A DNA stretch of 64,000 nt from Strigamia acuminata (taxonomy: Eukaryota; Arthropoda; Chilopoda; Geophilomorpha; Linotaeniidae), in assembly GCA_949358305.1 (NCBI GenBank), contig OX442323.1, positions 4,960,001 to 5,024,000 of the forward strand. Reading direction: 5' to 3'. The position numbers and the translations under genes were made by a program. The notes under the pieces are model-generated. The model made no database searches, was not told the origin of the DNA, and saw only the letters and a list, made by a program, of their open reading frames with translations. Positions 1-64,000 of this stretch are shown in pieces. The stretch's first letter is position 1, and each line of letters begins with the position of its first letter.

Positions 1-262
1 TAACTATAACATGTTATAGTACGACACAATAATGCTTCAATGCTAAAATTTTGTTTCGATTCGTCAACAGTTGTGATCGCCACGATTTTTCGAAAAATAG
101 TGGTTGTCTACCCCTTTACATAGCTCCATTACGCCTTTTTTCAGGGCCTTGTAGATCCATACATCCAATTTAGAAAACTTTCCTGAGATACAGACGGTCT
201 CAAATCTGTTTAGTTTTTAATTTTATCTCATTCTGTTTACAAGTTATGAGAAATATTGTAAA

Positions 263-596
263 TACCGTACTGCCTTGAAGAATGGCCGGGCACAATTAAG
301 CGCCGGCTCTTGATTAAGCGCCTGGCAACCGCCACTCGAAAACCAATAAGCGCCTGCCTCAAATAAACGCCGGGTTAACCGGAAAATACTTTAAAAACGG
401 TTATTAAAAACGGTTTTTAGTAGCCTTTTGGAGGAAACTTCGACGGACGAAACCTCAACAAACGAAACGTTCGGAATCAGCAACTTTTTTTTTGGATAGA
501 GGCCTGGCTTAAATAATCGCCTGGTTTTGAATAAGCGCCTGGCAGGCAAGTCAAAAAAAATTAAACGCCCGGGCCATTGTTCAAGGCAGTACGGTA
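263..596. mobile_element. MITE, copy 1 of a family also at 35804
   Basis: The ends are inverted repeats: TACCGTACTGCCTTGAA on the left, and GGCAGTACGGTA preceded by TTCAA on the right. Inside are AT-poor words such as aagcgcc and gccgggc. A second copy with the same ends lies at 35804-36118. There is no coding capacity, so it is a non-autonomous DNA transposon. The TA at each outer end may be a target duplication. Confidence 0.7.
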
Positions 597-1040
597 GTCA
601 CTTTTTGGAGTTTTTAATTTTTTTCTCTTTAATTATTTTTTTTTTTTCAAAAAATTTTTAACGAAATTATAGCTCTAACAATCCTTTAAATCCTCCTAAC
701 ACTATTTTTACTTGTGAGAAATAGTTTCTGAGAAATTTCAAATATTAAAAGTTTCAAAAAATAGAGTATGCCATTTTTTTGGCAAGGAGTTGTAATTTAG
801 ATGGTTGATTTAGTTGTGTAAGTGGTTGGCAACAGAGGTAAGCTGCAATAAACACACGAGAAATTAAGATCCAAAGGTGAGATGCTTCAAGCTTATTGAA
901 TGGGAAGGGCAGAGTTTTATTTCAAGCAAAACTGCTATAAAATCAATTCGGAAAATTTATCTACGCTGGCTGTAGCTATTTGATATTTGGTTTATTGTTA
1001 ATTAAATTTATGGTATTAAACTCGCATAACATCGGAAGAA
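597..1040. other. Non-coding flank; start of the duplicated block near 785
   Basis: No gene is visible. From about 785 to 967 the sequence matches 25485-25668 almost base for base. This is the left part of the segmental duplication that carries DUF229 copies 1 and 2. Bases 968 to about 3718 have no counterpart upstream of copy 2. Confidence 0.6.
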
Positions 1041-1782
1041 TAGACCTTTGGAAAAATGAGGTCATGTGATAAGATCATGTGATCATAACAATGCTGCAAT
1101 TGGTGGGGGGGCAAATATCACACTTTAGCATTATTATTTTCATTTATTTACCAATTTTTTAGCTTTCTGTGCATTGTTTTATAAATAAAAAAATTAGAAA
1201 CTGACGAATACATTGTAGCTAACTTGTAAGAAACATAACAATGTATTGGACCTTTAAACAACATGCAATATTGACAGAACAACTTTGATTTCCTTATTCT
1301 AAATGGAAATATGGATGGAATATTAATAACAACCTGATATTTACAATTTGAAATTTTTGAGCTAAATCCAGATAATTTACATTACATACTTGTAAAATTA
1401 ATTTTTTCGAGGTAACTATTGTACTTTTAAGTGAGAATTTATGTAAAAATGGCATTTTGGCATGGAAATTACATAACGTTTTGACAAAAATTGCAAGTTT
1501 CTAACCAAAAATTGCAAGTTTCTAACCAAAAATTGCAAGTTTCTAACCAAAAATTGCAAGTTTCTAACCAAAAATTGCACTCTTTCACCCAAAAATAGCA
1601 TTTTTTAACTCGGAAATTGCATTTTTTCAACTAAAATTGCATTTTTCTTGCATTTTCTTGTATTTTAAAACAATTGTTGCCCCCCCTCTATGAGAAAAAC
1701 CATGCACAGTGCATTTTCGAAATACGTCACATTATTGTGGGCGGTGCCAAAGGGCATTACATCATGATTTTCCAAAGGTCTA
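1041..1782. mobile_element. 742-bp non-autonomous element with TAGACCTTTGGAAAA ends
   Basis: The element opens with TAGACCTTTGGAAAA and closes with the inverted form TTTTCCAAAGGTCTA. A second copy with the same ends and interior lies at 53890-54596. The interior is non-coding and contains a short tandem array at about 1488-1580 whose unit is about 21 bp (gcaagtttctaaccaaaaat). That array makes a repetitive minus-strand reading frame, which I do not treat as a gene. Confidence 0.65.
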
Positions 1783-3717
1783 TTTTATTGATTGTAAGAA
1801 ATTTTTTGTTAATTTTATGTTGGTAAATATTGTTTCTCCCATTGACAGTTTTCATTGAAAAAATGATGAGTAGAAAGAATTTTCAATCAATAAAATGATG
1901 GGTTGTCAGAGCATTGGTAGCTGCTGCCATCTGTAAGTAGAAAAGTAAATTTGTGATCTTTGTTATCATTTTGGCTCCGTTTCTTGGGATTATTCCAAGA
2001 TTTCACAAGACACTAACTGTGATAGTTTCCTGTTATTTTATAATTGAATTGAATTTTTTTTTAAAAAATAATAATGAGATAATTGGACACATTTAGAATC
2101 TGTTTTGATGTTTCCACTTTTGATTTTTCTATTGCATTTTTATTTAATTTAATTTTTTTTTAAATTAAAACTTGTGAATATTCAGCAATGTGGATATTTT
2201 TTCAACTTGATTCAAGTCTATTTAGTGCATTTGTTTGTTTATCTAAGCGCGATTGTTTAGTCTAATTGACTGCCCCTTGATCTCAAAGCTTGGAGTATTG
2301 GGTGGGCTTTCCTGCTCTGCAAAGCGCAGGGAATACAAGGATGATTTTTGTGACAAGTATAAAACAAAATAAAATTATAAATTTCAGTTAAAATGAATAT
2401 TTCGCAGGAAATTGTTAGTTTTCTCCACCAAAATTTGTAAATTATGTCAAAACTCCGTTTGTTACTGTATAAACAACAAATGACGTCATGAAAATAAAAT
2501 CTGAAATATAAAAATATAAAAAATATAAAAAATAATTAATTCAATTTGGTAATTACAAAACACCAGTTATTTTTACATCAATATTTCCTTGGCTTTAACC
2601 CAAATAATAAAAGAATTTTTTTTTCTTTGTTTTTATTTTTCTCCGTTAGATTTTTACTTTAATGTTTCTTCATCCTCGTTTTCTGCACGAAAAAATAAAC
2701 GACTCAATCGCACACCTCGCTACGTAATTCTTGTTGCCTAGCAACAAATGTGGAGAAGGAAGACGTTTTCTCCGCATCCCATGATTCAGAGTCAAAATGG
2801 ACGTTCGTGGGTCCGTGTATCGAAGAAACATCTAGACATTTATCCTGGTAGGTTCTTTTAATTTCTTTCGATCGAAAGTGCTGGTCAAAGCAAACGGTTT
2901 CGCTCGGTTTGGCCTCGACATGAGAATTGTGCAAAATTCTCACCACTTAAATATTACTTATTTAAAATTAAATTAAAGGGTTTGAATATATTTAAATTGT
3001 GTTTTTGTTACTAGAAAATGAATTTTTTCCAATTTTATTTTTCAATTTTATTTTTTTTTAAATTTTTCTTCTCAATAAAATCCAAAAAATATTTTTTTAT
3101 TTATTTTTTTTTTCTGGGGAATTTTTGAAGTTTTGATTTTGATAACCAATGAAATTTGATCTTAATTCCACCAGTGTTATCACAGATGATGGAAAACAGC
3201 TCTTAGATATCCGTAACGTAATACAATCTACAAACCAAAAATATTTTTATTTTAAAAATAAAAAAAAAAAAATTTAAATTTAAAATATCCAAAAAAAAAA
3301 AAAATTATTATAGCAAATCAGTGCTGAGTATTGGTATTATATTGATTGGAAAAGTGACGAGCAGTTATAGAGGGCGTCACAGGGTCGCGGAAGAAGCAAC
3401 TAACCCAAATAAAAAGGGTAGAAAATGAAATAAAAAAAATAAACGCAAATCCATCAGTTGATTAGATGATTACCCCATTAAACACACAAAATTATACTAG
3501 ATAAAGGTATATAATTTATAATTGTGCTGTGGTTTCACCCATTCACTGCACGAACAGTTATTAGCGCCACGCTAAACACATCTGACGCACTCCCCTTGGC
3601 TTTCCGAGTTAGGCTTGCCTGCATTGCTCTGCCTTTGCTCACTCGCTGGAGAGATGTTGTAATCTGATGATCATTTTGACCTCGGATTTTCGATCGTCAA
3701 TGAAATGTTTTTGTTTG
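1783..3717. other. AT-rich non-coding stretch, no gene recognised
   Basis: Mostly A/T-rich sequence with homopolymer runs. An island at about 2700-2946 has more balanced composition and an 80-codon minus-strand frame that I cannot assign to a family. The whole block is missing from the equivalent place upstream of DUF229 copy 2, so it was either deleted there or inserted here. Confidence 0.4.
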
Positions 3718-4052
3718 GATATTACCACATTTGACTGAACACTAAACCGGATGAACAAACGCAACCGGAAGTTATGGATAGCAACACGAGGGAGTGTTTT
3801 TACAGCATCTTTTAGCTGAGGAGAAAATTGTGCAAAGGTTAATGGAACCATGGAGTCTTATTGAGGTTGATTGAAGATGGAATTTATTTTTAAAATGGTT
3901 TTATTTCGTTTTATTTATTTTTTTGACGGTTGGGTTTTGAATTTTTGGTTGTCCATGTGAAAATCCCGGTTATTTTGTTTTTCCTTGTTGTAATTATTAT
4001 TATTTTTTTTATTTTCGCAGGTTATGATGACAAATAATACAGTAGAAGTTGC
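3718..4052 (+). promoter_or_regulatory. Conserved leader region of DUF229 copy 1 (putative 5' UTR exon and intron)
   Basis: About 150 bp from 3718 repeats at 25672-25850 in front of copy 2, ending in a possible donor (caaag/gttaat). A polypyrimidine tract and tttcgcag acceptor end at 4020, followed by a 32-base leader before the ATG at 4053. This suggests a non-coding first exon and a leader intron. A 14-codon upstream ORF (4024-4065) starts in the leader and overlaps the main start in another frame. It is conserved before copy 2. Confidence 0.45.
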
Positions 4053-7000
4053 ATGGCCAGCATGACAAGAGTGTTTTTTGGCCTGAGCGCCGTTGGTTTA
4101 TGTTTTTTGTTCCTGCTGTTTGTTATTAGAGATGGGTATTTGGTGTTTGATAGTGGAAGAAGTTTTAATGTGCCAAATGTGGAGCTACAATATAATGGGA
4201 GGACTGGATTTTTGGTGAGTGGAAATTAATTAATTAAAAGTAAAAGTTTAAAAAAAAATTGGACGATTTAATGTGATTAGCAGCAGGAAGTGGAGAAATG
4301 ATTTTTATGTAATTTTTATGTAATTTTAATTTTTCCAATTTATTTAATTATTTTTTAGGTCGATACAAATGGCTGCCAGATTCCTGAGTTTAGTCCCTTC
4401 GATCCTACAGTTCGTGTTTTGTATCGCTCGCCAGGAAGTCTTAAATGTTCAGGGAGATCACCCTTGGTGGTGGCTAATAGGACACACATAGCAATTTCTG
4501 TGAAAAATATCAAAAGTCATTACAAAGAAACAGACGTTGATTGTGGATATAAAAAGTTGTGGAGAAAAGATGATGGAAAATCTGACAATAGGTAATAGTT
4601 GTTTTTAGATGCAATTTTTACGATTTTTATTTTTATTTTTATTTTTATTTTTATTTTTATTTTTATTTTTTTTTGAGAAATTGATGAGGAATTGTTTTTA
4701 TTCTGGTAGTTCTTGGACTTTGATATGTGGTGTGCTGTGTTTTTAAAAGAAATGAGAAAAGTGCTTAGTGGTGGGTATCCTATTGCAGTTTTATTTTCAA
4801 TGCACTTTTGGGGTCAACAGATCAGAAGAAAAAGCTGAAACTTCTGTTTAAGAGTGTTGAGGGCAGCCATTTGTTCTATTTCAATTTCTACACTTGAGAT
4901 TAGATTAGATTTGTTGTAAAATATAAAATTTTAATTTTCTAAAAAATTAAATTACAATAATATTAATGTAATTTTTTTTTTTTTTTTTTTAGATATGCAA
5001 TGGATCCCAAAATTACACCTTTCTCAGGTGCTGTTCGAGTTAAAGATGACTTCCTATATGTGGAATGCACTTTAAAGAAAAAGAAGATAATTTTCAGAGA
5101 TTACCTTACCTTTATCCAGGTATTATTGTGTAATACAGAGTATTCAATGTGTACATACATCCCAGGTGACAAGTATTGCTTCAAAAAATGCATATAAGGT
5201 GCAGAAATCAACGTATTTTGTGGAGAAATGATTTTTGTACCAAAAAAATGCAATCATGAGTGCAAAATTAATTTTTGCGAGACCTCCAAACAGGAGGTTT
5301 TTCGGAAGACGCTGCCGAACTGTACATGGCCGGGTGGCATATTAACAGAACATACCCGATTTCGGCAACAACGGTGGCCAGGAGTAACTAATGACTCAAT
5401 AACTTGAAAATCATCATCCAACCTGACCTAACCTAACCTAACTGAGTCACACAAAGCAAAATACAGCAAAATAAATCAAAATAACAAGCAAACAGACAAT
5501 AAATTCAAAATTTCAAAGCAGAATTTTGATTTTCAAGTTATTGAATCATTAGTCACTCCTGGTGCATTGTTGTTGCCGAAATCGGGTATGTTCTGCCAAT
5601 ACGATAAACGCATGCCCAACGGCATGCGGCAATAAGCGAGGTAAGACCGTAACCTTCAAAATATTAAGAAAACTCAAATTTCTGGCCCAAATTCCAATAT
5701 AATTATTCATCCGGGCTTTTTTATTTAAAAAAAAAACAAAAAACCAGTCTTTTGACTTATAAGCATTGTATAAGCGGTATAACCATTGTATTGAAATTTT
5801 CAAAAGTTGGTAAACCCGTGTACAAGGGTTTTGTATCGGGTATGGTCATTTTAGCGACGCTCATTTTAGCGACGCTCAGTTTAGCCACACAAAAACTTAG
5901 GTTTTAGCGACAAGCCGGCTCAAAAAAGCGGTTTTCATCAAAAAACCAGTAAGGTTAGGTTCGCGGGGGGTCAAGGGGGGGCTGCGCCCCCCCTTGTTAG
6001 CCCTTCTTAGGAATTAAACCGTCGCTAAAATGGGCGTCGCTAAAATGTTGTATATCCACAAAAGGTATATTGCTTGGGCCTAAGACATCCTCCATCTACT
6101 CCTCTAACAGAAGTAGACTCTTTATTGTCTGGTAACCTGGCCAACTGTCACTAGGGGAAAAAGATGGAAGCTACATGATGTCTTATACATTGTATTGTTG
6201 TCAATACAATGTACCGTACTTTTTCAATGCACTTAAACCTGCATAATTTCTTGTGGTGTGAATACACCACAAAGGGCATGCGGCTTGAAGCAGGGTAATA
6301 CAGTACACTGCAGGAATTAAGCGGTTGCAAGGCTTTCTGGATAACGGGCCGCCTACTAACGATCAGGGAACTCTAATGCATTTTTTTTAGTGCGACAGCA
6401 ACACTGATCATCATTTATTTGTTGATGTTATACATTTGCATTTTTGCAGGAGAAATCGGAGGTGGAAAAACGGTGCGACAAGAACTACAAAAAATGGGTT
6501 CGAGAAACGAAAGGCGTAGTTCGCGAACGACTAAGTGTGACATTCGTCGGCTTGGATTCAGTCTCTCGTCTCAACATGCTACGGCACTTGACAAAGACCT
6601 ACGCGTACCTGAGTAGTTTTGACAGTTTCATCGATTTGCACGGATTCAGCAAATTGGGTGACAACACTTTTCCTAATATAGTGCCATTGCTGACCGGTTT
6701 ATTCGTGGAAGAATGTTGGAACGAGACTCTTCGACACAAGTCCCTTAATTATCTCGACTTGATTTGGAAGCATTTTAGTCAGCGTGGCTATAGGACATTG
6801 TTTGGTGAAGATGCACCAAATATTGCAACGTTTAATTTCGTCAAGGCGGGTTTTCATAATCAGCCCACTGATTATTATTTGCGGCCAATTTCATTAGCGA
6901 ATGAAAATTCTAAGGTGCAGAAGAGCAGCAAAACTCACTGCATCAACACTAGAAGTGAAGCGGAATTTGTGCTTCAGTGGTTGACTGATTTTTTAAAAGT

Positions 7001-10000
7001 TTTTGAGGTAATTTTTTTAAATGTTTGTAATTTTTTTTTAATCTTTTGAATTTTTTTTTAAATCTCTTGAATTTATTTTGAATTTTTTTGAATTTATTTT
7101 GAATGTTTTTTTGCAATATTTTTTTTGGAAATTTTTGGATTTAATTTGGTATTGCGTGGATGGATTGGTATAGGGAAAAGGATGATTAGTGTGGTCACCT
7201 TCTGAACTCGACTATTGATTGTGACAATCAATACAGGAGATGAACTATTCTAATTTTATGCCAGGAAGTTTATTTTCTATTTCCTTCCGTTGTTATTGAG
7301 GTGGTTAATTTTTAATTGTTTGGCGATATTTTCCTCATTTGGCATTCTTTTGAGTAGGCTTATGCCAGCAATAGGCAACATACCATTACGAAGTTGATAG
7401 TAAAGAAATCAAGTTTATTGTTAATTTAATAATTTCAGCATCTAAAGTTCTTATTAAGGGGTTTCATTAAATGAGCGATTAGTTGATTACTTTGATTACT
7501 TTGATTAGTTGATTATTTGATGTATCATGAGACTGGATTCAACCAATCCTGAGAATAATCATTTCATCAAATAAGCAACTAATCAAGTAATCAAGTAATC
7601 ATCCCAAACCATGATTTTCTGCTGACTTGGGCCGATTATAAGTGCTCTTCAACTCAAACCAACATGGCGGCGCCAGACCCGCTTCAACTACACAAGGTCA
7701 TAATACAATAAAGTGTGCTCAGTTTAGGTTAAACTAAACACATTAAACAAGTTAGGGAGTTGCAATTGTTACTTGTAGCAACTTTTTTTAAACAATTGCT
7801 ATGTATCTAGGTTACAGTTTAAACAATTCCGCCCATCGGAACAATCTACGTGTTACGGTTGCTCGCATCACCTTTTCAGGTTGCCCATGCTAGTTTGCAC
7901 AGAAAGTCATGTGACCTTCACATAATCACACATACCAATAATCACATAATCAGATTTTTTGTTGGGTTGGGCCCTCAATAATTGAGTGATTATGATTATT
8001 CCAATAATCTGTCGCGTCCTACTTGGTATAGGTTTAAATAGCGCTAACGTGTAATACTTTACCTGTGATCAATTATGTAAATACCCAAATGAATACCAAA
8101 TGTATGTAAATAAACAGGTAATTTATTCACCAGGCTTTATGCCTTTAAAATACACTCAGTAATAATTCTAGAGTCGACGTGGTCAGCGTCGAACAAAGGA
8201 TTTCTCAAGATGGCGTCGTCGATTCCGCGTGGTCGGCGGAACAAAGGCGGCGTCTCGAGTTGTCGTTAATTCGTCACGGATTCGTCTTCACGGACGCGGT
8301 GGAATGCTCTTTCGAGTCTTCTATCCGTGCCTGTTGTCTAGGGTTTGTTTAGCGTCGCAGAGGCCTCGTCTAGGAACTTTGGGGTTCCCTACAAAGCACT
8401 CGGACACTTACTTCGGCGAATAATCGTCTGGGCGATTATTCTGGGTGATTTCACAAGGGCTATTCTCGTGCTTTCGCAGGAATAGCTCGCAAGTGACTTC
8501 GTGAGAGTTACAGTTTGCACTTTACTCAGCGATCCTCGATCAATCCTAACTTGTAGTTGAAGTTGGCCTGACGGTGAGGTAGTTGCTGTGTTCTTGGTGT
8601 CGTTTGTGTAAGTTCTGTCTTTAGGCGGGAAACACAGCCTTTTATGCAGTGGGGTGAAGGGCCGGCGATCAACCAATGGGGGCTGACCACCAGCCGCTTC
8701 CTCCCCCTCGGGGCACACACCTGCCATGGGGAGGTGGAGCCAACTCGGGGGGGAACGACTCTTTAATCATAGTGACTCATAGGACAAGTATCCGCCCTGG
8801 GGGGACACTTATCCAACTGGGTCACCACACGTCCCTCCTCCAGCTTCGATCTCGGATCGGAGCGATCTCAATTTTCTCATCGCTCTCCTCTGCGAAGAGC
8901 CGGCAGCACTCCTCTGCATGGGCGGAGGATCACGGGTGGCACTGCCGGCGGCGGCGGTGGTAAATCCGGGGGCAGAGAGGTTGTCAGATCCGCAGGATTT
9001 TGTCGCTCGTTGATGAAGTACTGCGGGTGACTGCCGGCTGGCTCGCCAACCAACCCCGTACGCTCATGGATCCAAATCCGGGTAGACGCGGGGAATCGAT
9101 CGGGGACGAGTCGGATCCTTCGCGACTCGGCGCTCGATCCGGGTTTCCTGTGGGCCCGTAGGATACGGCGATGGAAGACGGCGTCCATGGTGGATCGGGC
9201 TTCTCTGTTTAGCCATTTGAGGATTGATTCGCCGTGATCGTCGGAGTCAATGATGCGTTGTCGCGTGAACTCCGACATCTGAAGGAAGGGGTATTCCACT
9301 CCCAGCCTCAAATAAAGCTGCGCTGCTGGGGGCGGCGGAGGCGATGGTGGGAGCGGAATCTCCATTGGGCTCTCCAACGGTGGCGTAGCCGGCTCTGCAG
9401 AGAGAGCGGCCAGCCCTGCCGCTGGTGGTGAAGGAGAGGGCAGCGGAGGAGTTCGGGGTCCTCGCTTGGAACGCTTCGGAATCAATATGGGTCGATTCGC
9501 GTGTCGCTTCTCCTTCGGGAATACCGGCTTTGGGGTCGGTATGTATGGTTGGACCGCCGCCTCTGGGGGGGCGGTCTCGATGGCCTGTGGAAGGCTCGCC
9601 GCCGTTCCCGGTATCTCCGGAACCTCCCGAATTGTTCGCAACAAGGAAGGGTGGACTCCGGGGTTCCGGTAGCGGAATGCTAACGAACGCATCTTTGAAA
9701 ACTGTAGGCCTGGGTTTTCCGTATTTCTGGCCAGGTCGAAGCGCAGCGAGGCGGGCTCAGGAGTCCATCCGGCCCATACCTGGTACAACGCCCGAGGAAG
9801 GTGAACTCCCTCACGGTCGACGATTGTCCAGGCCGCCATAGCTTGCCGACTGTCCAAGAAGACGCCCAGGGATAGCAGCTGGGCCAGTACGTTCGTCACA
9901 GCCAAATTCAAACTGCTCCGATGGCAGGGGTGAGCGCGGTCCGGATTGTCACTGAATTGCTGTGACAACGTCCGCATCTGTTCGATCGCCCAGTTGATGT

Positions 10001-13000
10001 GGTGAGTTTGGGCGGCGTCGGCCTGTCGTATGGCCAACTCGGCAATCGCGGGGTTCTCGTATTCGGCCAGATATTCTTGTAACTCGCTGAGTGAGGGATA
10101 GGCCGCTTCACGCCGGCATCTGGCGTCCATCCCCCGCTGCGCGTACCACTCGGCGTTGCGATGAGGATGGTACACTCGTGGCGTCGGGGGTGACGGTGGA
10201 CGGCCCATCCCTGGTAGGTCGTCGTATCTGACCCGTTTGGGAGTTGGATCTCCCACCGGAATCATCCGGGGAGGGGTCCACGTGGTCACTGCTGGGTTTG
10301 TACCCTCGAGGAGTGGCGGCCATCGCGATTGCACCTGTGGGGGCACAAGCGCGGTGGGCACAGCCGGTGTTGAGCCCGACGGCCGGTTGGCCGCGTATCC
10401 TCGGAAGGCGTTCTTCAATGCCATGGCCAGATCTTGTTTCGTGACCGGTCCATCCTTGTCCGACTCTTCTTGGGATATTTGTTCTTCCGTCAATTCTCCC
10501 AAATCAATCTCTGCCTGGAGCCTGGACGGCCCAGCCGCGGATCCGAGACTTCGGGGTTCGGACCTTTTTGCGGCGGCCATCTCTCGCTCTTTCTCCAATC
10601 CTTTCGCGATCAGAGACCGCGCACGCGTCTTCTGTCGTACTTTACGCTTCCGATTCCTCCTGGTGTTGGCTGCGACGGATCTTTGTTGGACCGTCCTCTG
10701 GGGGACGTCCGTCGGGGAATCCGGTCTCTGGTGTGTTGAGACGGTTCGTCGCGACGAGGATTGATCTGACGACTGTGTGGTAATCGCCATAAACAACGAG
10801 GATCTTTTCTTTCCTCGATCTTGGTGTGTCTCGGTCCTCGCAGCCCAGTGGGCGGAAGATTCGACCGTTCGCTCAGCCCGCGCGTCGTCTGGCGAGGCAG
10901 GCTCGAGCGTTACTACTCGGCGACACTCCGAGCGCACGACAACTCGAGTTCGGGAACTGGAGCTGCTCGAGCGGCTGCGGTAGTCGCGACTCGTTGACGG
11001 GCCGGCCTCTGTTGGGGAGACGGCCTGTCTTCTTCGTGCGGGTCCGCGTGGGGCGGACTCCGCCGGACGCTTCGATCTTCTGTGATGGCGGCGACTTCCC
11101 AGGATACCAGCGTGGTATAACTGCCACATCTCAGACTGCGTGGCCGTAAAATTTGCCGGTGGTATCCATCTGGGTGTCAAATGGTCTTCTTCGATGTCGC
11201 GAAGCCATCTACGGATTTCTTCGGGGGAGAAACCGTTTCTCTCGAGAACTCGGGTTACTCCGTGAGTCTCGGTGCGCTTTAAGCGTTCGATCTCGTCGTC
11301 CACTATTTTCTGGCGGGCTGCCAAGGTCGGGGCCTCGCTCCACCTGTGGGAGGTGTGCAGCTCGGCCACCGTGCCTGGGTAAGCCTCTTCCAGGTACCCG
11401 GAGTAAACGGGGCTCGGCGGATCCGCATCGGGTGGGATCCGCGGCCCCACTCGCTCCCTCATCTCCTTCGTCATGCACTCGACCAGCGTTTTCGATCGCT
11501 CGAATTTTTCCTCGAGGGTCCTGGAGTACATCAATCGGATTTTCCAGGCGCTGGTCTCTGCAGGATAGGCCTGCCGCAGGTAAATCGGCAGGGCTCCGCG
11601 AAAGATGTTGTTGGCGGTTGACACCGTCGAAGGCAGGGCGTCCCACGATTCTAGCGGGTCGACCTGAATAATTTTAGATCACAAGATTAATATAATAAAT
11701 CCCAGTTTAACGATGGGGATCAGAAATATGCTCAAGATCGACGGTGGCAGCAACTCCTTTCTTTTGTTGCGGCCGTCGGTCTTATTTTCTTGTTTCGCAG
11801 TTCTGCGATGATCTCCGCCGTCGTAGCGCTGATCCAACACTACCTTTGAACTCAGGTGATCCGCTTTTTAGGAAGGGGTCGCAGGCAAAACCGATCGTTA
11901 AATTCTTAATATTACGTTAAACTTTTTATTTTAACTCTAATCGTATTTTAATTTATTACGATGTTTAATTTTAAAAGAAAGAAAACCTTTAGTTTTGGTT
12001 TTGGTTTGCCACGACGCCATTCCGCGAACACTTCCTTTGTTCTAGTTTTTTGGCGGCCTTGACTCCGAGGTGAATCTGGGTCCACTCTCGGGTTTTTAGC
12101 CAGCCTTAAATCAATAATAAAACAGAAAGAAATATATCAGTCACAAGTCACGCTCCAATCTGGGTTGGATGCAACAGATTCAAAGAATTATGTGATTTCT
12201 CTGGGGAAATCACACTAATTTACCTGCAACGGCGGTTGTTCGTCCCAATTCTCATCGTCTTCTGCATTTACGATTAGGCCGTCGCTCTCGTCTCTCGACG
12301 ATGCGCTCGGCTCTAATCGTGGGTTGCGTCGATCGGCCATTTCAATTTAGGAAAATGAAGTTTTGTTTGAGAGGTCTTTGTCTTTCTCTTTGGGGGAGAA
12401 GCAAAAACACGTCTCGTCGTGTTAAAAACAGTCGGAAACTGGGCCTATCGACGCTGAGAATTGTGGGTCTCGAACGCGTCTCGTATTTTGCGAGATCCGC
12501 CGTGCTGGCAATGACGCTACGGGGTCGACCGCGTGGTTTCATTGTCACGTGGTCGCCCGATACGTCATAACTTCTCGTCTGTTAGTGGTGACTGCGACAA
12601 TTCGTTGCGAAGTTTGGACTTAGCCAAATTTTCGCGTTTCAACATGTGCAGCAGCTCTCGTAAGTAAATCTTTTTATTTTACAAGGCCTCCGCTCCATGT
12701 TATCACATTTTCTTTTATTTTTAGTTCTTCCCCACGACTTTGCCGTCCCGAATGAACGGATTATTGCTTCGTCGTGGTCGAAGGTTGATTTTCGACGTGC
12801 TCGTAGATCGTGACTCTACTTGCTCGTTCATCTCCGATGTGTTGGCATTTTTCTCATTATTAATTTTTTTATTTTCCATTTCAGAAGTACATTCTTCTGC
12901 TTCCTCCCTCTCCGAAATTGCTTGCTCCGGCTGTGCTGGAGCCTCGTCGGCCGGAGATTCGGCGTCGAAGAATTCATCCTCGTCCTCCGCTATATTTTCA

Positions 13001-16000
13001 GCTTCATTTGTTTTTTGGAACGTGTCGACCACGGTGCCCCCTTGGCCGCTGTGTGTCTGACCTTCCAGCCAGATTTCTTGGGGAAACTCTGGCAGATATG
13101 GCCTTAAATCTCGGCCATGTATCGACTGAAAATTTTTGTTGTCCTCTAAGCGGCGTAGTTGGTATGCGTTGCCGCCGTGTTCGGCCACAATTACATAGGG
13201 ACCGTCCCTCTTGTCGGCTAAACCTGCGGCGATGCCCCTCGCTGCATTGGACAACGTGTGTGCCTCCTTCCACACTAGATCATTCACTTTAAAGTTCGCG
13301 AAAGCGAGATCGCCTTCTTTATCTGCGATTCTTTCTCTCATGTTGAAAATATGCGCCATCATATGCTGGTATGTGTCGGATATAGTCTGTTCCAACCGGC
13401 ACACGTACTCGTGTGGGCTCGATGGGTCTAATACGTTAACAGCTTCGGCAACGCGTGGGTCCCATGGCATCCTTAATTCGCGGGCGAAGTTGAGGTACGC
13501 CGGTGAGAATTCGCGTGTTCTTGACACGGTTGAGCGAATGCTGAAAGCGATTTCTCGCAGGTATTCGTCCCATCGATTGTGAATGTCGGTGAATACTGTC
13601 AGCGCATATTTTATATCTTTATTTAATCTCTCGACTGGGTTTGTCTGAGGATTATATGTGGAGGTGTTCGATGCATCCATTTTAAATTTCCTACAGAAGT
13701 CCTTATATATTCTTGATCGGAATTGGGGGCCGTTATCCGAAATGAGTTTTCTGGGAAACCCAAATCGCATTGCCACGTCGTAAAGGCACTCGACTATGTT
13801 TTCAGCCGAGGGCTTCGCGAGGGCGTACAGCTCCGGCCATCGGGTGGCCACGTCCATAATTACGAGAATATACATGTTCTTGTTTCCCGTTGTGGGCTTG
13901 GGGCCCATCAAGTCTATGCTTAAGCAGTCAAACGGTGCGTAGGGTCCGAGAGACATGGCGTTTCTGGCTACTTTATCTCGCGGTCTGCATGCTTGGCACC
14001 GGGGGCAGTGTCGGATAAATTTCGTTATCTTTTGCCGCGCGCCCGGCCAGAAGAAAAGTTGCTTTACTCGATAAAGGGTTCTCGCTATGCCGGAATGGCT
14101 GGCGAGCGGGTGTCCGTGCATCAGCCACAACAGTCGGTTGTGCAGTGATGCCGGTACGACCACTTTCACCGAGTTTCCCGCTCCACTGAGGTCATCTTGA
14201 AATGTCGGGTGGTATTTTACCAGGAGTTCATCATCTATGAGGTAGCTTGTTGCTTCTTTGACGAACTGTTTCCGGCGGTGTGGGTTTGTCATCCCTTCCG
14301 GAAATTCGCCGTTCAGCAAATATTGTGTTATAATTTGACATTTTGTGTCTGCTGCCTGGTGTTCGACGAACTCACGTCTCGTGGGTGGAGCATATTGCGT
14401 TTTTTCTTCAATTTTTGCTGTGAAGGCGCGTAGTAGTGTTTTGTGGGTTTCTCCGGGGGGCGGAGGTTGAATTGCGGACGTTGAATCGCTCGTCCCAGCT
14501 GGCTGGTACGTTCGAGTCCAAAAACCACAAAACGTTCTATCTTCGGGCTCCATCACCGGCAGTTCGTTTGCTTTTCGTAAGCGCCATATTCTGCGTGGAG
14601 TTGGGCAGTACAAGAGGTGGGTGTCGTCCTCGCCGTCGTCGTCTGGTCCCTGGGGGTCAGAGGCTGGGGCTCTTGAGAGGGCGTCGGCCACATGATTGTA
14701 CTTCCCGGGGCGGTACGTAATTGTTATATCGCACGCCATTAACTCCAGTTGCCATCTTGCGAGTCGGCCGGAAGGTTCCTTGAGCTTCATCAACCAGCTT
14801 AGTGCCTGGTGATCTGTCTGAACCTCGAAGTTCGTGTACTCCAGATAGTCGCGAAATTTTCGAACTGCCCAAATTACGGCTAGGCATTCTAGTTCCGTTG
14901 CCGTGTAATTTTTCTCCGCGCCCTGTATTTTCCTGCTTATAAACATACAGGGTACTTCTTGCGAGATTCCGTTGTACACGTGGGTCTGCAGAAGGGCTGC
15001 ACCCAGTCCGATTTTACTCGCGTCGGTGTGCAACACGAACGGTCGGTTTAGGTCCGGCAATGGCATCTTTTCGACGTCAGCCAGCATTTGCTTGATAGTG
15101 CTAAATGCGGCCTCGCACTGGACCGTCCACTCAAACTCTTTATCCGTTCGTAAGAGATCCGTTATAGGCGCGGCCACCTCAGCCAGACCAGAGAGTAGTC
15201 GGCCGAAGAAATTGACCATGCCCATGAATCTTTGGACACCTTTTATATCTTCGGGGGCGGGGAATCCGTTTATTGCTTTGACCTTTTCGGGGTCAATCGC
15301 GATTCCCTCGACTCCTATTCGATATCCTAGGAAGGCAAGCTCTTTTCTGCAAAACTTGCTCTTCCCTGGATGGATGTGGAGTCCCGCCTTGGCTAGGCGA
15401 GAGACCACTCTGTCGATGTGGTCTATATGCTCTTCGAATGTGTCCGACGTTATTATTATGTCGTCGAGATACGCCCACACGAAGTCGTGAAGCATATCTC
15501 CCAACACGCTTTCGATCAATTTCTGGAACGTGCTCGGGGCGTTTACAAGCCCGAACGGCATCACGTTGAACATTAATCTTCCTATCGGGGAGTAGAAAGC
15601 CGTTTTTAGTTTGTCTTCTGGTTTTAGCTCCACTTGCCAATACCCCTTTGACAGATCCATCGTGGTTACCCACTTGAACGGGCTCAGTTCCCGGAGGATC
15701 GAGTCTATAGACGGCATCTGAATCGGGTCTATAACTGTTATCGCATTCAGGGGGCGATAATCAATGCATAGTCGAGGCTCCGAGCCTGGACGCATTACCA
15801 GGACGATCCGCATCGCGTATTCGCCCAGCGCTTGAGTTACTATGCCCTTGTCGAGCATGTCTTGGCACATCTGCGTCACAATGTCTCTTTTCTGGGGGTT
15901 CATCCCCTTGTAAGGCACTCGAATCGGCTTGTCTGTGGTTAAGACTATTTCGTGGGTTGCTTCCGTCGTTCGACCAGGTGTCTTGGTCAGAATTCTTTCA

Positions 16001-19000
16001 TGTTTTCGAAGCACTCGCCTTAGTAGCGATGCCTCGTTAACACGCAGTGCTGCCTCCTCGACCAGTGTGTCCACGACGTTACTCCTCTGTAATTCCAGAG
16101 TGAAGGCTGCGAAATCGTAATCTTGGACGAATTTTCGCAATCCTCTTCCGTATTCCTCTTTGTCCTTGGCTTCGTCCAGTAATTTTTGGGGAACTACGGG
16201 GACTGGCCGTTCTCCCTCGGGACTTATCCAGTTCCATGAACGGGTTATCGGGTTTGGCTGAATTTTCAGTTTTGCCATGATATCCATCCCTAAGAGGAAT
16301 ACTTTGTCGTGGGATGGCAAGACTATGAAGGGGTGGGACAGGTTCCCCCCCTTCCAGTCGATCATGATGCGAACTACGCCCCTCGGCTTGACGTAGCCGT
16401 TGGCGGTGAGCAATTCTACGTTCGCGTTCACTTGTGCCACCTTTTTTTCAATATCCAAGTCCTTTACTATATCTTCGGATATGAATGAACGATCTGCTCC
16501 TGAATCCAGCAGACCGAACAATTTTTGGTTTTCGATCTCCACTGGCAGCATACACAGAGTTTCGCAATGTGTTTTCGTGACATTGCAGTGAAAAACGCGT
16601 AATGTTTGGGGCTCAACCTCCAGATTGAACGGGAGGTCCGTCCAATCTATGTCGACCTCCGGCTTCGTTCTCACTTGCATACTTGTCAGCGTCACTGTTT
16701 CTTCCTTCTTCGGAATGGTCTGCATGCGATCTTTGATCTGTGCTTCTGCCAAGGCATGACCTGCGGGTCCAGTGTGATATTTCTTCTTTTTAATTTCCGC
16801 GGCTGGCGCAGACGAAGCTGAATTTATTTCGGCGACGCCTGCGCTTGGGAGTTTTTTGCTAGATTAGTATTTAACTCCATCATCATTTTCATCAAGGTTT
16901 GCATGATGCCTTTTTCTTTGACGGTTTTTTCGCATTTGTCGGAGTAGTGACCGTATTCTCCGCAGCTGTAACATTTGATGTTACTTTTATCCCCTGTGGG
17001 AGTGAATCCCGGTTTTTTCGGGACGAAGGGCGTCGGGAATCGTCTTTTTCCTCCCAATGCCCCTCTCGCTTTTGTTGCCTGCACGTGTGCTCTGAATTGT
17101 GCGATTGCTAAGGCCCGGTGTGCATGGTGCAAATAGGGACCTTGATCGTCGCATCCCGTCGACAAGTTTTCGAGGTGCTCATTTAGGGCTTCCTCGTCGC
17201 TTGATGCTGGCTCCTCTTCTTTAGCCGTGGCGAGAGGTGTTGTCTCTTCGACTTTCTCCATCTGGGTGGAGTCCGTCGAGGTCACCTGCATCGCCGTCGC
17301 TGCCGGTGCTTTCTTTGGGGCAGCTATCGGGTTGGCTGGAAGAATACTGCCTGCTTTAGGCGTCAGCATTCGTCCGAAGGATGCTTCGGTGAGACTCATT
17401 ATGCCGCTCAAATATTCACTTGGCCTCATTAATTTTTCTGAGGTCTTGTGGCGTTCGGCGCTCGTCTGCAACCGTTTCTCGTGCGCGTCAGCTTCCTCCG
17501 GGGGCAGAGTGGCGTAATACCGCTGTTCTATTTCTAACGTGTTTGTTAGAAGATAGTTACTGACATCTTGGTAATCGCCAGTGCGGGGTGCACGCATGTC
17601 TAGCAGAATTCTTTGCGAGTGGGCCGATAATCCTCCGTAAAAGATCATCGTAAAACCAGCGGGGTTTATTTCGTACGGCGCTCTTGCAAACAGGAGTTTC
17701 GCTCGGGCGTCGTAGTCGGCTAATGTTTCTCCTGGGGCTTGTCGTAGACCCCGTAATTTGTTACTGATCTCGTCTGGAGTCTCGCCGTATCGGAGATCGA
17801 AACGGACGAGAAAATCGTCCCAGGTTGGGTTTTTCAGTCCCTGGTACCATTCTCGAGCTGACCCCGTAGTTAGCTCCACTAGCCCGTGGGTTAGCATGTC
17901 GGCGACGGTGGCTTTTGTCGCTTTCTTGATACGCATTACTTCGTCCAGGAAGCGGTCTCCGGCCTTCCACGAACCGTCAAATCGCGTTTGAATATAGTGT
18001 TGCCAGCGGATGTTACCCGTGGCTTCACTGCTTGGTTCGTTTCGTACGCCATATTTGCGCTTAACCCTCTCTCCAGCGCGATTATGTTCGTCGCCTGGAT
18101 GGCCTAGATCGATTCCTTCTCTTCTGAAAGAGTTCAGCAGGGCTCGGCCTAGCTCAGACATCGTGTAATGTCGGCCAGATGAGTCCTGAAAGTTCCCTTC
18201 CTCTGAACGAGGGTTGGAGCTCCGGGAAGAGCGGTCTGAAGCATTCGGCCGGTTCGACCGGTGCCCATCGCTGCCTTCTTGACTCCTTCCTGTAGACGGT
18301 CGACTCGGATGGTCGTCGTCCGACGAATCGGAGGGCTCGGAGGGATCTCCTTGGGGGTGAAACCTCGGCCCTCTCGGTGGGGTCTCTCCGCCAGCCTTCT
18401 TCTGTTTCGAGCCTCCGGATGGCGGCGGCTCCCCTCCGTCGTTGTTCTCGTAAAAAGAATGCCATCTGTTTTCCTCGCTTTCGGGGCGTTCCCGATTTTT
18501 ATTTGCGTTTTTCTTTTCGAGTAACGCGTCGATGGCTGCTCCCGTCTCGGATCTTTTTGGGGGGTGACGGTCCTTTGTTTTTGGGACCGACTCGTCTCTC
18601 TTTTGAGATTTCCCCCTTTTCGCCGTTTTTGCCGGCTTTGTTGCACCTTCTCCTGTGTCGGTATCAGAGCCGCTGGGGGGTTCTGGTTTCCGTTTCAGGT
18701 TTTCTTCATTTTTCTTCCTGTCCGAGACGTCTTGTGCGTACTCTTTCTGGAACTTTTCTGTCTCCTTCTCCCAGTTTTCGGCTTCCCATCTTTTTTGCTC
18801 ATCTATTATAGCTTGTTTCTTCGCTTTGTACTCTTCGGTCCATCTGACTCGATCCCACTCTTCTTTCTCTTTCAGAAACTGTTCTTTTTCTTTTCTGGCT
18901 TCCTCTTCTCTCAACCTCTCGCGATGTTGTTCTTCCCATTTCTGATGTTGTAGAATGGCCTCTTTTCGCAACATTTGTAGTTTTTCTGTTTTTCTTTGAG

Positions 19001-22000
19001 CTATTAGCGCTTGAAATTGGTCCTCGTACTCTTGAGCTTCTCGATGTCGCCCTTCTACTGTTGCGTTCCATTCTTTTCGAATTTTAGCTTCTCGTTCTTC
19101 CCTCATTTTTTGGACCAGTTTCTCTGTTCTCTCGGTGGTTCTTCTCTCGCGTTGCTCCCTTTCTTCCTCTTCCTTCCAGAGTTCTCGCCGCTCTGCGCTC
19201 AGCCTTCGTTGGCGACTAGTCGCTTCTTGTCTGGCTTCCTCGCGGGCCTTCTCTCTGGATTCGTGAAGTGTTCGGTTGGGGTCTGGCGCGAAACCTCCGG
19301 TGTCACTGGGCGTTACCTGGGGCATGGGCGTCTCCGCTGCTGGTCTTGCGACCGGCGTCGGGGCTTGTGCCGCACAGATAGCGTCAGTGAGTAGGGTAAT
19401 CGATTCCCAGACTGACGTTCCTACTGGAATGTCTATCATCGCTTTTAGCTGGGCAGCTTGCTGCGTCAACCGAATTAGGTGAGATACTTCGAAGGAAACA
19501 ACTGCAGGACTCGCCGTAACTCGGGGGGTTATCGGGGTCCCGCCGTCGTTTTTCCGTGGGGTTTGTTTTACGGACGTCTGAGCCGTTGGTGGCGATGGGT
19601 CTGTGCCGATCGTGACCGTTATTTTCGGAGCTTCATTCGTCTCCTCGGTCATCAATATCGATACTCGTCCTGGCGATACGTCGCGAATTTCTTCTCGATT
19701 TTCTATGGCTTCCGGATCGGTATCTTCGAAGGGTTGCATATTCAAGGGAACCCGCTCTCGCTCTGGCCCGTCTAGGGCCGCGAGCGATGCAGCTTGCTCC
19801 TCTTTCTGCGCCTTCGCTCTCCTTTTATTCGCTCGGGCTTTCGCCTTTGCGGACATTTCAGGGACGGGACCATCCGATCTCAGGTGGTAGTCGGAGGTCC
19901 TTTTTCCCTTCTCGGGCATTCTCTGCTCGGTTTCAGACGTGGATTGCTCGTCTTTGTCTGACATTTTCTTTCGGTAATTCTACGATTTGGGTTATCTTAT
20001 TGAGAGATCACAAGTTCAGATTTGAGATTTATTTCTAAATCCCGGACGGGCCCCCACGTGTCGCGTCCTACTTGGTATAGGTTTAAATAGCGCTAACGTG
20101 TAATACTTTACCTGTGATCAATTATGTAAATACCCAAATGAATACCAAATGTATGTAAATAAACAGGTAATTTATTCACCAGGCTTTATGCCTTTAAAAT
20201 ACACTCAGTAATAATTCTAGAGTCGACGTGGTCAGCGTCGAACAAAGGATTTCTCAAGATGGCGTCGTCGATTCCGCGTGGTCGGCGGAACAAAGGCGGC
20301 GTCTCGAGTTGTCGTTAATTCGTCACGGATTCGTCTTCACGGACGCGGTGGAATGCTCTTTCGAGTCTTCTATCCGTGCCTGTTGTCTAGGGTTTGTTTA
20401 GCGTCGCAGAGGCCTCGTCTAGGAACTTTGGGGTTCCCTACAAAGCACTCGGACACTTACTTCGGCGAATAATCGTCTGGGCGATTATTCTGGGTGATTT
20501 CACAAGGGCTATTCTCGTGCTTTCGCAGGAATAGCTCGCAAGTGACTTCGTGAGAGTTACAGTTTGCACTTTACTCAGCGATCCTCGATCAATCCTAACT
20601 TGTAGTTGAAGTTGGCCTGACGGTGAGGTAGTTGCTGTGTTCTTGGTGTCGTTTGTGTAAGTTCTGTCTTTAGGCGGGAAACACAGCCTTTTATGCAGTG
20701 GGGTGAAGGGCCGGCGATCAACCAATGGGGGCTGACCACCAGCCGCTTCCTCCCCCTTCGGGGCACACACCTGCCATGGGGAGGTGGAGCCAACTCGGGG
20801 GGGAACGACTCTTTAATCATAGTGACTCATAGGACAAGTATCCGCCCTGGGGGGACACTTATCCAACTGGGTCACCACAAATCAAAGTAATCAACTAATC
20901 ACTCATTTAATGAAACCCCTTATTGTTCATTCAAAATTAATTTTTAAAAAAGTTGGCTTTAACAGCACAAAAATTTTGTTTTGATTCAAAAAATCAATTT
21001 TTGGTCCAAAAAATTAATTTTTGGTCCAAAAAATCAATTTTTGGTCCAAAAAAATCAATTTTTGGTCCAAAAAAATCAATTTTTGGTCCAAAAAATCTAT
21101 TTTCAGTCCAAAAAATCTATTTTCAGTCCAAAAAATCAATTTTTTATTGTAATGCTCTTACAAAATTTCTTAATTTTTCCCACAGAAAAAGCCAACATTC
21201 GCATACGTCTTCAACTCTCGCCTTACACACGACTACTTAAACAACGCCGGCCTCGCGGACCAACCTTACTACAAATTCTTCAAAAACTACATCGACTCCG
21301 GCTACCACAACAACTCCGTGCTCATCTTCTTCAGCGACCACGGCATCCGCTTCGGCAAAATCCGCGACACATACGTGGGCAAAGTGGAAGAACGAATGCC
21401 CTACTTCTTCCTCCTTTTCCCGCCCTGGTTCCCTCTCAAATACCCTCTCCTCTGGCGCAACGTCCTAATCAACAAACACAGACTCGTCACACCCCTCGAC
21501 GTCCACCAAACCCTCCAAGACATCCTCAACTTCACCGGCGAAACGCGCCCGGCAAACCTCTCCCACCGCGCCATCAGTCTCTTCCGCGAAATACCCGCGG
21601 ACCGCACGTGCGAGGACGCGGCCATCCTACCCCATTGGTGCACCTGCCACGTCAAACATCCAGTGCCTATTAATTCCACCCGTGTTACCCAGGCGGCGGG
21701 ACAGATCATCACTGCCATCAACGACAAACTGATGGAAGAGACGCGCAACTGCGTCGAGTTGACGTTGGACAAAGTGATGGATGCGCGCGTGAGCGGCATC
21801 AGCGACGTTCTGCTCAGGTTCAAAGACAGCCACAAGGAGGTGATCGGGCGCAAAGTGACGTACGGGAATCGGGTGGCGGGCATGTCGGATTACCTCGTCA
21901 CCATCTCCGCGGCGCCCAGCGGGGGGCTGTTCGAGGGCACCGTGAGGCACTTCGAAGCGAGTGGCACGTACGAAGTGATGGGTGATATCAGTAGGATTAA

Positions 22001-22073
22001 TAAATATGGCAACCAGTCTGCGTGTATCAGCAATGCGAACTTGAGGAAATTTTGTTATTGCCACGCGGGTTGA
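4053..22073 (+). CDS. DUF229 alkaline-phosphatase-like membrane protein, copy 1 (5 exons)
   Basis: Exons 4053-4214, 4359-4591, 4993-5119, 6450-7007 and 21186-22073 join in phase to 655 residues. The start is the first of two in-frame ATGs. One hydrophobic segment near residues 7-24 suggests a type II membrane anchor with the rest lumenal or extracellular. Family marks are GLDSVSRLNML and DNTFPN (exon 4), FFSDHGIRFG (exon 5), and a C-terminal Cys-rich block with HWCTC. By analogy with the alkaline phosphatase fold, GLDS and SDHG carry metal ligands and the Thr of TFPN is the likely nucleophile; the substrate is unknown. Intron 4 is 14.2 kb because it holds a gypsy element; splicing would have to remove it. 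Exon 5 is clearly richer in G+C than exons 1-3. AATAAA lies at 22288. Copy 2 (27051-32284) is its near twin. Confidence 0.88.
4624..4674. repeat. (ATTTTT)n microsatellite in intron 2
   Basis: Simple hexamer repeat shortly after the exon 2 donor. A shorter version lies in the same intron of copy 2 near 27620-27655. Confidence 0.7.
5339..5602. mobile_element. MITE with long imperfect inverted ends in intron 3 of copy 1
   Basis: The left arm, about 5339-5407 (including catacccgatttcggcaaca), returns in inverted form at about 5528-5602. Between the arms is a short unique centre with three CCTAA units. There is no coding content. Confidence 0.6.
5847..6047. mobile_element. Short MITE with cattttagcgacg ends in intron 3 of copy 1
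   Basis: Each end carries two copies of cattttagcgacg, in inverted orientation at the right end (cgtcgctaaaatg). The centre has a G-run/C-run palindrome near 5965-5995. It is non-coding. Confidence 0.6.
8010..8829 (-). repeat. 3' LTR of the gypsy element
   Basis: 820 bp; in plus orientation it starts TGTCGCG and ends CACCACA. It matches the other LTR except for one base missing in a C-run near 8700. A minus-strand TATA-like word (cataaaagg) lies at about 8636-8648. A minus-strand AATAAA lies at 8122-8127. Confidence 0.93.
8830..8843 (-). other. Polypurine tract of the gypsy element
   Basis: Read on the minus strand, ggaggaggga followed by cg directly precedes the 3' LTR. This is where plus-strand priming is expected in LTR retrotransposons. 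Confidence 0.6.
8877..12340 (-). CDS. Third gypsy ORF, two exons, function unknown
   Basis: The long frame 8877-11624 has no ATG at its upstream end. It stays open to a splice acceptor (ttattcag) at 11664. Upstream, 12224-12340 encodes 39 residues from an ATG (MADRRNPRLEPS...) and ends CAG/GTAAAT, a good donor. Both sides are phase 0, giving about 967 residues with an intron of 560 bp. The product has a moderately charged N-terminal part, an Arg/Ser-rich stretch, and Pro-rich linkers. I see no signal peptide, membrane helix or Cys pattern of a retroviral envelope protein. It sits where env lies in errantiviruses, but I do not recognise it. It is probably expressed from a spliced subgenomic RNA. 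Confidence 0.7.
11664..12223 (-). other. Intron of the third gypsy ORF
   Basis: A donor GTAAAT at 12223 and an acceptor ttattcag ending at 11664 join two phase-0 frames. No other coding signal is visible here. Confidence 0.6.
12721..16851 (-). CDS. pol: Gypsy Pol polyprotein (PR-RT-RNaseH-IN)
   Basis: The frame has no useful ATG near its start. It is open up to the gag overlap, where it can be entered by -1 frameshift at 16851, giving about 1376 residues after the shift. Counting from 16752: aspartic protease LLDSGADRSF (about 81-90); reverse transcriptase with AYLDD at about 427-431; RNase H acidic residues in HTDAS, ATELE and QTDHQ (about 577, 620, 647); zinc-binding H-H-C-C at about 881-919; integrase core D947, D1006, E1041; then a DGPY module typical of gypsy integrases. 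No break is seen in any catalytic motif. The last 100 residues are acidic. Confidence 0.95.
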   Translation of the reverse strand, partial: LPSAGVAEINSASSAPAAEIKKKKYHTGPAGHALAEAQIKDRMQTIPKKEETVTLTSMQVRTKPEVDIDWTDLPFNLEVEPQTLRVFHCNVTKTHCETLCMLPVEIENQKLFGLLDSGADRSFISEDIVKDLDIEKKVAQVNANVELLTANGYVKPRGVVRIMIDWKGGNLSHPFIVLPSHDKVFLLGMDIMAKLKIQPNPITRSWNWISPEGERPVPVVPQKLLDEAKDKEEYGRGLRKFVQDYDFAAFTLELQRSNVVDTLVEEAALRVNEASLLRRVLRKHERILTKTPGRTTEATHEIVLTTDKPIRVPYKGMNPQKRDIVTQMCQDMLDKGIVTQALGEYAMRIVLVMRPGSEPRLCIDYRPLNAITVIDPIQMPSIDSILRELSPFKWVTTMDLSKGYWQVELKPEDKLKTAFYSPIGRLMFNVMPFGLVNAPSTFQKLIESVLGDMLHDFVWAYLDDIIITSDTFEEHIDHIDRVVSRLAKAGLHIHPGKSKFCRKELAFLGYRIGVEGIAIDPEKVKAINGFPAPEDIKGVQRFMGMVNFFGRLLSGLAEVAAPITDLLRTDKEFEWTVQCEAAFSTIKQMLADVEKMPLPDLNRPFVLHTDASKIGLGAALLQTHVYNGISQEVPCMFISRKIQGAEKNYTATELECLAVIWAVRKFRDYLEYTNFEVQTDHQALSWLMKLKEPSGRLARWQLELMACDITITYRPGKYNHVADALSRAPASDPQGPDDDGEDDTHLLYCPTPRRIWRLRKANELPVMEPEDRTFCGFWTRTYQPAGTSDSTSAIQPPPPGETHKTLLRAFTAKIEEKTQYAPPTRREFVEHQAADTKCQIITQYLLNGEFPEGMTNPHRRKQFVKEATSYLIDDELLVKYHPTFQDDLSGAGNSVKVVVPASLHNRLLWLMHGHPLASHSGIARTLYRVKQLFFWPGARQKITKFIRHCPRCQACRPRDKVARNAMSLGPYAPFDCLSIDLMGPKPTTGNKNMYILVIMDVATRWPELYALAKPSAENIVECLYDVAMRFGFPRKLISDNGPQFRSRIYKDFCRKFKMDASNTSTYNPQTNPVERLNKDIKYALTVFTDIHNRWDEYLREIAFSIRSTVSRTREFSPAYLNFARELRMPWDPRVAEAVNVLDPSSPHEYVCRLEQTISDTYQHMMAHIFNMRERIADKEGDLAFANFKVNDLVWKEAHTLSNAARGIAAGLADKRDGPYVIVAEHGGNAYQLRRLEDNKNFQSIHGRDLRPYLPEFPQEIWLEGQTHSGQGGTVVDTFQKTNEAENIAEDEDEFFDAESPADEAPAQPEQAISEREEAEECTSEMENKKINNEKNANTSEMNEQVESRSTSTSKINLRPRRSNNPFIRDGKVVGKN
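16824..19964 (-). CDS. gag: Gypsy Gag polyprotein
   Basis: 1046 residues from ATG at 19964. This is long for a gypsy Gag. It has a Ser/Thr/Pro-rich N-terminus; a long Glu/Arg/Lys-rich, probably coiled-coil region (about 230-420); a low-complexity charged stretch; a retrotransposon capsid domain (about 640-830, including GSAREWYQGL); and one CCHC zinc knuckle, CYSCGEYGHYSDKC, at about 998-1011. It would assemble particles and bind the RNA. It overlaps the pol frame at its 3' end. Confidence 0.92.
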   Translation of the reverse strand: MSDKDEQSTSETEQRMPEKGKRTSDYHLRSDGPVPEMSAKAKARANKRRAKAQKEEQAASLAALDGPERERVPLNMQPFEDTDPEAIENREEIRDVSPGRVSILMTEETNEAPKITVTIGTDPSPPTAQTSVKQTPRKNDGGTPITPRVTASPAVVSFEVSHLIRLTQQAAQLKAMIDIPVGTSVWESITLLTDAICAAQAPTPVARPAAETPMPQVTPSDTGGFAPDPNRTLHESREKAREEARQEATSRQRRLSAERRELWKEEEEREQRERRTTERTEKLVQKMREEREAKIRKEWNATVEGRHREAQEYEDQFQALIAQRKTEKLQMLRKEAILQHQKWEEQHRERLREEEARKEKEQFLKEKEEWDRVRWTEEYKAKKQAIIDEQKRWEAENWEKETEKFQKEYAQDVSDRKKNEENLKRKPEPPSGSDTDTGEGATKPAKTAKRGKSQKRDESVPKTKDRHPPKRSETGAAIDALLEKKNANKNRERPESEENRWHSFYENNDGGEPPPSGGSKQKKAGGETPPRGPRFHPQGDPSEPSDSSDDDHPSRPSTGRSQEGSDGHRSNRPNASDRSSRSSNPRSEEGNFQDSSGRHYTMSELGRALLNSFRREGIDLGHPGDEHNRAGERVKRKYGVRNEPSSEATGNIRWQHYIQTRFDGSWKAGDRFLDEVMRIKKATKATVADMLTHGLVELTTGSAREWYQGLKNPTWDDFLVRFDLRYGETPDEISNKLRGLRQAPGETLADYDARAKLLFARAPYEINPAGFTMIFYGGLSAHSQRILLDMRAPRTGDYQDVSNYLLTNTLEIEQRYYATLPPEEADAHEKRLQTSAERHKTSEKLMRPSEYLSGIMSLTEASFGRMLTPKAGSILPANPIAAPKKAPAATAMQVTSTDSTQMEKVEETTPLATAKEEEPASSDEEALNEHLENLSTGCDDQGPYLHHAHRALAIAQFRAHVQATKARGALGGKRRFPTPFVPKKPGFTPTGDKSNIKCYSCGEYGHYSDKCEKTVKEKGIMQTLMKMMMELNTNLAKNSQAQASPK
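16851..16857 (-). promoter_or_regulatory. -1 ribosomal frameshift site between gag and pol
   Basis: On the minus strand, gag reads GCA AAA AAC, so the heptamer A AAA AAC sits in the exact X XXY YYZ register. Slipping back one base continues as CTC CCA AGC into the pol frame without a stop. Gag itself ends 18 nt downstream of the protease-ward overlap, at 16824. Confidence 0.8.
20039..20056 (-). other. Primer binding site, tRNA-Pro type
   Basis: Two bases inside the 5' LTR the minus strand reads TGGGGGCCCGTCCGGGAT. This differs at one position from the tRNA-Pro primer site known from murine leukaemia virus (TGGGGGCTCGTCCGGGAT). Confidence 0.75.
20059..20879 (-). repeat. 5' LTR of the gypsy element
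   Basis: 821 bp, near-identical to 8010-8829. Its minus-strand TATA-like word lies at about 20686-20697 and would start transcription of the element. Confidence 0.93.
20990..21145. repeat. Minisatellite, about 20-21 bp unit, intron 4 of copy 1
   Basis: Seven to eight units of caatttttggtccaaaaaa lie just before exon 5. The same intron of copy 2 carries a far larger array of the same unit (30724-31350). Confidence 0.9.
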
Positions 22074-22799
22074 GTTTCAGTTCCGGGTGTGGCTTTTTTA
22101 TTGCTTCTTTTGTTTTTCATCAAAGCGGTTTTTTGTGTTTCGTTTGGTTTTTTTGGGCGTTTTTGGGCGTTGGAGCGACGAAAAATAATAATTGGTTGGT
22201 TTGGTTTGGGTGTTTATTATTTTTGGTGTTTGCGCGAGTGGTTTGAGATGGTTTTTGGTTTTGTTTTTGTTGGAGAAAGGATGTTGCAATAAAAATCATG
22301 AGACGAATGTTTTATTGTTTAGATTGTAATTTAATTGTTTTGGTGATTAAGAGGCCTGGCGTGGCTGCAAAATAAGGTAGAGGGTTTTGATTTTAGGTCT
22401 GGAGGTTGTTTTAGACTGATAATTGTGTGTTTTGGTGTTATAATGATTTATTTAGTGGAAATACAATGCAGTAGCGAGTAAGAAGCAATCTAAGCATGAG
22501 ACAAGGAGGAAAGTGGCAGGTTGGTTTTCAATAGTATCAATATTGTTATATTTTTGGGTTTAAATTTGATTTTACTCAAAAGTTTTGACTTTTTTTTTGT
22601 TAAAAACTTGACATTTTTATTTCTTACACTTCCATGCCATTGGGCTATTGCATATTGTTTCCAACTGCACATTTCAGCTGTGAAGTGTCTCAACAGTGTT
22701 GCAACATTTGGCAAATATTCCAACTAAGTGATTGCAGTGAATCATTGAATCTAAGATCATAAAGACTAATTTAAAAGTAATTTTCTTTTTTCTTTTTTC

Positions 22800-22896
22800 A
22801 GGAGAAAAGCTGTGTGTAGTTTCTATAGAGATGCCCTCTACTCTTTTCGCAAAGCATTTTGGCCTTTTCGCCATCTGTATTTTTATGGTTTGCCTC
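22800..22896 (+). pseudogene. Truncated copy of DUF229 gene 3 exon 1
   Basis: The acceptor tail, leader and start match 33400-33492. The ATG is at 22831 and the frame reads MPSTLFAKHFGLFAICIF before similarity stops after codon 22. No further exon of gene 3 follows. It marks the right end of the duplicated block behind copy 1. Confidence 0.75.
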
Positions 22897-22919
22897 ACAC
22901 ATTTTCGTGGACAGCATAT

Positions 22920-24500
22920 TGTGACGATTCTACTTTTTAGCTAATTTATTAACTAATTAGAAAGAGATTTATCGGTTTATACAAGACGTTGCTACATCTA
23001 GCAACAACCTAATCAAGATAAGCTACGGAAATCTTTACAACGTGAATATGTGAACAAATAGACATAACTTACGATTTTGTGTGACATAACATTTATTAAT
23101 CATAATAACAAAGTTGGGGTTCTGAGCGCGTGTAAACGGGCGGCATCAACTGGTTGAGGATCCGGGCGAAGCCAGAGGGATACGGCTGACTTGCGGCATC
23201 GTCACAAATAACGCTACGGAGACGTATTCGGTCCCGCAGCACGCATATCTAATAATACGAAGAGTCCTTCGTATTTGGAAGGAATATTCTTTAGAATATT
23301 CTCAGATTAAATAAATACAAAGTGATTAGTATAATACAACAATTTATTGTTATATAAATATTAATTGGGCGGGGACCGTCACGACAGTTGAGAGAACTGT
23401 AGCGGGAGTTGTTGAGACTCCATCCGCCAGCATGCCTTACGACTACAAGATCTCGTGATCAGGAGCCGAGTATTTGTTTGTAAACGACAAGTTGCTATCG
23501 GTGGTACCAACCACCGAGTAAACATTTCTATGGACTTGCCAATACAGGATTACCAACACCCGAGTAGTTGTTTAGCACAGTATTTCTTGTATACCGCTCA
23601 CGGGCTACTATCCCGGCGTATGTTCCTGTAAATAGGCTCTTTACCGACCGCTAAGTCACGGAAGGACCTATGTTAAGCAATTCGCCCTGAGAATACAGTT
23701 GTCCATGTTTGTTTCGTGCTCGGGTGGGACTTCCCGCGCACGTGCTCTGGCAGAGCATCTGACCTATGTCCAGGGAATTGCTCAGATAGATGCGACTATC
23801 ACCGATCATATAGATTGGTATTTGTTTAACGGGTTAATCATCCCGTGCATGGATGATATACTAAGCCACCGTACAGAATCTCGCTGCTCCTTAGAACAGC
23901 AAGCTAAAGTTACGGGGTCATTTCATGTATTTAACATGTCTATTACCGGAGTTAGCCTTCCCGAAATAGCCCTACAACAACAATAACAATATAGTATTAA
24001 TACTAATTGTGGAGAGCTGAGGAGGCCTGATGTGTCGATAGTGAAAGTGAGATCAAACGATAACAACAATTCAACTACAGACAATATAGACATATTCAGT
24101 TATCAAGCCAAGGAGGGAACTGGTTGGAAAACCAGAGCTTATATAGTTCTTGAGAACAATCAGATTGGCAATAGCCAATTGGGTGCCTGAATCGATGGAT
24201 TCGAGGATCACTAGTCCGGACCTAATATAAGACTGGGTTCGGACCTAATATGGAATTGGGTCAAGAAGGGTCCGATTGGTCTCCTTCGAAAGGTAAGTAA
24301 ACTTGGTATTGATTTGATAGAATCAATATCATTAAGTAAATAATACTTAGTTATGTTTAATAAAATAATTATATTTTATTCACCTTGTCAAAGTAATGAT
24401 TTATCATAACTCTTAGCTTTCTCGGGTTTGAACTGCGCACGTTATTTAAACAGCACCATCTAGTGTGAACATTGTTTAATACGGGTTTATAACTGTCACA
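22920..24500. mobile_element. Probable solo LTR
   Basis: Begins TGTGAC and ends GTCACA (TG...CA ends), with ATAT directly outside both ends as a 4-bp target duplication. No gag or pol is present. The 95-codon frame at 23699 is not similar to anything I know. The insertion lies at the breakpoint just after the gene 3 fragment. Confidence 0.5.
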
Positions 24501-25484
24501 ATATTTTAGCAAATTGGGATGCTGTTGGAATAAACAAAGATAAAAATCATAATATTGACTTGTGTGTGTGACATGCGGCTTAAAGCGGAGTGATACTCAT
24601 TTTACAAAATGTATTATCATTTGCAAACCAACAACACGCAAAAAGTATTACAAAATGCATTCTCGTGAAACCCAATGCATTTCTAATTGCAATATAATTT
24701 CAACGTATTTTTGAAACTTATTGGAACATGTCAAAAATCATGAAATTTTTGTAAGAATTTCCATGGGGCAATGGAGAAAATTGGTCTGGAAGGAGTTATG
24801 TGTAGTCCGATTGCAATTTAGCGATTAGAAATGATGCAAGTTGTTTTATTGTGGTTGAACTTTATTGCTACCGACGAAATAAAAATTAATTTGCAATAAA
24901 TAAAAATTCTCTTTTGTTCGTAACAATTTATTATTCCGTTTATAGGCAATTTTGGCTGATTTATCATTGATCCAAGCCGTGCCACTGGTCAAACCCTTTT
25001 TCAATTTAGTTGATGAAACCACTACATAAATTTTTTCTCGAAACAACCAAAAGTAAGAGAATCTTTTTAGTAGAAATTTTCAATGGGAAATGTACGAAAT
25101 GTTTTGAATGAAATGGAAACAAATTAATAGCTTTTTTAATTATACTTTTAATTATAAATTCCTTTTATATTGCACAAGCCAAGCGGATGTAACTATGTTA
25201 CGAACCTACCGCAAAAACCGCAAGAGTTAGATGTCTGAAAGTTTGGAAACTGTCATGTTAAAAACCCCCCAAACCAAGTTTCATTGTACAAGTATACAAG
25301 TAAATAGAATTCCAATTTTCCAATTTTGTTAGAGTTTTTTATTTCTTTTTTGACAATTTGTTAAATGAAATGTGTGCAGATGGCATTTGTTTTATTGTTT
25401 GGTTTGATTGGTTTTGGATGGAAACACAAGTTGTGGTTTGATTTGTAGACTGTTAGTGGGTTTTTCTTTTAATTTGGAGAATTA
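24501..25484. other. Non-coding spacer before DUF229 copy 2
   Basis: AT-rich sequence with no gene, motif or repeat that I can name. From about 25485 the block homologous to 785-967 begins. Confidence 0.5.
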
Positions 25485-25946
25485 AAGTAATTTAGATGGT
25501 TAATTTAGTTGTGTAAGTGGTTGGCAACAGAGGTAAGCTGCAATAAACACACGAAAAATTAAGATGCAAAGGTGAGATGCTTCAAGCTTATTGAATGGGA
25601 AGGGCAGAGTTTTATTTCAAGAAAAACTGCTATAAAATCAATTCGGAAAATTTATCTACGCTGTTTGAATTATACCACATTTGACTGAACACTAAACCGG
25701 ATGAACAAACGCAACCGGAAGTTATGGATAGCAACACGAGGGAGTGTTTTTACAGCATCTTTTAGCTGAGGAGAAAATTGTGCAAAGGTTAATGGAACCA
25801 TGGAGTCTTATTGAGGTTGATTGAAGATGGAATTTATTTTTAAAATGGTTTTATTTCATTTTATTTATTTTTTTGAGGGTTGGTTTTTGAATTTTTGGTT
25901 GTCCATGTGAAAATCCCGGTTATTTTGTTTTTCCTAATTATTGTTT
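25485..25946. other. Duplicated upstream block of DUF229 copy 2
   Basis: 25485-25668 matches 785-967. It is joined directly to 25672-25946, which matches 3718 to about 3990. The 2.75 kb that separates these blocks upstream of copy 1 is missing here. Confidence 0.7.
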
Positions 25947-27001
25947 TGTCACGTCGTATTCGACTTTCTAACAATGGTTTTCGGAAATTTAGAATTTCCA
26001 GGGTTTGTGATACCAGAAAATGTGGGTTCGTAGGCGCCGCAACTCTTAAAACTTTGCCGGGGGTGGTAGCTAGGTTAAGACAGCGTCTATTCGTGAAATC
26101 TGTATTTTATGGGTGCAGGATATCAGCCCGGGCGCTTCGCAAAATGGCGAACGTTGATATTCGTATTAAGATCGTAATATCGCTTTTCACTATGGGAAAA
26201 TGTCGTCACTCGCTCAGCGTACTTACGAAGAGAATATTTCTTCTCCTGGACACGCGCAGACGTTGGGTGAACGCCCGTACAGGTGCCAAACAGCAGAGAA
26301 ACCGTTGAGAAATGAATGAGAACACAATTGAGACGGTTTAAATTCAAATGTCCAGGTTGAGGAGGAAGTCACAGTCTTGACATAAAAAGTATGACGAATT
26401 AAGACCGTCGAATACGCCGTTTCTCCAGTAATTTGTACGCAAAATATGGGCAAATAATAAATATTGTGGTTAAGTAGCCAACCATGAGAATTCGGGCTGC
26501 ACAATGACCATATGCGCTAATGCGCAACATAAATCGCACTCTGAAATCTCCGGTTAAGACAGGAGATGTTGACTCGTCAAAGGCGAAAATTATTCTGAGT
26601 ATTTTAAGTTGTCTGATGTAACAAGTCACCTCTGATCACATGTCAAAGGCCAAGTCAATTCCCAACAGGGAATGGGCAAAAAACAGGTGACCAGGGGTGA
26701 GATATGCAAATTTAAGGCGCGAATGCATCGAGTCTTGGCAGAATTCTCACAAATTGTCTGGATGGGGTGATTAAAAACCAGGAAAGTTAGAGATAAATAA
26801 TAAAAATAAAAGAAATAAAATAATAAATTTAGAATTGGATAAAATAAAATAATTTAGAGAAATTAAAATAATTTAGAGAAATTAAAATAATTTAGAGAAA
26901 TTAAAACAATTTCCTAATTAAATTGGGAAAAATCAGAGAAAAGGCGCAAAATGCGCTTAAAATTTTGAAAATTTCTACTGTCTAAAGTCAGGACCGTGAC
27001 A
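25947..27001. mobile_element. Solo LTR in the leader intron of DUF229 copy 2
   Basis: 1055 bp starting TGTCACG and ending CCGTGACA. GTTT flanks both sides (25943-25946, 27002-27005). The leader of copy 1 runs through the same point without the insert and so gives the empty site. It is not similar in sequence to the gypsy LTRs at 8010 and 20059. Confidence 0.7.
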
Positions 27002-27050
27002 GTTTTTTATTCTCGCAGGTTATGATGACAAATAATACAGTAGAAGTTGC

Positions 27051-30000
27051 ATGGCCAGCATGACAAGAGTGTTTTTTGGCCTGAGCGCCGTTGGTTTATG
27101 TTTTTTGTTCCTGCTGTTTGTTATTAGAGATGGGTATTTGGTGTTTGATAGTGGAAGAAGTTTTAATGTGCCAAATGTGGAGCCACAATATAATGGGAGG
27201 ACTGGATTTTTGGTGAGTGGAAATTAATTAAAAGTAGGAATTTAAAAAAAAAATTGGTCGATTTAATGTGATTAGCAGCAGGAAGTGGAGAAATGATTTT
27301 TTTTTTCATTTTTATGTAATTTTAATTTTTCCAATTTATTTAATTATTTTTTAGGTCGATACAAATGGCTGTCAGATTCCTGAGTTTAGTCCCTTCGATC
27401 CTACAGTTCGTGTTTTGTATCGCTCGCCAGGGCGCCTTAGCTGTCCAGGGAGATCACCCTTGGTGGTTGCTAATAGGACACACATAGCAATTTCTGTGAA
27501 AAATATCAAAAGTCATTACAAAGAAAAAGAGGTTGATTGTGGATATAAAAAGTTGTGGAGAAAAGATAATGGAAAATCTGACAATAGGTAATAGTTGTTT
27601 TTAGTAGCAATTTTTACGATTTTTATTTTTATTTTTATTTTTATTTTTATATTTTTTTTGAGAAATTGATGAGGAATTGTTTTAATTCTGGGAGTTCTTG
27701 GACTTTGATATGTGGTGTGCTGTGTTTTTAAAAGAAATGAGAAAAGTGCTTAGTGGTGGGTATCCAATTGCAGTTTTATTTTCAATGCACTTTTGGGGTC
27801 AACAGATCAGAAGAAAAAGTGAAAACTTCTGTTTAAGAGTGTTGGGGGCAGCCACTTGTTCTATTTCAATTTCTACACTTGAGATTAGATTAGATTTGTT
27901 GTAAAATATAAAATTTTAATTTTCTAAAAAATTAAATTAATGAAATTTTTTAATTTTTTTTTAGATATGCAATGGATCCCAAAATTACACCTTTCTCAGG
28001 TGCTGTTCGAGTTAAAGATGACTTCCTATATGTGGAATGCACTTTAAAGAAAAAGAAGATAATTTTCAGAGATTACCTTACATTTATTCAGGTATTATTG
28101 TGTACATATATCCCAGGTGACAAGTATTGCTTCAAAAAATGCAAATAAGGTGCAGAAATCAACGTATTTTGTGGAGAAATGATTTTTGTACCAAAAAATG
28201 CAATCATGAGTGCAAAATTAATTTTTGAGAGACCTCCAAGCAGGAGGTTTTTCGGAAGACGCTGCCGAACTGTACATGGCCGGGTGGCGCCCAACAACCG
28301 TCACAGCTTACCGTATTACTCCACTTTAAGCTGCATGCTGGTGTAGTTCGAGTTTTACCAGCATGCCGGTAAACCCCGTTTTTACTGGCTTGTCGTTTCA
28401 AGTGAATACGAATATTTTTCAATGAGAATTGAATCAAAAGATATTGAAATAGCATTTTTAGATGTGCAAAATGTAGGAAATTGGCCTAAATTTCTATAAA
28501 TTTATCCAAATTTTAATAATATCATATTACCCTGCTTATTGCTGCATGTCGGTATAGTGCGAGTATTTTCGGCATGCCGATAAACCCTGTATTTAACTGC
28601 ATGCCGGTGTAAGTCAGTCCGAATTTTTTTTTAAATTCTAATCCCAAAACATGCTTAAAATGCATATTTAGATGTCCAAGATGTAGAAAAAAAGACTTTT
28701 TGAGCGAGATTTGAAAAAGATGATAAACCCATGCCCAACGGCATGCGGCAATAAGCGGGGTAAGACCGTAACCTTCAGAATATTAAGAAAACTCAAATTT
28801 CTGGCCCAAATTCCAATATAATTAATTATTCATCCAAAAAACAAAAAACAAAAACAAAACAAGTAAACATTTGTAATGCAGGGAAGCATTACATATTAGA
28901 CTTCTAAACCCCTTCTACACTTTTCTTCGATCATTTCGGTTAGTTTTTTTAAAATATTTTTTTTTTGAAATTTTCCACCCAGTTGTCCATTTACTTTACA
29001 TTACATTACGTTTCGGTCACGGCTTCCGCCAGGTGGCGCTCCGGTTTACTTATTATTTTGCCGTAATTTGCTGTTTTCTCCCTTTAAACTACATTTAATT
29101 AAAAAAACTAACGACGCCATCGTTTTCAGCGCCAAATTACACTTAGGAAATCTTATTGTTGAGTTTTAAAAATCAGTCTTTTTCAAATTTCCCACCAAAT
29201 TTGCCATGTGGTCGCCGACTTTGGTGGATCGTAATGGTACTTTTTCTTGACCAAATCGTAAAGTAAAATATGGAGGCAGGTGCAGATTTTGATTTCCAGT
29301 CGAATGAGACTGGTTTCAAAATTCACAAATCTCATTTCGAGATAGAAATCAGCATTTTTTGGTTTGCGACGAACATTTCTGCTTCCATTATAGCTTACGT
29401 GATCCGCCAGGTGGCGCTGTTTTCCATTACATTTCGCCGTAATTTAGCATTTTCTCCATTTTAACTATATTTAATGCCAATTTCATATTTATAATTGGAA
29501 AGTAGACAAAAAACTGCACCAGAAAAGTCTACTTTCCAATCGTCTGATTAATTTTTTAATTCATTTAGTTGGGATATTACACAAACCGGAAGTACCGGAA
29601 GTAGAAACATTACATTCATGTCACGGGACCGGACGTTGAAGACGGACAGACAGAGCCGTTTCATTAGACTTTCTAAACATCAGGTTTAGAAGTCTAAAAC
29701 CAGTCTTTTGACTTATACCGGCATGCCGGTATAAGCATTGCATTGAAATTTTCAAAAGTTGGTAAACCCATGTACAAGGACATGCAGCTTAAAGCGGGGT
29801 AATACAGTACACTGCAGGAATTAAGCGGTGGCAAGGCTTTCCGGATAACGGGCCGCCTACTAACGATCAGGGAACTGCAATGCAATTTGTTTTAGTGCAA
29901 CGGCAACACTGATCATTTATTTGTTGATGTTATACAATTGCATTTTTGCAGGAGAAATCGGCGGTGGAAAAACGGTGCGACAAGAACTACAAAAAATGGG

Positions 30001-32284
30001 TGCGAGAAACGAAAGGCGTAGTTCGCGAACGACTAAGTGTGACATTCGTCGGCTTGGATTCTATATCCCGTCTCAACATGCTACGGCACTTGACAAAGAC
30101 CTACGCGTACCTGAGTAGTTTTGACAGTTTCATCGATTTGCACGGATTCAGCAAATTGGGTGACAACACTTTTCCTAATATAGTGCCATTGCTGACCGGT
30201 TTATTCGTGGAAGAATGTTGGAACTGGACTCTTAAACACAAATCCCTTAATTATCTCAACTTGGTTTGGAAGCATTTTAGTCAGCGTGGCTATAGGACAT
30301 TGTTTGGTGAAGATGCAGCCAATAAAGCAACGTTTAATTCCGTCAGAGCGGGTTTTCATAATCAGCCAACTGATTATTATTTGCGGCCAATTTCATTAGC
30401 GAATGAAAATTCTAAGGTGCAGAAGAGCAGCAAAACTCACTGCATCAACACTAGAAGTGAAGCTGAATTTGTTCTTCAGTGGTTGACTGATTTTTTAAAA
30501 GTTTTTGAGGTAATTTTTTGAGTGTTTGCAATTTTTTTTAATCTTTTGAATTTTTTTTTAAATCTCTTGAATTTTTTTTTAAATCTCTTGAATTTTTTTT
30601 TAAATCTCTTGAATTTTTTTGAATCTTTTGAATTTTTTTTAAACCTCTTGAATTTTTTTAAATTTTTTTAAATTTTTTTGAAGTTTTTGAAGTTTTTTGA
30701 ATAGTTGAATTTTTTGAATCTTATTTTTGGTCCAAAAAATCAATTTTTGGTCCAAACAATCAATTTTTGGTCCAAAAAATCAATTTTTGGTCCAAACAAT
30801 CAATTTTTGGTCCAAACAATCAATTTTTGGTCCAAAAAATCAATTTTTGGTCCAAACAATCAATTTTTGGTCCAAAAAATCAATTTTTGGTCCAAACAAT
30901 CAATTTTTGGTCCAAAAAATCAATTTTTGGTCCAAAAAATCAATTTTTGGTCCAAAAAATCAATTTTTGGTCCAAAAAAATCAATTTTTGGTCCAAAAAA
31001 ATCAATTTTTGGTCCAAAAAAATCAATTTTTGGTCCAAAAAATCAATTTTTGGTCTAAAAAATCAATTTTTGGTCCAAAAAATCAATTTTTGGTCCAAAC
31101 AATCAATTTTTGGTCCAAAAAATCAATTTTTGGTCCAAAAAAATCAATTTTTGGTCCAAAAAAATCAATTTTTGGTACAAATAATCAATTTTTGTTCAAA
31201 AAAATCAATTTTTGTTCAAAAAAATCAATTTTTGTTCAAAAAAATCAATTTTTGTTCAAAAAAATCAATTTTTGTTCAAAAAAATCAATTTTTGTTCAAA
31301 AAAATCAATTTTTGGTCTAAAAAAATCAATTTTTGGTTCAAAAAATCAATTTTTTTTTAGAAAAGCTCTTACAAAATTTCTTATCTCTTCCCACAGAAAA
31401 AGCCAACATTTGCATACGTCTTCAACTCTCGCCTTACACACGACTACTTAAACAACGCCGGCCTCGCGGACCAACCTTACTACAAATTCTTCAAAAACTT
31501 CATCGACTCCGGCTACCACAACAACTCCGTGCTCATCTTCTTCAGCGACCACGGCATCCGCTTCGGCAAAATCCGCGACACATACGTGGGTAAAGTGGAA
31601 GAACGAATGCCCTACTTCTTCCTCCTCTTCCCGCCCTGGTTCCCTCTCAAATACCCTCTCCTCTGGCGCAACGTCCAAATCAACAAACACAGGCTCGTCA
31701 CACCCCTCGACGTCCACCAAACCCTCCAAGACATCCTCAACTTCACCGGCGAAACGCGTCCGGCAAACGTCTCCCACCGCGCCATCAGTCTCTTCCGCGA
31801 AATCCCCGCGGACCGCACGTGCGAGGACGCGGCCATTCTACCCCATTGGTGCACCTGCCACGTCAAACATCCAGTGCCTATTAATTCCACCCGTGTTACC
31901 CAGGCGGCGGGACAGATCATCACTGCCATCAACGATAAACTGATGGAAGAGACGCGCAACTGCGTCGAGTTGACGTTGGACAAAGTGATGGATGCGCGCG
32001 TGAGCGGCATCAGCGACGTTCTGCTCAGGTTCAAAGACAGCCACAAGGAGGTGATCGGGCGCAAAGTGACGTACGGGAATCGGGTGGCGGGCATGTCGGA
32101 TTACCTCGTCACCATCTCCGCGGCGCCCAGCGGGGGGCTGTTCGAGGGCACCGTGAGGCACTTCGAAGCGAGTGGCACGTACGAAGTGATGGGTGATATC
32201 AGTAGGATTAATAAATATGGCAACCAGTCTGCGTGTATCAGCAATGCGAACTTGAGGAAATTTTGTTATTGCCACGCGGGTTGA
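27051..32284 (+). CDS. DUF229 alkaline-phosphatase-like membrane protein, copy 2 (5 exons)
   Basis: Exons 27051-27212, 27355-27587, 27965-28091, 29952-30509 and 31397-32284 have exactly the sizes and phases of copy 1 and give 655 residues. The anchor helix, GLDSISR, DNTFPN, FFSDHGIRFG and HWCTC blocks are all present. By eye there are 1, 6, 0, 10 and 3 amino-acid changes against copy 1 in exons 1 to 5. Several exon 4 changes hit positions that copy 1 and gene 3 share: ATFNFVKAG became ATFNSVRAG, and ECWNET became ECWNWT (the N-x-T sequon is kept). It may be under relaxed constraint, though no stop or frameshift is seen. AATAAA lies at 32499. The leader intron holds a solo LTR. Confidence 0.87.
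28896..29697. mobile_element. Insertion with TTAGACTTCTAAACC inverted ends, intron 3 of copy 2
   Basis: The left end TTAGACTTCTAAACC and its inverted match at 29683-29697 bound about 800 bp that the same intron of copy 1 lacks. Two diverged internal blocks share ccgtaattt and tttctcc words. I see no gene and no clear target duplication. Confidence 0.45.
30724..31350. repeat. Large 20-21-bp minisatellite, intron 4 of copy 2
   Basis: About 30 units of caatttttggtccaaaaaat with small variants (aaacaat, tttgttcaaa). The 20-21-bp period is not a multiple of three, so all three frames read repetitive peptide. These are not genes. It lies directly upstream of exon 5. Confidence 0.93.
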
Positions 32285-32756
32285 GTTTCAGTTCCGGGTG
32301 TGGCTTTTTTATTGCTTCTTTTGTTTTTCATCAAAGCGGTTTTTTGTGTTTCGTTTGGTTTTTTTGGGCGTTTTTGGGCGTTGGAGCGACGAAAAATAAT
32401 AATTGGTTGGTTTGGTTTGGGTGTTTATTATTTTTGGTGTTTGCGCGAGTGGTTTGAGATGGTTTTTGGTTTTGTTTTTGTTGGAGAAAGGATGTTGCAA
32501 TAAAAATCATGAGACGAATGTTTTATTGTTTAGATTGTAATTTAATTGTTTTGGTGATTAAGAGGCCTGGCGTGGCTGCAAAATAAGGTAGAGGGTTTTG
32601 ATTTTAGGTCTGGAGGTTGTTTTAGACTGATAATTGGCATGTTTTGGTGTTATGATGATTTATTTAGTGCAAATACAATGCAGTAGCAAGTAAGAAGCAA
32701 TCTAAATATGAGACAAGGAGGAAAGTGGCAGGTTGGTTTTCAATAGTATCAATATT

Positions 32757-33169
32757 AGGTGCGTTCAATTCTAAATGGTTTTCCCCGTTTTCGTCGTTTT
32801 CGCCGTTTTCCTACACCGGATGTAGACGCATTTGACGTCACATTTCGGAAATCAGTTTTCCTGAAAACCGTTTTAATGAAAATCAGAAAATCGTGGTTTT
32901 CGTGGTTTTCAAATCGTTTTCCCGGGGCGCCATTTTGTAATCGAATAGATCGGCGGTGGAAACACACAAAAATTTAGGTTTATTGAATTTATTAGTATAA
33001 TTATTATGCCTTTAAGAACGATCGAATGCGGCCAATTTTCGGGCGCATTTGCGCGTCGAATGAGTCAATTTTCGGCCGGATCTGTGCTCAATGTTGAAAA
33101 CCGTTTTCATCGTTTTCGGAAAACGATAAAAAACGGTTTTTGAAAGCTATTTTAGAATTGAATGCACCT
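32757..33169. mobile_element. 413-bp MITE between copy 2 and gene 3
   Basis: The ends AGGTGCGTTCAATTCTAAA and inverted AGGTGCATTCAATTCTAAA are flanked by ATT on both sides. The corresponding place after copy 1 (near 22536) reads straight through with one ATT. The size of the duplication would suit a PIF/Harbinger-type element, but no transposase is present. Confidence 0.8.
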
Positions 33170-33428
33170 ATTGTTATATTTTTGGGTTTAAATTTGATTT
33201 TACTCAAAAATTTTGACTTTTTTTTTGTTAAAAACTTGACATTTTTATTTCTTACACTTCCAACTGTACATTTCAGCTGTGAAGTGTCTCAACAGTGTTG
33301 CAACATTTGGCAAATATTCCAACTAAGTGATTGCAGTAAATCATTGAATCTAAGATCATAAAGACCAATTTAAAAGTAATTTTCTTTTTTTTTTTTCAGG
33401 AGAAAAGCTGTGCGTAGTTTCTATAGAG

Positions 33429-36400
33429 ATGCCCTCTACTCTTTTCGCTAAGCCTTATGGCCTTTTTGCCATCTGTATTTTTATGGTTTGCCTCATTTAT
33501 TTCTATCAGAAGAGCATAAATATAAATGAAAATTACATGAATACCAGGGCAACGTTCCAGGGAAATGAATTTCTAGTGAGTCAAAATTGCAAATTCTGAT
33601 GCCAAAATCAAAAACTGAAAAATCGTTGACTGGACACGCAAACTACAATAAATACGTGATTTTTAGATATAATAACGGGTACAGTATTTATTCGAATAAG
33701 AGTCGCGGCTCTTTTTCAAAACCGGGTCAAGATTGATGTCATTGAATCTCAATGGATTTTTATGCCACCTGGTAGATAAAATTAAAACAGCTAAACTGAG
33801 GGGAAGTTTTTTTTGTTCATGACTGTACGTTCAATGTTCATTACGTTCAATGTTCATTACGTTAAATACAAAAAAATACCATATTTTTACTGCCTCAGAT
33901 GCGGCTCTTATTCGAATGCAGCTCCAATTCAAGGGCGGCTCTTAATCGAATAAATATGGTATACAGGGTGTTCTAAAAGTCTGTACCCCTCCAAATATTT
34001 CCTGAGCAATTGCATCTAGGCCAATTTTGATGAAGCGATCGTATAGGAAGTTGAGTGAGAGCAATCCAATGACGTCATCAAATTTGACCTTGAAGGTCAT
34101 TTTCAAGCTAAAATCCAATGACATAATCAAATTTGACCTCGAAGGTCATTTTCAGGGTCGTTCACTTGCTAACTTCTAAACCAATCAGGTTAGAGCAAAA
34201 AAGTCAATTACAAAGTTGTAGAGCACCATCAAATTAGTACTATCCAATTTATCTTAGTCATCTTAAGTTAAATGTTTTCTTTTTAAAAAGGAGGCAAATC
34301 AGAAAAAAAATCCGCAAAGTGAAATTTTTTATTCTTGTGATAAAATAATTATTGAGGCATTAAAAAAAGGCAGTTGTTTTTCTTGTTTACTTGCATAATG
34401 ATGCACATTTGAATATGTTTATTAAAGGAATTCAGTATTTTTGCAATAGAAATTTAAGTTTTGTCACAATGGCTGGCTTTATTTCAGCTGATTTGCCTCC
34501 TTTTTAAAAAGAAAACATTTAATTTAAGATGACTAAGATAAATTGGATAGTACTAATTTGATGGTGCTCTACAACTTTGTAATTGACTTTTTTGCTCTAA
34601 CCTGATTGGTTTAGAAGTTAGCAAGTGAATGACCTTGAAAATGACCTTCAAGGTCAAATTTGATGACGTCATTGGATTGCTCTCACCCAACTTACTATAC
34701 GATCACTTCATCAAAATTGGCCTAGATGCAATTGCTCAGGAAATATTTGGAGGGGTACAGACTTTTAAAACACCCTGTATAATGGAAGTATTTGAATAGT
34801 GCCACTTGCGTGCAATAAATCACTTTAGACTTTTGTGTTTTCCTGTGCCAAAAAATAGAATTTAGTGTTTGACTTTGGCATTGGGATAGCGGAGGCATAC
34901 CCTAGTTGATGTCATCTTGTGTATTGTTTAGGTGGATACTCCTGCATGCCAAATCCCAAACCTAGATCCATTTGATTTAGAAGTGCGGAAGTTCTATGAA
35001 TACGCAGGAATATTAAAGTGCCCAAAGGATGGTGCGTTTGCAAGTGCAAATCTGACTCATCTCAACATTGACATGAACTTGTTGAGGGAAGTGTTCTCAA
35101 ATGAGGTTACTTGCGGCTACAAACGAATCTGGAGAGGTGGAAATGACACCGGCGAGATGGACGATTCGTAAGAGATTTCCAACTAGGGTAACCAGGGGAA
35201 AGAAATGAAAAAGCAAGACCCTTGTTTTCTAACCACTAAAGTGAATGCTAAATACAGAATTTAACATTGACGTCAATTTAAATTTACAAAGTGGCTACAT
35301 TCAATGTGGCTACATGAACGTATTATTTTCATAATGCGCTGTGATTGGTTGAGAGATTATACTTCCAGATCTCGCTCGTCACGTAATCTCGGTCTCGGAG
35401 ATCTCGGTTTTTTTTAGTCTCAGGATCTCGGTCTCGGCAAAACGAAATTTCATTATTAAGAGATATAATAAAAACATACAATTCACGTTACGAGTCGTAA
35501 CGTGATTTGTACATTTTTTATTGTTCCTCGTAACGATTAAGATCTTTAACGTTCACTTTACATTCCTTTGTGCTATAAAAGCCGATTGTAAAATTTTTTT
35601 ACCCTAAAAAATGTCGGTTTCTTTTAAAAGCCCGCCCGATAGCGCGTCTTGGTCTCGTACAAGATCTCGTCTCGGGACCTTCTGATCTCGTCTCGGGACC
35701 TTCTGATCTCGTCTCGGAAACCTGAGATTTGGAAACGACCGAGATGCTGGAAGTATATTGAGAGAACCATTGAGATACATTGATGAAAATACTCGGTTCA
35801 GTCTACCGTACTGCCTTGAATAAGGGCCGGGCTTAATTAAGCGCCAGCTCTTGATTAAGCGCCGGCCAACCGCCAGCTGAAAAACCAACAAGCGCCGGCC
35901 CCGAATAAACGCCGGGTTAACCGGAAAATATGTTAAAAACGTATGAATAACGTTAATAAAACGTTAATAAAAATAAAAATTTGTTCAAAAAAATTTATTT
36001 TTAACTTTTTTTTTGGATAGAGGCCTGGCTTGAATAATCGCCTGGTTTTGAATAAGCGCTTGGCGGGCGAGTCGAAAAAAAAATAAACGCCCGGGCCCTT
36101 ATTCAAGGCAGTAGGGTAAGTTGCTAAAAACGAATACGGTTAGGTTTGGGGGGAAAAACTGAACCCAGCACCAATTTGAAGCTTAACGGTAAATGTCCTG
36201 GTCACCCTATGTTAGAGCATATCGACAACCATAAATTTCATATTGCAATTTTCTAGATACGAAACTGACCCCAAATACCACAAAGCTAACGAATCAACTC
36301 CAATCCGTGCTGAGTTTATAAAGGTCGCATGCGCAGTTAACAGAAAACTCGTCTATCGTGATTTTTTCGCATTCGTACAAGTGAAACCCGAAGTAGAGGA

Positions 36401-38953
36401 ACAACGCGATTTGAACTTCGATCGTTGGATGACGGAAACTAAGGAAACAGTAGAGGAAAGACTAAGCGTCACTTTTGTAGGCATAGACTCGGTTTCAAGG
36501 CTCAATATGTTAAGACAGATGCCAAAGACCTTCGGTTATCTTCGGGATGTGATGAACGCGATTGATTTGCAAGGGTATACCAAAGTAGCCGATAATACGT
36601 TCGTCAATGTTGTTCCGATGTTGTCCGGAATGTTCGCCGATGAGTGCTGGAACGAGACTATACAATACGAATATTTGGATGATTTGCATCTTGTGTGGAA
36701 GGATTTTGCTAAGAAGGGATTCCGGACCTTTTTCGCCGAAGATTATTCCGACATCGCCATATTTAATTACGTAAAGGCCGGTTTTTACAAGCAACCAACT
36801 GACTATTACTTAAGACCTTTCACCTTAGCGGTAAACGACAAGTTTAATTTGTCGTTACAATGCTACAACGATCGACCAGAGGCTAACGTTGTTCTGCAAT
36901 GGCTGACTGATTTCCTGATAACGTTTAAAGTATAATTTCTGGGCTGGATTAAGGGGGCAACTTTCAATTATAAAGGGCCCCATGGTGCATGGGACACGTT
37001 GAAAATGCTTTTTTTTAAAGATAAAAATGCTCCTTTTTATACATAATGTATTTTTTCCATTTAAAATGCATTTTTTTCCATTTAAAATGCATTTTTTGCC
37101 GTTTAAAATGCATCTTATTCCATTTAAAATGCATCTTTTTCCATTTCAAATGCATTTTTTCCATTTCAAATGCATTTTTTCCATTTAAAATGCATTTTTT
37201 TCCATTTAAAATGCATTTTTTTTCCATTTCAAATGCATTTTTTGCCGTTTAAAATGCATTTTTTTCCATTTAAAATACATCTTTTTCCATTTCAAATGCA
37301 TTTTTTCCATTTAAAATGCATTTTTTTCCATTTAAAATGCATTTTTTTCCATTTAAAATGCATTTTTTTCCATTTAAAATGCATTTTTTTCCATTTAAAA
37401 TGCATTTTTTTCCATTTAAAATGCATTTTTTTTCATTTAGGATGCATTTTTTTCCATTTAAAATGCTTTTTTTTCCATTTAAAATGCATCTTTTTCCATT
37501 TAAAATGCATTTTTTCCATTTAAAATTAATTTTTTCCATTTAAAATGCATTTTTTCTCATTTAAAATGCATTTTATCCATTTAAAATGCATTTTTTCCAT
37601 TTAAAATGCATTATTTCACTAGAAAGCACTTTTTTTTTTTGAAAGATGCAATTTATTTTTAGCTCAAAATGAACCTCTTTTTCATAAAAATGCGTGTGAA
37701 AATGTGTGGAAATGCCCTGTTTGGCTTGAAAATGCATTATTATGCATGAAAAAGCAATTTTTCAATCTAAAATGATTATCTTTCCCGTAAAAATTCATTG
37801 TTTTGCGTGAAAAAGCAATTTTTCAGTTAAAAATGATTTTCTTTCCCATAAAAATGCATGTGATTGCATTTATTCTTGCTTGAAAAAATAGTGACAACGT
37901 TGTTTCTGAATATCTACGGATTCTGATTTAGGGGACCCTTCTTGCAGCCTTAATCCGGCCCCTTAGAAATCTATTAAAAATCGTAAAAATTAATTGTTAT
38001 CATTTAATTTAAAAAAAAAATAATAATAATAATTTTATTTTCAGAATAAACCAACTTTTGCATTGCTGTTTAACACTCGGCTCACTCACGAGTATTTAAA
38101 CGACGCGGGATACGCGGACGAACCGTATTACAAATTCCTACGAAATTACCACCAATCGAATTTCAACAACAACTCCGTCCTCATCTTCTTCAGCGACCAC
38201 GGCATCCGTTTCGGACCAATCCGAAATACCTACATAGGCAAAATCGAAGAACGGATGCCATTTTTCTTCCTAGTATTTCCCCCCTGGTTTCGATCCAAGT
38301 ACCCGAAAATATGGCAAAACGTTCGCATCAACCAACACAGACTCACCACACCTTTCGACATTTACGCCACGTTGAAAGACATCCTCGATTTCACGGGAAA
38401 CGCGAAGAAAGCCACTCTGAGCGACCGCGGCATCAGTTTGTTTTCCGAAATTCCTCGAGAGAGGTCGTGCGAACACGCCGCCATCTTGCCCCATTGGTGC
38501 ACCTGCGAGAAGCGAATCAAAGTCGACGTAAAGAATTTGCGCGTGCGAAAAGCCGCTAAGAAACTCGTGGATACCGTCAACGAGAAAATAGCGGGCGAAA
38601 AGGGTTGCGCGAAGCTGGAGTTGGATGAAATTGTGGATGGTTACGTCAGCGGTTTGGACGAATCGGTCCTGAAGTACAGAGAGAGCTTAAACTCTGTGAT
38701 AAATCGTACGGTATTTTACGGTTACCACGTTAGTACCGTTTACAATTACTTGATTACGGTTAAAGTGAAGCCTAGTGGCGCTCTCTTCGAAGGGACGGTA
38801 CAGTTTTTTGAATCTAGGCGAGTTTTCGTCGTAGTTAGCGAAATTAGTCGCATAAATGCATACGGGCATCAAGCAGACTGTATCCAAAGTGCGGAATTGA
38901 AGAAATTTTGTTATTGTAAACCCAAACTATTGCTGTTATCGGCCTTGTTGTAA
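33429..38953 (+). CDS. DUF229 alkaline-phosphatase-like membrane protein, gene 3 (4 exons)
   Basis: Exons 33429-33575, 34932-35167, 36257-36929 and 38045-38953 join in phase to 654 residues. The exon 3/4 boundary of copies 1 and 2 is absent, so those two exons are one here. An N-terminal membrane helix lies at about residues 11-26. Motifs: GIDSVSRLNML, DNTFVN (TFPN in the other copies), FFSDHGIRFG and HWCTC. The end is longer and hydrophobic (KLLLLSALL). The acceptor just before the start implies a leader intron. AATAAA lies at 38963. It is an older paralogue of copies 1 and 2. SRD5A3 begins 221 bp downstream on the same strand. Confidence 0.88.
33680..33961. mobile_element. MITE with tatttattcga ends in intron 1 of gene 3
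   Basis: The left end includes tatttattcgaataagagtc and the right end includes gcggctcttaatcgaataaa, inverted relative to each other. Related words return at about 60460-60855. Its right end abuts the next element. Confidence 0.5.
33962..34779. mobile_element. Foldback MITE with about 300-bp arms, TA target
   Basis: Starts TACAGGGTGTTCTAAAAGTC and ends with its inverted form. The arms pair through at least 300 bases on each side around a short centre. TA flanks both ends, as in Tc1/mariner insertions. A plus-strand transcript would form a very long hairpin inside gene 3 intron 1. Confidence 0.8.
35358..35757. mobile_element. Element rich in gatctcg/tctcgg words in intron 2 of gene 3
   Basis: The ends tatacttccagatctcg and inverted cgagatgctggaagtata enclose about 400 bp full of gatctcg and tcgtctcggg repeats. 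It is non-coding. Confidence 0.45.
35804..36118. mobile_element. MITE, second copy of the family at 263
   Basis: Starts TACCGTACTGCCTTGAA and ends TTCAAGGCAGTAGGGTA, with the same internal aagcgcc words as 263-596. It lies in intron 2 of gene 3. Confidence 0.7.
37046..37625. repeat. 20-21-bp minisatellite in intron 3 of gene 3
   Basis: About 28 units of ttttttccatttaaaatgca with small variants. The frames inside read as repetitive peptide on both strands and are not genes. Confidence 0.93.
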
Positions 38954-39174
38954 ATAGATTTTAATAAAAGGGACCAGTTTTTTGTGTAATGAAATGAAAT
39001 AAAATCGAATTTCTGAAGAAATCCAACCGGATATCGGTGAAAAATGAAATGGTAAGTGGCGCCATCGTGCGGTTGGTGCGGAAAGCAACATTCGAAAGTA
39101 CAGCGAGAGTTTAGCATGGAATTTCATCATTCTTGGTGATATTTGGCTCGGTGGATCGATTTAAATTTGATATA

Positions 39175-41129
39175 ATGTTTTCAGACTTCTATTTATTATC
39201 CTTTGTGAGTTTTAAACCGGAATTTTAAGTTTATATATTTTTAAAAGCTTTTTTTTTGGGAATTTTAGGTCGATCCGTTGTGGGCGATATGGATAAGCAT
39301 TACGGGGTTTGTGACATTCGTCGGTTTGTGGATCGTGTTGGTGCCCGAGTGGGTCCCGGATTACATCCTCGGTGGAGTGTTGTACGGCAAATTAGCACCG
39401 CCAGAATCAAACAAAATATTGAGATTAATTCAATTACCTAAACGGTAGAATGAAATTTTGTTATTCGATGCGGTTTTTTAATGTTTTTTATCTTTTCATC
39501 GCAGGTGGTTTACACATTTCTACGCTTTTGCCACGTTTTTCAATGCGATTCATGTGGCGATCGTTTTTCGTTTGTATATTATGCAAACACCGGTGCCTGC
39601 ACTAGTATTAACTCTGCTTAATTTAGTGGCTCCTTCCAGAGAAGCTAGAAGTAAAAATATTTGGGATAAATTGGAATTATGTGCATTTTTGTTTTGTTTT
39701 TAGTTGATACTTTTGGGGCATTGCTGGCGATGACGTTGATGTTTGTTCAGACGGCACGACGGTTGTACGAGTGCATGTTTATAAGTGTTTATTCGAATGC
39801 GACTATTAATGTTCTGCAGTATTTTCTTGGGTTTTTGTTTTATTTTTGTGTTACGGTGACTTTGGTGAGTGAGGCGCCTGGATTCTCGCTGTCTGATTCG
39901 AGATGTGAGTACTTGATTTGGGTGTTTGGTTTTTGGTAAATTGATTTTGTATTTATAATAATGTTTGTTTTTAGGGTTTGTGTATCAACTGCCACCGTTT
40001 AGTGTCAAGTGGAATCATTTGGTCGGATTTGCACTTTTTTTATTTGCGAGTTTGATGCATTATCAATCTCATGCTATTTTGGGAAATCTAAGGAAAAATG
40101 ATAAAGGTATTAGAGAATGCGTTAAAAAAAATTTTTTATGAAAATGAGTCAAATTTTGATAAAAATGAGTCGAATTTTGTTGAAAATGAGTCGAATTTTG
40201 ATGAAAGTGACTCGAATTTAGATGAAAATGACTCGAATTTAGATGAAAATGACTCGAATTTAGATGAAAATGACTCGAATTTAGATGAAAATGAACTCAA
40301 AATTAAGTGAAATTCACAAATTTAAGACGAAATTGACATAAAATTATACGAAATTTACAAATTTAAGACGAAAATAACTCGAAATTAGACGAAATTCACA
40401 AATTTAATACGAAAATAACTCGAAATTAGATGAAATTCACAAATTTAGGACGAAAATAACTCGAAATTTGACGAAATTCACTCATTTAAGATGAAAATAA
40501 CTCGAAATTAGATGAAAATTAGATGAAATTCACAAATTTAAGACGAAAATAACTCGAAATTAGATGAAATTCACAAATTTAGGACGAAAATAACTCGAAA
40601 TTTGACGAAATTCACAAATTTAAGACGAAAATAACTCGAAATTAGACGAAATTCACAAATTTAAGACGAAAATAACTCGAAATTTGACGAAATTCACAAA
40701 TTCTATTCGAAATTGAGTGCAAAATTTATCAATTTAATCGAAAATAAACAAAAAATTTATCAATTTAATCGAAAATAAACAAAAAATTTATCCAGTTACA
40801 CAATAAAAGCACAAATTTCTTTACTAAACCCATTTATTAACGGAACTAATTTATTCATTCCTGAATTAGGTGATGTAGTTACGCAAGCACATTTAGTCCC
40901 AGTCGGTGTTTGGTTCGAATACATCTCCTGTCCACACTACCTAGCCGAAATTCTAATCTACATAGCTATCTTCATCATCCTGGGCTTCAAACATTATGGC
41001 TGGTCTCTCATTTTATGTTGGGTCATTTCGAACCAAGTGTTTAACGGTCTGATGACCCACAAGTGGTATAAGCAAAAGCACAAATCGTATCCGGCCAAAC
41101 GAAAAGCAATTTTTCCATTTGTGTTATGA
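39175..41129 (+). CDS. SRD5A3: Polyprenol reductase / steroid 5-alpha-reductase 3 homologue (6 exons)
   Basis: Exons 39175-39204, 39269-39444, 39505-39650, 39704-39904, 39975-40106 and 40870-41129 join in phase to 314 residues, close to the human protein (318). Family marks: PKRWFTHFYAF, ARRLYECMFISVYSN, HAILGNLRKN, a conserved FEYISCPHYLAE block, and a C-terminus ending RKAIFPFVL. Several hydrophobic helices fit an ER membrane enzyme. The family reduces polyprenol to dolichol for N-glycosylation. The 10-codon first exon is the least certain part. Intron 5 is swollen by tandem repeats. The stop is 73 bp from that of the convergent OST subunit gene. Confidence 0.93.
40140..40310. repeat. 21-bp minisatellite, intron 5 of SRD5A3
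   Basis: Units of gaaaatgactcgaatttagat. The period is a multiple of three, so one frame stays open, but it lies beyond the exon 5 donor and is not coding. Confidence 0.85.
40311..40720. repeat. About 41-bp minisatellite, intron 5 of SRD5A3
   Basis: Repeats of aagacgaaaataactcgaaa followed by ttagacgaaattcacaaattt, continuing on from the 21-bp array and probably derived from it. Confidence 0.85.
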
Positions 41130-41202
41130 ATTTTATTCAAATTTTGTTCAAATAATTTATAAAAAAAAAAAAAAAAAAAAATGAAACGAAACAAAACACA
41201 TT

Positions 41203-43213
41203 TTATTTTAATAAGAAACTGAAATAAAAAAATTACAAAGTTATTATGGTTTTTAGACGTACATTTAACGTTATTTTTACCTGTAAGGATAACCGTGAGC
41301 TTTGGATTTGAAAATGGATAAAATTAAACTGAAGAAAAACGTTGCCAAAGCCAAACCCGCGATTGTCAGAACTGCAAACAAATAAATAGGTAAATACAAT
41401 TAAAACGATGAATTTAATGCTTAAATATTTACTCCTTCGTTTCTTTATGTCTCCTTTAGATGCAGCTGCCTCACACATTGCAATCATACCGAACACAACA
41501 GCCATATCTGTAAGGTGTAATAAAATAATCATAAATAGAAAATTGATGGTTAAATTTGGTCAATTTCATCAAATTTCACTCGGATAAATTAATTTTTAAA
41601 CTGTTAATAAGCAAATGTGTGCTTTAAAATGCATTTTTGCACTATAAATACATTATTTCAACGAAATAAAGGCATTTTTGTGCATAAAAATGACTTTTTT
41701 CTCCATTTTGATGCATTTTTGTGCATAAAAATGAATTTTTTCTCCATTTTGATGCATTTTTGTGCATAAAAATGATTTTTTTCTCTATTTTGATGCATTT
41801 TTGTGCATAAAAACGAATTTTTTTCTCCATTTTGATGCATTTTTGTGGATAAAAAAGAATTTTTTCTCCATTTTGATGCATTTTTGTGCATAAAAATGAA
41901 TTTTTTCTTCTTTTTGATGCATTTTGGTGCTGTAAATCAACTTTTGTGGGTAAAAATTGTTAAAATGAATACGTACTTAAAAGAATAACCAAATAAGTTT
42001 CAATTATAAATTGTCCTTGGCTGCTTCCGTGAACGTACGACTGGAATTTGGGACGAAAGAATAAAAATTAGTTTTTGAAAAATTTCGAATTTTGCTTGAA
42101 TATCGCACCACGTGTCCAGAATGAGATTTATGCAGGAAAGGGGGTCCTCGAATATGGTTCCACATCTGCCCCGACGTCATTGCGAATGTAAAAGTCTAAC
42201 AAAATGTAACAAAATTTAAAAATAAAAAAAATTGTCTATTTTTTAAACGACAAAATTCGACAATTAATTCACCATCGCAATAATCGCCCACGTTGTTTTG
42301 TTGTACAGGAAATCCAAATTGTTTCTTCTCAAATACAACAAGCCGCCGACCAACGCGAACAACAAAAACAACGCAACAGTGCCCGAGTAATTCGGGGGAC
42401 GGAATATTCGCACTTGAATATCGGTTCTCTCGTTCACCCATCGCGCGATCGCTTCGGCGGCAAATCCCAACCTAAAAATAAAAAACCAAAAAATTCAGTT
42501 TTTTAACATTTTAAATCGAAATTTTATAGAAAACCTTTGGATATCCATCGTGTCGGTCTTTTTGGGTTTCCCTTTCGCCGGAAAATGCATAAAAACGGGC
42601 GCGGAATTGAGTTTGAGCTAAATAAAAGCATTTTAATCGGTTATTTCGATTTGAATTTGATAAAATACCGATTGAAAAACATCGGGGCCTTCGTCGTAAT
42701 CGACTAAACCGAAAAACAATTTTGTCGAATACGCTTGCGAATAGCGGAATGAGTTGGCGACAATTTGGAATTCGTCACTCGCGTGTCTGAAATGGAAAAA
42801 ATTGAGAAAAATGCGAATTTTATTTGCATTTTGTGATTTTTTTTGGTACCTGCAAATGCCACATTGCCTTTGCGCGGCCAAGGCAGTAAACATTACGATC
42901 ATTGAGTAGTTCCTTGGGGTTGCTCGCACGAATTGACGGAATTTATCTCCATTTAGTCTCAATACGGATCGTTTGCTCACTAAGTCGGACAACTGTTGGA
43001 CGCGATCGTTTAACGTCTGGGCCTAGAAGTGAATGAAATGGAGATAGAAATTGGAAGATTGCGTGGATGTTTTATTTCGGATGGTGATTTGTGGGGGTTG
43101 GGATGTTTGTTTTCGATTTTTACCTCTTTCTTTTTGATATTGCAGCGCGAAATGTCCGATAAATTGATCAAAACAAAGCACGTCACTAAAAACAGACGAC
43201 ACACGCCCGCCAT
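41203..43213 (-). CDS. Oligosaccharyltransferase subunit, MAGT1/TUSC3/OST3 family (10 exons)
   Basis: Exons in order: 43124-43213, 42850-43022, 42669-42786, 42535-42617, 42273-42471, 42109-42195, 41977-42040, 41433-41507, 41281-41371, 41203-41218; all phases agree, giving 331 residues. The N-terminal signal peptide is followed by a thioredoxin-like lumenal domain with CGIC (the CxxC pair), then four membrane helices. Conserved blocks include [23 protein letters not shown] and GYPYSFL at the end. The protein acts in the ER with the catalytic STT3 subunit and forms mixed disulfides with substrates. The minus-strand AATAAA overlaps the stop codon. Human orthologues are MAGT1 and TUSC3; one-to-one assignment is not possible here. 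Confidence 0.93.
41680..41935. repeat. About 41-bp minisatellite, intron 7 of the OST subunit gene
   Basis: About six units of tttgatgcatttttgtgcat followed by aaaaatgaattttttctcca. Confidence 0.9.
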
Positions 43214-44238
43214 GTTCGTATTGCTTGATGTGGCACTACGAGTATTGGTCTGGTGGGAAGATAACTCGATTGTGATCGATCGGTGTGTTTTATTTTTGTT
43301 AAATGAATTTAATTTGATTGATTAATTTTAAAATAGATTTAATAATTGTAGAAAAGTTAAAATGACGGTGAGGTATAAGTCTTCGCTTAGTTACGAATCT
43401 AGAGCGACGTCTGGTGTGAAATGTTTAAACTAAACATTTGTTTTAAATTAATTTTGACGCTGGGATTAGCGAGGAAAAATTATTGACAATTTCAAAACTG
43501 TCGTGAGTTATTTTATTAAAATTGGTTGAGTTTTCACAATTCACCTCGGCTTTTTACCAATTTAATTTGCAGACTTCCGTTTTTGCTGTTATATCCGGGC
43601 GCCATCTTCCCCGCCATTTACCGTCGTACAGTAAGTTATTATTGTAATAAAATAAGCAGGAAATTGTTTAAAATGCTAAGTTTTATCATTGTTTTAGGAT
43701 GCCGGTAGTATACATTCATCATTGAAATTCTTGTTTACACAAAGGTACATTTTGCTGAGAGTAAGTAAACATTTATATTATTCAACAAAATACCGATACT
43801 CGTATTGCCACATCAAGCAATACGAACATGGCGGGCGTGTTTCGACTGTTTTTAGTGACGTGCTTTTTAGTCTTTAATTAAACAACAAAAGGCTGTCTAA
43901 ACACTGCCTAAACAACAATAAATTTTAGAAGATGTATTTATAATTGTGCACTGCGAGTGAAAATTGATTAAAATCAGCTAAAATCAGATCAAAATAAGAC
44001 TAAAATCAGTCAAAATCAGAGGAAAATCAGGCTAAAATAAAGAAAAATGCGACTAAAATTAGGCAAAATTATTTTTAAAGTTTAGATGGAGAAAATCCAC
44101 AATAAAGCTGACTAAACGAAATGAATAGCCAATGCACATTTGAAATTTGCTTAAAATGAGTTTAAAAATGACGTTTCTAACGCTATTTGAGTGTTTTGTA
44201 ATTTTTCCATCCAAACACGTGCACAATTAAGAGATCTC
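43214..44238. other. Intergenic region, left end of the D1/D2 duplicated block
   Basis: From about 43290 this matches 52985-53885, so the block was copied together with the channel gene. It includes the inverted OST exon fragment. An AT-rich tail of gactaaaatcag words lies near 43970-44050. No complete gene is seen. Confidence 0.6.
43796..43872 (+). pseudogene. Inverted fragment of the OST subunit first exon
   Basis: The plus strand repeats the leader and start of the gene at 43213: tgccacatcaagcaatacga, then ATG at 43828 reading [14 protein letters not shown] before a stop 18 codons in. No following exon is present. The matching part of the D2 block (near 53520-53550) is nearly lost. Confidence 0.75.
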
Positions 44239-47200
44239 TTATTTATGTGAAATATATTTGAGTAAAGGTTTAGCGAGAATTGAAAGTTGTCGAATGAAAG
44301 CCAGAGCAGACAAACCCAAATTGAGGCCAAGAATGTTACCGAAGTCGCACATAAGTGAAATGAACCCGTACGCACTCTCCTCTACAATATATTCCACTTT
44401 GTTGTTGAAAAAGAAATAAATAACAATGGTGATCATATCGACCGGGCTCGGCAGCAAGTACATGCGCGTAGTGTAGAAGGTTTCGTCGCACGGCAAGGGG
44501 CAGCCGCAGTCCTCTTGTATGTTCGTGTTCATGAAAATCTCCATGTAATCGTGTCTGGCGCGTTTGGCTTCGGCTGCGGAGTTGCAAGGTGCCGCATCGG
44601 TTTCGTTCATGAAGGGTAAACTGTGATACAATTTTAGTGAATTTAAATTGTAATTTAAATTGTGGGTTTTACCTGCAATTGACATTATCCTGGATTTTTC
44701 TTGATAAGCAAGTTTGTTTGCATTTGTAGAATTTTTCCGCCGGAGCTGTACATATCTCGGCTTTTCGAGAAAGACGTTTAATCTGAAGTGCATGAGTGAG
44801 TTATTGATTAATTGAGTCAATTAAGAAGATTAATTAACGGTAATCTAATTTTTTTTTTGAAAAATGAGGCCAGAGGCCCATCTAGGAGGCAGGGGGGGCC
44901 TATTTTTCACATGAAAATGTATTATATCTCCAGAAAATGGAGTTGTTTCGCATGAAAATGTAATTATTTTAACTAAAAATATATTTATTTCTCATAAAAA
45001 TGCATTATTTCTTTAGAAAATGCATTATTTCTTCAGAAAATGCATTGTTTCTTCAGAAAATGCATTGTTTTGCATAAAAATGCAATTTTCTCTGCCTGCA
45101 AATGCATTTTTCTGCCTACAAATGCATTTATCTGCCTGCAAATGCATTTTTCTGCCTGCAAATGCATTTTTCTGCCTGCAAATGCATTTTTCTGCCTGCA
45201 AATGCATTTTTCTGCTTGCAAATGCATTTTTCTGCCTGCAAATGCATTTCTTTTGCTTGAATATTCTTGCAGAAACAGATTCTGGTTTGGGAAGAGGGCT
45301 GTACGGATCGTAAAGTTGATTCTGATTTATTAATGTAATGAAGTGCATTGACAGTCACTATACTTACCTTAGATACTTCGAATATCACACTGTCAACGTG
45401 TGAATAAGGAATTAGTCGTCTTGAAGTGTAATCAATGAAGTGGTCTATTGGTAATTGTATGTACACCTGCAACAATTTTGAAGTGTTATGTAGATCTGTG
45501 TTAACCTTTACAAGTGTAGTACAAGTGTTTACATTGGAATTGTTGAGCCACTTAGGGAAATTGAATGCTGTCAGAAGAAAAGTAAACATTCCTGAATATT
45601 TCGTTGGAGCTGGTGTGGAAAACAATGTTAATTCCATTTAGTTTTTAATTAATGTTTATTTTTCGAATTATTTACCAAACGTGAATTTCATGCATTTTCC
45701 CAACGGAGTATACGTCGTGCTGATGGTTGTGTCCTCGCGTACAACGAATGGCATAGTTTTCTAAAATGTAAAGGGAGGGAATTATTTACTAACTTTTGTT
45801 ATGTTAATTCTCTTGATGTGGTTGACACAATTTGTGTATTATGTTATTATAGGGACAAGACTGCAGCATATTACGACCGACAATTGCCTAATGTTCATGA
45901 ACCGAGGATAACTTGGACACGTATCCACATGTTCAGTGCGTTTTGCCACCGATTGTGCCACATATACTCTGGCCATGTGTAAGTTTGGCCTAACTCCGAG
46001 CCTCATTACTCACTCTGTGCCACAGTCTCTATACTGTGCTCTGTGCTGCCACCAGGGAAAATAGTTCAGAGTTTAGTGCTTGCTTCTGGTGTTTGGATCT
46101 ATTTTCTTGTATCACTACACCAGAGAAACGGCCCGGAGTTAGGCCAAACTTACACATGGCCAGAGTATAGTATACAGGGTGAACCAAAAGTCTGGATCCC
46201 TACTAAATATTTCTGAAAGTGGTAACAATGCATCTAATTCAATGATGGCAAAGTATTAAAGTTGGGTGGGGCAATCTTTTGGTGACCCGAAATTTGACCT
46301 TGGGACGTTCCTTTAAGGTCATTTGAAAATTATCTCGGAAACCGTTAGAGATAGACAGAAATTTCCAATTGTAAACTTGTAGACCATCATTTGTTTAGTC
46401 TAAAATTGACTAATTCTCAAATCTTTTGTACTAAAAGATTTTAAGAAAATCGCAATTTCGGGTCACCAAATTTCGGGTCACCAAAAGATTGCCCCACCCA
46501 ACTTTAATACTTTGCCATCATTGAATTAGATGCATTGTTACCACTTTCAGAAATATTTAGTAGTGATCCAGACTTTTGGTTCACCCTGTATAGCCGCATT
46601 GTATTCTGGGATGACAACAGGTAACAAACATGCTTAGTTGGCAAGCAATGCATGACACGTGATTGCTGTCATCCAATCAGCGCACAGAACAACGAATCAA
46701 TAGGAAATAACACACGGGTACCTGTCCATGTTATCCTTGGTTCATTGTTCTATACATACTAACCAAAAAGAAGATCATATTAAAATCAATTTCTTTTTCG
46801 TATGTATCGTCCCAGAGTTTTTCAAGGGATTTTGTTTTGGGATCATCAATCATGTCCAAAATATCAATTGGTCTGCTTCCTTTTGCGATTTTCATATATT
46901 TATAATACTTGGATGCAATCTTAGGACTCAAACCACAATGTATGGAATTTGGGTATTGTACGTCATCGACGTCTTCAACTTTGACGACTATTGAGATTGG
47001 TTCTTCCAAATAGAACTGGATTTTGATGATACTCATGTATATTGACAGACAAGTGCAACCTGCCAAAACAAGACGGTGTAACCATTTTGAAGTTCCATGG
47101 ACTTCGATTTTCTTAGGATCTTCAGAGATGTCTTTTTTCTGATAGGATGCTAGAACATGGGCTACCTTTTTCTTCATTGGATCAAGTTTTTGTTGTTTGG

Positions 47201-50200
47201 AAACGATTGTGCATTTCTTTCTGAGTAGAATTGCAACTACGGTGAAAATGTTGGTTATCGAAAGCACCGACAGTCCCAAGAAAAGGCCGAGGTTTCCTCC
47301 CACATCGGTGAGAAGACTGATTGCATCGTACGACCAGATCTGTTGCACTGTTCGGACATAGTGACTGTGTACTCCGAAGTCTGCTATAATGTCAGTCGAC
47401 AGGAGGTTTGTGACATCGAAGTATGAATTCAGAACTCTCTGATCACACATTCTTGGGCAGTTACAATCTTTTTTCGGGCTTGTTGTCAGTATCATTTTCA
47501 GTGTCTGGTCATATATTTGTTGTGTGTATATGGAGGTGTCACAAATATTCAAAGGAACATGTTCCCGTGGAAGAAACGGAAACCTATTTGATAGTGGAAG
47601 TGAAAGAGTGAAAAATTATTTATTTAGATTGGTTTAAAAAAATATAAACGACTATTATTTTGTCTAATTTTGTCTTGCTGTTTTAGCATTTAAGGTATCG
47701 GAATTGTCAATAGAGTTTGTGGGATGCATTTTTCCCTTACAGTTAAAGACTATACGGTATAAAAATAGTGTAAAGGAAAAATGATAAATTAAGTTTTTGC
47801 GGGTTGCACTTTTCCCTTATCACTACACTATTTCAGCCAATTACTGACAGTTAGTAATTTTGGGCCTAAAAATTCAATTTGGGGACGTAAATGTGCAAAT
47901 TTCTGCATAAATTTCCATTATTATGCCTATAAAGTATGGTTTTGGGCCTAAAATTCAATTTTGGGCCTCACTTATCATTCAATCTACGTACCTACGCTGT
48001 GATGTGTTTGATCGGGACAACAAAATAATCGCCATTTGCAATGGGCGGAGCTAACAATATAGTGTTCTCAATTCTGATTGGCTGCACTATATTTTAATTT
48101 AGTGTTGAAAACGATACACTAAAGATTTTTCCCTTACGATATGGCACTAAAATAGTGTAACGGGGCACAAAATAAGGGAAAAATGCATCCCGCAAACTCT
48201 CTATTGGCTGTGGGTCTTAATTTGCATTTTTTAGATTGAGTGAGCAGATATTATTCATACCTGCAGGTGAAGTTGCTCAAAAATTTTCTGTAAAAACATT
48301 TATGAATGCAATCAACATACGCCTCTGTTGTGATGCATGTGTCCTTCTTAGTAGCAAGAAAGCGGTACTGAAAAACGTCAAAAAATTAATTTTTGTATGA
48401 GGCCTGGTCTTTTCTTATTTTTCTGCCAATGCTCTTTTATTGCTTGCAATTTTAGCACGGTGTGATTGCTTGGCCACCCAAGGTTGACCTGCAACACTGA
48501 CATAGATTACCCAATGGTCCCGAGGTCAACCCTTTGTTGCAGAGTTGTACGACCTAGTAAGTGGAGGGTGGGAGCTGAGTGGTGTAGGGAGAGAAGAGCA
48601 TTGGGTCTCAACCAAGACGAATATGTCTGAGAAGTTACTGTCAGCAGTCGTGCTCTGCATTATTATTGCTCACCTCCCTATTCACCACTGTGATGGTAAG
48701 GGGTGAGATGTCGGATTCACCACAGCCTCCATGAGCGGTTGAATGGGCCGTAAATAAGTACGGTAGAATCGTACCAACCATTTCATACATAGGGTTAACC
48801 TTCCTGGGTGTGACAGGTTGGTTGCTGGTGTGGCGTGCCTTTAAGGTACTGCCAGTATGTGGGTAGACGGGAGACTGCGATCCCTAGACAACGGATTAAT
48901 AAAGGCCAACCATTTAACCCTCTGGAGTGCCTGTCTTATCATTTTACATGAGCATGCGTCGCACCTCGTCTCCAAGCTGCCATGGATAAGATCATGCCAT
49001 CACAACGGATTACAGAAATTACAAAGGAACTGCTTTAACTTTGCCATCTGTGATTCTATCGTCTTATGGTGGAACTAACCTCTTTAAAATCAAGGTGTTT
49101 CACAAGATGCGTTCCTGAGAACAAAATCATGGTGTATCGGAAATCAACCGGTGCCGCCAGTGTGATCTAATGTTAAATGCATGGATATAAACTGATCGAT
49201 TGTGTATAGAGTTGTTCATTTACCATTACTGTTCCTGTTTGGCACAATGACGATTTCTGAAGGTTTGCGACTATTGATCCATAAACATTTTTTCCTCGAA
49301 GTGGTTTATCTGTGGAATTAAAAACGTAAATTTAAATATGTAGAAGATCTACCATGTCCCAGCAGGAGGTGATTGAGTATTCAAAGACAAAAATGAGCCG
49401 ATTTTTTTTAGAAAAATGCCTGGGCCAGTAGAGGGTATTCACATAGTCTTTAGACAATTTTAAAAAATTTCTACACGCTAACATTAGGTGGTAATATGAA
49501 GTGAAAAAGAGAGAGCGAAGAGAGTTGTCCGTGGAAGACTCCTCCCTATTCACCACTGAGATGCGCCAGTGGTGTGATATTGGATCCACCACAGCCTCCA
49601 TGAGCGGCTGCATGAGCCGCTCATCCAAGGGGATTACCTCCCTGTATGTGGTCGGATGCTGTGTGGCGTGCTGATCTAAAGACTTTGTGAACATCCTTTA
49701 TTAATTCTCAAATTTGCCCGTGTTACAGTTTAAGATGCAGACACCTTACCAAGTTTTATCACATGACATGCACCCCAAACAGATCTTTCGACTCTTTCGG
49801 TCATGGTTGGAAAATCTATATTCTTCTGGAAACAAAAAAAAAACAATACAAGTAGTTTATCTTATTTTACTAGTTTGTTTTGTTCTTGCTACAGTAGTAT
49901 GAATGCAAAAATGTACTAACCTCAGCATTATCACTTTTGTAAATTCGCTTGGGTTTGAATTCCAGCTGTTTAATTGTAGGAGAATATTTGGTTAAGTTCC
50001 ATATTTGTGCCAGATCCGTTCCTTGTTCCATGACTTCGTAAGCTGGATTTATGCAGTACCAAGCGTTCAGGTCTGGAATACCCGCTCCTCCTGTTTTGGT
50101 TTTCCAGTACTCCTTGACGTGATCATTTTCTAAGGTACATATTTTGATAGGGGGGAATTCGATGCTTTCGATTTCCCCGTATAGGATGTTGACGGATGTT

Positions 50201-50421
50201 GGTTCGCTGAGAAAGAAAAACAACCTCTCTTGCGATTGGTAGCAGCAAGTGATGACGGAGCACAGGATGATGAAGAACCATACAATGCGCAAAGTGATTG
50301 TGTGATTGTCGTCGAGTAACGCTTGAAATTCATCAACTCCGATGTCGACTTTCTCGGTTTGAAGCATTTGTTTTTTCACCAAATTTCGAATACGGGGTCG
50401 CAATTTGACAATTTCGTCCAT
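44239..50421 (-). CDS. D1: fused double DEG/ENaC channel subunit (11 exons)
   Basis: Exons in order: 49921-50421, 49750-49825, 49224-49309, 49080-49166, 48261-48367, 46764-47583, 45676-45760, 45533-45609, 45368-45466, 44673-44782, 44239-44620; all phases agree, giving 809 residues. Unit 1: first helix in exon 1 (RIVWFFIILCSVITCC), Cys-rich ectodomain, second helix with GLFLGLS in exon 6. The same exon continues with a cytoplasmic linker, an HG gating motif (EVHGTSKW) and the first helix of unit 2 (HRLVLAGCTCLSIYM). Unit 2 ends with a pore helix reading LGLNLGLS. The protein is thus predicted to cross the membrane four times and supply two of the three subunits of a trimeric sodium channel. 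Unit 1 has HT where HG is usual. Confidence 0.85.
45010..45255. repeat. 20-bp minisatellite in a D1 intron
   Basis: About ten units of aaatgcatttttctgcctgc, preceded by looser tgcattatttcttcagaaaa units. The array in the same D2 intron (about 55285-55465) is shorter. Confidence 0.9.
45965..46167. mobile_element. MITE 1 in D1 intron 6
   Basis: The ends TACTCTGGCCATGTGTAAGT and its inverted copy pair over at least 34 bp, with TA on both sides. The matching intron of D2 (near 56105) has neither this nor the next element. Confidence 0.75.
46173..46590. mobile_element. MITE 2 in D1 intron 6, mariner-type ends
   Basis: Starts TACAGGGTGAACCAAAAGTC and ends with the inverted form. The arms pair for more than 100 bp. 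TA flanks both ends. It lies five bases from the previous element. The outer 9 bases match those of the foldback element at 33962. Confidence 0.8.
48540..49690. repeat. Interspersed repeat copies in D1 introns 2 and 4
   Basis: Blocks at about 48685-48860 and 49540-49690 share ccaccacagcctccatgagc and neighbouring words. D2 has the same pair at about 57715-57905 and 58985-59135. They lie in introns and look like remnants of a transposon I cannot classify. Confidence 0.45.
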
Positions 50422-50508
50422 TTTCAAGATTTTGAGCAGCCACAAACCACACTAGGTGCAGACTGTAGTTCAGGATTCTTATTGCTATAAGGAATGAAAC
50501 GAGACATC

Positions 50509-50990
50509 TTAACCTTCCCATAGCCATGGTGGGTCAGACAAATAACAAAAGTAGTAAAATAACTGTAACTCTTTTTTTCCTGAAAATTAATTTAGGAGAC
50601 CAGCTTTAATTACTCCAAAAATATTTTTTCTAAATTTATAATAACTAAGTTCTAATATTATTTCGATTAGGAATAAGTTAAACTAATAATAAGAAAAATA
50701 TTTACAACATAAAACACCATTACGTGAGCGCCGTACACTGTTTTGCCACTTTTTAGCACTAGGCGGTATATTGAAACGATTCTGCGCATGTGCAAAATCC
50801 TAATTTTTCAGGTGCAATCGCATGTTTTCTGGTTTGAGCACATTCAAACATGTGCTGAGGCCAGGAAAAATGCGAATGCACCTGGAGACATAAGATTCTG
50901 CACATGCGCAGAAGCATTTTAAAAGAAGGCCGATTTGACCGACCACAGCTAGCAACGTGTTGTAGCCAGGCTTGGCTATGGGAAGGTTAA
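50509..50990. mobile_element. MITE upstream of D1
   Basis: Begins TTAACCTTCCCATAGCCA and ends with the inverted TGGCTATGGGAAGGTTAA, 88 bp upstream of the D1 start codon. It has no coding content. It may alter the D1 promoter region compared with D2. Confidence 0.7.
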
Positions 50991-52984
50991 TCAATAATAA
51001 TAATTTGAAAATTAATAAGCGCGGAATTTTGAAATAATTCGAAACTGGAATAACAGCGGAATACGAAAATCAAGAAAAATTCTATTTTATTTTCCCTAAA
51101 ATTTTATCTTCTGAAGATATAATTTTTAATTTTGATGACAAAGCATAAACAGACCGGGGGAATCCAAAAATCCGGTCAGTTTTGCAAAATTCTCAACATT
51201 TCTCGCAGACCGTGGCTGAAATGTTAAATCTTAGATTATTTTTTGCAAATAAAAAAATTAATTTTGTTCTAATCAAAAAAGTTATGATTACCAGTGGATT
51301 CAGAGGCAAATTTCACCTAGGAAACATCTTTGAAACATTCCAATCGAAATTTAAATGATTGAACAAAAGGAACAAAACGGGATAACGTGTACAAAAAATG
51401 AGGTGGAAAATAGAACGCGTAATGCCGGATCGTGACAGTTTACACAAGAAAGCAAAGAGTTTGCGATAATAAACGATTGCAATGTTGAAATTCAAAAGAA
51501 TGTTTATGTCAACATTAACACTAGCTGAATGTTATTCAATGGGAATGACGTCACGTACAAACACGAAACGAGTTTTGCATACGTTTTAGAGTTTTTGAAT
51601 GCAGCTACTGTAGTTTAAGCAAATAAGTCTTTCAGCGTTTATAAATTCAAATTCGTTTCAATGTATAAATGCAAACAGAGTAAACATTATTGTGACAGTT
51701 TCTATTTATATTATGATTTCCTTTTATGGAACGTTGTAAAGGATTAAGCACCGTGCAACTTGTTCTCTTTTAAATCGATTGGGAGTAAAAACGTGGAATG
51801 TAAGCTCAATGCAATTTCTGTATGAGGAGTAAATTTGAAACTAGATATTTTTTGAATAAGGTTAAAAGTGGAAAGGTAAAAATCACGGAAGTTGGCACAA
51901 CATTCGCGATAGTCTATGGACTGACTGATACTCAATGTTAAAGTTTCTCAAAATCTATACTTTGGAATTTTCTGAAAATTGGCCAGCGTTTCAGCAGGAA
52001 GATTCTATTGTTTGGGATAAAAGGACAGACACCTAACTCTTGCAGGCTGGATGCTGCAGGAGCTCGAATCCCAGAAAATGTCAAAATATGCCCCCAAAAT
52101 ACAAAAAACCCAAATCTCAAAGTCAATACCTTCGAATTTTTTGAAAATTGGCCGGCATGTAGTCAGGAGGATCCTATTGTTTGATTTACAAGCTCAGACA
52201 CCTAACTCTTGCAGGCTGTGCACAATAGCAGCGCGAATCTCAAAAAATGTCAAAATATGCTCTCAAAACATAAAATAGTCAACATCTCAAGTTTTTTGTA
52301 AATCATCAACGGACGACCACATTTAAAATGTCCACTTTTTTCTGGCACTGTGAATAGTCGCCAAAGACAGCTGTCACTACACTCATGCCATGGACACATG
52401 CTAATTATTATTTGGACTGGAGAATTATTATAATTATTATTCTGCCTGGACAGTTATTATATTGTTGTTTTATGATGAAAGAAACATGAACCGGTGACAG
52501 CAAAACTGTATGTTTTTACATTTAATTATACACATGGTGTTGCTTGTACAAAAGCAAATTACTGGTTTGCGGTGTTGAGTTCGTCAAAACAGGGAGAACA
52601 TCTGAAGCAGCAAGTCAATTAATCCATTTGACTGTTTAAGAGAAATTTAAACTAAAAGTTCATGTTATTTTTCAAATAATATAATAATAAAATTCAAGTT
52701 TAGGTACAGTAAAACATGTTTATTCACAATCTGAAACTTTGTTTTCCGATATATTTTTTCCCAGAAAAGAGTCAATTTCTCTGTCTGTGTGAAACTTAAA
52801 TGTTTTAATTCATTAAAAGTTCAATTAAATTGCACACTCATACAAATACATCGCTACGTTTTAAAATTAATTACAATGAGATACCAAATTAAAAATAAAG
52901 TGAAATAAATAAAATAAAATAAATCAGTTCCTACCACCAAATACATCTGTCCAAATTATGTTTTGATACACATGAAGCATCGAT
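50991..52984. other. Intergenic region between D1 and the D2 block
   Basis: No gene is recognised. An old tandem pair of about 170 bp lies at about 51945-52115 and 52120-52290, sharing cacctaactcttgcaggctg and atgtcaaaatatgc. Confidence 0.5.
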
Positions 52985-53889
52985 CGCTGTGTTTTAGATT
53001 TGTTAACTGAATTTAATTTGATTGATTAATTTTAAAATAGATTTAAGAAATGTAGAAAAGTTAAAATGACGGTGAGGTATGAGTCTTCGCTTATTTGTTA
53101 GTTACGAAACTAGAGCGACGTCTGGTGTGAAATGTTTAAACTAAACATTTTCTTTAAATTAATTTTGACCTTGGGATTAGCGAGGAAAAATTATTAACAA
53201 TTTCATTACTGTCGTTTGTAATTTTATTAAAATTGGTTGAGTTTTCAAAATTTACCTTGGCTTTTTACCAATTTATTTTGCAGACTTTCGCTTTTGTTGT
53301 TTCATCCGGGCGGCCATCTTCCCAGCCATTTTCAGTCGTAAAGTAAGTTATTATTGTAATAAAATAAGCAGGAAATTGTTTTAAATGGAAACTTTTATCA
53401 TTGTTTTAGGATACCGGTAGTATACATTCATTATTGAAATTGCCCATTCCTGCTTACACAAAGGTACATTTTGCTTCTGCGCGTCTAACCGTAAGTGAAC
53501 ATTTATATTTTTCAACAAAATACCAATATGTGCATTAGTGGCATTTAAACAGCTTTTTAGTCTTTAATTAAACAACAAAAGGCTGTCTAAGCACTGCCTA
53601 AACAACAATAAATTTTAGAAAATGTGTTTATAATTGCTTTAAATAGATTTTGTTATGCACTGCGAGTAAAAATTGATTAAAATCAGCCAAAATTAGGCGA
53701 AAATCAACCAAAATACGACTAAAATTAGCTAAAATCAGACTAAAATCAGGCAAAATTATTTTTAAAGTTTAGATGGAGAAAATCCACAAAAAAAGCTGAC
53801 TAAACGAAATAAATATCCAATGGACATTTGAAATTTGCTTAAAATGTGTTTAAAAATGACTTTTCTAATGCTACTTGAGTGTTTTCTAT
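52985..53889. repeat. Duplicate of the D1 downstream flank
   Basis: Matches about 43290-44215, with the inverted OST fragment largely deleted. It shows that the duplication producing D1 and D2 included this flank. Confidence 0.75.
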
Positions 53890-54596
53890 TAGACCTTTGG
53901 AAAAATGAGGTCAGGTGATAAGATCATGTGTCATAACAATGCTGCAACTGGTGAGGGGGCAAATATCACAACTTTAGCATTATTTTTGTTATTTATTTAC
54001 CAATTTTTTAGTTTTCTGTGCATTGTTTTATAAAAAAAAATTAAGAAAATGATGAATACATGGTGGCTAACTTGCAAGAAAACTAAAAATGTATTGGACC
54101 TTTAAACAACCTGAAATATTAACAGAACAACTTTGATTTCCTCATTCAAAATGGAAATATGGATAGAATATTAATAACAACCTGATATTCACAATTTGAA
54201 ATTTTTGAGATAAATACAGATAATTTACACTATATACTTGTAAAATTAATTTTTTGAGGTAACTATATTGTACTTTTAAGTAAGAATTGAATATTTTAAG
54301 TAAAAGTTGCATTTTGGCTTAGAAATAACATTACATTTTGACAAAAATTGAGTTTTTAACCTAAAAATTGCACTCTTTGACCCAAAAATAGCATTTTTTG
54401 ACTCCAAAATTTCGTGTTTACACCCAAAATTGCATTTTTATAACACGAAAATTGCACTTTTTCTGCATTTTCCTGTATTTTAAAACAATTGTTGCCCCCC
54501 TCTATGAGAAAATCCATGCACAATGCAATTTCAAAATACGTCATATTATTGTGAGCAGTGCCAAAGGGCATTACATCATGACTTTCCAAAGGTCTA
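53890..54596. mobile_element. Second copy of the 742-bp element, just behind D2
   Basis: Has TAGACCTTTGGAAAA ends like 1041-1782, but lacks the amplified gcaagtttctaacc array. The D1 flank at about 44190-44230 lacks it. It ends 17 bp from the D2 stop codon, so it lies in the 3' UTR region. Confidence 0.65.
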
Positions 54597-54612
54597 TTGA
54601 GTAAGAGTTCTT

Positions 54613-57600
54613 TTATTTACGTGAAATATATTTGAGTAAAGGTTTAGCGAGAATTGAAAGTTGCCGAATGAAAGCCAGAGCAGACAAACCCAAATTGAGG
54701 CCAAGAATGTTACCGAAGTCGCACATAAGTGAAATGAACCCGTACGCACTCACCTCTACAATATATTCCACTTTGTTGTTGAAAAAGAAATAAATAACAA
54801 TCGTGATTATATCGACCGGGGTCGGCAGCAAATACATGCGCGTAGTGTAGAAGGTTTCATCGCACGGCAAGGGGCAGCCGCAGTCTTCTTGTAGGTTCGT
54901 CCTCATGAAAATCTCCATGTAATCGTGTCTGGCGCGTTTGGCTTCGGCTGTGGAATTGCAAGGTTCCGCATCGGTTTCGTTCATGAAGGGTAAACTGTGA
55001 TGCAATTTTAGTGAATTTAAATTGTAATTTAAATTGTGGGTTTTACCTGCAATTGACATTATCCTGGATTTTTCTCGATAAGCAAGTTTGTTTGCATTTG
55101 TGGAATTTTTCTGCCGGAGCTGTACATATCTCAGCTTTTCGAGAAAGACGTTTAATCTGAAGTGCATGAGTGAGTTATTGATGAATTGAGTCAATTAAGA
55201 AGATTAATTAACGGTAATCTAATTTTTTTTTTGAAAAATGAGGCCAGAGGCCCATCTAGGAGGCAGGGGGACTTATTTTTCACATGAAAATGTATTACAT
55301 CTCCAGAAAATGGAGTTGTTTCGCATGAAAATGTAATTATTCTAGCTAAAAATGTATTTATTTCGCATAAAAATGCATTATTTCTTCATAAAATGCATTG
55401 TTTTGCATAAAATGCAAATTTTTCTCTGTCTGCAAATGCATTTTTCTGCCTGCAAATGCATTTTTCTGCTTGAATATTCTTGGCAGAAACAGATTCTGTT
55501 TTGGGAAGAGGGCTGTACGGATCATAAAGTTGATTCTGATTTATTAATTTAATGAAGTGTATTGACAGTCACTATATCGGTACTTACCTTAGATACTTCG
55601 AATATCACATTGTCAATGTGTGAATAAGGAATTAGTCGTCTTGAAGTGTAATCAATGAAGTGGTCTATTGGTAATTGTATGTACACCTGGAACAATTTTG
55701 AAGTGTTATGTAGATGTGTGGCAACCTTTACAAGTGTAGTACAAGTGTTTACATTGGAATTGTTGAGCCACTTAGGGAAATTGAATGCTGTCAGAAGAAA
55801 AGTAAACATTCCTGCATATATCGTTGGAGCTGGTGTGGAAAACAATGTTAATTCCATTTAATTTTTAATTAATTTTTATTTTTTGAATTATTTACCAAAC
55901 GTGAATTTCATGCATTTTCCCAACGGAGTATACGCCGTGCTGATGTTTGTGTCCTCTCGTACAACAAATGGCAAGGTTTGCTAAAATATAAAGGGAGGGA
56001 CGAGACTGGAGTATATTACGACCGACAATTGCCTAATGTTCATAAACCAAGAATAACTTGGACACGTATCCACATGTTCAGTGCATTTTGCCACCGATTG
56101 TGCTACATAGTATATAGCCGCGCTGTATTCTGGGATGACAACAGGTAACAAACATGCTTAGTTGGCAAGCAATGCATGACACGTGATTGCTGTCATCCAT
56201 TCAGCGCAAAGAACAACGAATCAATAGGAAATAACACACGGGTACCTGTCCATGTTATCCTTGGTTTATTGTTCTATACATACTAACCAACGCGAAGATC
56301 AAATTAAAATCAATTTCTTTTTCGTATGTATCGTCCCAGAGTTTTTCAAGGGATTTTGTTTTGGGATCATCAATCATGTCCAAAATATCAATTGGTCTGC
56401 TTCCTCTTGCGATTTTCATGTATCTATAATACTTGGATGCAATCTTAGGACTCAAACCACAATGTATGGAATTTGGGTATTGTACGTCATCGACGTCTTC
56501 AACTTCGACGACTATTGAGATTGGTTCTTTCAAATAGAACTGGATTTTGATGATACTCATGTATATTGACAGACAAGTGCAACCTGCCAAAACAAGACGG
56601 TGTAACCATTTTGAAGTTCCACTGGCTCCGATTTTCTTAGGATCTTCAGAGATGTCTTTTTTCTGGTAGGATGCTAGAACCTGGGCTACCTTTGTCTTCA
56701 TTGGATCAAGTTTTTGTTGTTTGGAAACGATTGTGCATTTCTTTTTGAGAAGAATTGCGACTATGCTGAAAATGTTGGTTATCGAAAGCACCGATAGTCC
56801 TAAGAAAAGGCCGAGGTTACCTCCCACATCGGTGAGAAGACTGATTGCATCGTATGACCAGATCTGTTGCACTGTTCGGACATAGTGACTATGTACTCCG
56901 AAGTCTGCTATAATATCAGTCGTCGGGAGGTTTGTGACGTCGAAGTATGAATTCAGAACTCTCTGATCACACGTTCTTGGACATTTACAATCTTTTTTTG
57001 GGCTTGTTGTCAGTATCATTTTCAGTGTCTGGTCATATATTTGTTGCGTGTTTATGGAGGTGTCACAAATATTTAAAGGGACATGTTCCCGTGGAAGAAA
57101 CGGAAACCTATTTGATGGTAGAAGTGAAAGAGTGGAAAATTATATATTTAGATTGGTTAAAAAAATATAAACGACTATTATTCTGTCTAATTTTGTCTTG
57201 CTGTTTTAGCATTTAAGGTATCGGAATTGTCATTGGATGTGGGTCTTAATTTGCATTTTTTAGATTGAGTGATCAGATATTTTTCATACCTGCAGGTGAA
57301 GTTGCTGCTCAAAAATTTTCTGTATAAACATTTTTCAATGCAATCAATATACGCCTGTGTTGTTGTGCATGTGTCCTTCTTAGTAGCAAGAAAGCGGTAC
57401 TGAAAAACGTCAAAAATTTTAATTTTTGTATGAGACCTGATCTTTTCTTATTTTTCTGCCAATGTTGTTTTATTGCTTGCAATTTTAGCACGGTGTGATT
57501 GCTTGGCCACCCAAGGTTGACCTGCATCACTGACATAGATTACCCAATGGTCCCGAGGTCAACCCTTTCTTGCGGAGTGGTACGACCTAGTAAGTGGAAG

Positions 57601-60006
57601 ATGGGAGCTGAGTGGTGTAGGGAGAGAAGAGCATTGGGTCTCAACCGAGACGGACATGTCTGAGAAGTTACTGTGAAGTCAGCAAGAGCAGTCGTGCTCT
57701 GTATTATTTCTGCTCATTTCTCTATTCACCACTGTGATGGTAAGGGATGAGATGTCGGATCCACCACAGCCTCCATGAGCGGTTGCATGGGCCGTAAGTA
57801 AGTACGGCAGAATAGTACCAGCCACTTCATACATGGGGTTAACCTCCCTGGGTGTGACGGGTCACTTGATGTCGTGGCGTACCTTTGCGGTACAGCCAGC
57901 ACATAGATAAACGGTAGATCCCGACCCCTAGACAACGGATTAATTAAGGCCAACCATCCAACAATCTGGAGTCCCTGTCTTATCATTTTACGTGAGCATT
58001 CGTCACACGTCATGGTAACTCGTCTCCAAGTTGCCATGGATAAGATCATGCCATCACAACAGATTACAGAAATTACAAAGGAACTGCTTTAACTTTTCTA
58101 TCTGTATAGCCCAAGGGGTCGGCAACCTTTTGAGACGGAAGAGCCAAAATTTCCCAGTTGTTCAAGAGCCACTACAATATTAAATTACGTCCCACACAGC
58201 CGCATCTTGACATCGAAAGAGCCACCTACAGCTCGTGAGCCGCAGGTTGCCGACCCCTGGTATAGCCTGTGATTCTATCGTCTTATGGTGGAACTAACCT
58301 CTTTAAAATCAAGGTGTTTCACAAGATGCGTTTTTGAGAACAAAATCATGGTGTATCGGAAATCAACCGGTGCTGACAGTGTGATCTAATGTTAAACGCA
58401 TGAATATAAACTGATTGATTGTGTATAGAGTTGTTCATTTACCATTACTGTTCCTGTTTGGCACAATGACGATTTCTGAATGTTTGCAACTAATGATCCA
58501 TAAACATTTTTTCCTTGAAGTGGTTTATCTTTGGAATTAAAAATGTAAGTAATACATATACTCAAAACCACTCCAAGGTTGATCTATTTCACTGGTGTAG
58601 TGGTACAAAAAAGTAGTCCAAAACACCAGAATTGTAATCGAACTCCAGACATTGTGCCCGATTACCAACATTGTCAAAGGTGAGGCTTTGACACAGAACT
58701 ACTTTTCCACGTGGTAGAACACAATACAAAGTTAGCCGTAAACAGGCTAAATAGATCAACCTTGGAGTGGTTTTGAGTATAGAAGATCTATCATGTGCCA
58801 GCAGGAGCTGATTGAGCATACGAAGACAAAAATAGGCCGTCTTTTTTTTTTTTTTTTATAAAAATGCCTGGGCCAGTAGAGGGTATTCACTTACTCTTTA
58901 GACAATTTAAAAAAATTTCTACACGCTAACATTAGGTGGTAATACGGAGTGAAGAAGAGAGAGCGAAGAGAGTTGTTCGTGGAAGACTCCTCCCTATTTA
59001 CCACTGAGATGCTCAGTGGTGAGATGTTGGATCCACCACAGCTTCCATGAGCGGCTGCATGGGCCGAGGAAAGTACGCTAGAATATCGACCACGTCACAC
59101 AAGGGGATTACCTCCCTGTTTGTGGTCGGTTGCTGTGTGGTGTGCTGGTCTAAAGACTTTGTGAACACCCTGTATTACTTTTTAATTTTGCCAAGTTTTA
59201 CCTTACCAAGTTTTATCACATGACATGCACCCCAAACAGATCTTTCGACACTTTCGGTCATGGTTGGAAAATCTATATTCTTCTGGAAACAAAAAAAAAC
59301 AATACAAGTAGTTTGGTTGAAATAAATCTTTTTAGTGGGAAAATTATTTTTTTTTGGCTGAGTTAAATTAGTGGGACAAAAAAATTACGTTAGTGGAAAA
59401 GTCAGTTAGTGGGAGATTTAGTTTTTTTTTAGTGGGAAACCAAAGAAATTTAGTGGGTTTATAATTTATGCCCCTACAGTAGTGTGAATGCAAAAATGTA
59501 CTAACCTCAGCATTATCACTTTTGTAAATTCGCTTGGGTTTGAATTCCAGCTTTTTAACTATAGGAGAATATTTAGTTAAGTTCCATATTTGTGCCAGAT
59601 CCGTTCCTTGTTCCATGACTTCGTAAGCTGGATTCATACAGTACCAAGCGTTGATGTCTGGAATACCCGCTCCTCCTGTTTTGGTTTTCCAGTAATCCAT
59701 GACGTAATCATTTTCTAAGGTACATATTTTGATAGGGGGGAATTCGATGCTTTCGATTTTTCCGTACAGGATGTTGACGGATGTCGGTTCGCTGAGGAAG
59801 AAAAACAACCTCTCTTGCGATTGGTAGCAGCAAGTGACGACGGAGCACAGGATGATGAAGAACCATACAATGCGCAAAGTGGTTGTGTGATTGTCGTCGA
59901 GTAACGCTTGAAATTCATCAACTCCGATGTCGACTTTCTCGGTTTGAAGCATTTGTTTTTTCACGAGGTTTCGAATTCGGGGTCGCAATTTGAGAATTTC
60001 ATCCAT
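54613..60006 (-). CDS. D2: fused double DEG/ENaC channel subunit (11 exons)
   Basis: Exons in order: 59506-60006, 59207-59282, 58443-58528, 58299-58385, 57290-57399, 56288-57107, 55896-55980, 55753-55829, 55588-55686, 55047-55156, 54613-54994; all phases agree, giving 810 residues. Same structure as D1, with one extra codon in exon 5. Unit 1 pore helix GLFLGLS and unit 2 LGLNLGLS are intact. In the unit 2 gating motif the usual His-Gly is Ser-Gly (IGASGTSKW; D1 has EVHGTSKW). In this family such a change would be expected to affect gating. The acceptor before exon 3 is purine-rich (ccaaag). Intron 1 has a private insert of ttagtggga repeats (about 59300-59477). Confidence 0.85.
58112..58259. 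mobile_element. hAT-type MITE in D2 intron 4
   Basis: The ends CAAGGGGTCGGCAACC and inverted GGTTGCCGACCCCTG are flanked by a perfect 8-bp duplication, GTATAGCC (58104-58111, 58260-58267). Eight-base duplications and such ends are typical of hAT elements. The D1 intron lacks it. Confidence 0.85.
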
Positions 60007-60863
60007 TTTTAAGAGTTTTGGGGAAAATGACTTGCCTGGGTGAAGGAAATGAAGCTAATGGATAATGATTTGCAAGTGTTGTTGTTGTGGTTGCAGAAAT
60101 TTTAATTTGTGAAGTGGAATATTAATGAGTTTTTTTATTTTTAGAGTTTGTAAACATGTTTTTATTAGCTTGACAGATTGCACACGTTTGCACAAGTTTT
60201 AATTGACATCAATAATGCAATTTTTTTAATTTATGGTGATTTAGAGTGCATTTAAAATTGAAATTAGGTGCGTTTAGTTTCATTTAAAAAAAGTGAAGTT
60301 TGTAACATGAATTTTAATACTTTCAATTATTATAATTGTAAATTAAATAATTTTTGGTTATTTTAATCTGATTAATAGAAATTGGTGGTTCCCAAGTGTA
60401 TTATGCATTTAAAGTGACAAGAATATAGAAAAAAACCTTTTACAATTATTTAATTTATTATTATCGCATTTTACCAAATAAGAGCTCTTATTCAAAACTT
60501 TGAGCCTCGGCTTTTAATCGAGGGGGGCTCTTATCACAATTGTTTACCATAGTTTGATTGGAATTTTAATTTTTGCCATTGAAATTTCACTTTTTACCAT
60601 TGAAAATTCACTTTTTTCCCATTAAAAATTCACTTTTCTGTTCAAATTTCACTTTTTGCCATTGAAATTTCACTTTTTTTTAAATTTTCTATATAAATAA
60701 CCATTATCATTGACGAATGTTTCGTTAACCGTTTCTTAATTGGTTACAAAAGCCCTCGAATAGTAGCCGCGGCTACTCTTTGACGGCGGCTCTTATTCCA
60801 AACTGCCTCTCTGAGGCGCGGCTACAAAACGAGGGCGACTCTTAATCGGTAAAATACAATATT
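60007..60863. mobile_element. D2-D3 spacer with a probable MITE at about 60460-60855
   Basis: The outer words cattttaccaaataagagct and gactcttaatcggtaaaata are imperfect inverted ends, related to the element at 33680. Between them are cggctactctttgacggcgg blocks and a run of cactttttgccattgaaatt units. No gene is seen. Confidence 0.4.
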
Positions 60864-63126
60864 TTATTTTAATGCTTTAGCATTGAAACGTTTGAGAGAT
60901 GAGTTAGCAAGCATCGAGGTTTGGCGAATGAATGCCAGTAAGGACAAACCCAAATTTAAGCCCAGAATGTTTCCAAAGTCACACATGAGTGAAACCATCC
61001 CATAAGCAAATTGCTCTACAATATTTTCGACTTTTTTGTTGAAAAAGTAATAATTGAGAATTGTTAAAAACTTCATCTGGTTTCGAATTGTGTAGACATG
61101 CGTTGAGTAGAAGTCTTCTTCACATGGCACGGGACAGGAACACTCTAGTGGAATGTTGGTATCCATCACTATTTTCATGTAAACACTTCTTGCTAGTTTA
61201 GCATCGGCTGTCGATTTGCATGGTTCTGCATCGGTTTCATTCATAAAAGGTAAACTGTAATGGATTATAACAATTTGCACGGAAACAGTGATGCGAATTG
61301 AAGTTAATAATTACCTGCAGTTGACTTGATCTTGTATTTTGCTTGTAAAACAGGTTTTTTTGCATTGGTAGAATTGTTCTGCTGGTTCAGTGCAGTTCTT
61401 TCCTTTTCGAGCAATGTGTTTAATCTGCAATACGGAGTTGCAAGAAAGTGTTTAATAGGACGTAAACAATTTGCGAGATTTTATGAATGGCCCCATTGAC
61501 CACACATACTTTAGTCATTTCGAATACCAATGCGTTAATGTTTTCATTTGGAATTGATCTTCGGGATGAATAATCAATGAAGTGGTCTAACGGTAATTGC
61601 AGGTACACCTAATACAGTGCAGCATATGCAATTATCAAGTTTTACTACACAACTAATAATTAGGTAGAGTACATTCGAACTGTTAGCCGCTTTAGAAAGA
61701 ATGTAAGCTGTCATAAGAGTAGTAAACATTCCAGCGAATTGTGTTGGATCTAGTATACATATACAATATAAAGAGATAAATGGGATATTGAGTGGATTTT
61801 TATTTTGAAACTTTGTAGTTACGAAATACGAATTTGTGGCATTTCCCCACGGGAGTCATTGTCGTGCTCAAATCGGCGTCGCGGTGAGCAAGAAACGGCA
61901 TGTGTTTCTAAGTTTACGAGTAAATTTTAAAGAATTGTGCAGTAGGATTTGTAAATAGGTTACTCACCACTGACCACATGCCTGCGAAATCAAATTCGTA
62001 GGCGTACGTTTCACAAATTCCGGATTAAAACTGCAGAATATGGCATTTGGATACGGTATGATTTCAACTTCATCAACTAATATGACTACACGGACTGGTT
62101 CTGCCAAATACAATTGGATTTTTGTGATCATCATGTAAATGGACAGACATGTGCAGCAGGTCATGATAAACCGGCGCAACCATTTAGCAGATCCGTGCAA
62201 TTGGGGTCCGAGAGGAATTTCGGTGGATCCGACGAGTTTGGCCACTTTTTTCTTCAGGGGATCGAGGCGCAACGGTTTGGGTTTTTCTTTCGTTTTATTT
62301 TTCAGCGATATTACAAGTATGCTGAGAATGTTGGTTATCGAAAGCAAGGAAAGTCCTAAGAAAAGACCGAGGTTTCCGCCGATGTCGGTGAGAAGATTGA
62401 TTGTATCGTAAGCCCAGATTTCGTGCACTGTTCTGATGATATTAGTGGCCACGCCAAAGACCGCTATCATGCCGTCTACCTCGAGTTCCGCCACCTCCAA
62501 GTAGGCGTTCAACACGCGGTGAGTGCATGTTCTTGCGCAGTTGCAGTTTTTTCTTTGACTCACGGTCATTACCAATTTCAGAGTGTTGTCGAACATTTCT
62601 TGTATGTTGATTGAGGTGTTACACACATCCAAAGGAACGTCTTCCTTTGGCAGAAATGGAAACCTAAAATATTTGAAAACAGTTTGTTTTTGTGAGTTTC
62701 ATTTGATATTGGCTAAATGTTGCAATGTAGAAAGATGTGCACCAAAGTAAAAGTAAATGGACGTTAGATTTATTTTAGTTGATACCTGCAGTCGAATTTC
62801 TTCATGAATATTCGGTACAAACATTTGTTGACACATTCCAGGTATTCATTTTTCGTGATGCATGGCGTTTCTCTTGTGGCAAGAAACTCGTACTGTTTGG
62901 GGTCCATAAGCATTGAAACTTGTGTTTTGCTGTACAGTATGTGGATATACTGAAAATCAACTGGTTCCGGAATTGATATCTGTAGTTGCAATGCAAGTTG
63001 AATATTCATTCAAGATTAGGAAGAAAAAGTCATTTACCAATACTGGTGATTTATCGTTGCACAATCTTAGTGGGAGCACGTGTGCTTGTAACGTTCCAAA
63101 AACATATTTGTTTTTAAGCCGCTTTG
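60864..63126 (-). pseudogene. D3: fused double DEG/ENaC gene, 5' part missing, frameshift in bridging exon
   Basis: Visible exons in order: 63038-63126, 62786-62979, about 61964-62663, 61823-61907, 61673-61749, 61510-61608, 61315-61424, 60864-61254. Exons 4 and 5 of D1 are fused here. The bridging exon holds GLFLGLS of unit 1, a linker, LHGSAKW and the first helix of unit 2, as in D1. After IFCSFNPEF the frame no longer matches: the D1-like end (TYAYEFDFAGMWSV, then donor GTGAGT, phase 0) is in another frame. About 30 codons plus a non-multiple of three are missing near 62000-62030. All later exons are intact and in phase. The first two exons are not found in the window and may lie beyond 64000. 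Either this is a recent pseudogene or there is a base error at the break. Confidence 0.7.
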
Positions 63127-63185
63127 CTAGTAAGTTTTAAATAATAATAATGATAATTGACCACTATCAATAACCACGAATAAAA

Positions 63186-63598
63186 TTAGACCTAACAAAA
63201 CAACAATCGTTCTCCCGACCAATCCCGACGCGCGTAACAAACAGATTTTGACGTCTCATTGGTTCTGACCAGGAAGAAATATCAAGTTATGTTAAATGCT
63301 GAAGTTGTGTACCACAGTATAGAGAAGAGACAGTAGGGCAATGTGTGTACTGTGTACATGACAGGTCACTCGACCAATCAGTGTCGAGTTGACCAATACA
63401 GAACAAATGTGTATTGTCCAATCCAACAAAATTCCTCTCACTATGCATAATTTTCGATTCAAAAATTTTGTTCTCCTGATACTGGCGCCACCCGTTGCGG
63501 CTTTACGAACCATTGAATCAGGCATCAAATGTCAAATGTGGTTTGTTACGCGGGTCGAGATTGGTCTGCAGAACGATTGTTGTTTTGTTAAGCCTAAT
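63186..63598. mobile_element. MITE upstream of the first visible D3 exon
   Basis: The left arm ctaacaaaacaacaatcgtt returns inverted at the right (aacgattgttgttttgttaa). The arms pair for about 60 bp with small differences. It has no coding content. Confidence 0.6.
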
Positions 63599-64000
63599 CT
63601 CATTCGTGGTTATTATTTTCTATCGGTAAATTCTCGTATAAAATACACTTCGCGCTTGAGTAATTATCCGGATTAGGTCAGCACTCATCTTCTTGTCAGG
63701 GGAGAGGATTTGTGCTGACCTAATTATCCTAACAATTACACGTTGCGCTCTGGTACATGACCTCTGAGAATAATTATATTAAAAAATCCAGAAAACAATT
63801 AGTAAATAATACTAGTATATGACCTCTGAGTATAATAATAATAACAAAAATATTAAAAAATCACGAAAACAATTAGTAAAAAAAATATATATTTTTTTTT
63901 TGGTCAAGAGTGCGAGCTCAAATTTTAATAGTCAAGGGGATTAAGAAGCAGGATGTTAGGCAAAACTTAATATTATTAATATTAATATTAATATTATTTT
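63599..64000. other. AT-rich window end, no gene recognised
   Basis: Contains a short hairpin (taggtcagcac ... gtgctgaccta, about 63675-63722), two tatgacctctgag copies and a terminal (aatatt) microsatellite. Confidence 0.5.

Follow-up and report, generated by a model that had tools for sequence, protein, structure and literature searches.

DEG/ENaC channels carry a selectivity filter of the form G/S-x-S in their second membrane helix (TM2) and a His-Gly motif ahead of the first (TM1), and their stoichiometry has long been debated using engineered concatemers. Natural precedents for pore units fused in one chain are the two-pore-domain K+ channels and the two-pore channels; these have tetrameric symmetry, into which doubles fit without remainder, whereas the DEG/ENaC family is threefold. 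The closest solved relatives of the gene described here, D1, are two compact centipede channels, PDPNaC1 and BRTNaC1. PDPNaC1, the best solved match of D1 (residues 37-408, E 2.3e-17), is described in the available extract of its report as a compact 421-aa channel that forms a homotrimer and lacks the knuckle (EMBO Rep 2025, PMC12714832). BRTNaC1 (broad-range thermal receptor 1), which the extract consulted assigns to the same centipede as PDPNaC1, is the best solved match of D1 unit 2 alone (E 2.4e-14 for PDB 8ymw, a D217N/E218Q variant, and 2.6e-13 for PDB 8ymr) and is likewise a compact DEG/ENaC chain, of 431 aa. In contrast to D1, both are single units; PDPNaC1 shares about 21% identity with D1 unit 1 and 22% with unit 2, and BRTNaC1 shares 19-21% with the D1 units.

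Engineered ASIC concatemers share with D1 the head-to-tail arrangement of subunits in one chain with their cytosolic ends joined, as far as the extracts of the two reports describe them (PMC4529235, PMC10329638). According to the first of these extracts, the double ASIC1a construct 2ASICFP, in which the same subunit occurs twice with an 8-residue linker, gives typical ASIC currents in oocytes (PMC4529235); the second extract describes ASIC2a/3 trimers, also made as concatemers, from paralogous vertebrate subunits (PMC10329638). Unlike these laboratory constructs, D1 is a natural gene whose two units share about 20% identity and are joined by a linker of 50 residues. No natural DEG/ENaC fusion is reported in the titles and abstract openings listed by searches of the open-licence PubMed Central literature, and words such as fused, tandem, concatenated or four-transmembrane led only to two unrelated passages in the main text of four DEG/ENaC phylogeny papers; ASC-ASC architectures possibly exist in automated annotations. 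Searches of a large protein collection with D1 (0 of 5378 candidates at E 0.001) and with a four-row alignment (0 of 4007 at E 0.001) say nothing on rarity, since animal DEG/ENaC proteins seem to be missing from this collection.

D1 lies on the minus strand of the window, the whole 64,000-nt stretch of DNA analysed. Its spliced model is intact, with 11 exons, every intron GT-AG and all phases compatible, and encodes 809 residues:

49921..50421, minus strand: D1 exon 1, with the start codon, the N-terminus, unit 1 TM1 and the initial extracellular portion; the enclosing ORF matches ASC
49750..49825, minus strand: D1 exon 2, GT-AG, phase 0 to 1
49224..49309, minus strand: D1 exon 3, GT-AG, phase 1 to 0
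49080..49166, minus strand: D1 exon 4, GT-AG, phase 0 to 0
48261..48367, minus strand: D1 exon 5, cysteine-rich portion within unit 1, GT-AG, phase 0 to 2
46764..47583, minus strand: D1 exon 6 (bridging), C-terminal part and TM2 (GLFLGLS) of unit 1, then the linker and, from unit 2, TM1 with the initial extracellular portion
45676..45760, minus strand: D1 exon 7, unit 2 equivalent of exon 2, phase 0 to 1
45533..45609, minus strand: D1 exon 8, equivalent of exon 3, phase 1 to 0
45368..45466, minus strand: D1 exon 9, equivalent of exon 4, phase 0 to 0
44673..44782, minus strand: D1 exon 10, equivalent of exon 5, phase 0 to 2
44239..44620, minus strand: D1 exon 11, unit 2 TM2 (LNLGLS) followed by the stop codon; the enclosing ORF matches ASC

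The first-pass annotation had placed the pore helix of one unit, a linker and TM1 of another in a single open exon, and frame and splice borders bear this out: the bridging exon is exactly 820 nt long, has no stop in its frame, and is bordered by AG at TCAAATAG and GT at GTTAGTAT. It holds, in order, the unit 1 pore helix (GLFLGLS, residues 385-391), the linker and, 62 residues after the pore motif, unit 2 TM1 (454-476 by hydropathy). The linker had been put at about 70 residues, which is roughly right for this span from motif to helix; the hydrophilic linker proper has 50 (407-456) and is basic, with 14 K/R and 5 D/E. The two ASC domains expected in one protein were both found, each D1 unit matching Pfam PF00858 on its own when searched separately (82.9 bits for unit 1 and 67.3 bits for unit 2, cut-off 23.6). 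The likeness between the units goes beyond chance, as their alignment score of 176 compares with a maximum of 57 in 300 shuffles (mean 37.6, sd 5.4). Hydropathy windows in D1 indicate two membrane helices per unit (39-64, 373-413, 454-476 and 768-799), and the additional windows at 736-755 and, marginally, at 219-238 are read as ectodomain strands. The predicted chain would have two ectodomains, four helices in the membrane and, between its units, a short cytosolic linker of basic character; as modelled, the gene structure contradicts the rule of separate two-helix subunits in DEG/ENaC channels.

Two family signatures are present in both units. The filter motif GLS occurs in TM2 of units 1 and 2 in D1 and in its two paralogues, D2 and D3, and the alignment of both D1 units with PDPNaC1 and BRTNaC1 has 26 invariant columns, including 8 cysteines. 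The His-Gly site gives a mixed picture: unit 2 has HG in D1 and D3 and SG in D2, BRTNaC1 having PG there, and unit 1 has no HG in D1 or D2 (exon 1 of D3 was not found in the window). The paralogues have the following features:

54613..60006, minus strand: D2, whole gene, 810 aa
60006-59506, 59282-59207, 58528-58443, 58385-58299 and 57399-57290, minus strand: D2 exons 1-5
57107-56288, minus strand: D2 bridging exon, structure as in D1
55980-55896, 55829-55753, 55686-55588, 55156-55047 and 54994-54613, minus strand: D2 exons 7-11
60864..62979, minus strand: D3, partial gene, with a fused exon 4/5 (62979-62786) and a bridging exon from 62663 to about 61964 (3' end uncertain)
61907-61823, 61749-61673, 61608-61510, 61424-61315 and 61254-60864, minus strand: D3 exons after the bridging exon

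The exon at 56288-57107 is built like the D1 bridging exon, in agreement with the earlier claim, and the full D2 gene is intact (11 exons, all introns GT-AG, fitting phases, 810 residues). The same arrangement had been claimed for D3 at 61964-62663, where the order of pore helix, linker and TM1 stands and the 3' border is doubtful: drawn in this way, the exon has an in-frame TGA at its end and a donor score of -1.3, compared with 9.8 for the donor of the D1 and D2 exon. Alternative donors at 61968 and 61975 score better, yet shift the frame into exon 7, and a donor at 62015 that preserves this frame scores 0.4. Exons 1-3 of D3 were sought within the 64,000-nt window and not found. Considering the in-frame TGA and the lack of a good frame-keeping donor, we rejected D3 as a clean third example; it is a diverged and possibly damaged copy.

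The doubtful exon end of D3 and its exons not found in the window would suit a decaying array in which the fusion is a relic without function, and so would the D1-D2 comparison of unit 2, which gives a dN/dS of 0.51 with a bootstrap range up to 1.02. This reading is nevertheless very unlikely: the D1 and D2 frames stay open through 809 and 810 codons, each of their splice sites is intact, and between D1 and D3 dN/dS is about 0.3 in each unit (unit 1, 0.28, bootstrap range 0.16-0.42, 185 codons of exons 4-6 only; unit 2, 0.30, range 0.20-0.40, 327 codons, computed with the D3 TGA codon left out). Together with a D1-D3 dS of about 1.1, these values indicate that the fusion is old and that both units are constrained. 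The retention of the bridging exon by D3 at this distance also speaks against an assembly join, which had been dismissed beforehand. An artefact of assembly, or an unseen intron inside the exon, is in our view barely credible. A few splice-like sites do occur within it (best donor 6.0 and best acceptor 6.2 in D1, 7.4 and 8.0 in D2, the real donor scoring 9.8 in each), these scores being rough because the D1 and D2 sites are near-copies in the underlying matrix, which was built from 25 introns and excludes the doubtful intron of D3 exon 6; against this, the exon is present in three copies, one of them that diverged, and the linker length differs by an in-frame 18 nt.

The intron phases 0,1,0,0,2 are identical in unit 1 and unit 2, as if two similarly built genes had fused through the merger of a last exon with a first exon, and four of the five introns lie equidistant from an anchor residue in both units (counted by eye). 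Two neighbouring copies of a gene of the compact centipede-channel type may have fused on loss of the intervening DNA, the last exon of one copy running on into what had been the neighbour's first; a multi-unit channel chain could then arise by way of tandem copies and the merging of exons. A tree of eight unit sequences, drawn without an outgroup and with the 8ymw variant as its BRTNaC1 row, splits PDPNaC1 and BRTNaC1 from the units of the window (support 90.9/91); it does not establish a true sister relationship between units 1 and 2. Judged from the DNA, with its continuous frame, two complete units, common intron phases and apparent constraint on both units, D1 and D2 are likely to be intact genes of an animal that encode a naturally occurring double DEG/ENaC subunit, its halves arranged head to tail.

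Two explanations would yield ordinary single subunits from the same exon. Overlapping transcription units could share it, with a promoter in or before the exon starting unit 2 at the linker ATG (LDPM) and an early 3' end or an alternative exon ending unit 1. The in-frame ATG, at exon codon 136 in D1 and D2 and ahead of TM1 of unit 2, would allow this; we regard it as quite improbable, given that the stretch from unit 1 TM2 to unit 2 TM1 is free of stop codons in D1, D2 and D3, that AATAAA and ATTAAA are absent from the D1 and D2 bridging exons (D3 has one), and that D3 has CTG in place of the ATG and no other in-frame ATG in between. Alternatively, the double chain could be cut within the linker, where basic pairs and runs are abundant, into two subunits of the ordinary kind at a constant 1:1 ratio. 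This is highly improbable, as the linker is cytosolic by predicted topology and beyond the furin-type proteases. The available extract on engineered ASIC1a concatemers describes lower bands, which its authors read as cleavage or incomplete synthesis, with full-length bands persisting (PMC4529235). We consider it very likely, from the gene structure, that one whole double polypeptide is made, and this chain would stay whole.

Within such a chain, units 1 and 2 would both line cation pores of the trimer type; a sensory role is a guess by analogy with the centipede relatives. It had been stated that a trimer built from doubles needs a spare unit; strictly, this does not hold, because two trimers can be formed from three doubles, and three chains making two pores would be the arrangement without a spare unit. 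Our preferred assembly would be mixed pores, to which adjacent chains contribute both units 1 and units 2, and alternatives would be two chains forming one pore and leaving a unit idle, or a chain paired with a single-unit partner; each single mode is less likely than not. An obligate double-barrelled channel, with three fused chains giving two linked trimeric pores in a fixed ratio on a 50-residue cytosolic tether, is unlikely; it could have one pore of units 1 only and one of units 2 only, or two mixed pores of 2:1 and 1:2 composition, and if true would lock together two differently gating pores. A natural double in a threefold family would offer an evolutionary test of odd-numbered channels against even-numbered chains, and could set heteromer composition genetically.

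Weighing somewhat against the double-subunit reading, the linker belongs to the more weakly conserved stretches of the chain (43% identity in its sequence window, a value equalled or exceeded by 437 of 518 such windows). Its dN/dS is 0.63 between D1 and D3 (range 0.20-1.52, 35 codons only) and 1.27 between D1 and D2 (range 0.12-2.27, just 6 changes). A resemblance of the linker to the unit 1 N-terminus seen by eye (KLRP / KLDP) had suggested a copy, an idea that was dropped when 5000 shuffles showed no significance (p 0.49 in D1, 0.27 in D2 and 0.90 in D3). In favour of the double subunit, D1 and D3 share 73% and 87% identity over the 30-residue TM2 windows, compared with 54% overall.

In the first of three minus-strand DEG/ENaC loci in the window (D1; D2 is likewise intact and D3 partial), an exon at 46764-47583 was confirmed as an uninterrupted 820-nt frame without stop, exactly the length given in the first-pass annotation. 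This bridging exon, exon 6, carries the second membrane helix (TM2) of one channel unit, a linker and the first helix (TM1) of a second unit, and is bordered by ...TCAAATAG before its opening and GTTAGTAT after its end. D1 comprises 11 exons between a start codon at 50421 and a stop ending at 44239, and its ten introns are all GT-AG with compatible phases, giving 809 residues. D2 (60006-54613) has the same 11-exon layout, again with 10/10 GT-AG introns in compatible phases, and gives 810 residues; matched exon by exon, the two are 91 to 99% identical in DNA. The surrounding DNA reads as animal, with genes split by introns and a GC content of 39%. When the whole window was searched with D1 by tblastn, matches at E <1 were confined to the three loci, those elsewhere (E 3.3 to 9.6) and the antisense matches within D1 and D2 (E 6.2 and 6.7) being at chance level.

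The expectation of two ASC domains in the protein was borne out, since the D1 halves, run separately against Pfam, scored 82.9 bits (unit 1) and 67.3 bits (unit 2) with a cut-off of 23.6 bits. Aligned with each other the units score 176, far above 300 shuffles that averaged 37.6 (sd 5.4) and never exceeded 57, and both units of all three loci carry GLS in TM2. Hydropathy windows at D1 residues 39-64, 373-413, 454-476 and 768-799 are consistent with two helices per unit; two additional windows, at 736-755 and, marginally, at 219-238, are interpreted as ectodomain strands. The nearest solved chains by sequence are two single-unit channels of centipedes, PDPNaC1 (whole D1 matching over residues 37-408 at E 2.3e-17, unit 2 alone at 4.2e-5) and BRTNaC1 (8.1e-17 and 2.4e-14), with ASIC and FaNaC behind them. 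The source is probably an arthropod, perhaps a myriapod. The best-matching BRTNaC1 chain, 8ymw, is the D217N/E218Q variant, and chain 8ymr matches unit 2 at 2.6e-13. D1 unit 1, D1 unit 2 and the two centipede channels share 26 invariant columns, including 8 cysteines. PDPNaC1 is a homotrimer of 421 residues, encoded by nine exons and lacking a knuckle (PMC12714832). Judged by sequence, the units themselves are ordinary DEG/ENaC, the unusual part being the predicted chain architecture. No natural DEG/ENaC double was found among the papers listed by searches of the open-licence literature, one of them noisy, as judged by titles, abstract openings and, for some DEG/ENaC papers, text words; protein-collection searches returned 0/5378 and 0/4007 candidates in a collection that we read as lacking such animal proteins.

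The intron phases of both units are 0,1,0,0,2, and four of five intron positions, counted by eye, are equidistant from an anchor residue; the first lies 20 and 23 residues from the GxC cysteine, three residues apart. Because of this correspondence, exon 6 resembles the last exon of one gene (TM2) run together with the first exon of another (TM1), as would result if a tandem duplication had later lost the DNA separating its copies, merging two exons into one. A remnant of the former N-terminus of unit 2 in the linker gained no support from a shuffle test. The units are only about 20% identical to each other, as close as either is to the centipede channels (19-22%), which implies either a very old fusion or the joining of two copies that had long been separate. 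In an outgroup-free tree of eight unit sequences, PDPNaC1 and BRTNaC1 group away from the units of the window with support 90.9/91, a topology compatible with both histories.

Between D1 and D3, dS is 1.15 for unit 1 (185 codons, limited to what D3 retains of it in the window) and 1.06 for unit 2 (327 codons), with dN/dS of 0.28 (bootstrap range 0.16-0.42) and 0.30 (0.20-0.40), respectively. The D1-D2 values are 0.32 (0.19-0.52) and 0.51 (0.26-1.02). Both TM2 windows are conserved above the overall D1-D3 identity of 54%, at 73% in unit 1 (matched or surpassed by 71/518 windows) and 87% in unit 2 (5/518), which we take to mean that the pore helices of both units are in use. The linker window reaches 43% (437/518), and linker dN/dS is 0.63 (0.20-1.52) for D1-D3 over only 35 codons and 1.27 (0.12-2.27) for D1-D2, resting on just six changes. 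The D3 linker is 6 codons shorter with the frame kept; such loose conservation may be compatible with a tether.

In D3, upstream of D2, the bridging exon opens at 62663 and is followed by five more exons, the last ending at 60864. D3 does not qualify as a clean third copy, as the first-pass exon end at 61964 makes the last codon TGA. That donor scores -1.3, alternatives at 61968 (6.6) and 61975 (6.5) break the frame and one at 62015 (0.4) preserves it, on a matrix from the 25 introns modelled here without the doubtful D3 intron, in which D1 and D2 sites are near copies and leave-one-out donor scores span -2.5 to 11.5. D3 exons 4 and 5 form a single exon (62979-62786), the intron present there in D1 and D2 being absent, and the roughly 1 kb remaining upstream within the window yielded no match to exons 1-3. 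Directly upstream of exon 4/5 lies an inverted repeat (63169-63614; 91-nt arms, 84% complementary), which may be a MITE-like insert inside a D3 intron. The D1 and D2 linkers hold an in-frame ATG, so an internal start is possible in these two genes; in D3 this codon is CTG, and the stretch from TM2 of unit 1 to TM1 of unit 2 lacks an in-frame ATG. AATAAA or ATTAAA is absent from the bridging exons of D1 and D2 and occurs once in that of D3.

Both ends of a DEG/ENaC subunit, N- and C-terminal, are cytosolic, and a double subunit therefore suits the topology; the D1 linker, with 14 K/R and 5 D/E in 50 residues, fits cytosolic placement. The first-pass argument that a trimer of doubles needs a spare unit stands for a single pore and fails for three chains, whose six units make two trimers. 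Pores mixing units from neighbouring chains seem the likeliest arrangement, though no single mode of assembly is more likely than not. An engineered head-to-tail human ASIC1a double gave typical currents in oocytes, with a pH50 of 6.35; the stoichiometry is left unsettled by that construct, because its authors themselves favour tetramers at the surface (PMC4529235).

Other features of the window are the following:
6426-7049, 21174-22073, 29928-30521, 31361-32284, 36216-36935 and 38033-38953, plus strand, array of DUF229 (sulfatase-like) gene pieces
40779-41129, plus strand, ORF with a match to Steroid_dh (3-oxo-5-alpha-steroid 4-dehydrogenase), between the sulfatase-like and channel clusters
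30700-31320, 37128-37523 and 45000-45260, long simple tandem repeats, from ORF lists

An LTR retrotransposon occupies 8010-20879 on the minus strand and is probably a very recent insertion; its end repeats, 12.05 kb apart, were detected as two stretches, one of 300 nt at 100% identity and one of 127 nt at 99%. It contains an ORF at 16824-19979 with a weak zinc-knuckle match under the cut-off, a Ty3/gypsy-like pol (12721-16863) and, after pol, an extra ORF of 933 codons (8877-11678) without a Pfam match at E 0.01. The DUF229 calls come from Pfam for the pieces at 6426, 21174 and 36216, and otherwise by eye from ORF translations. Some pieces look nearly identical (6426 and 29928; 21174 and 31361), which suggests recent segmental duplication. 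The tandem repeats yield repetitive open frames of the FWSKKSIFGPKNQ, FHLKCIF and ACKCIFLPANAF types.
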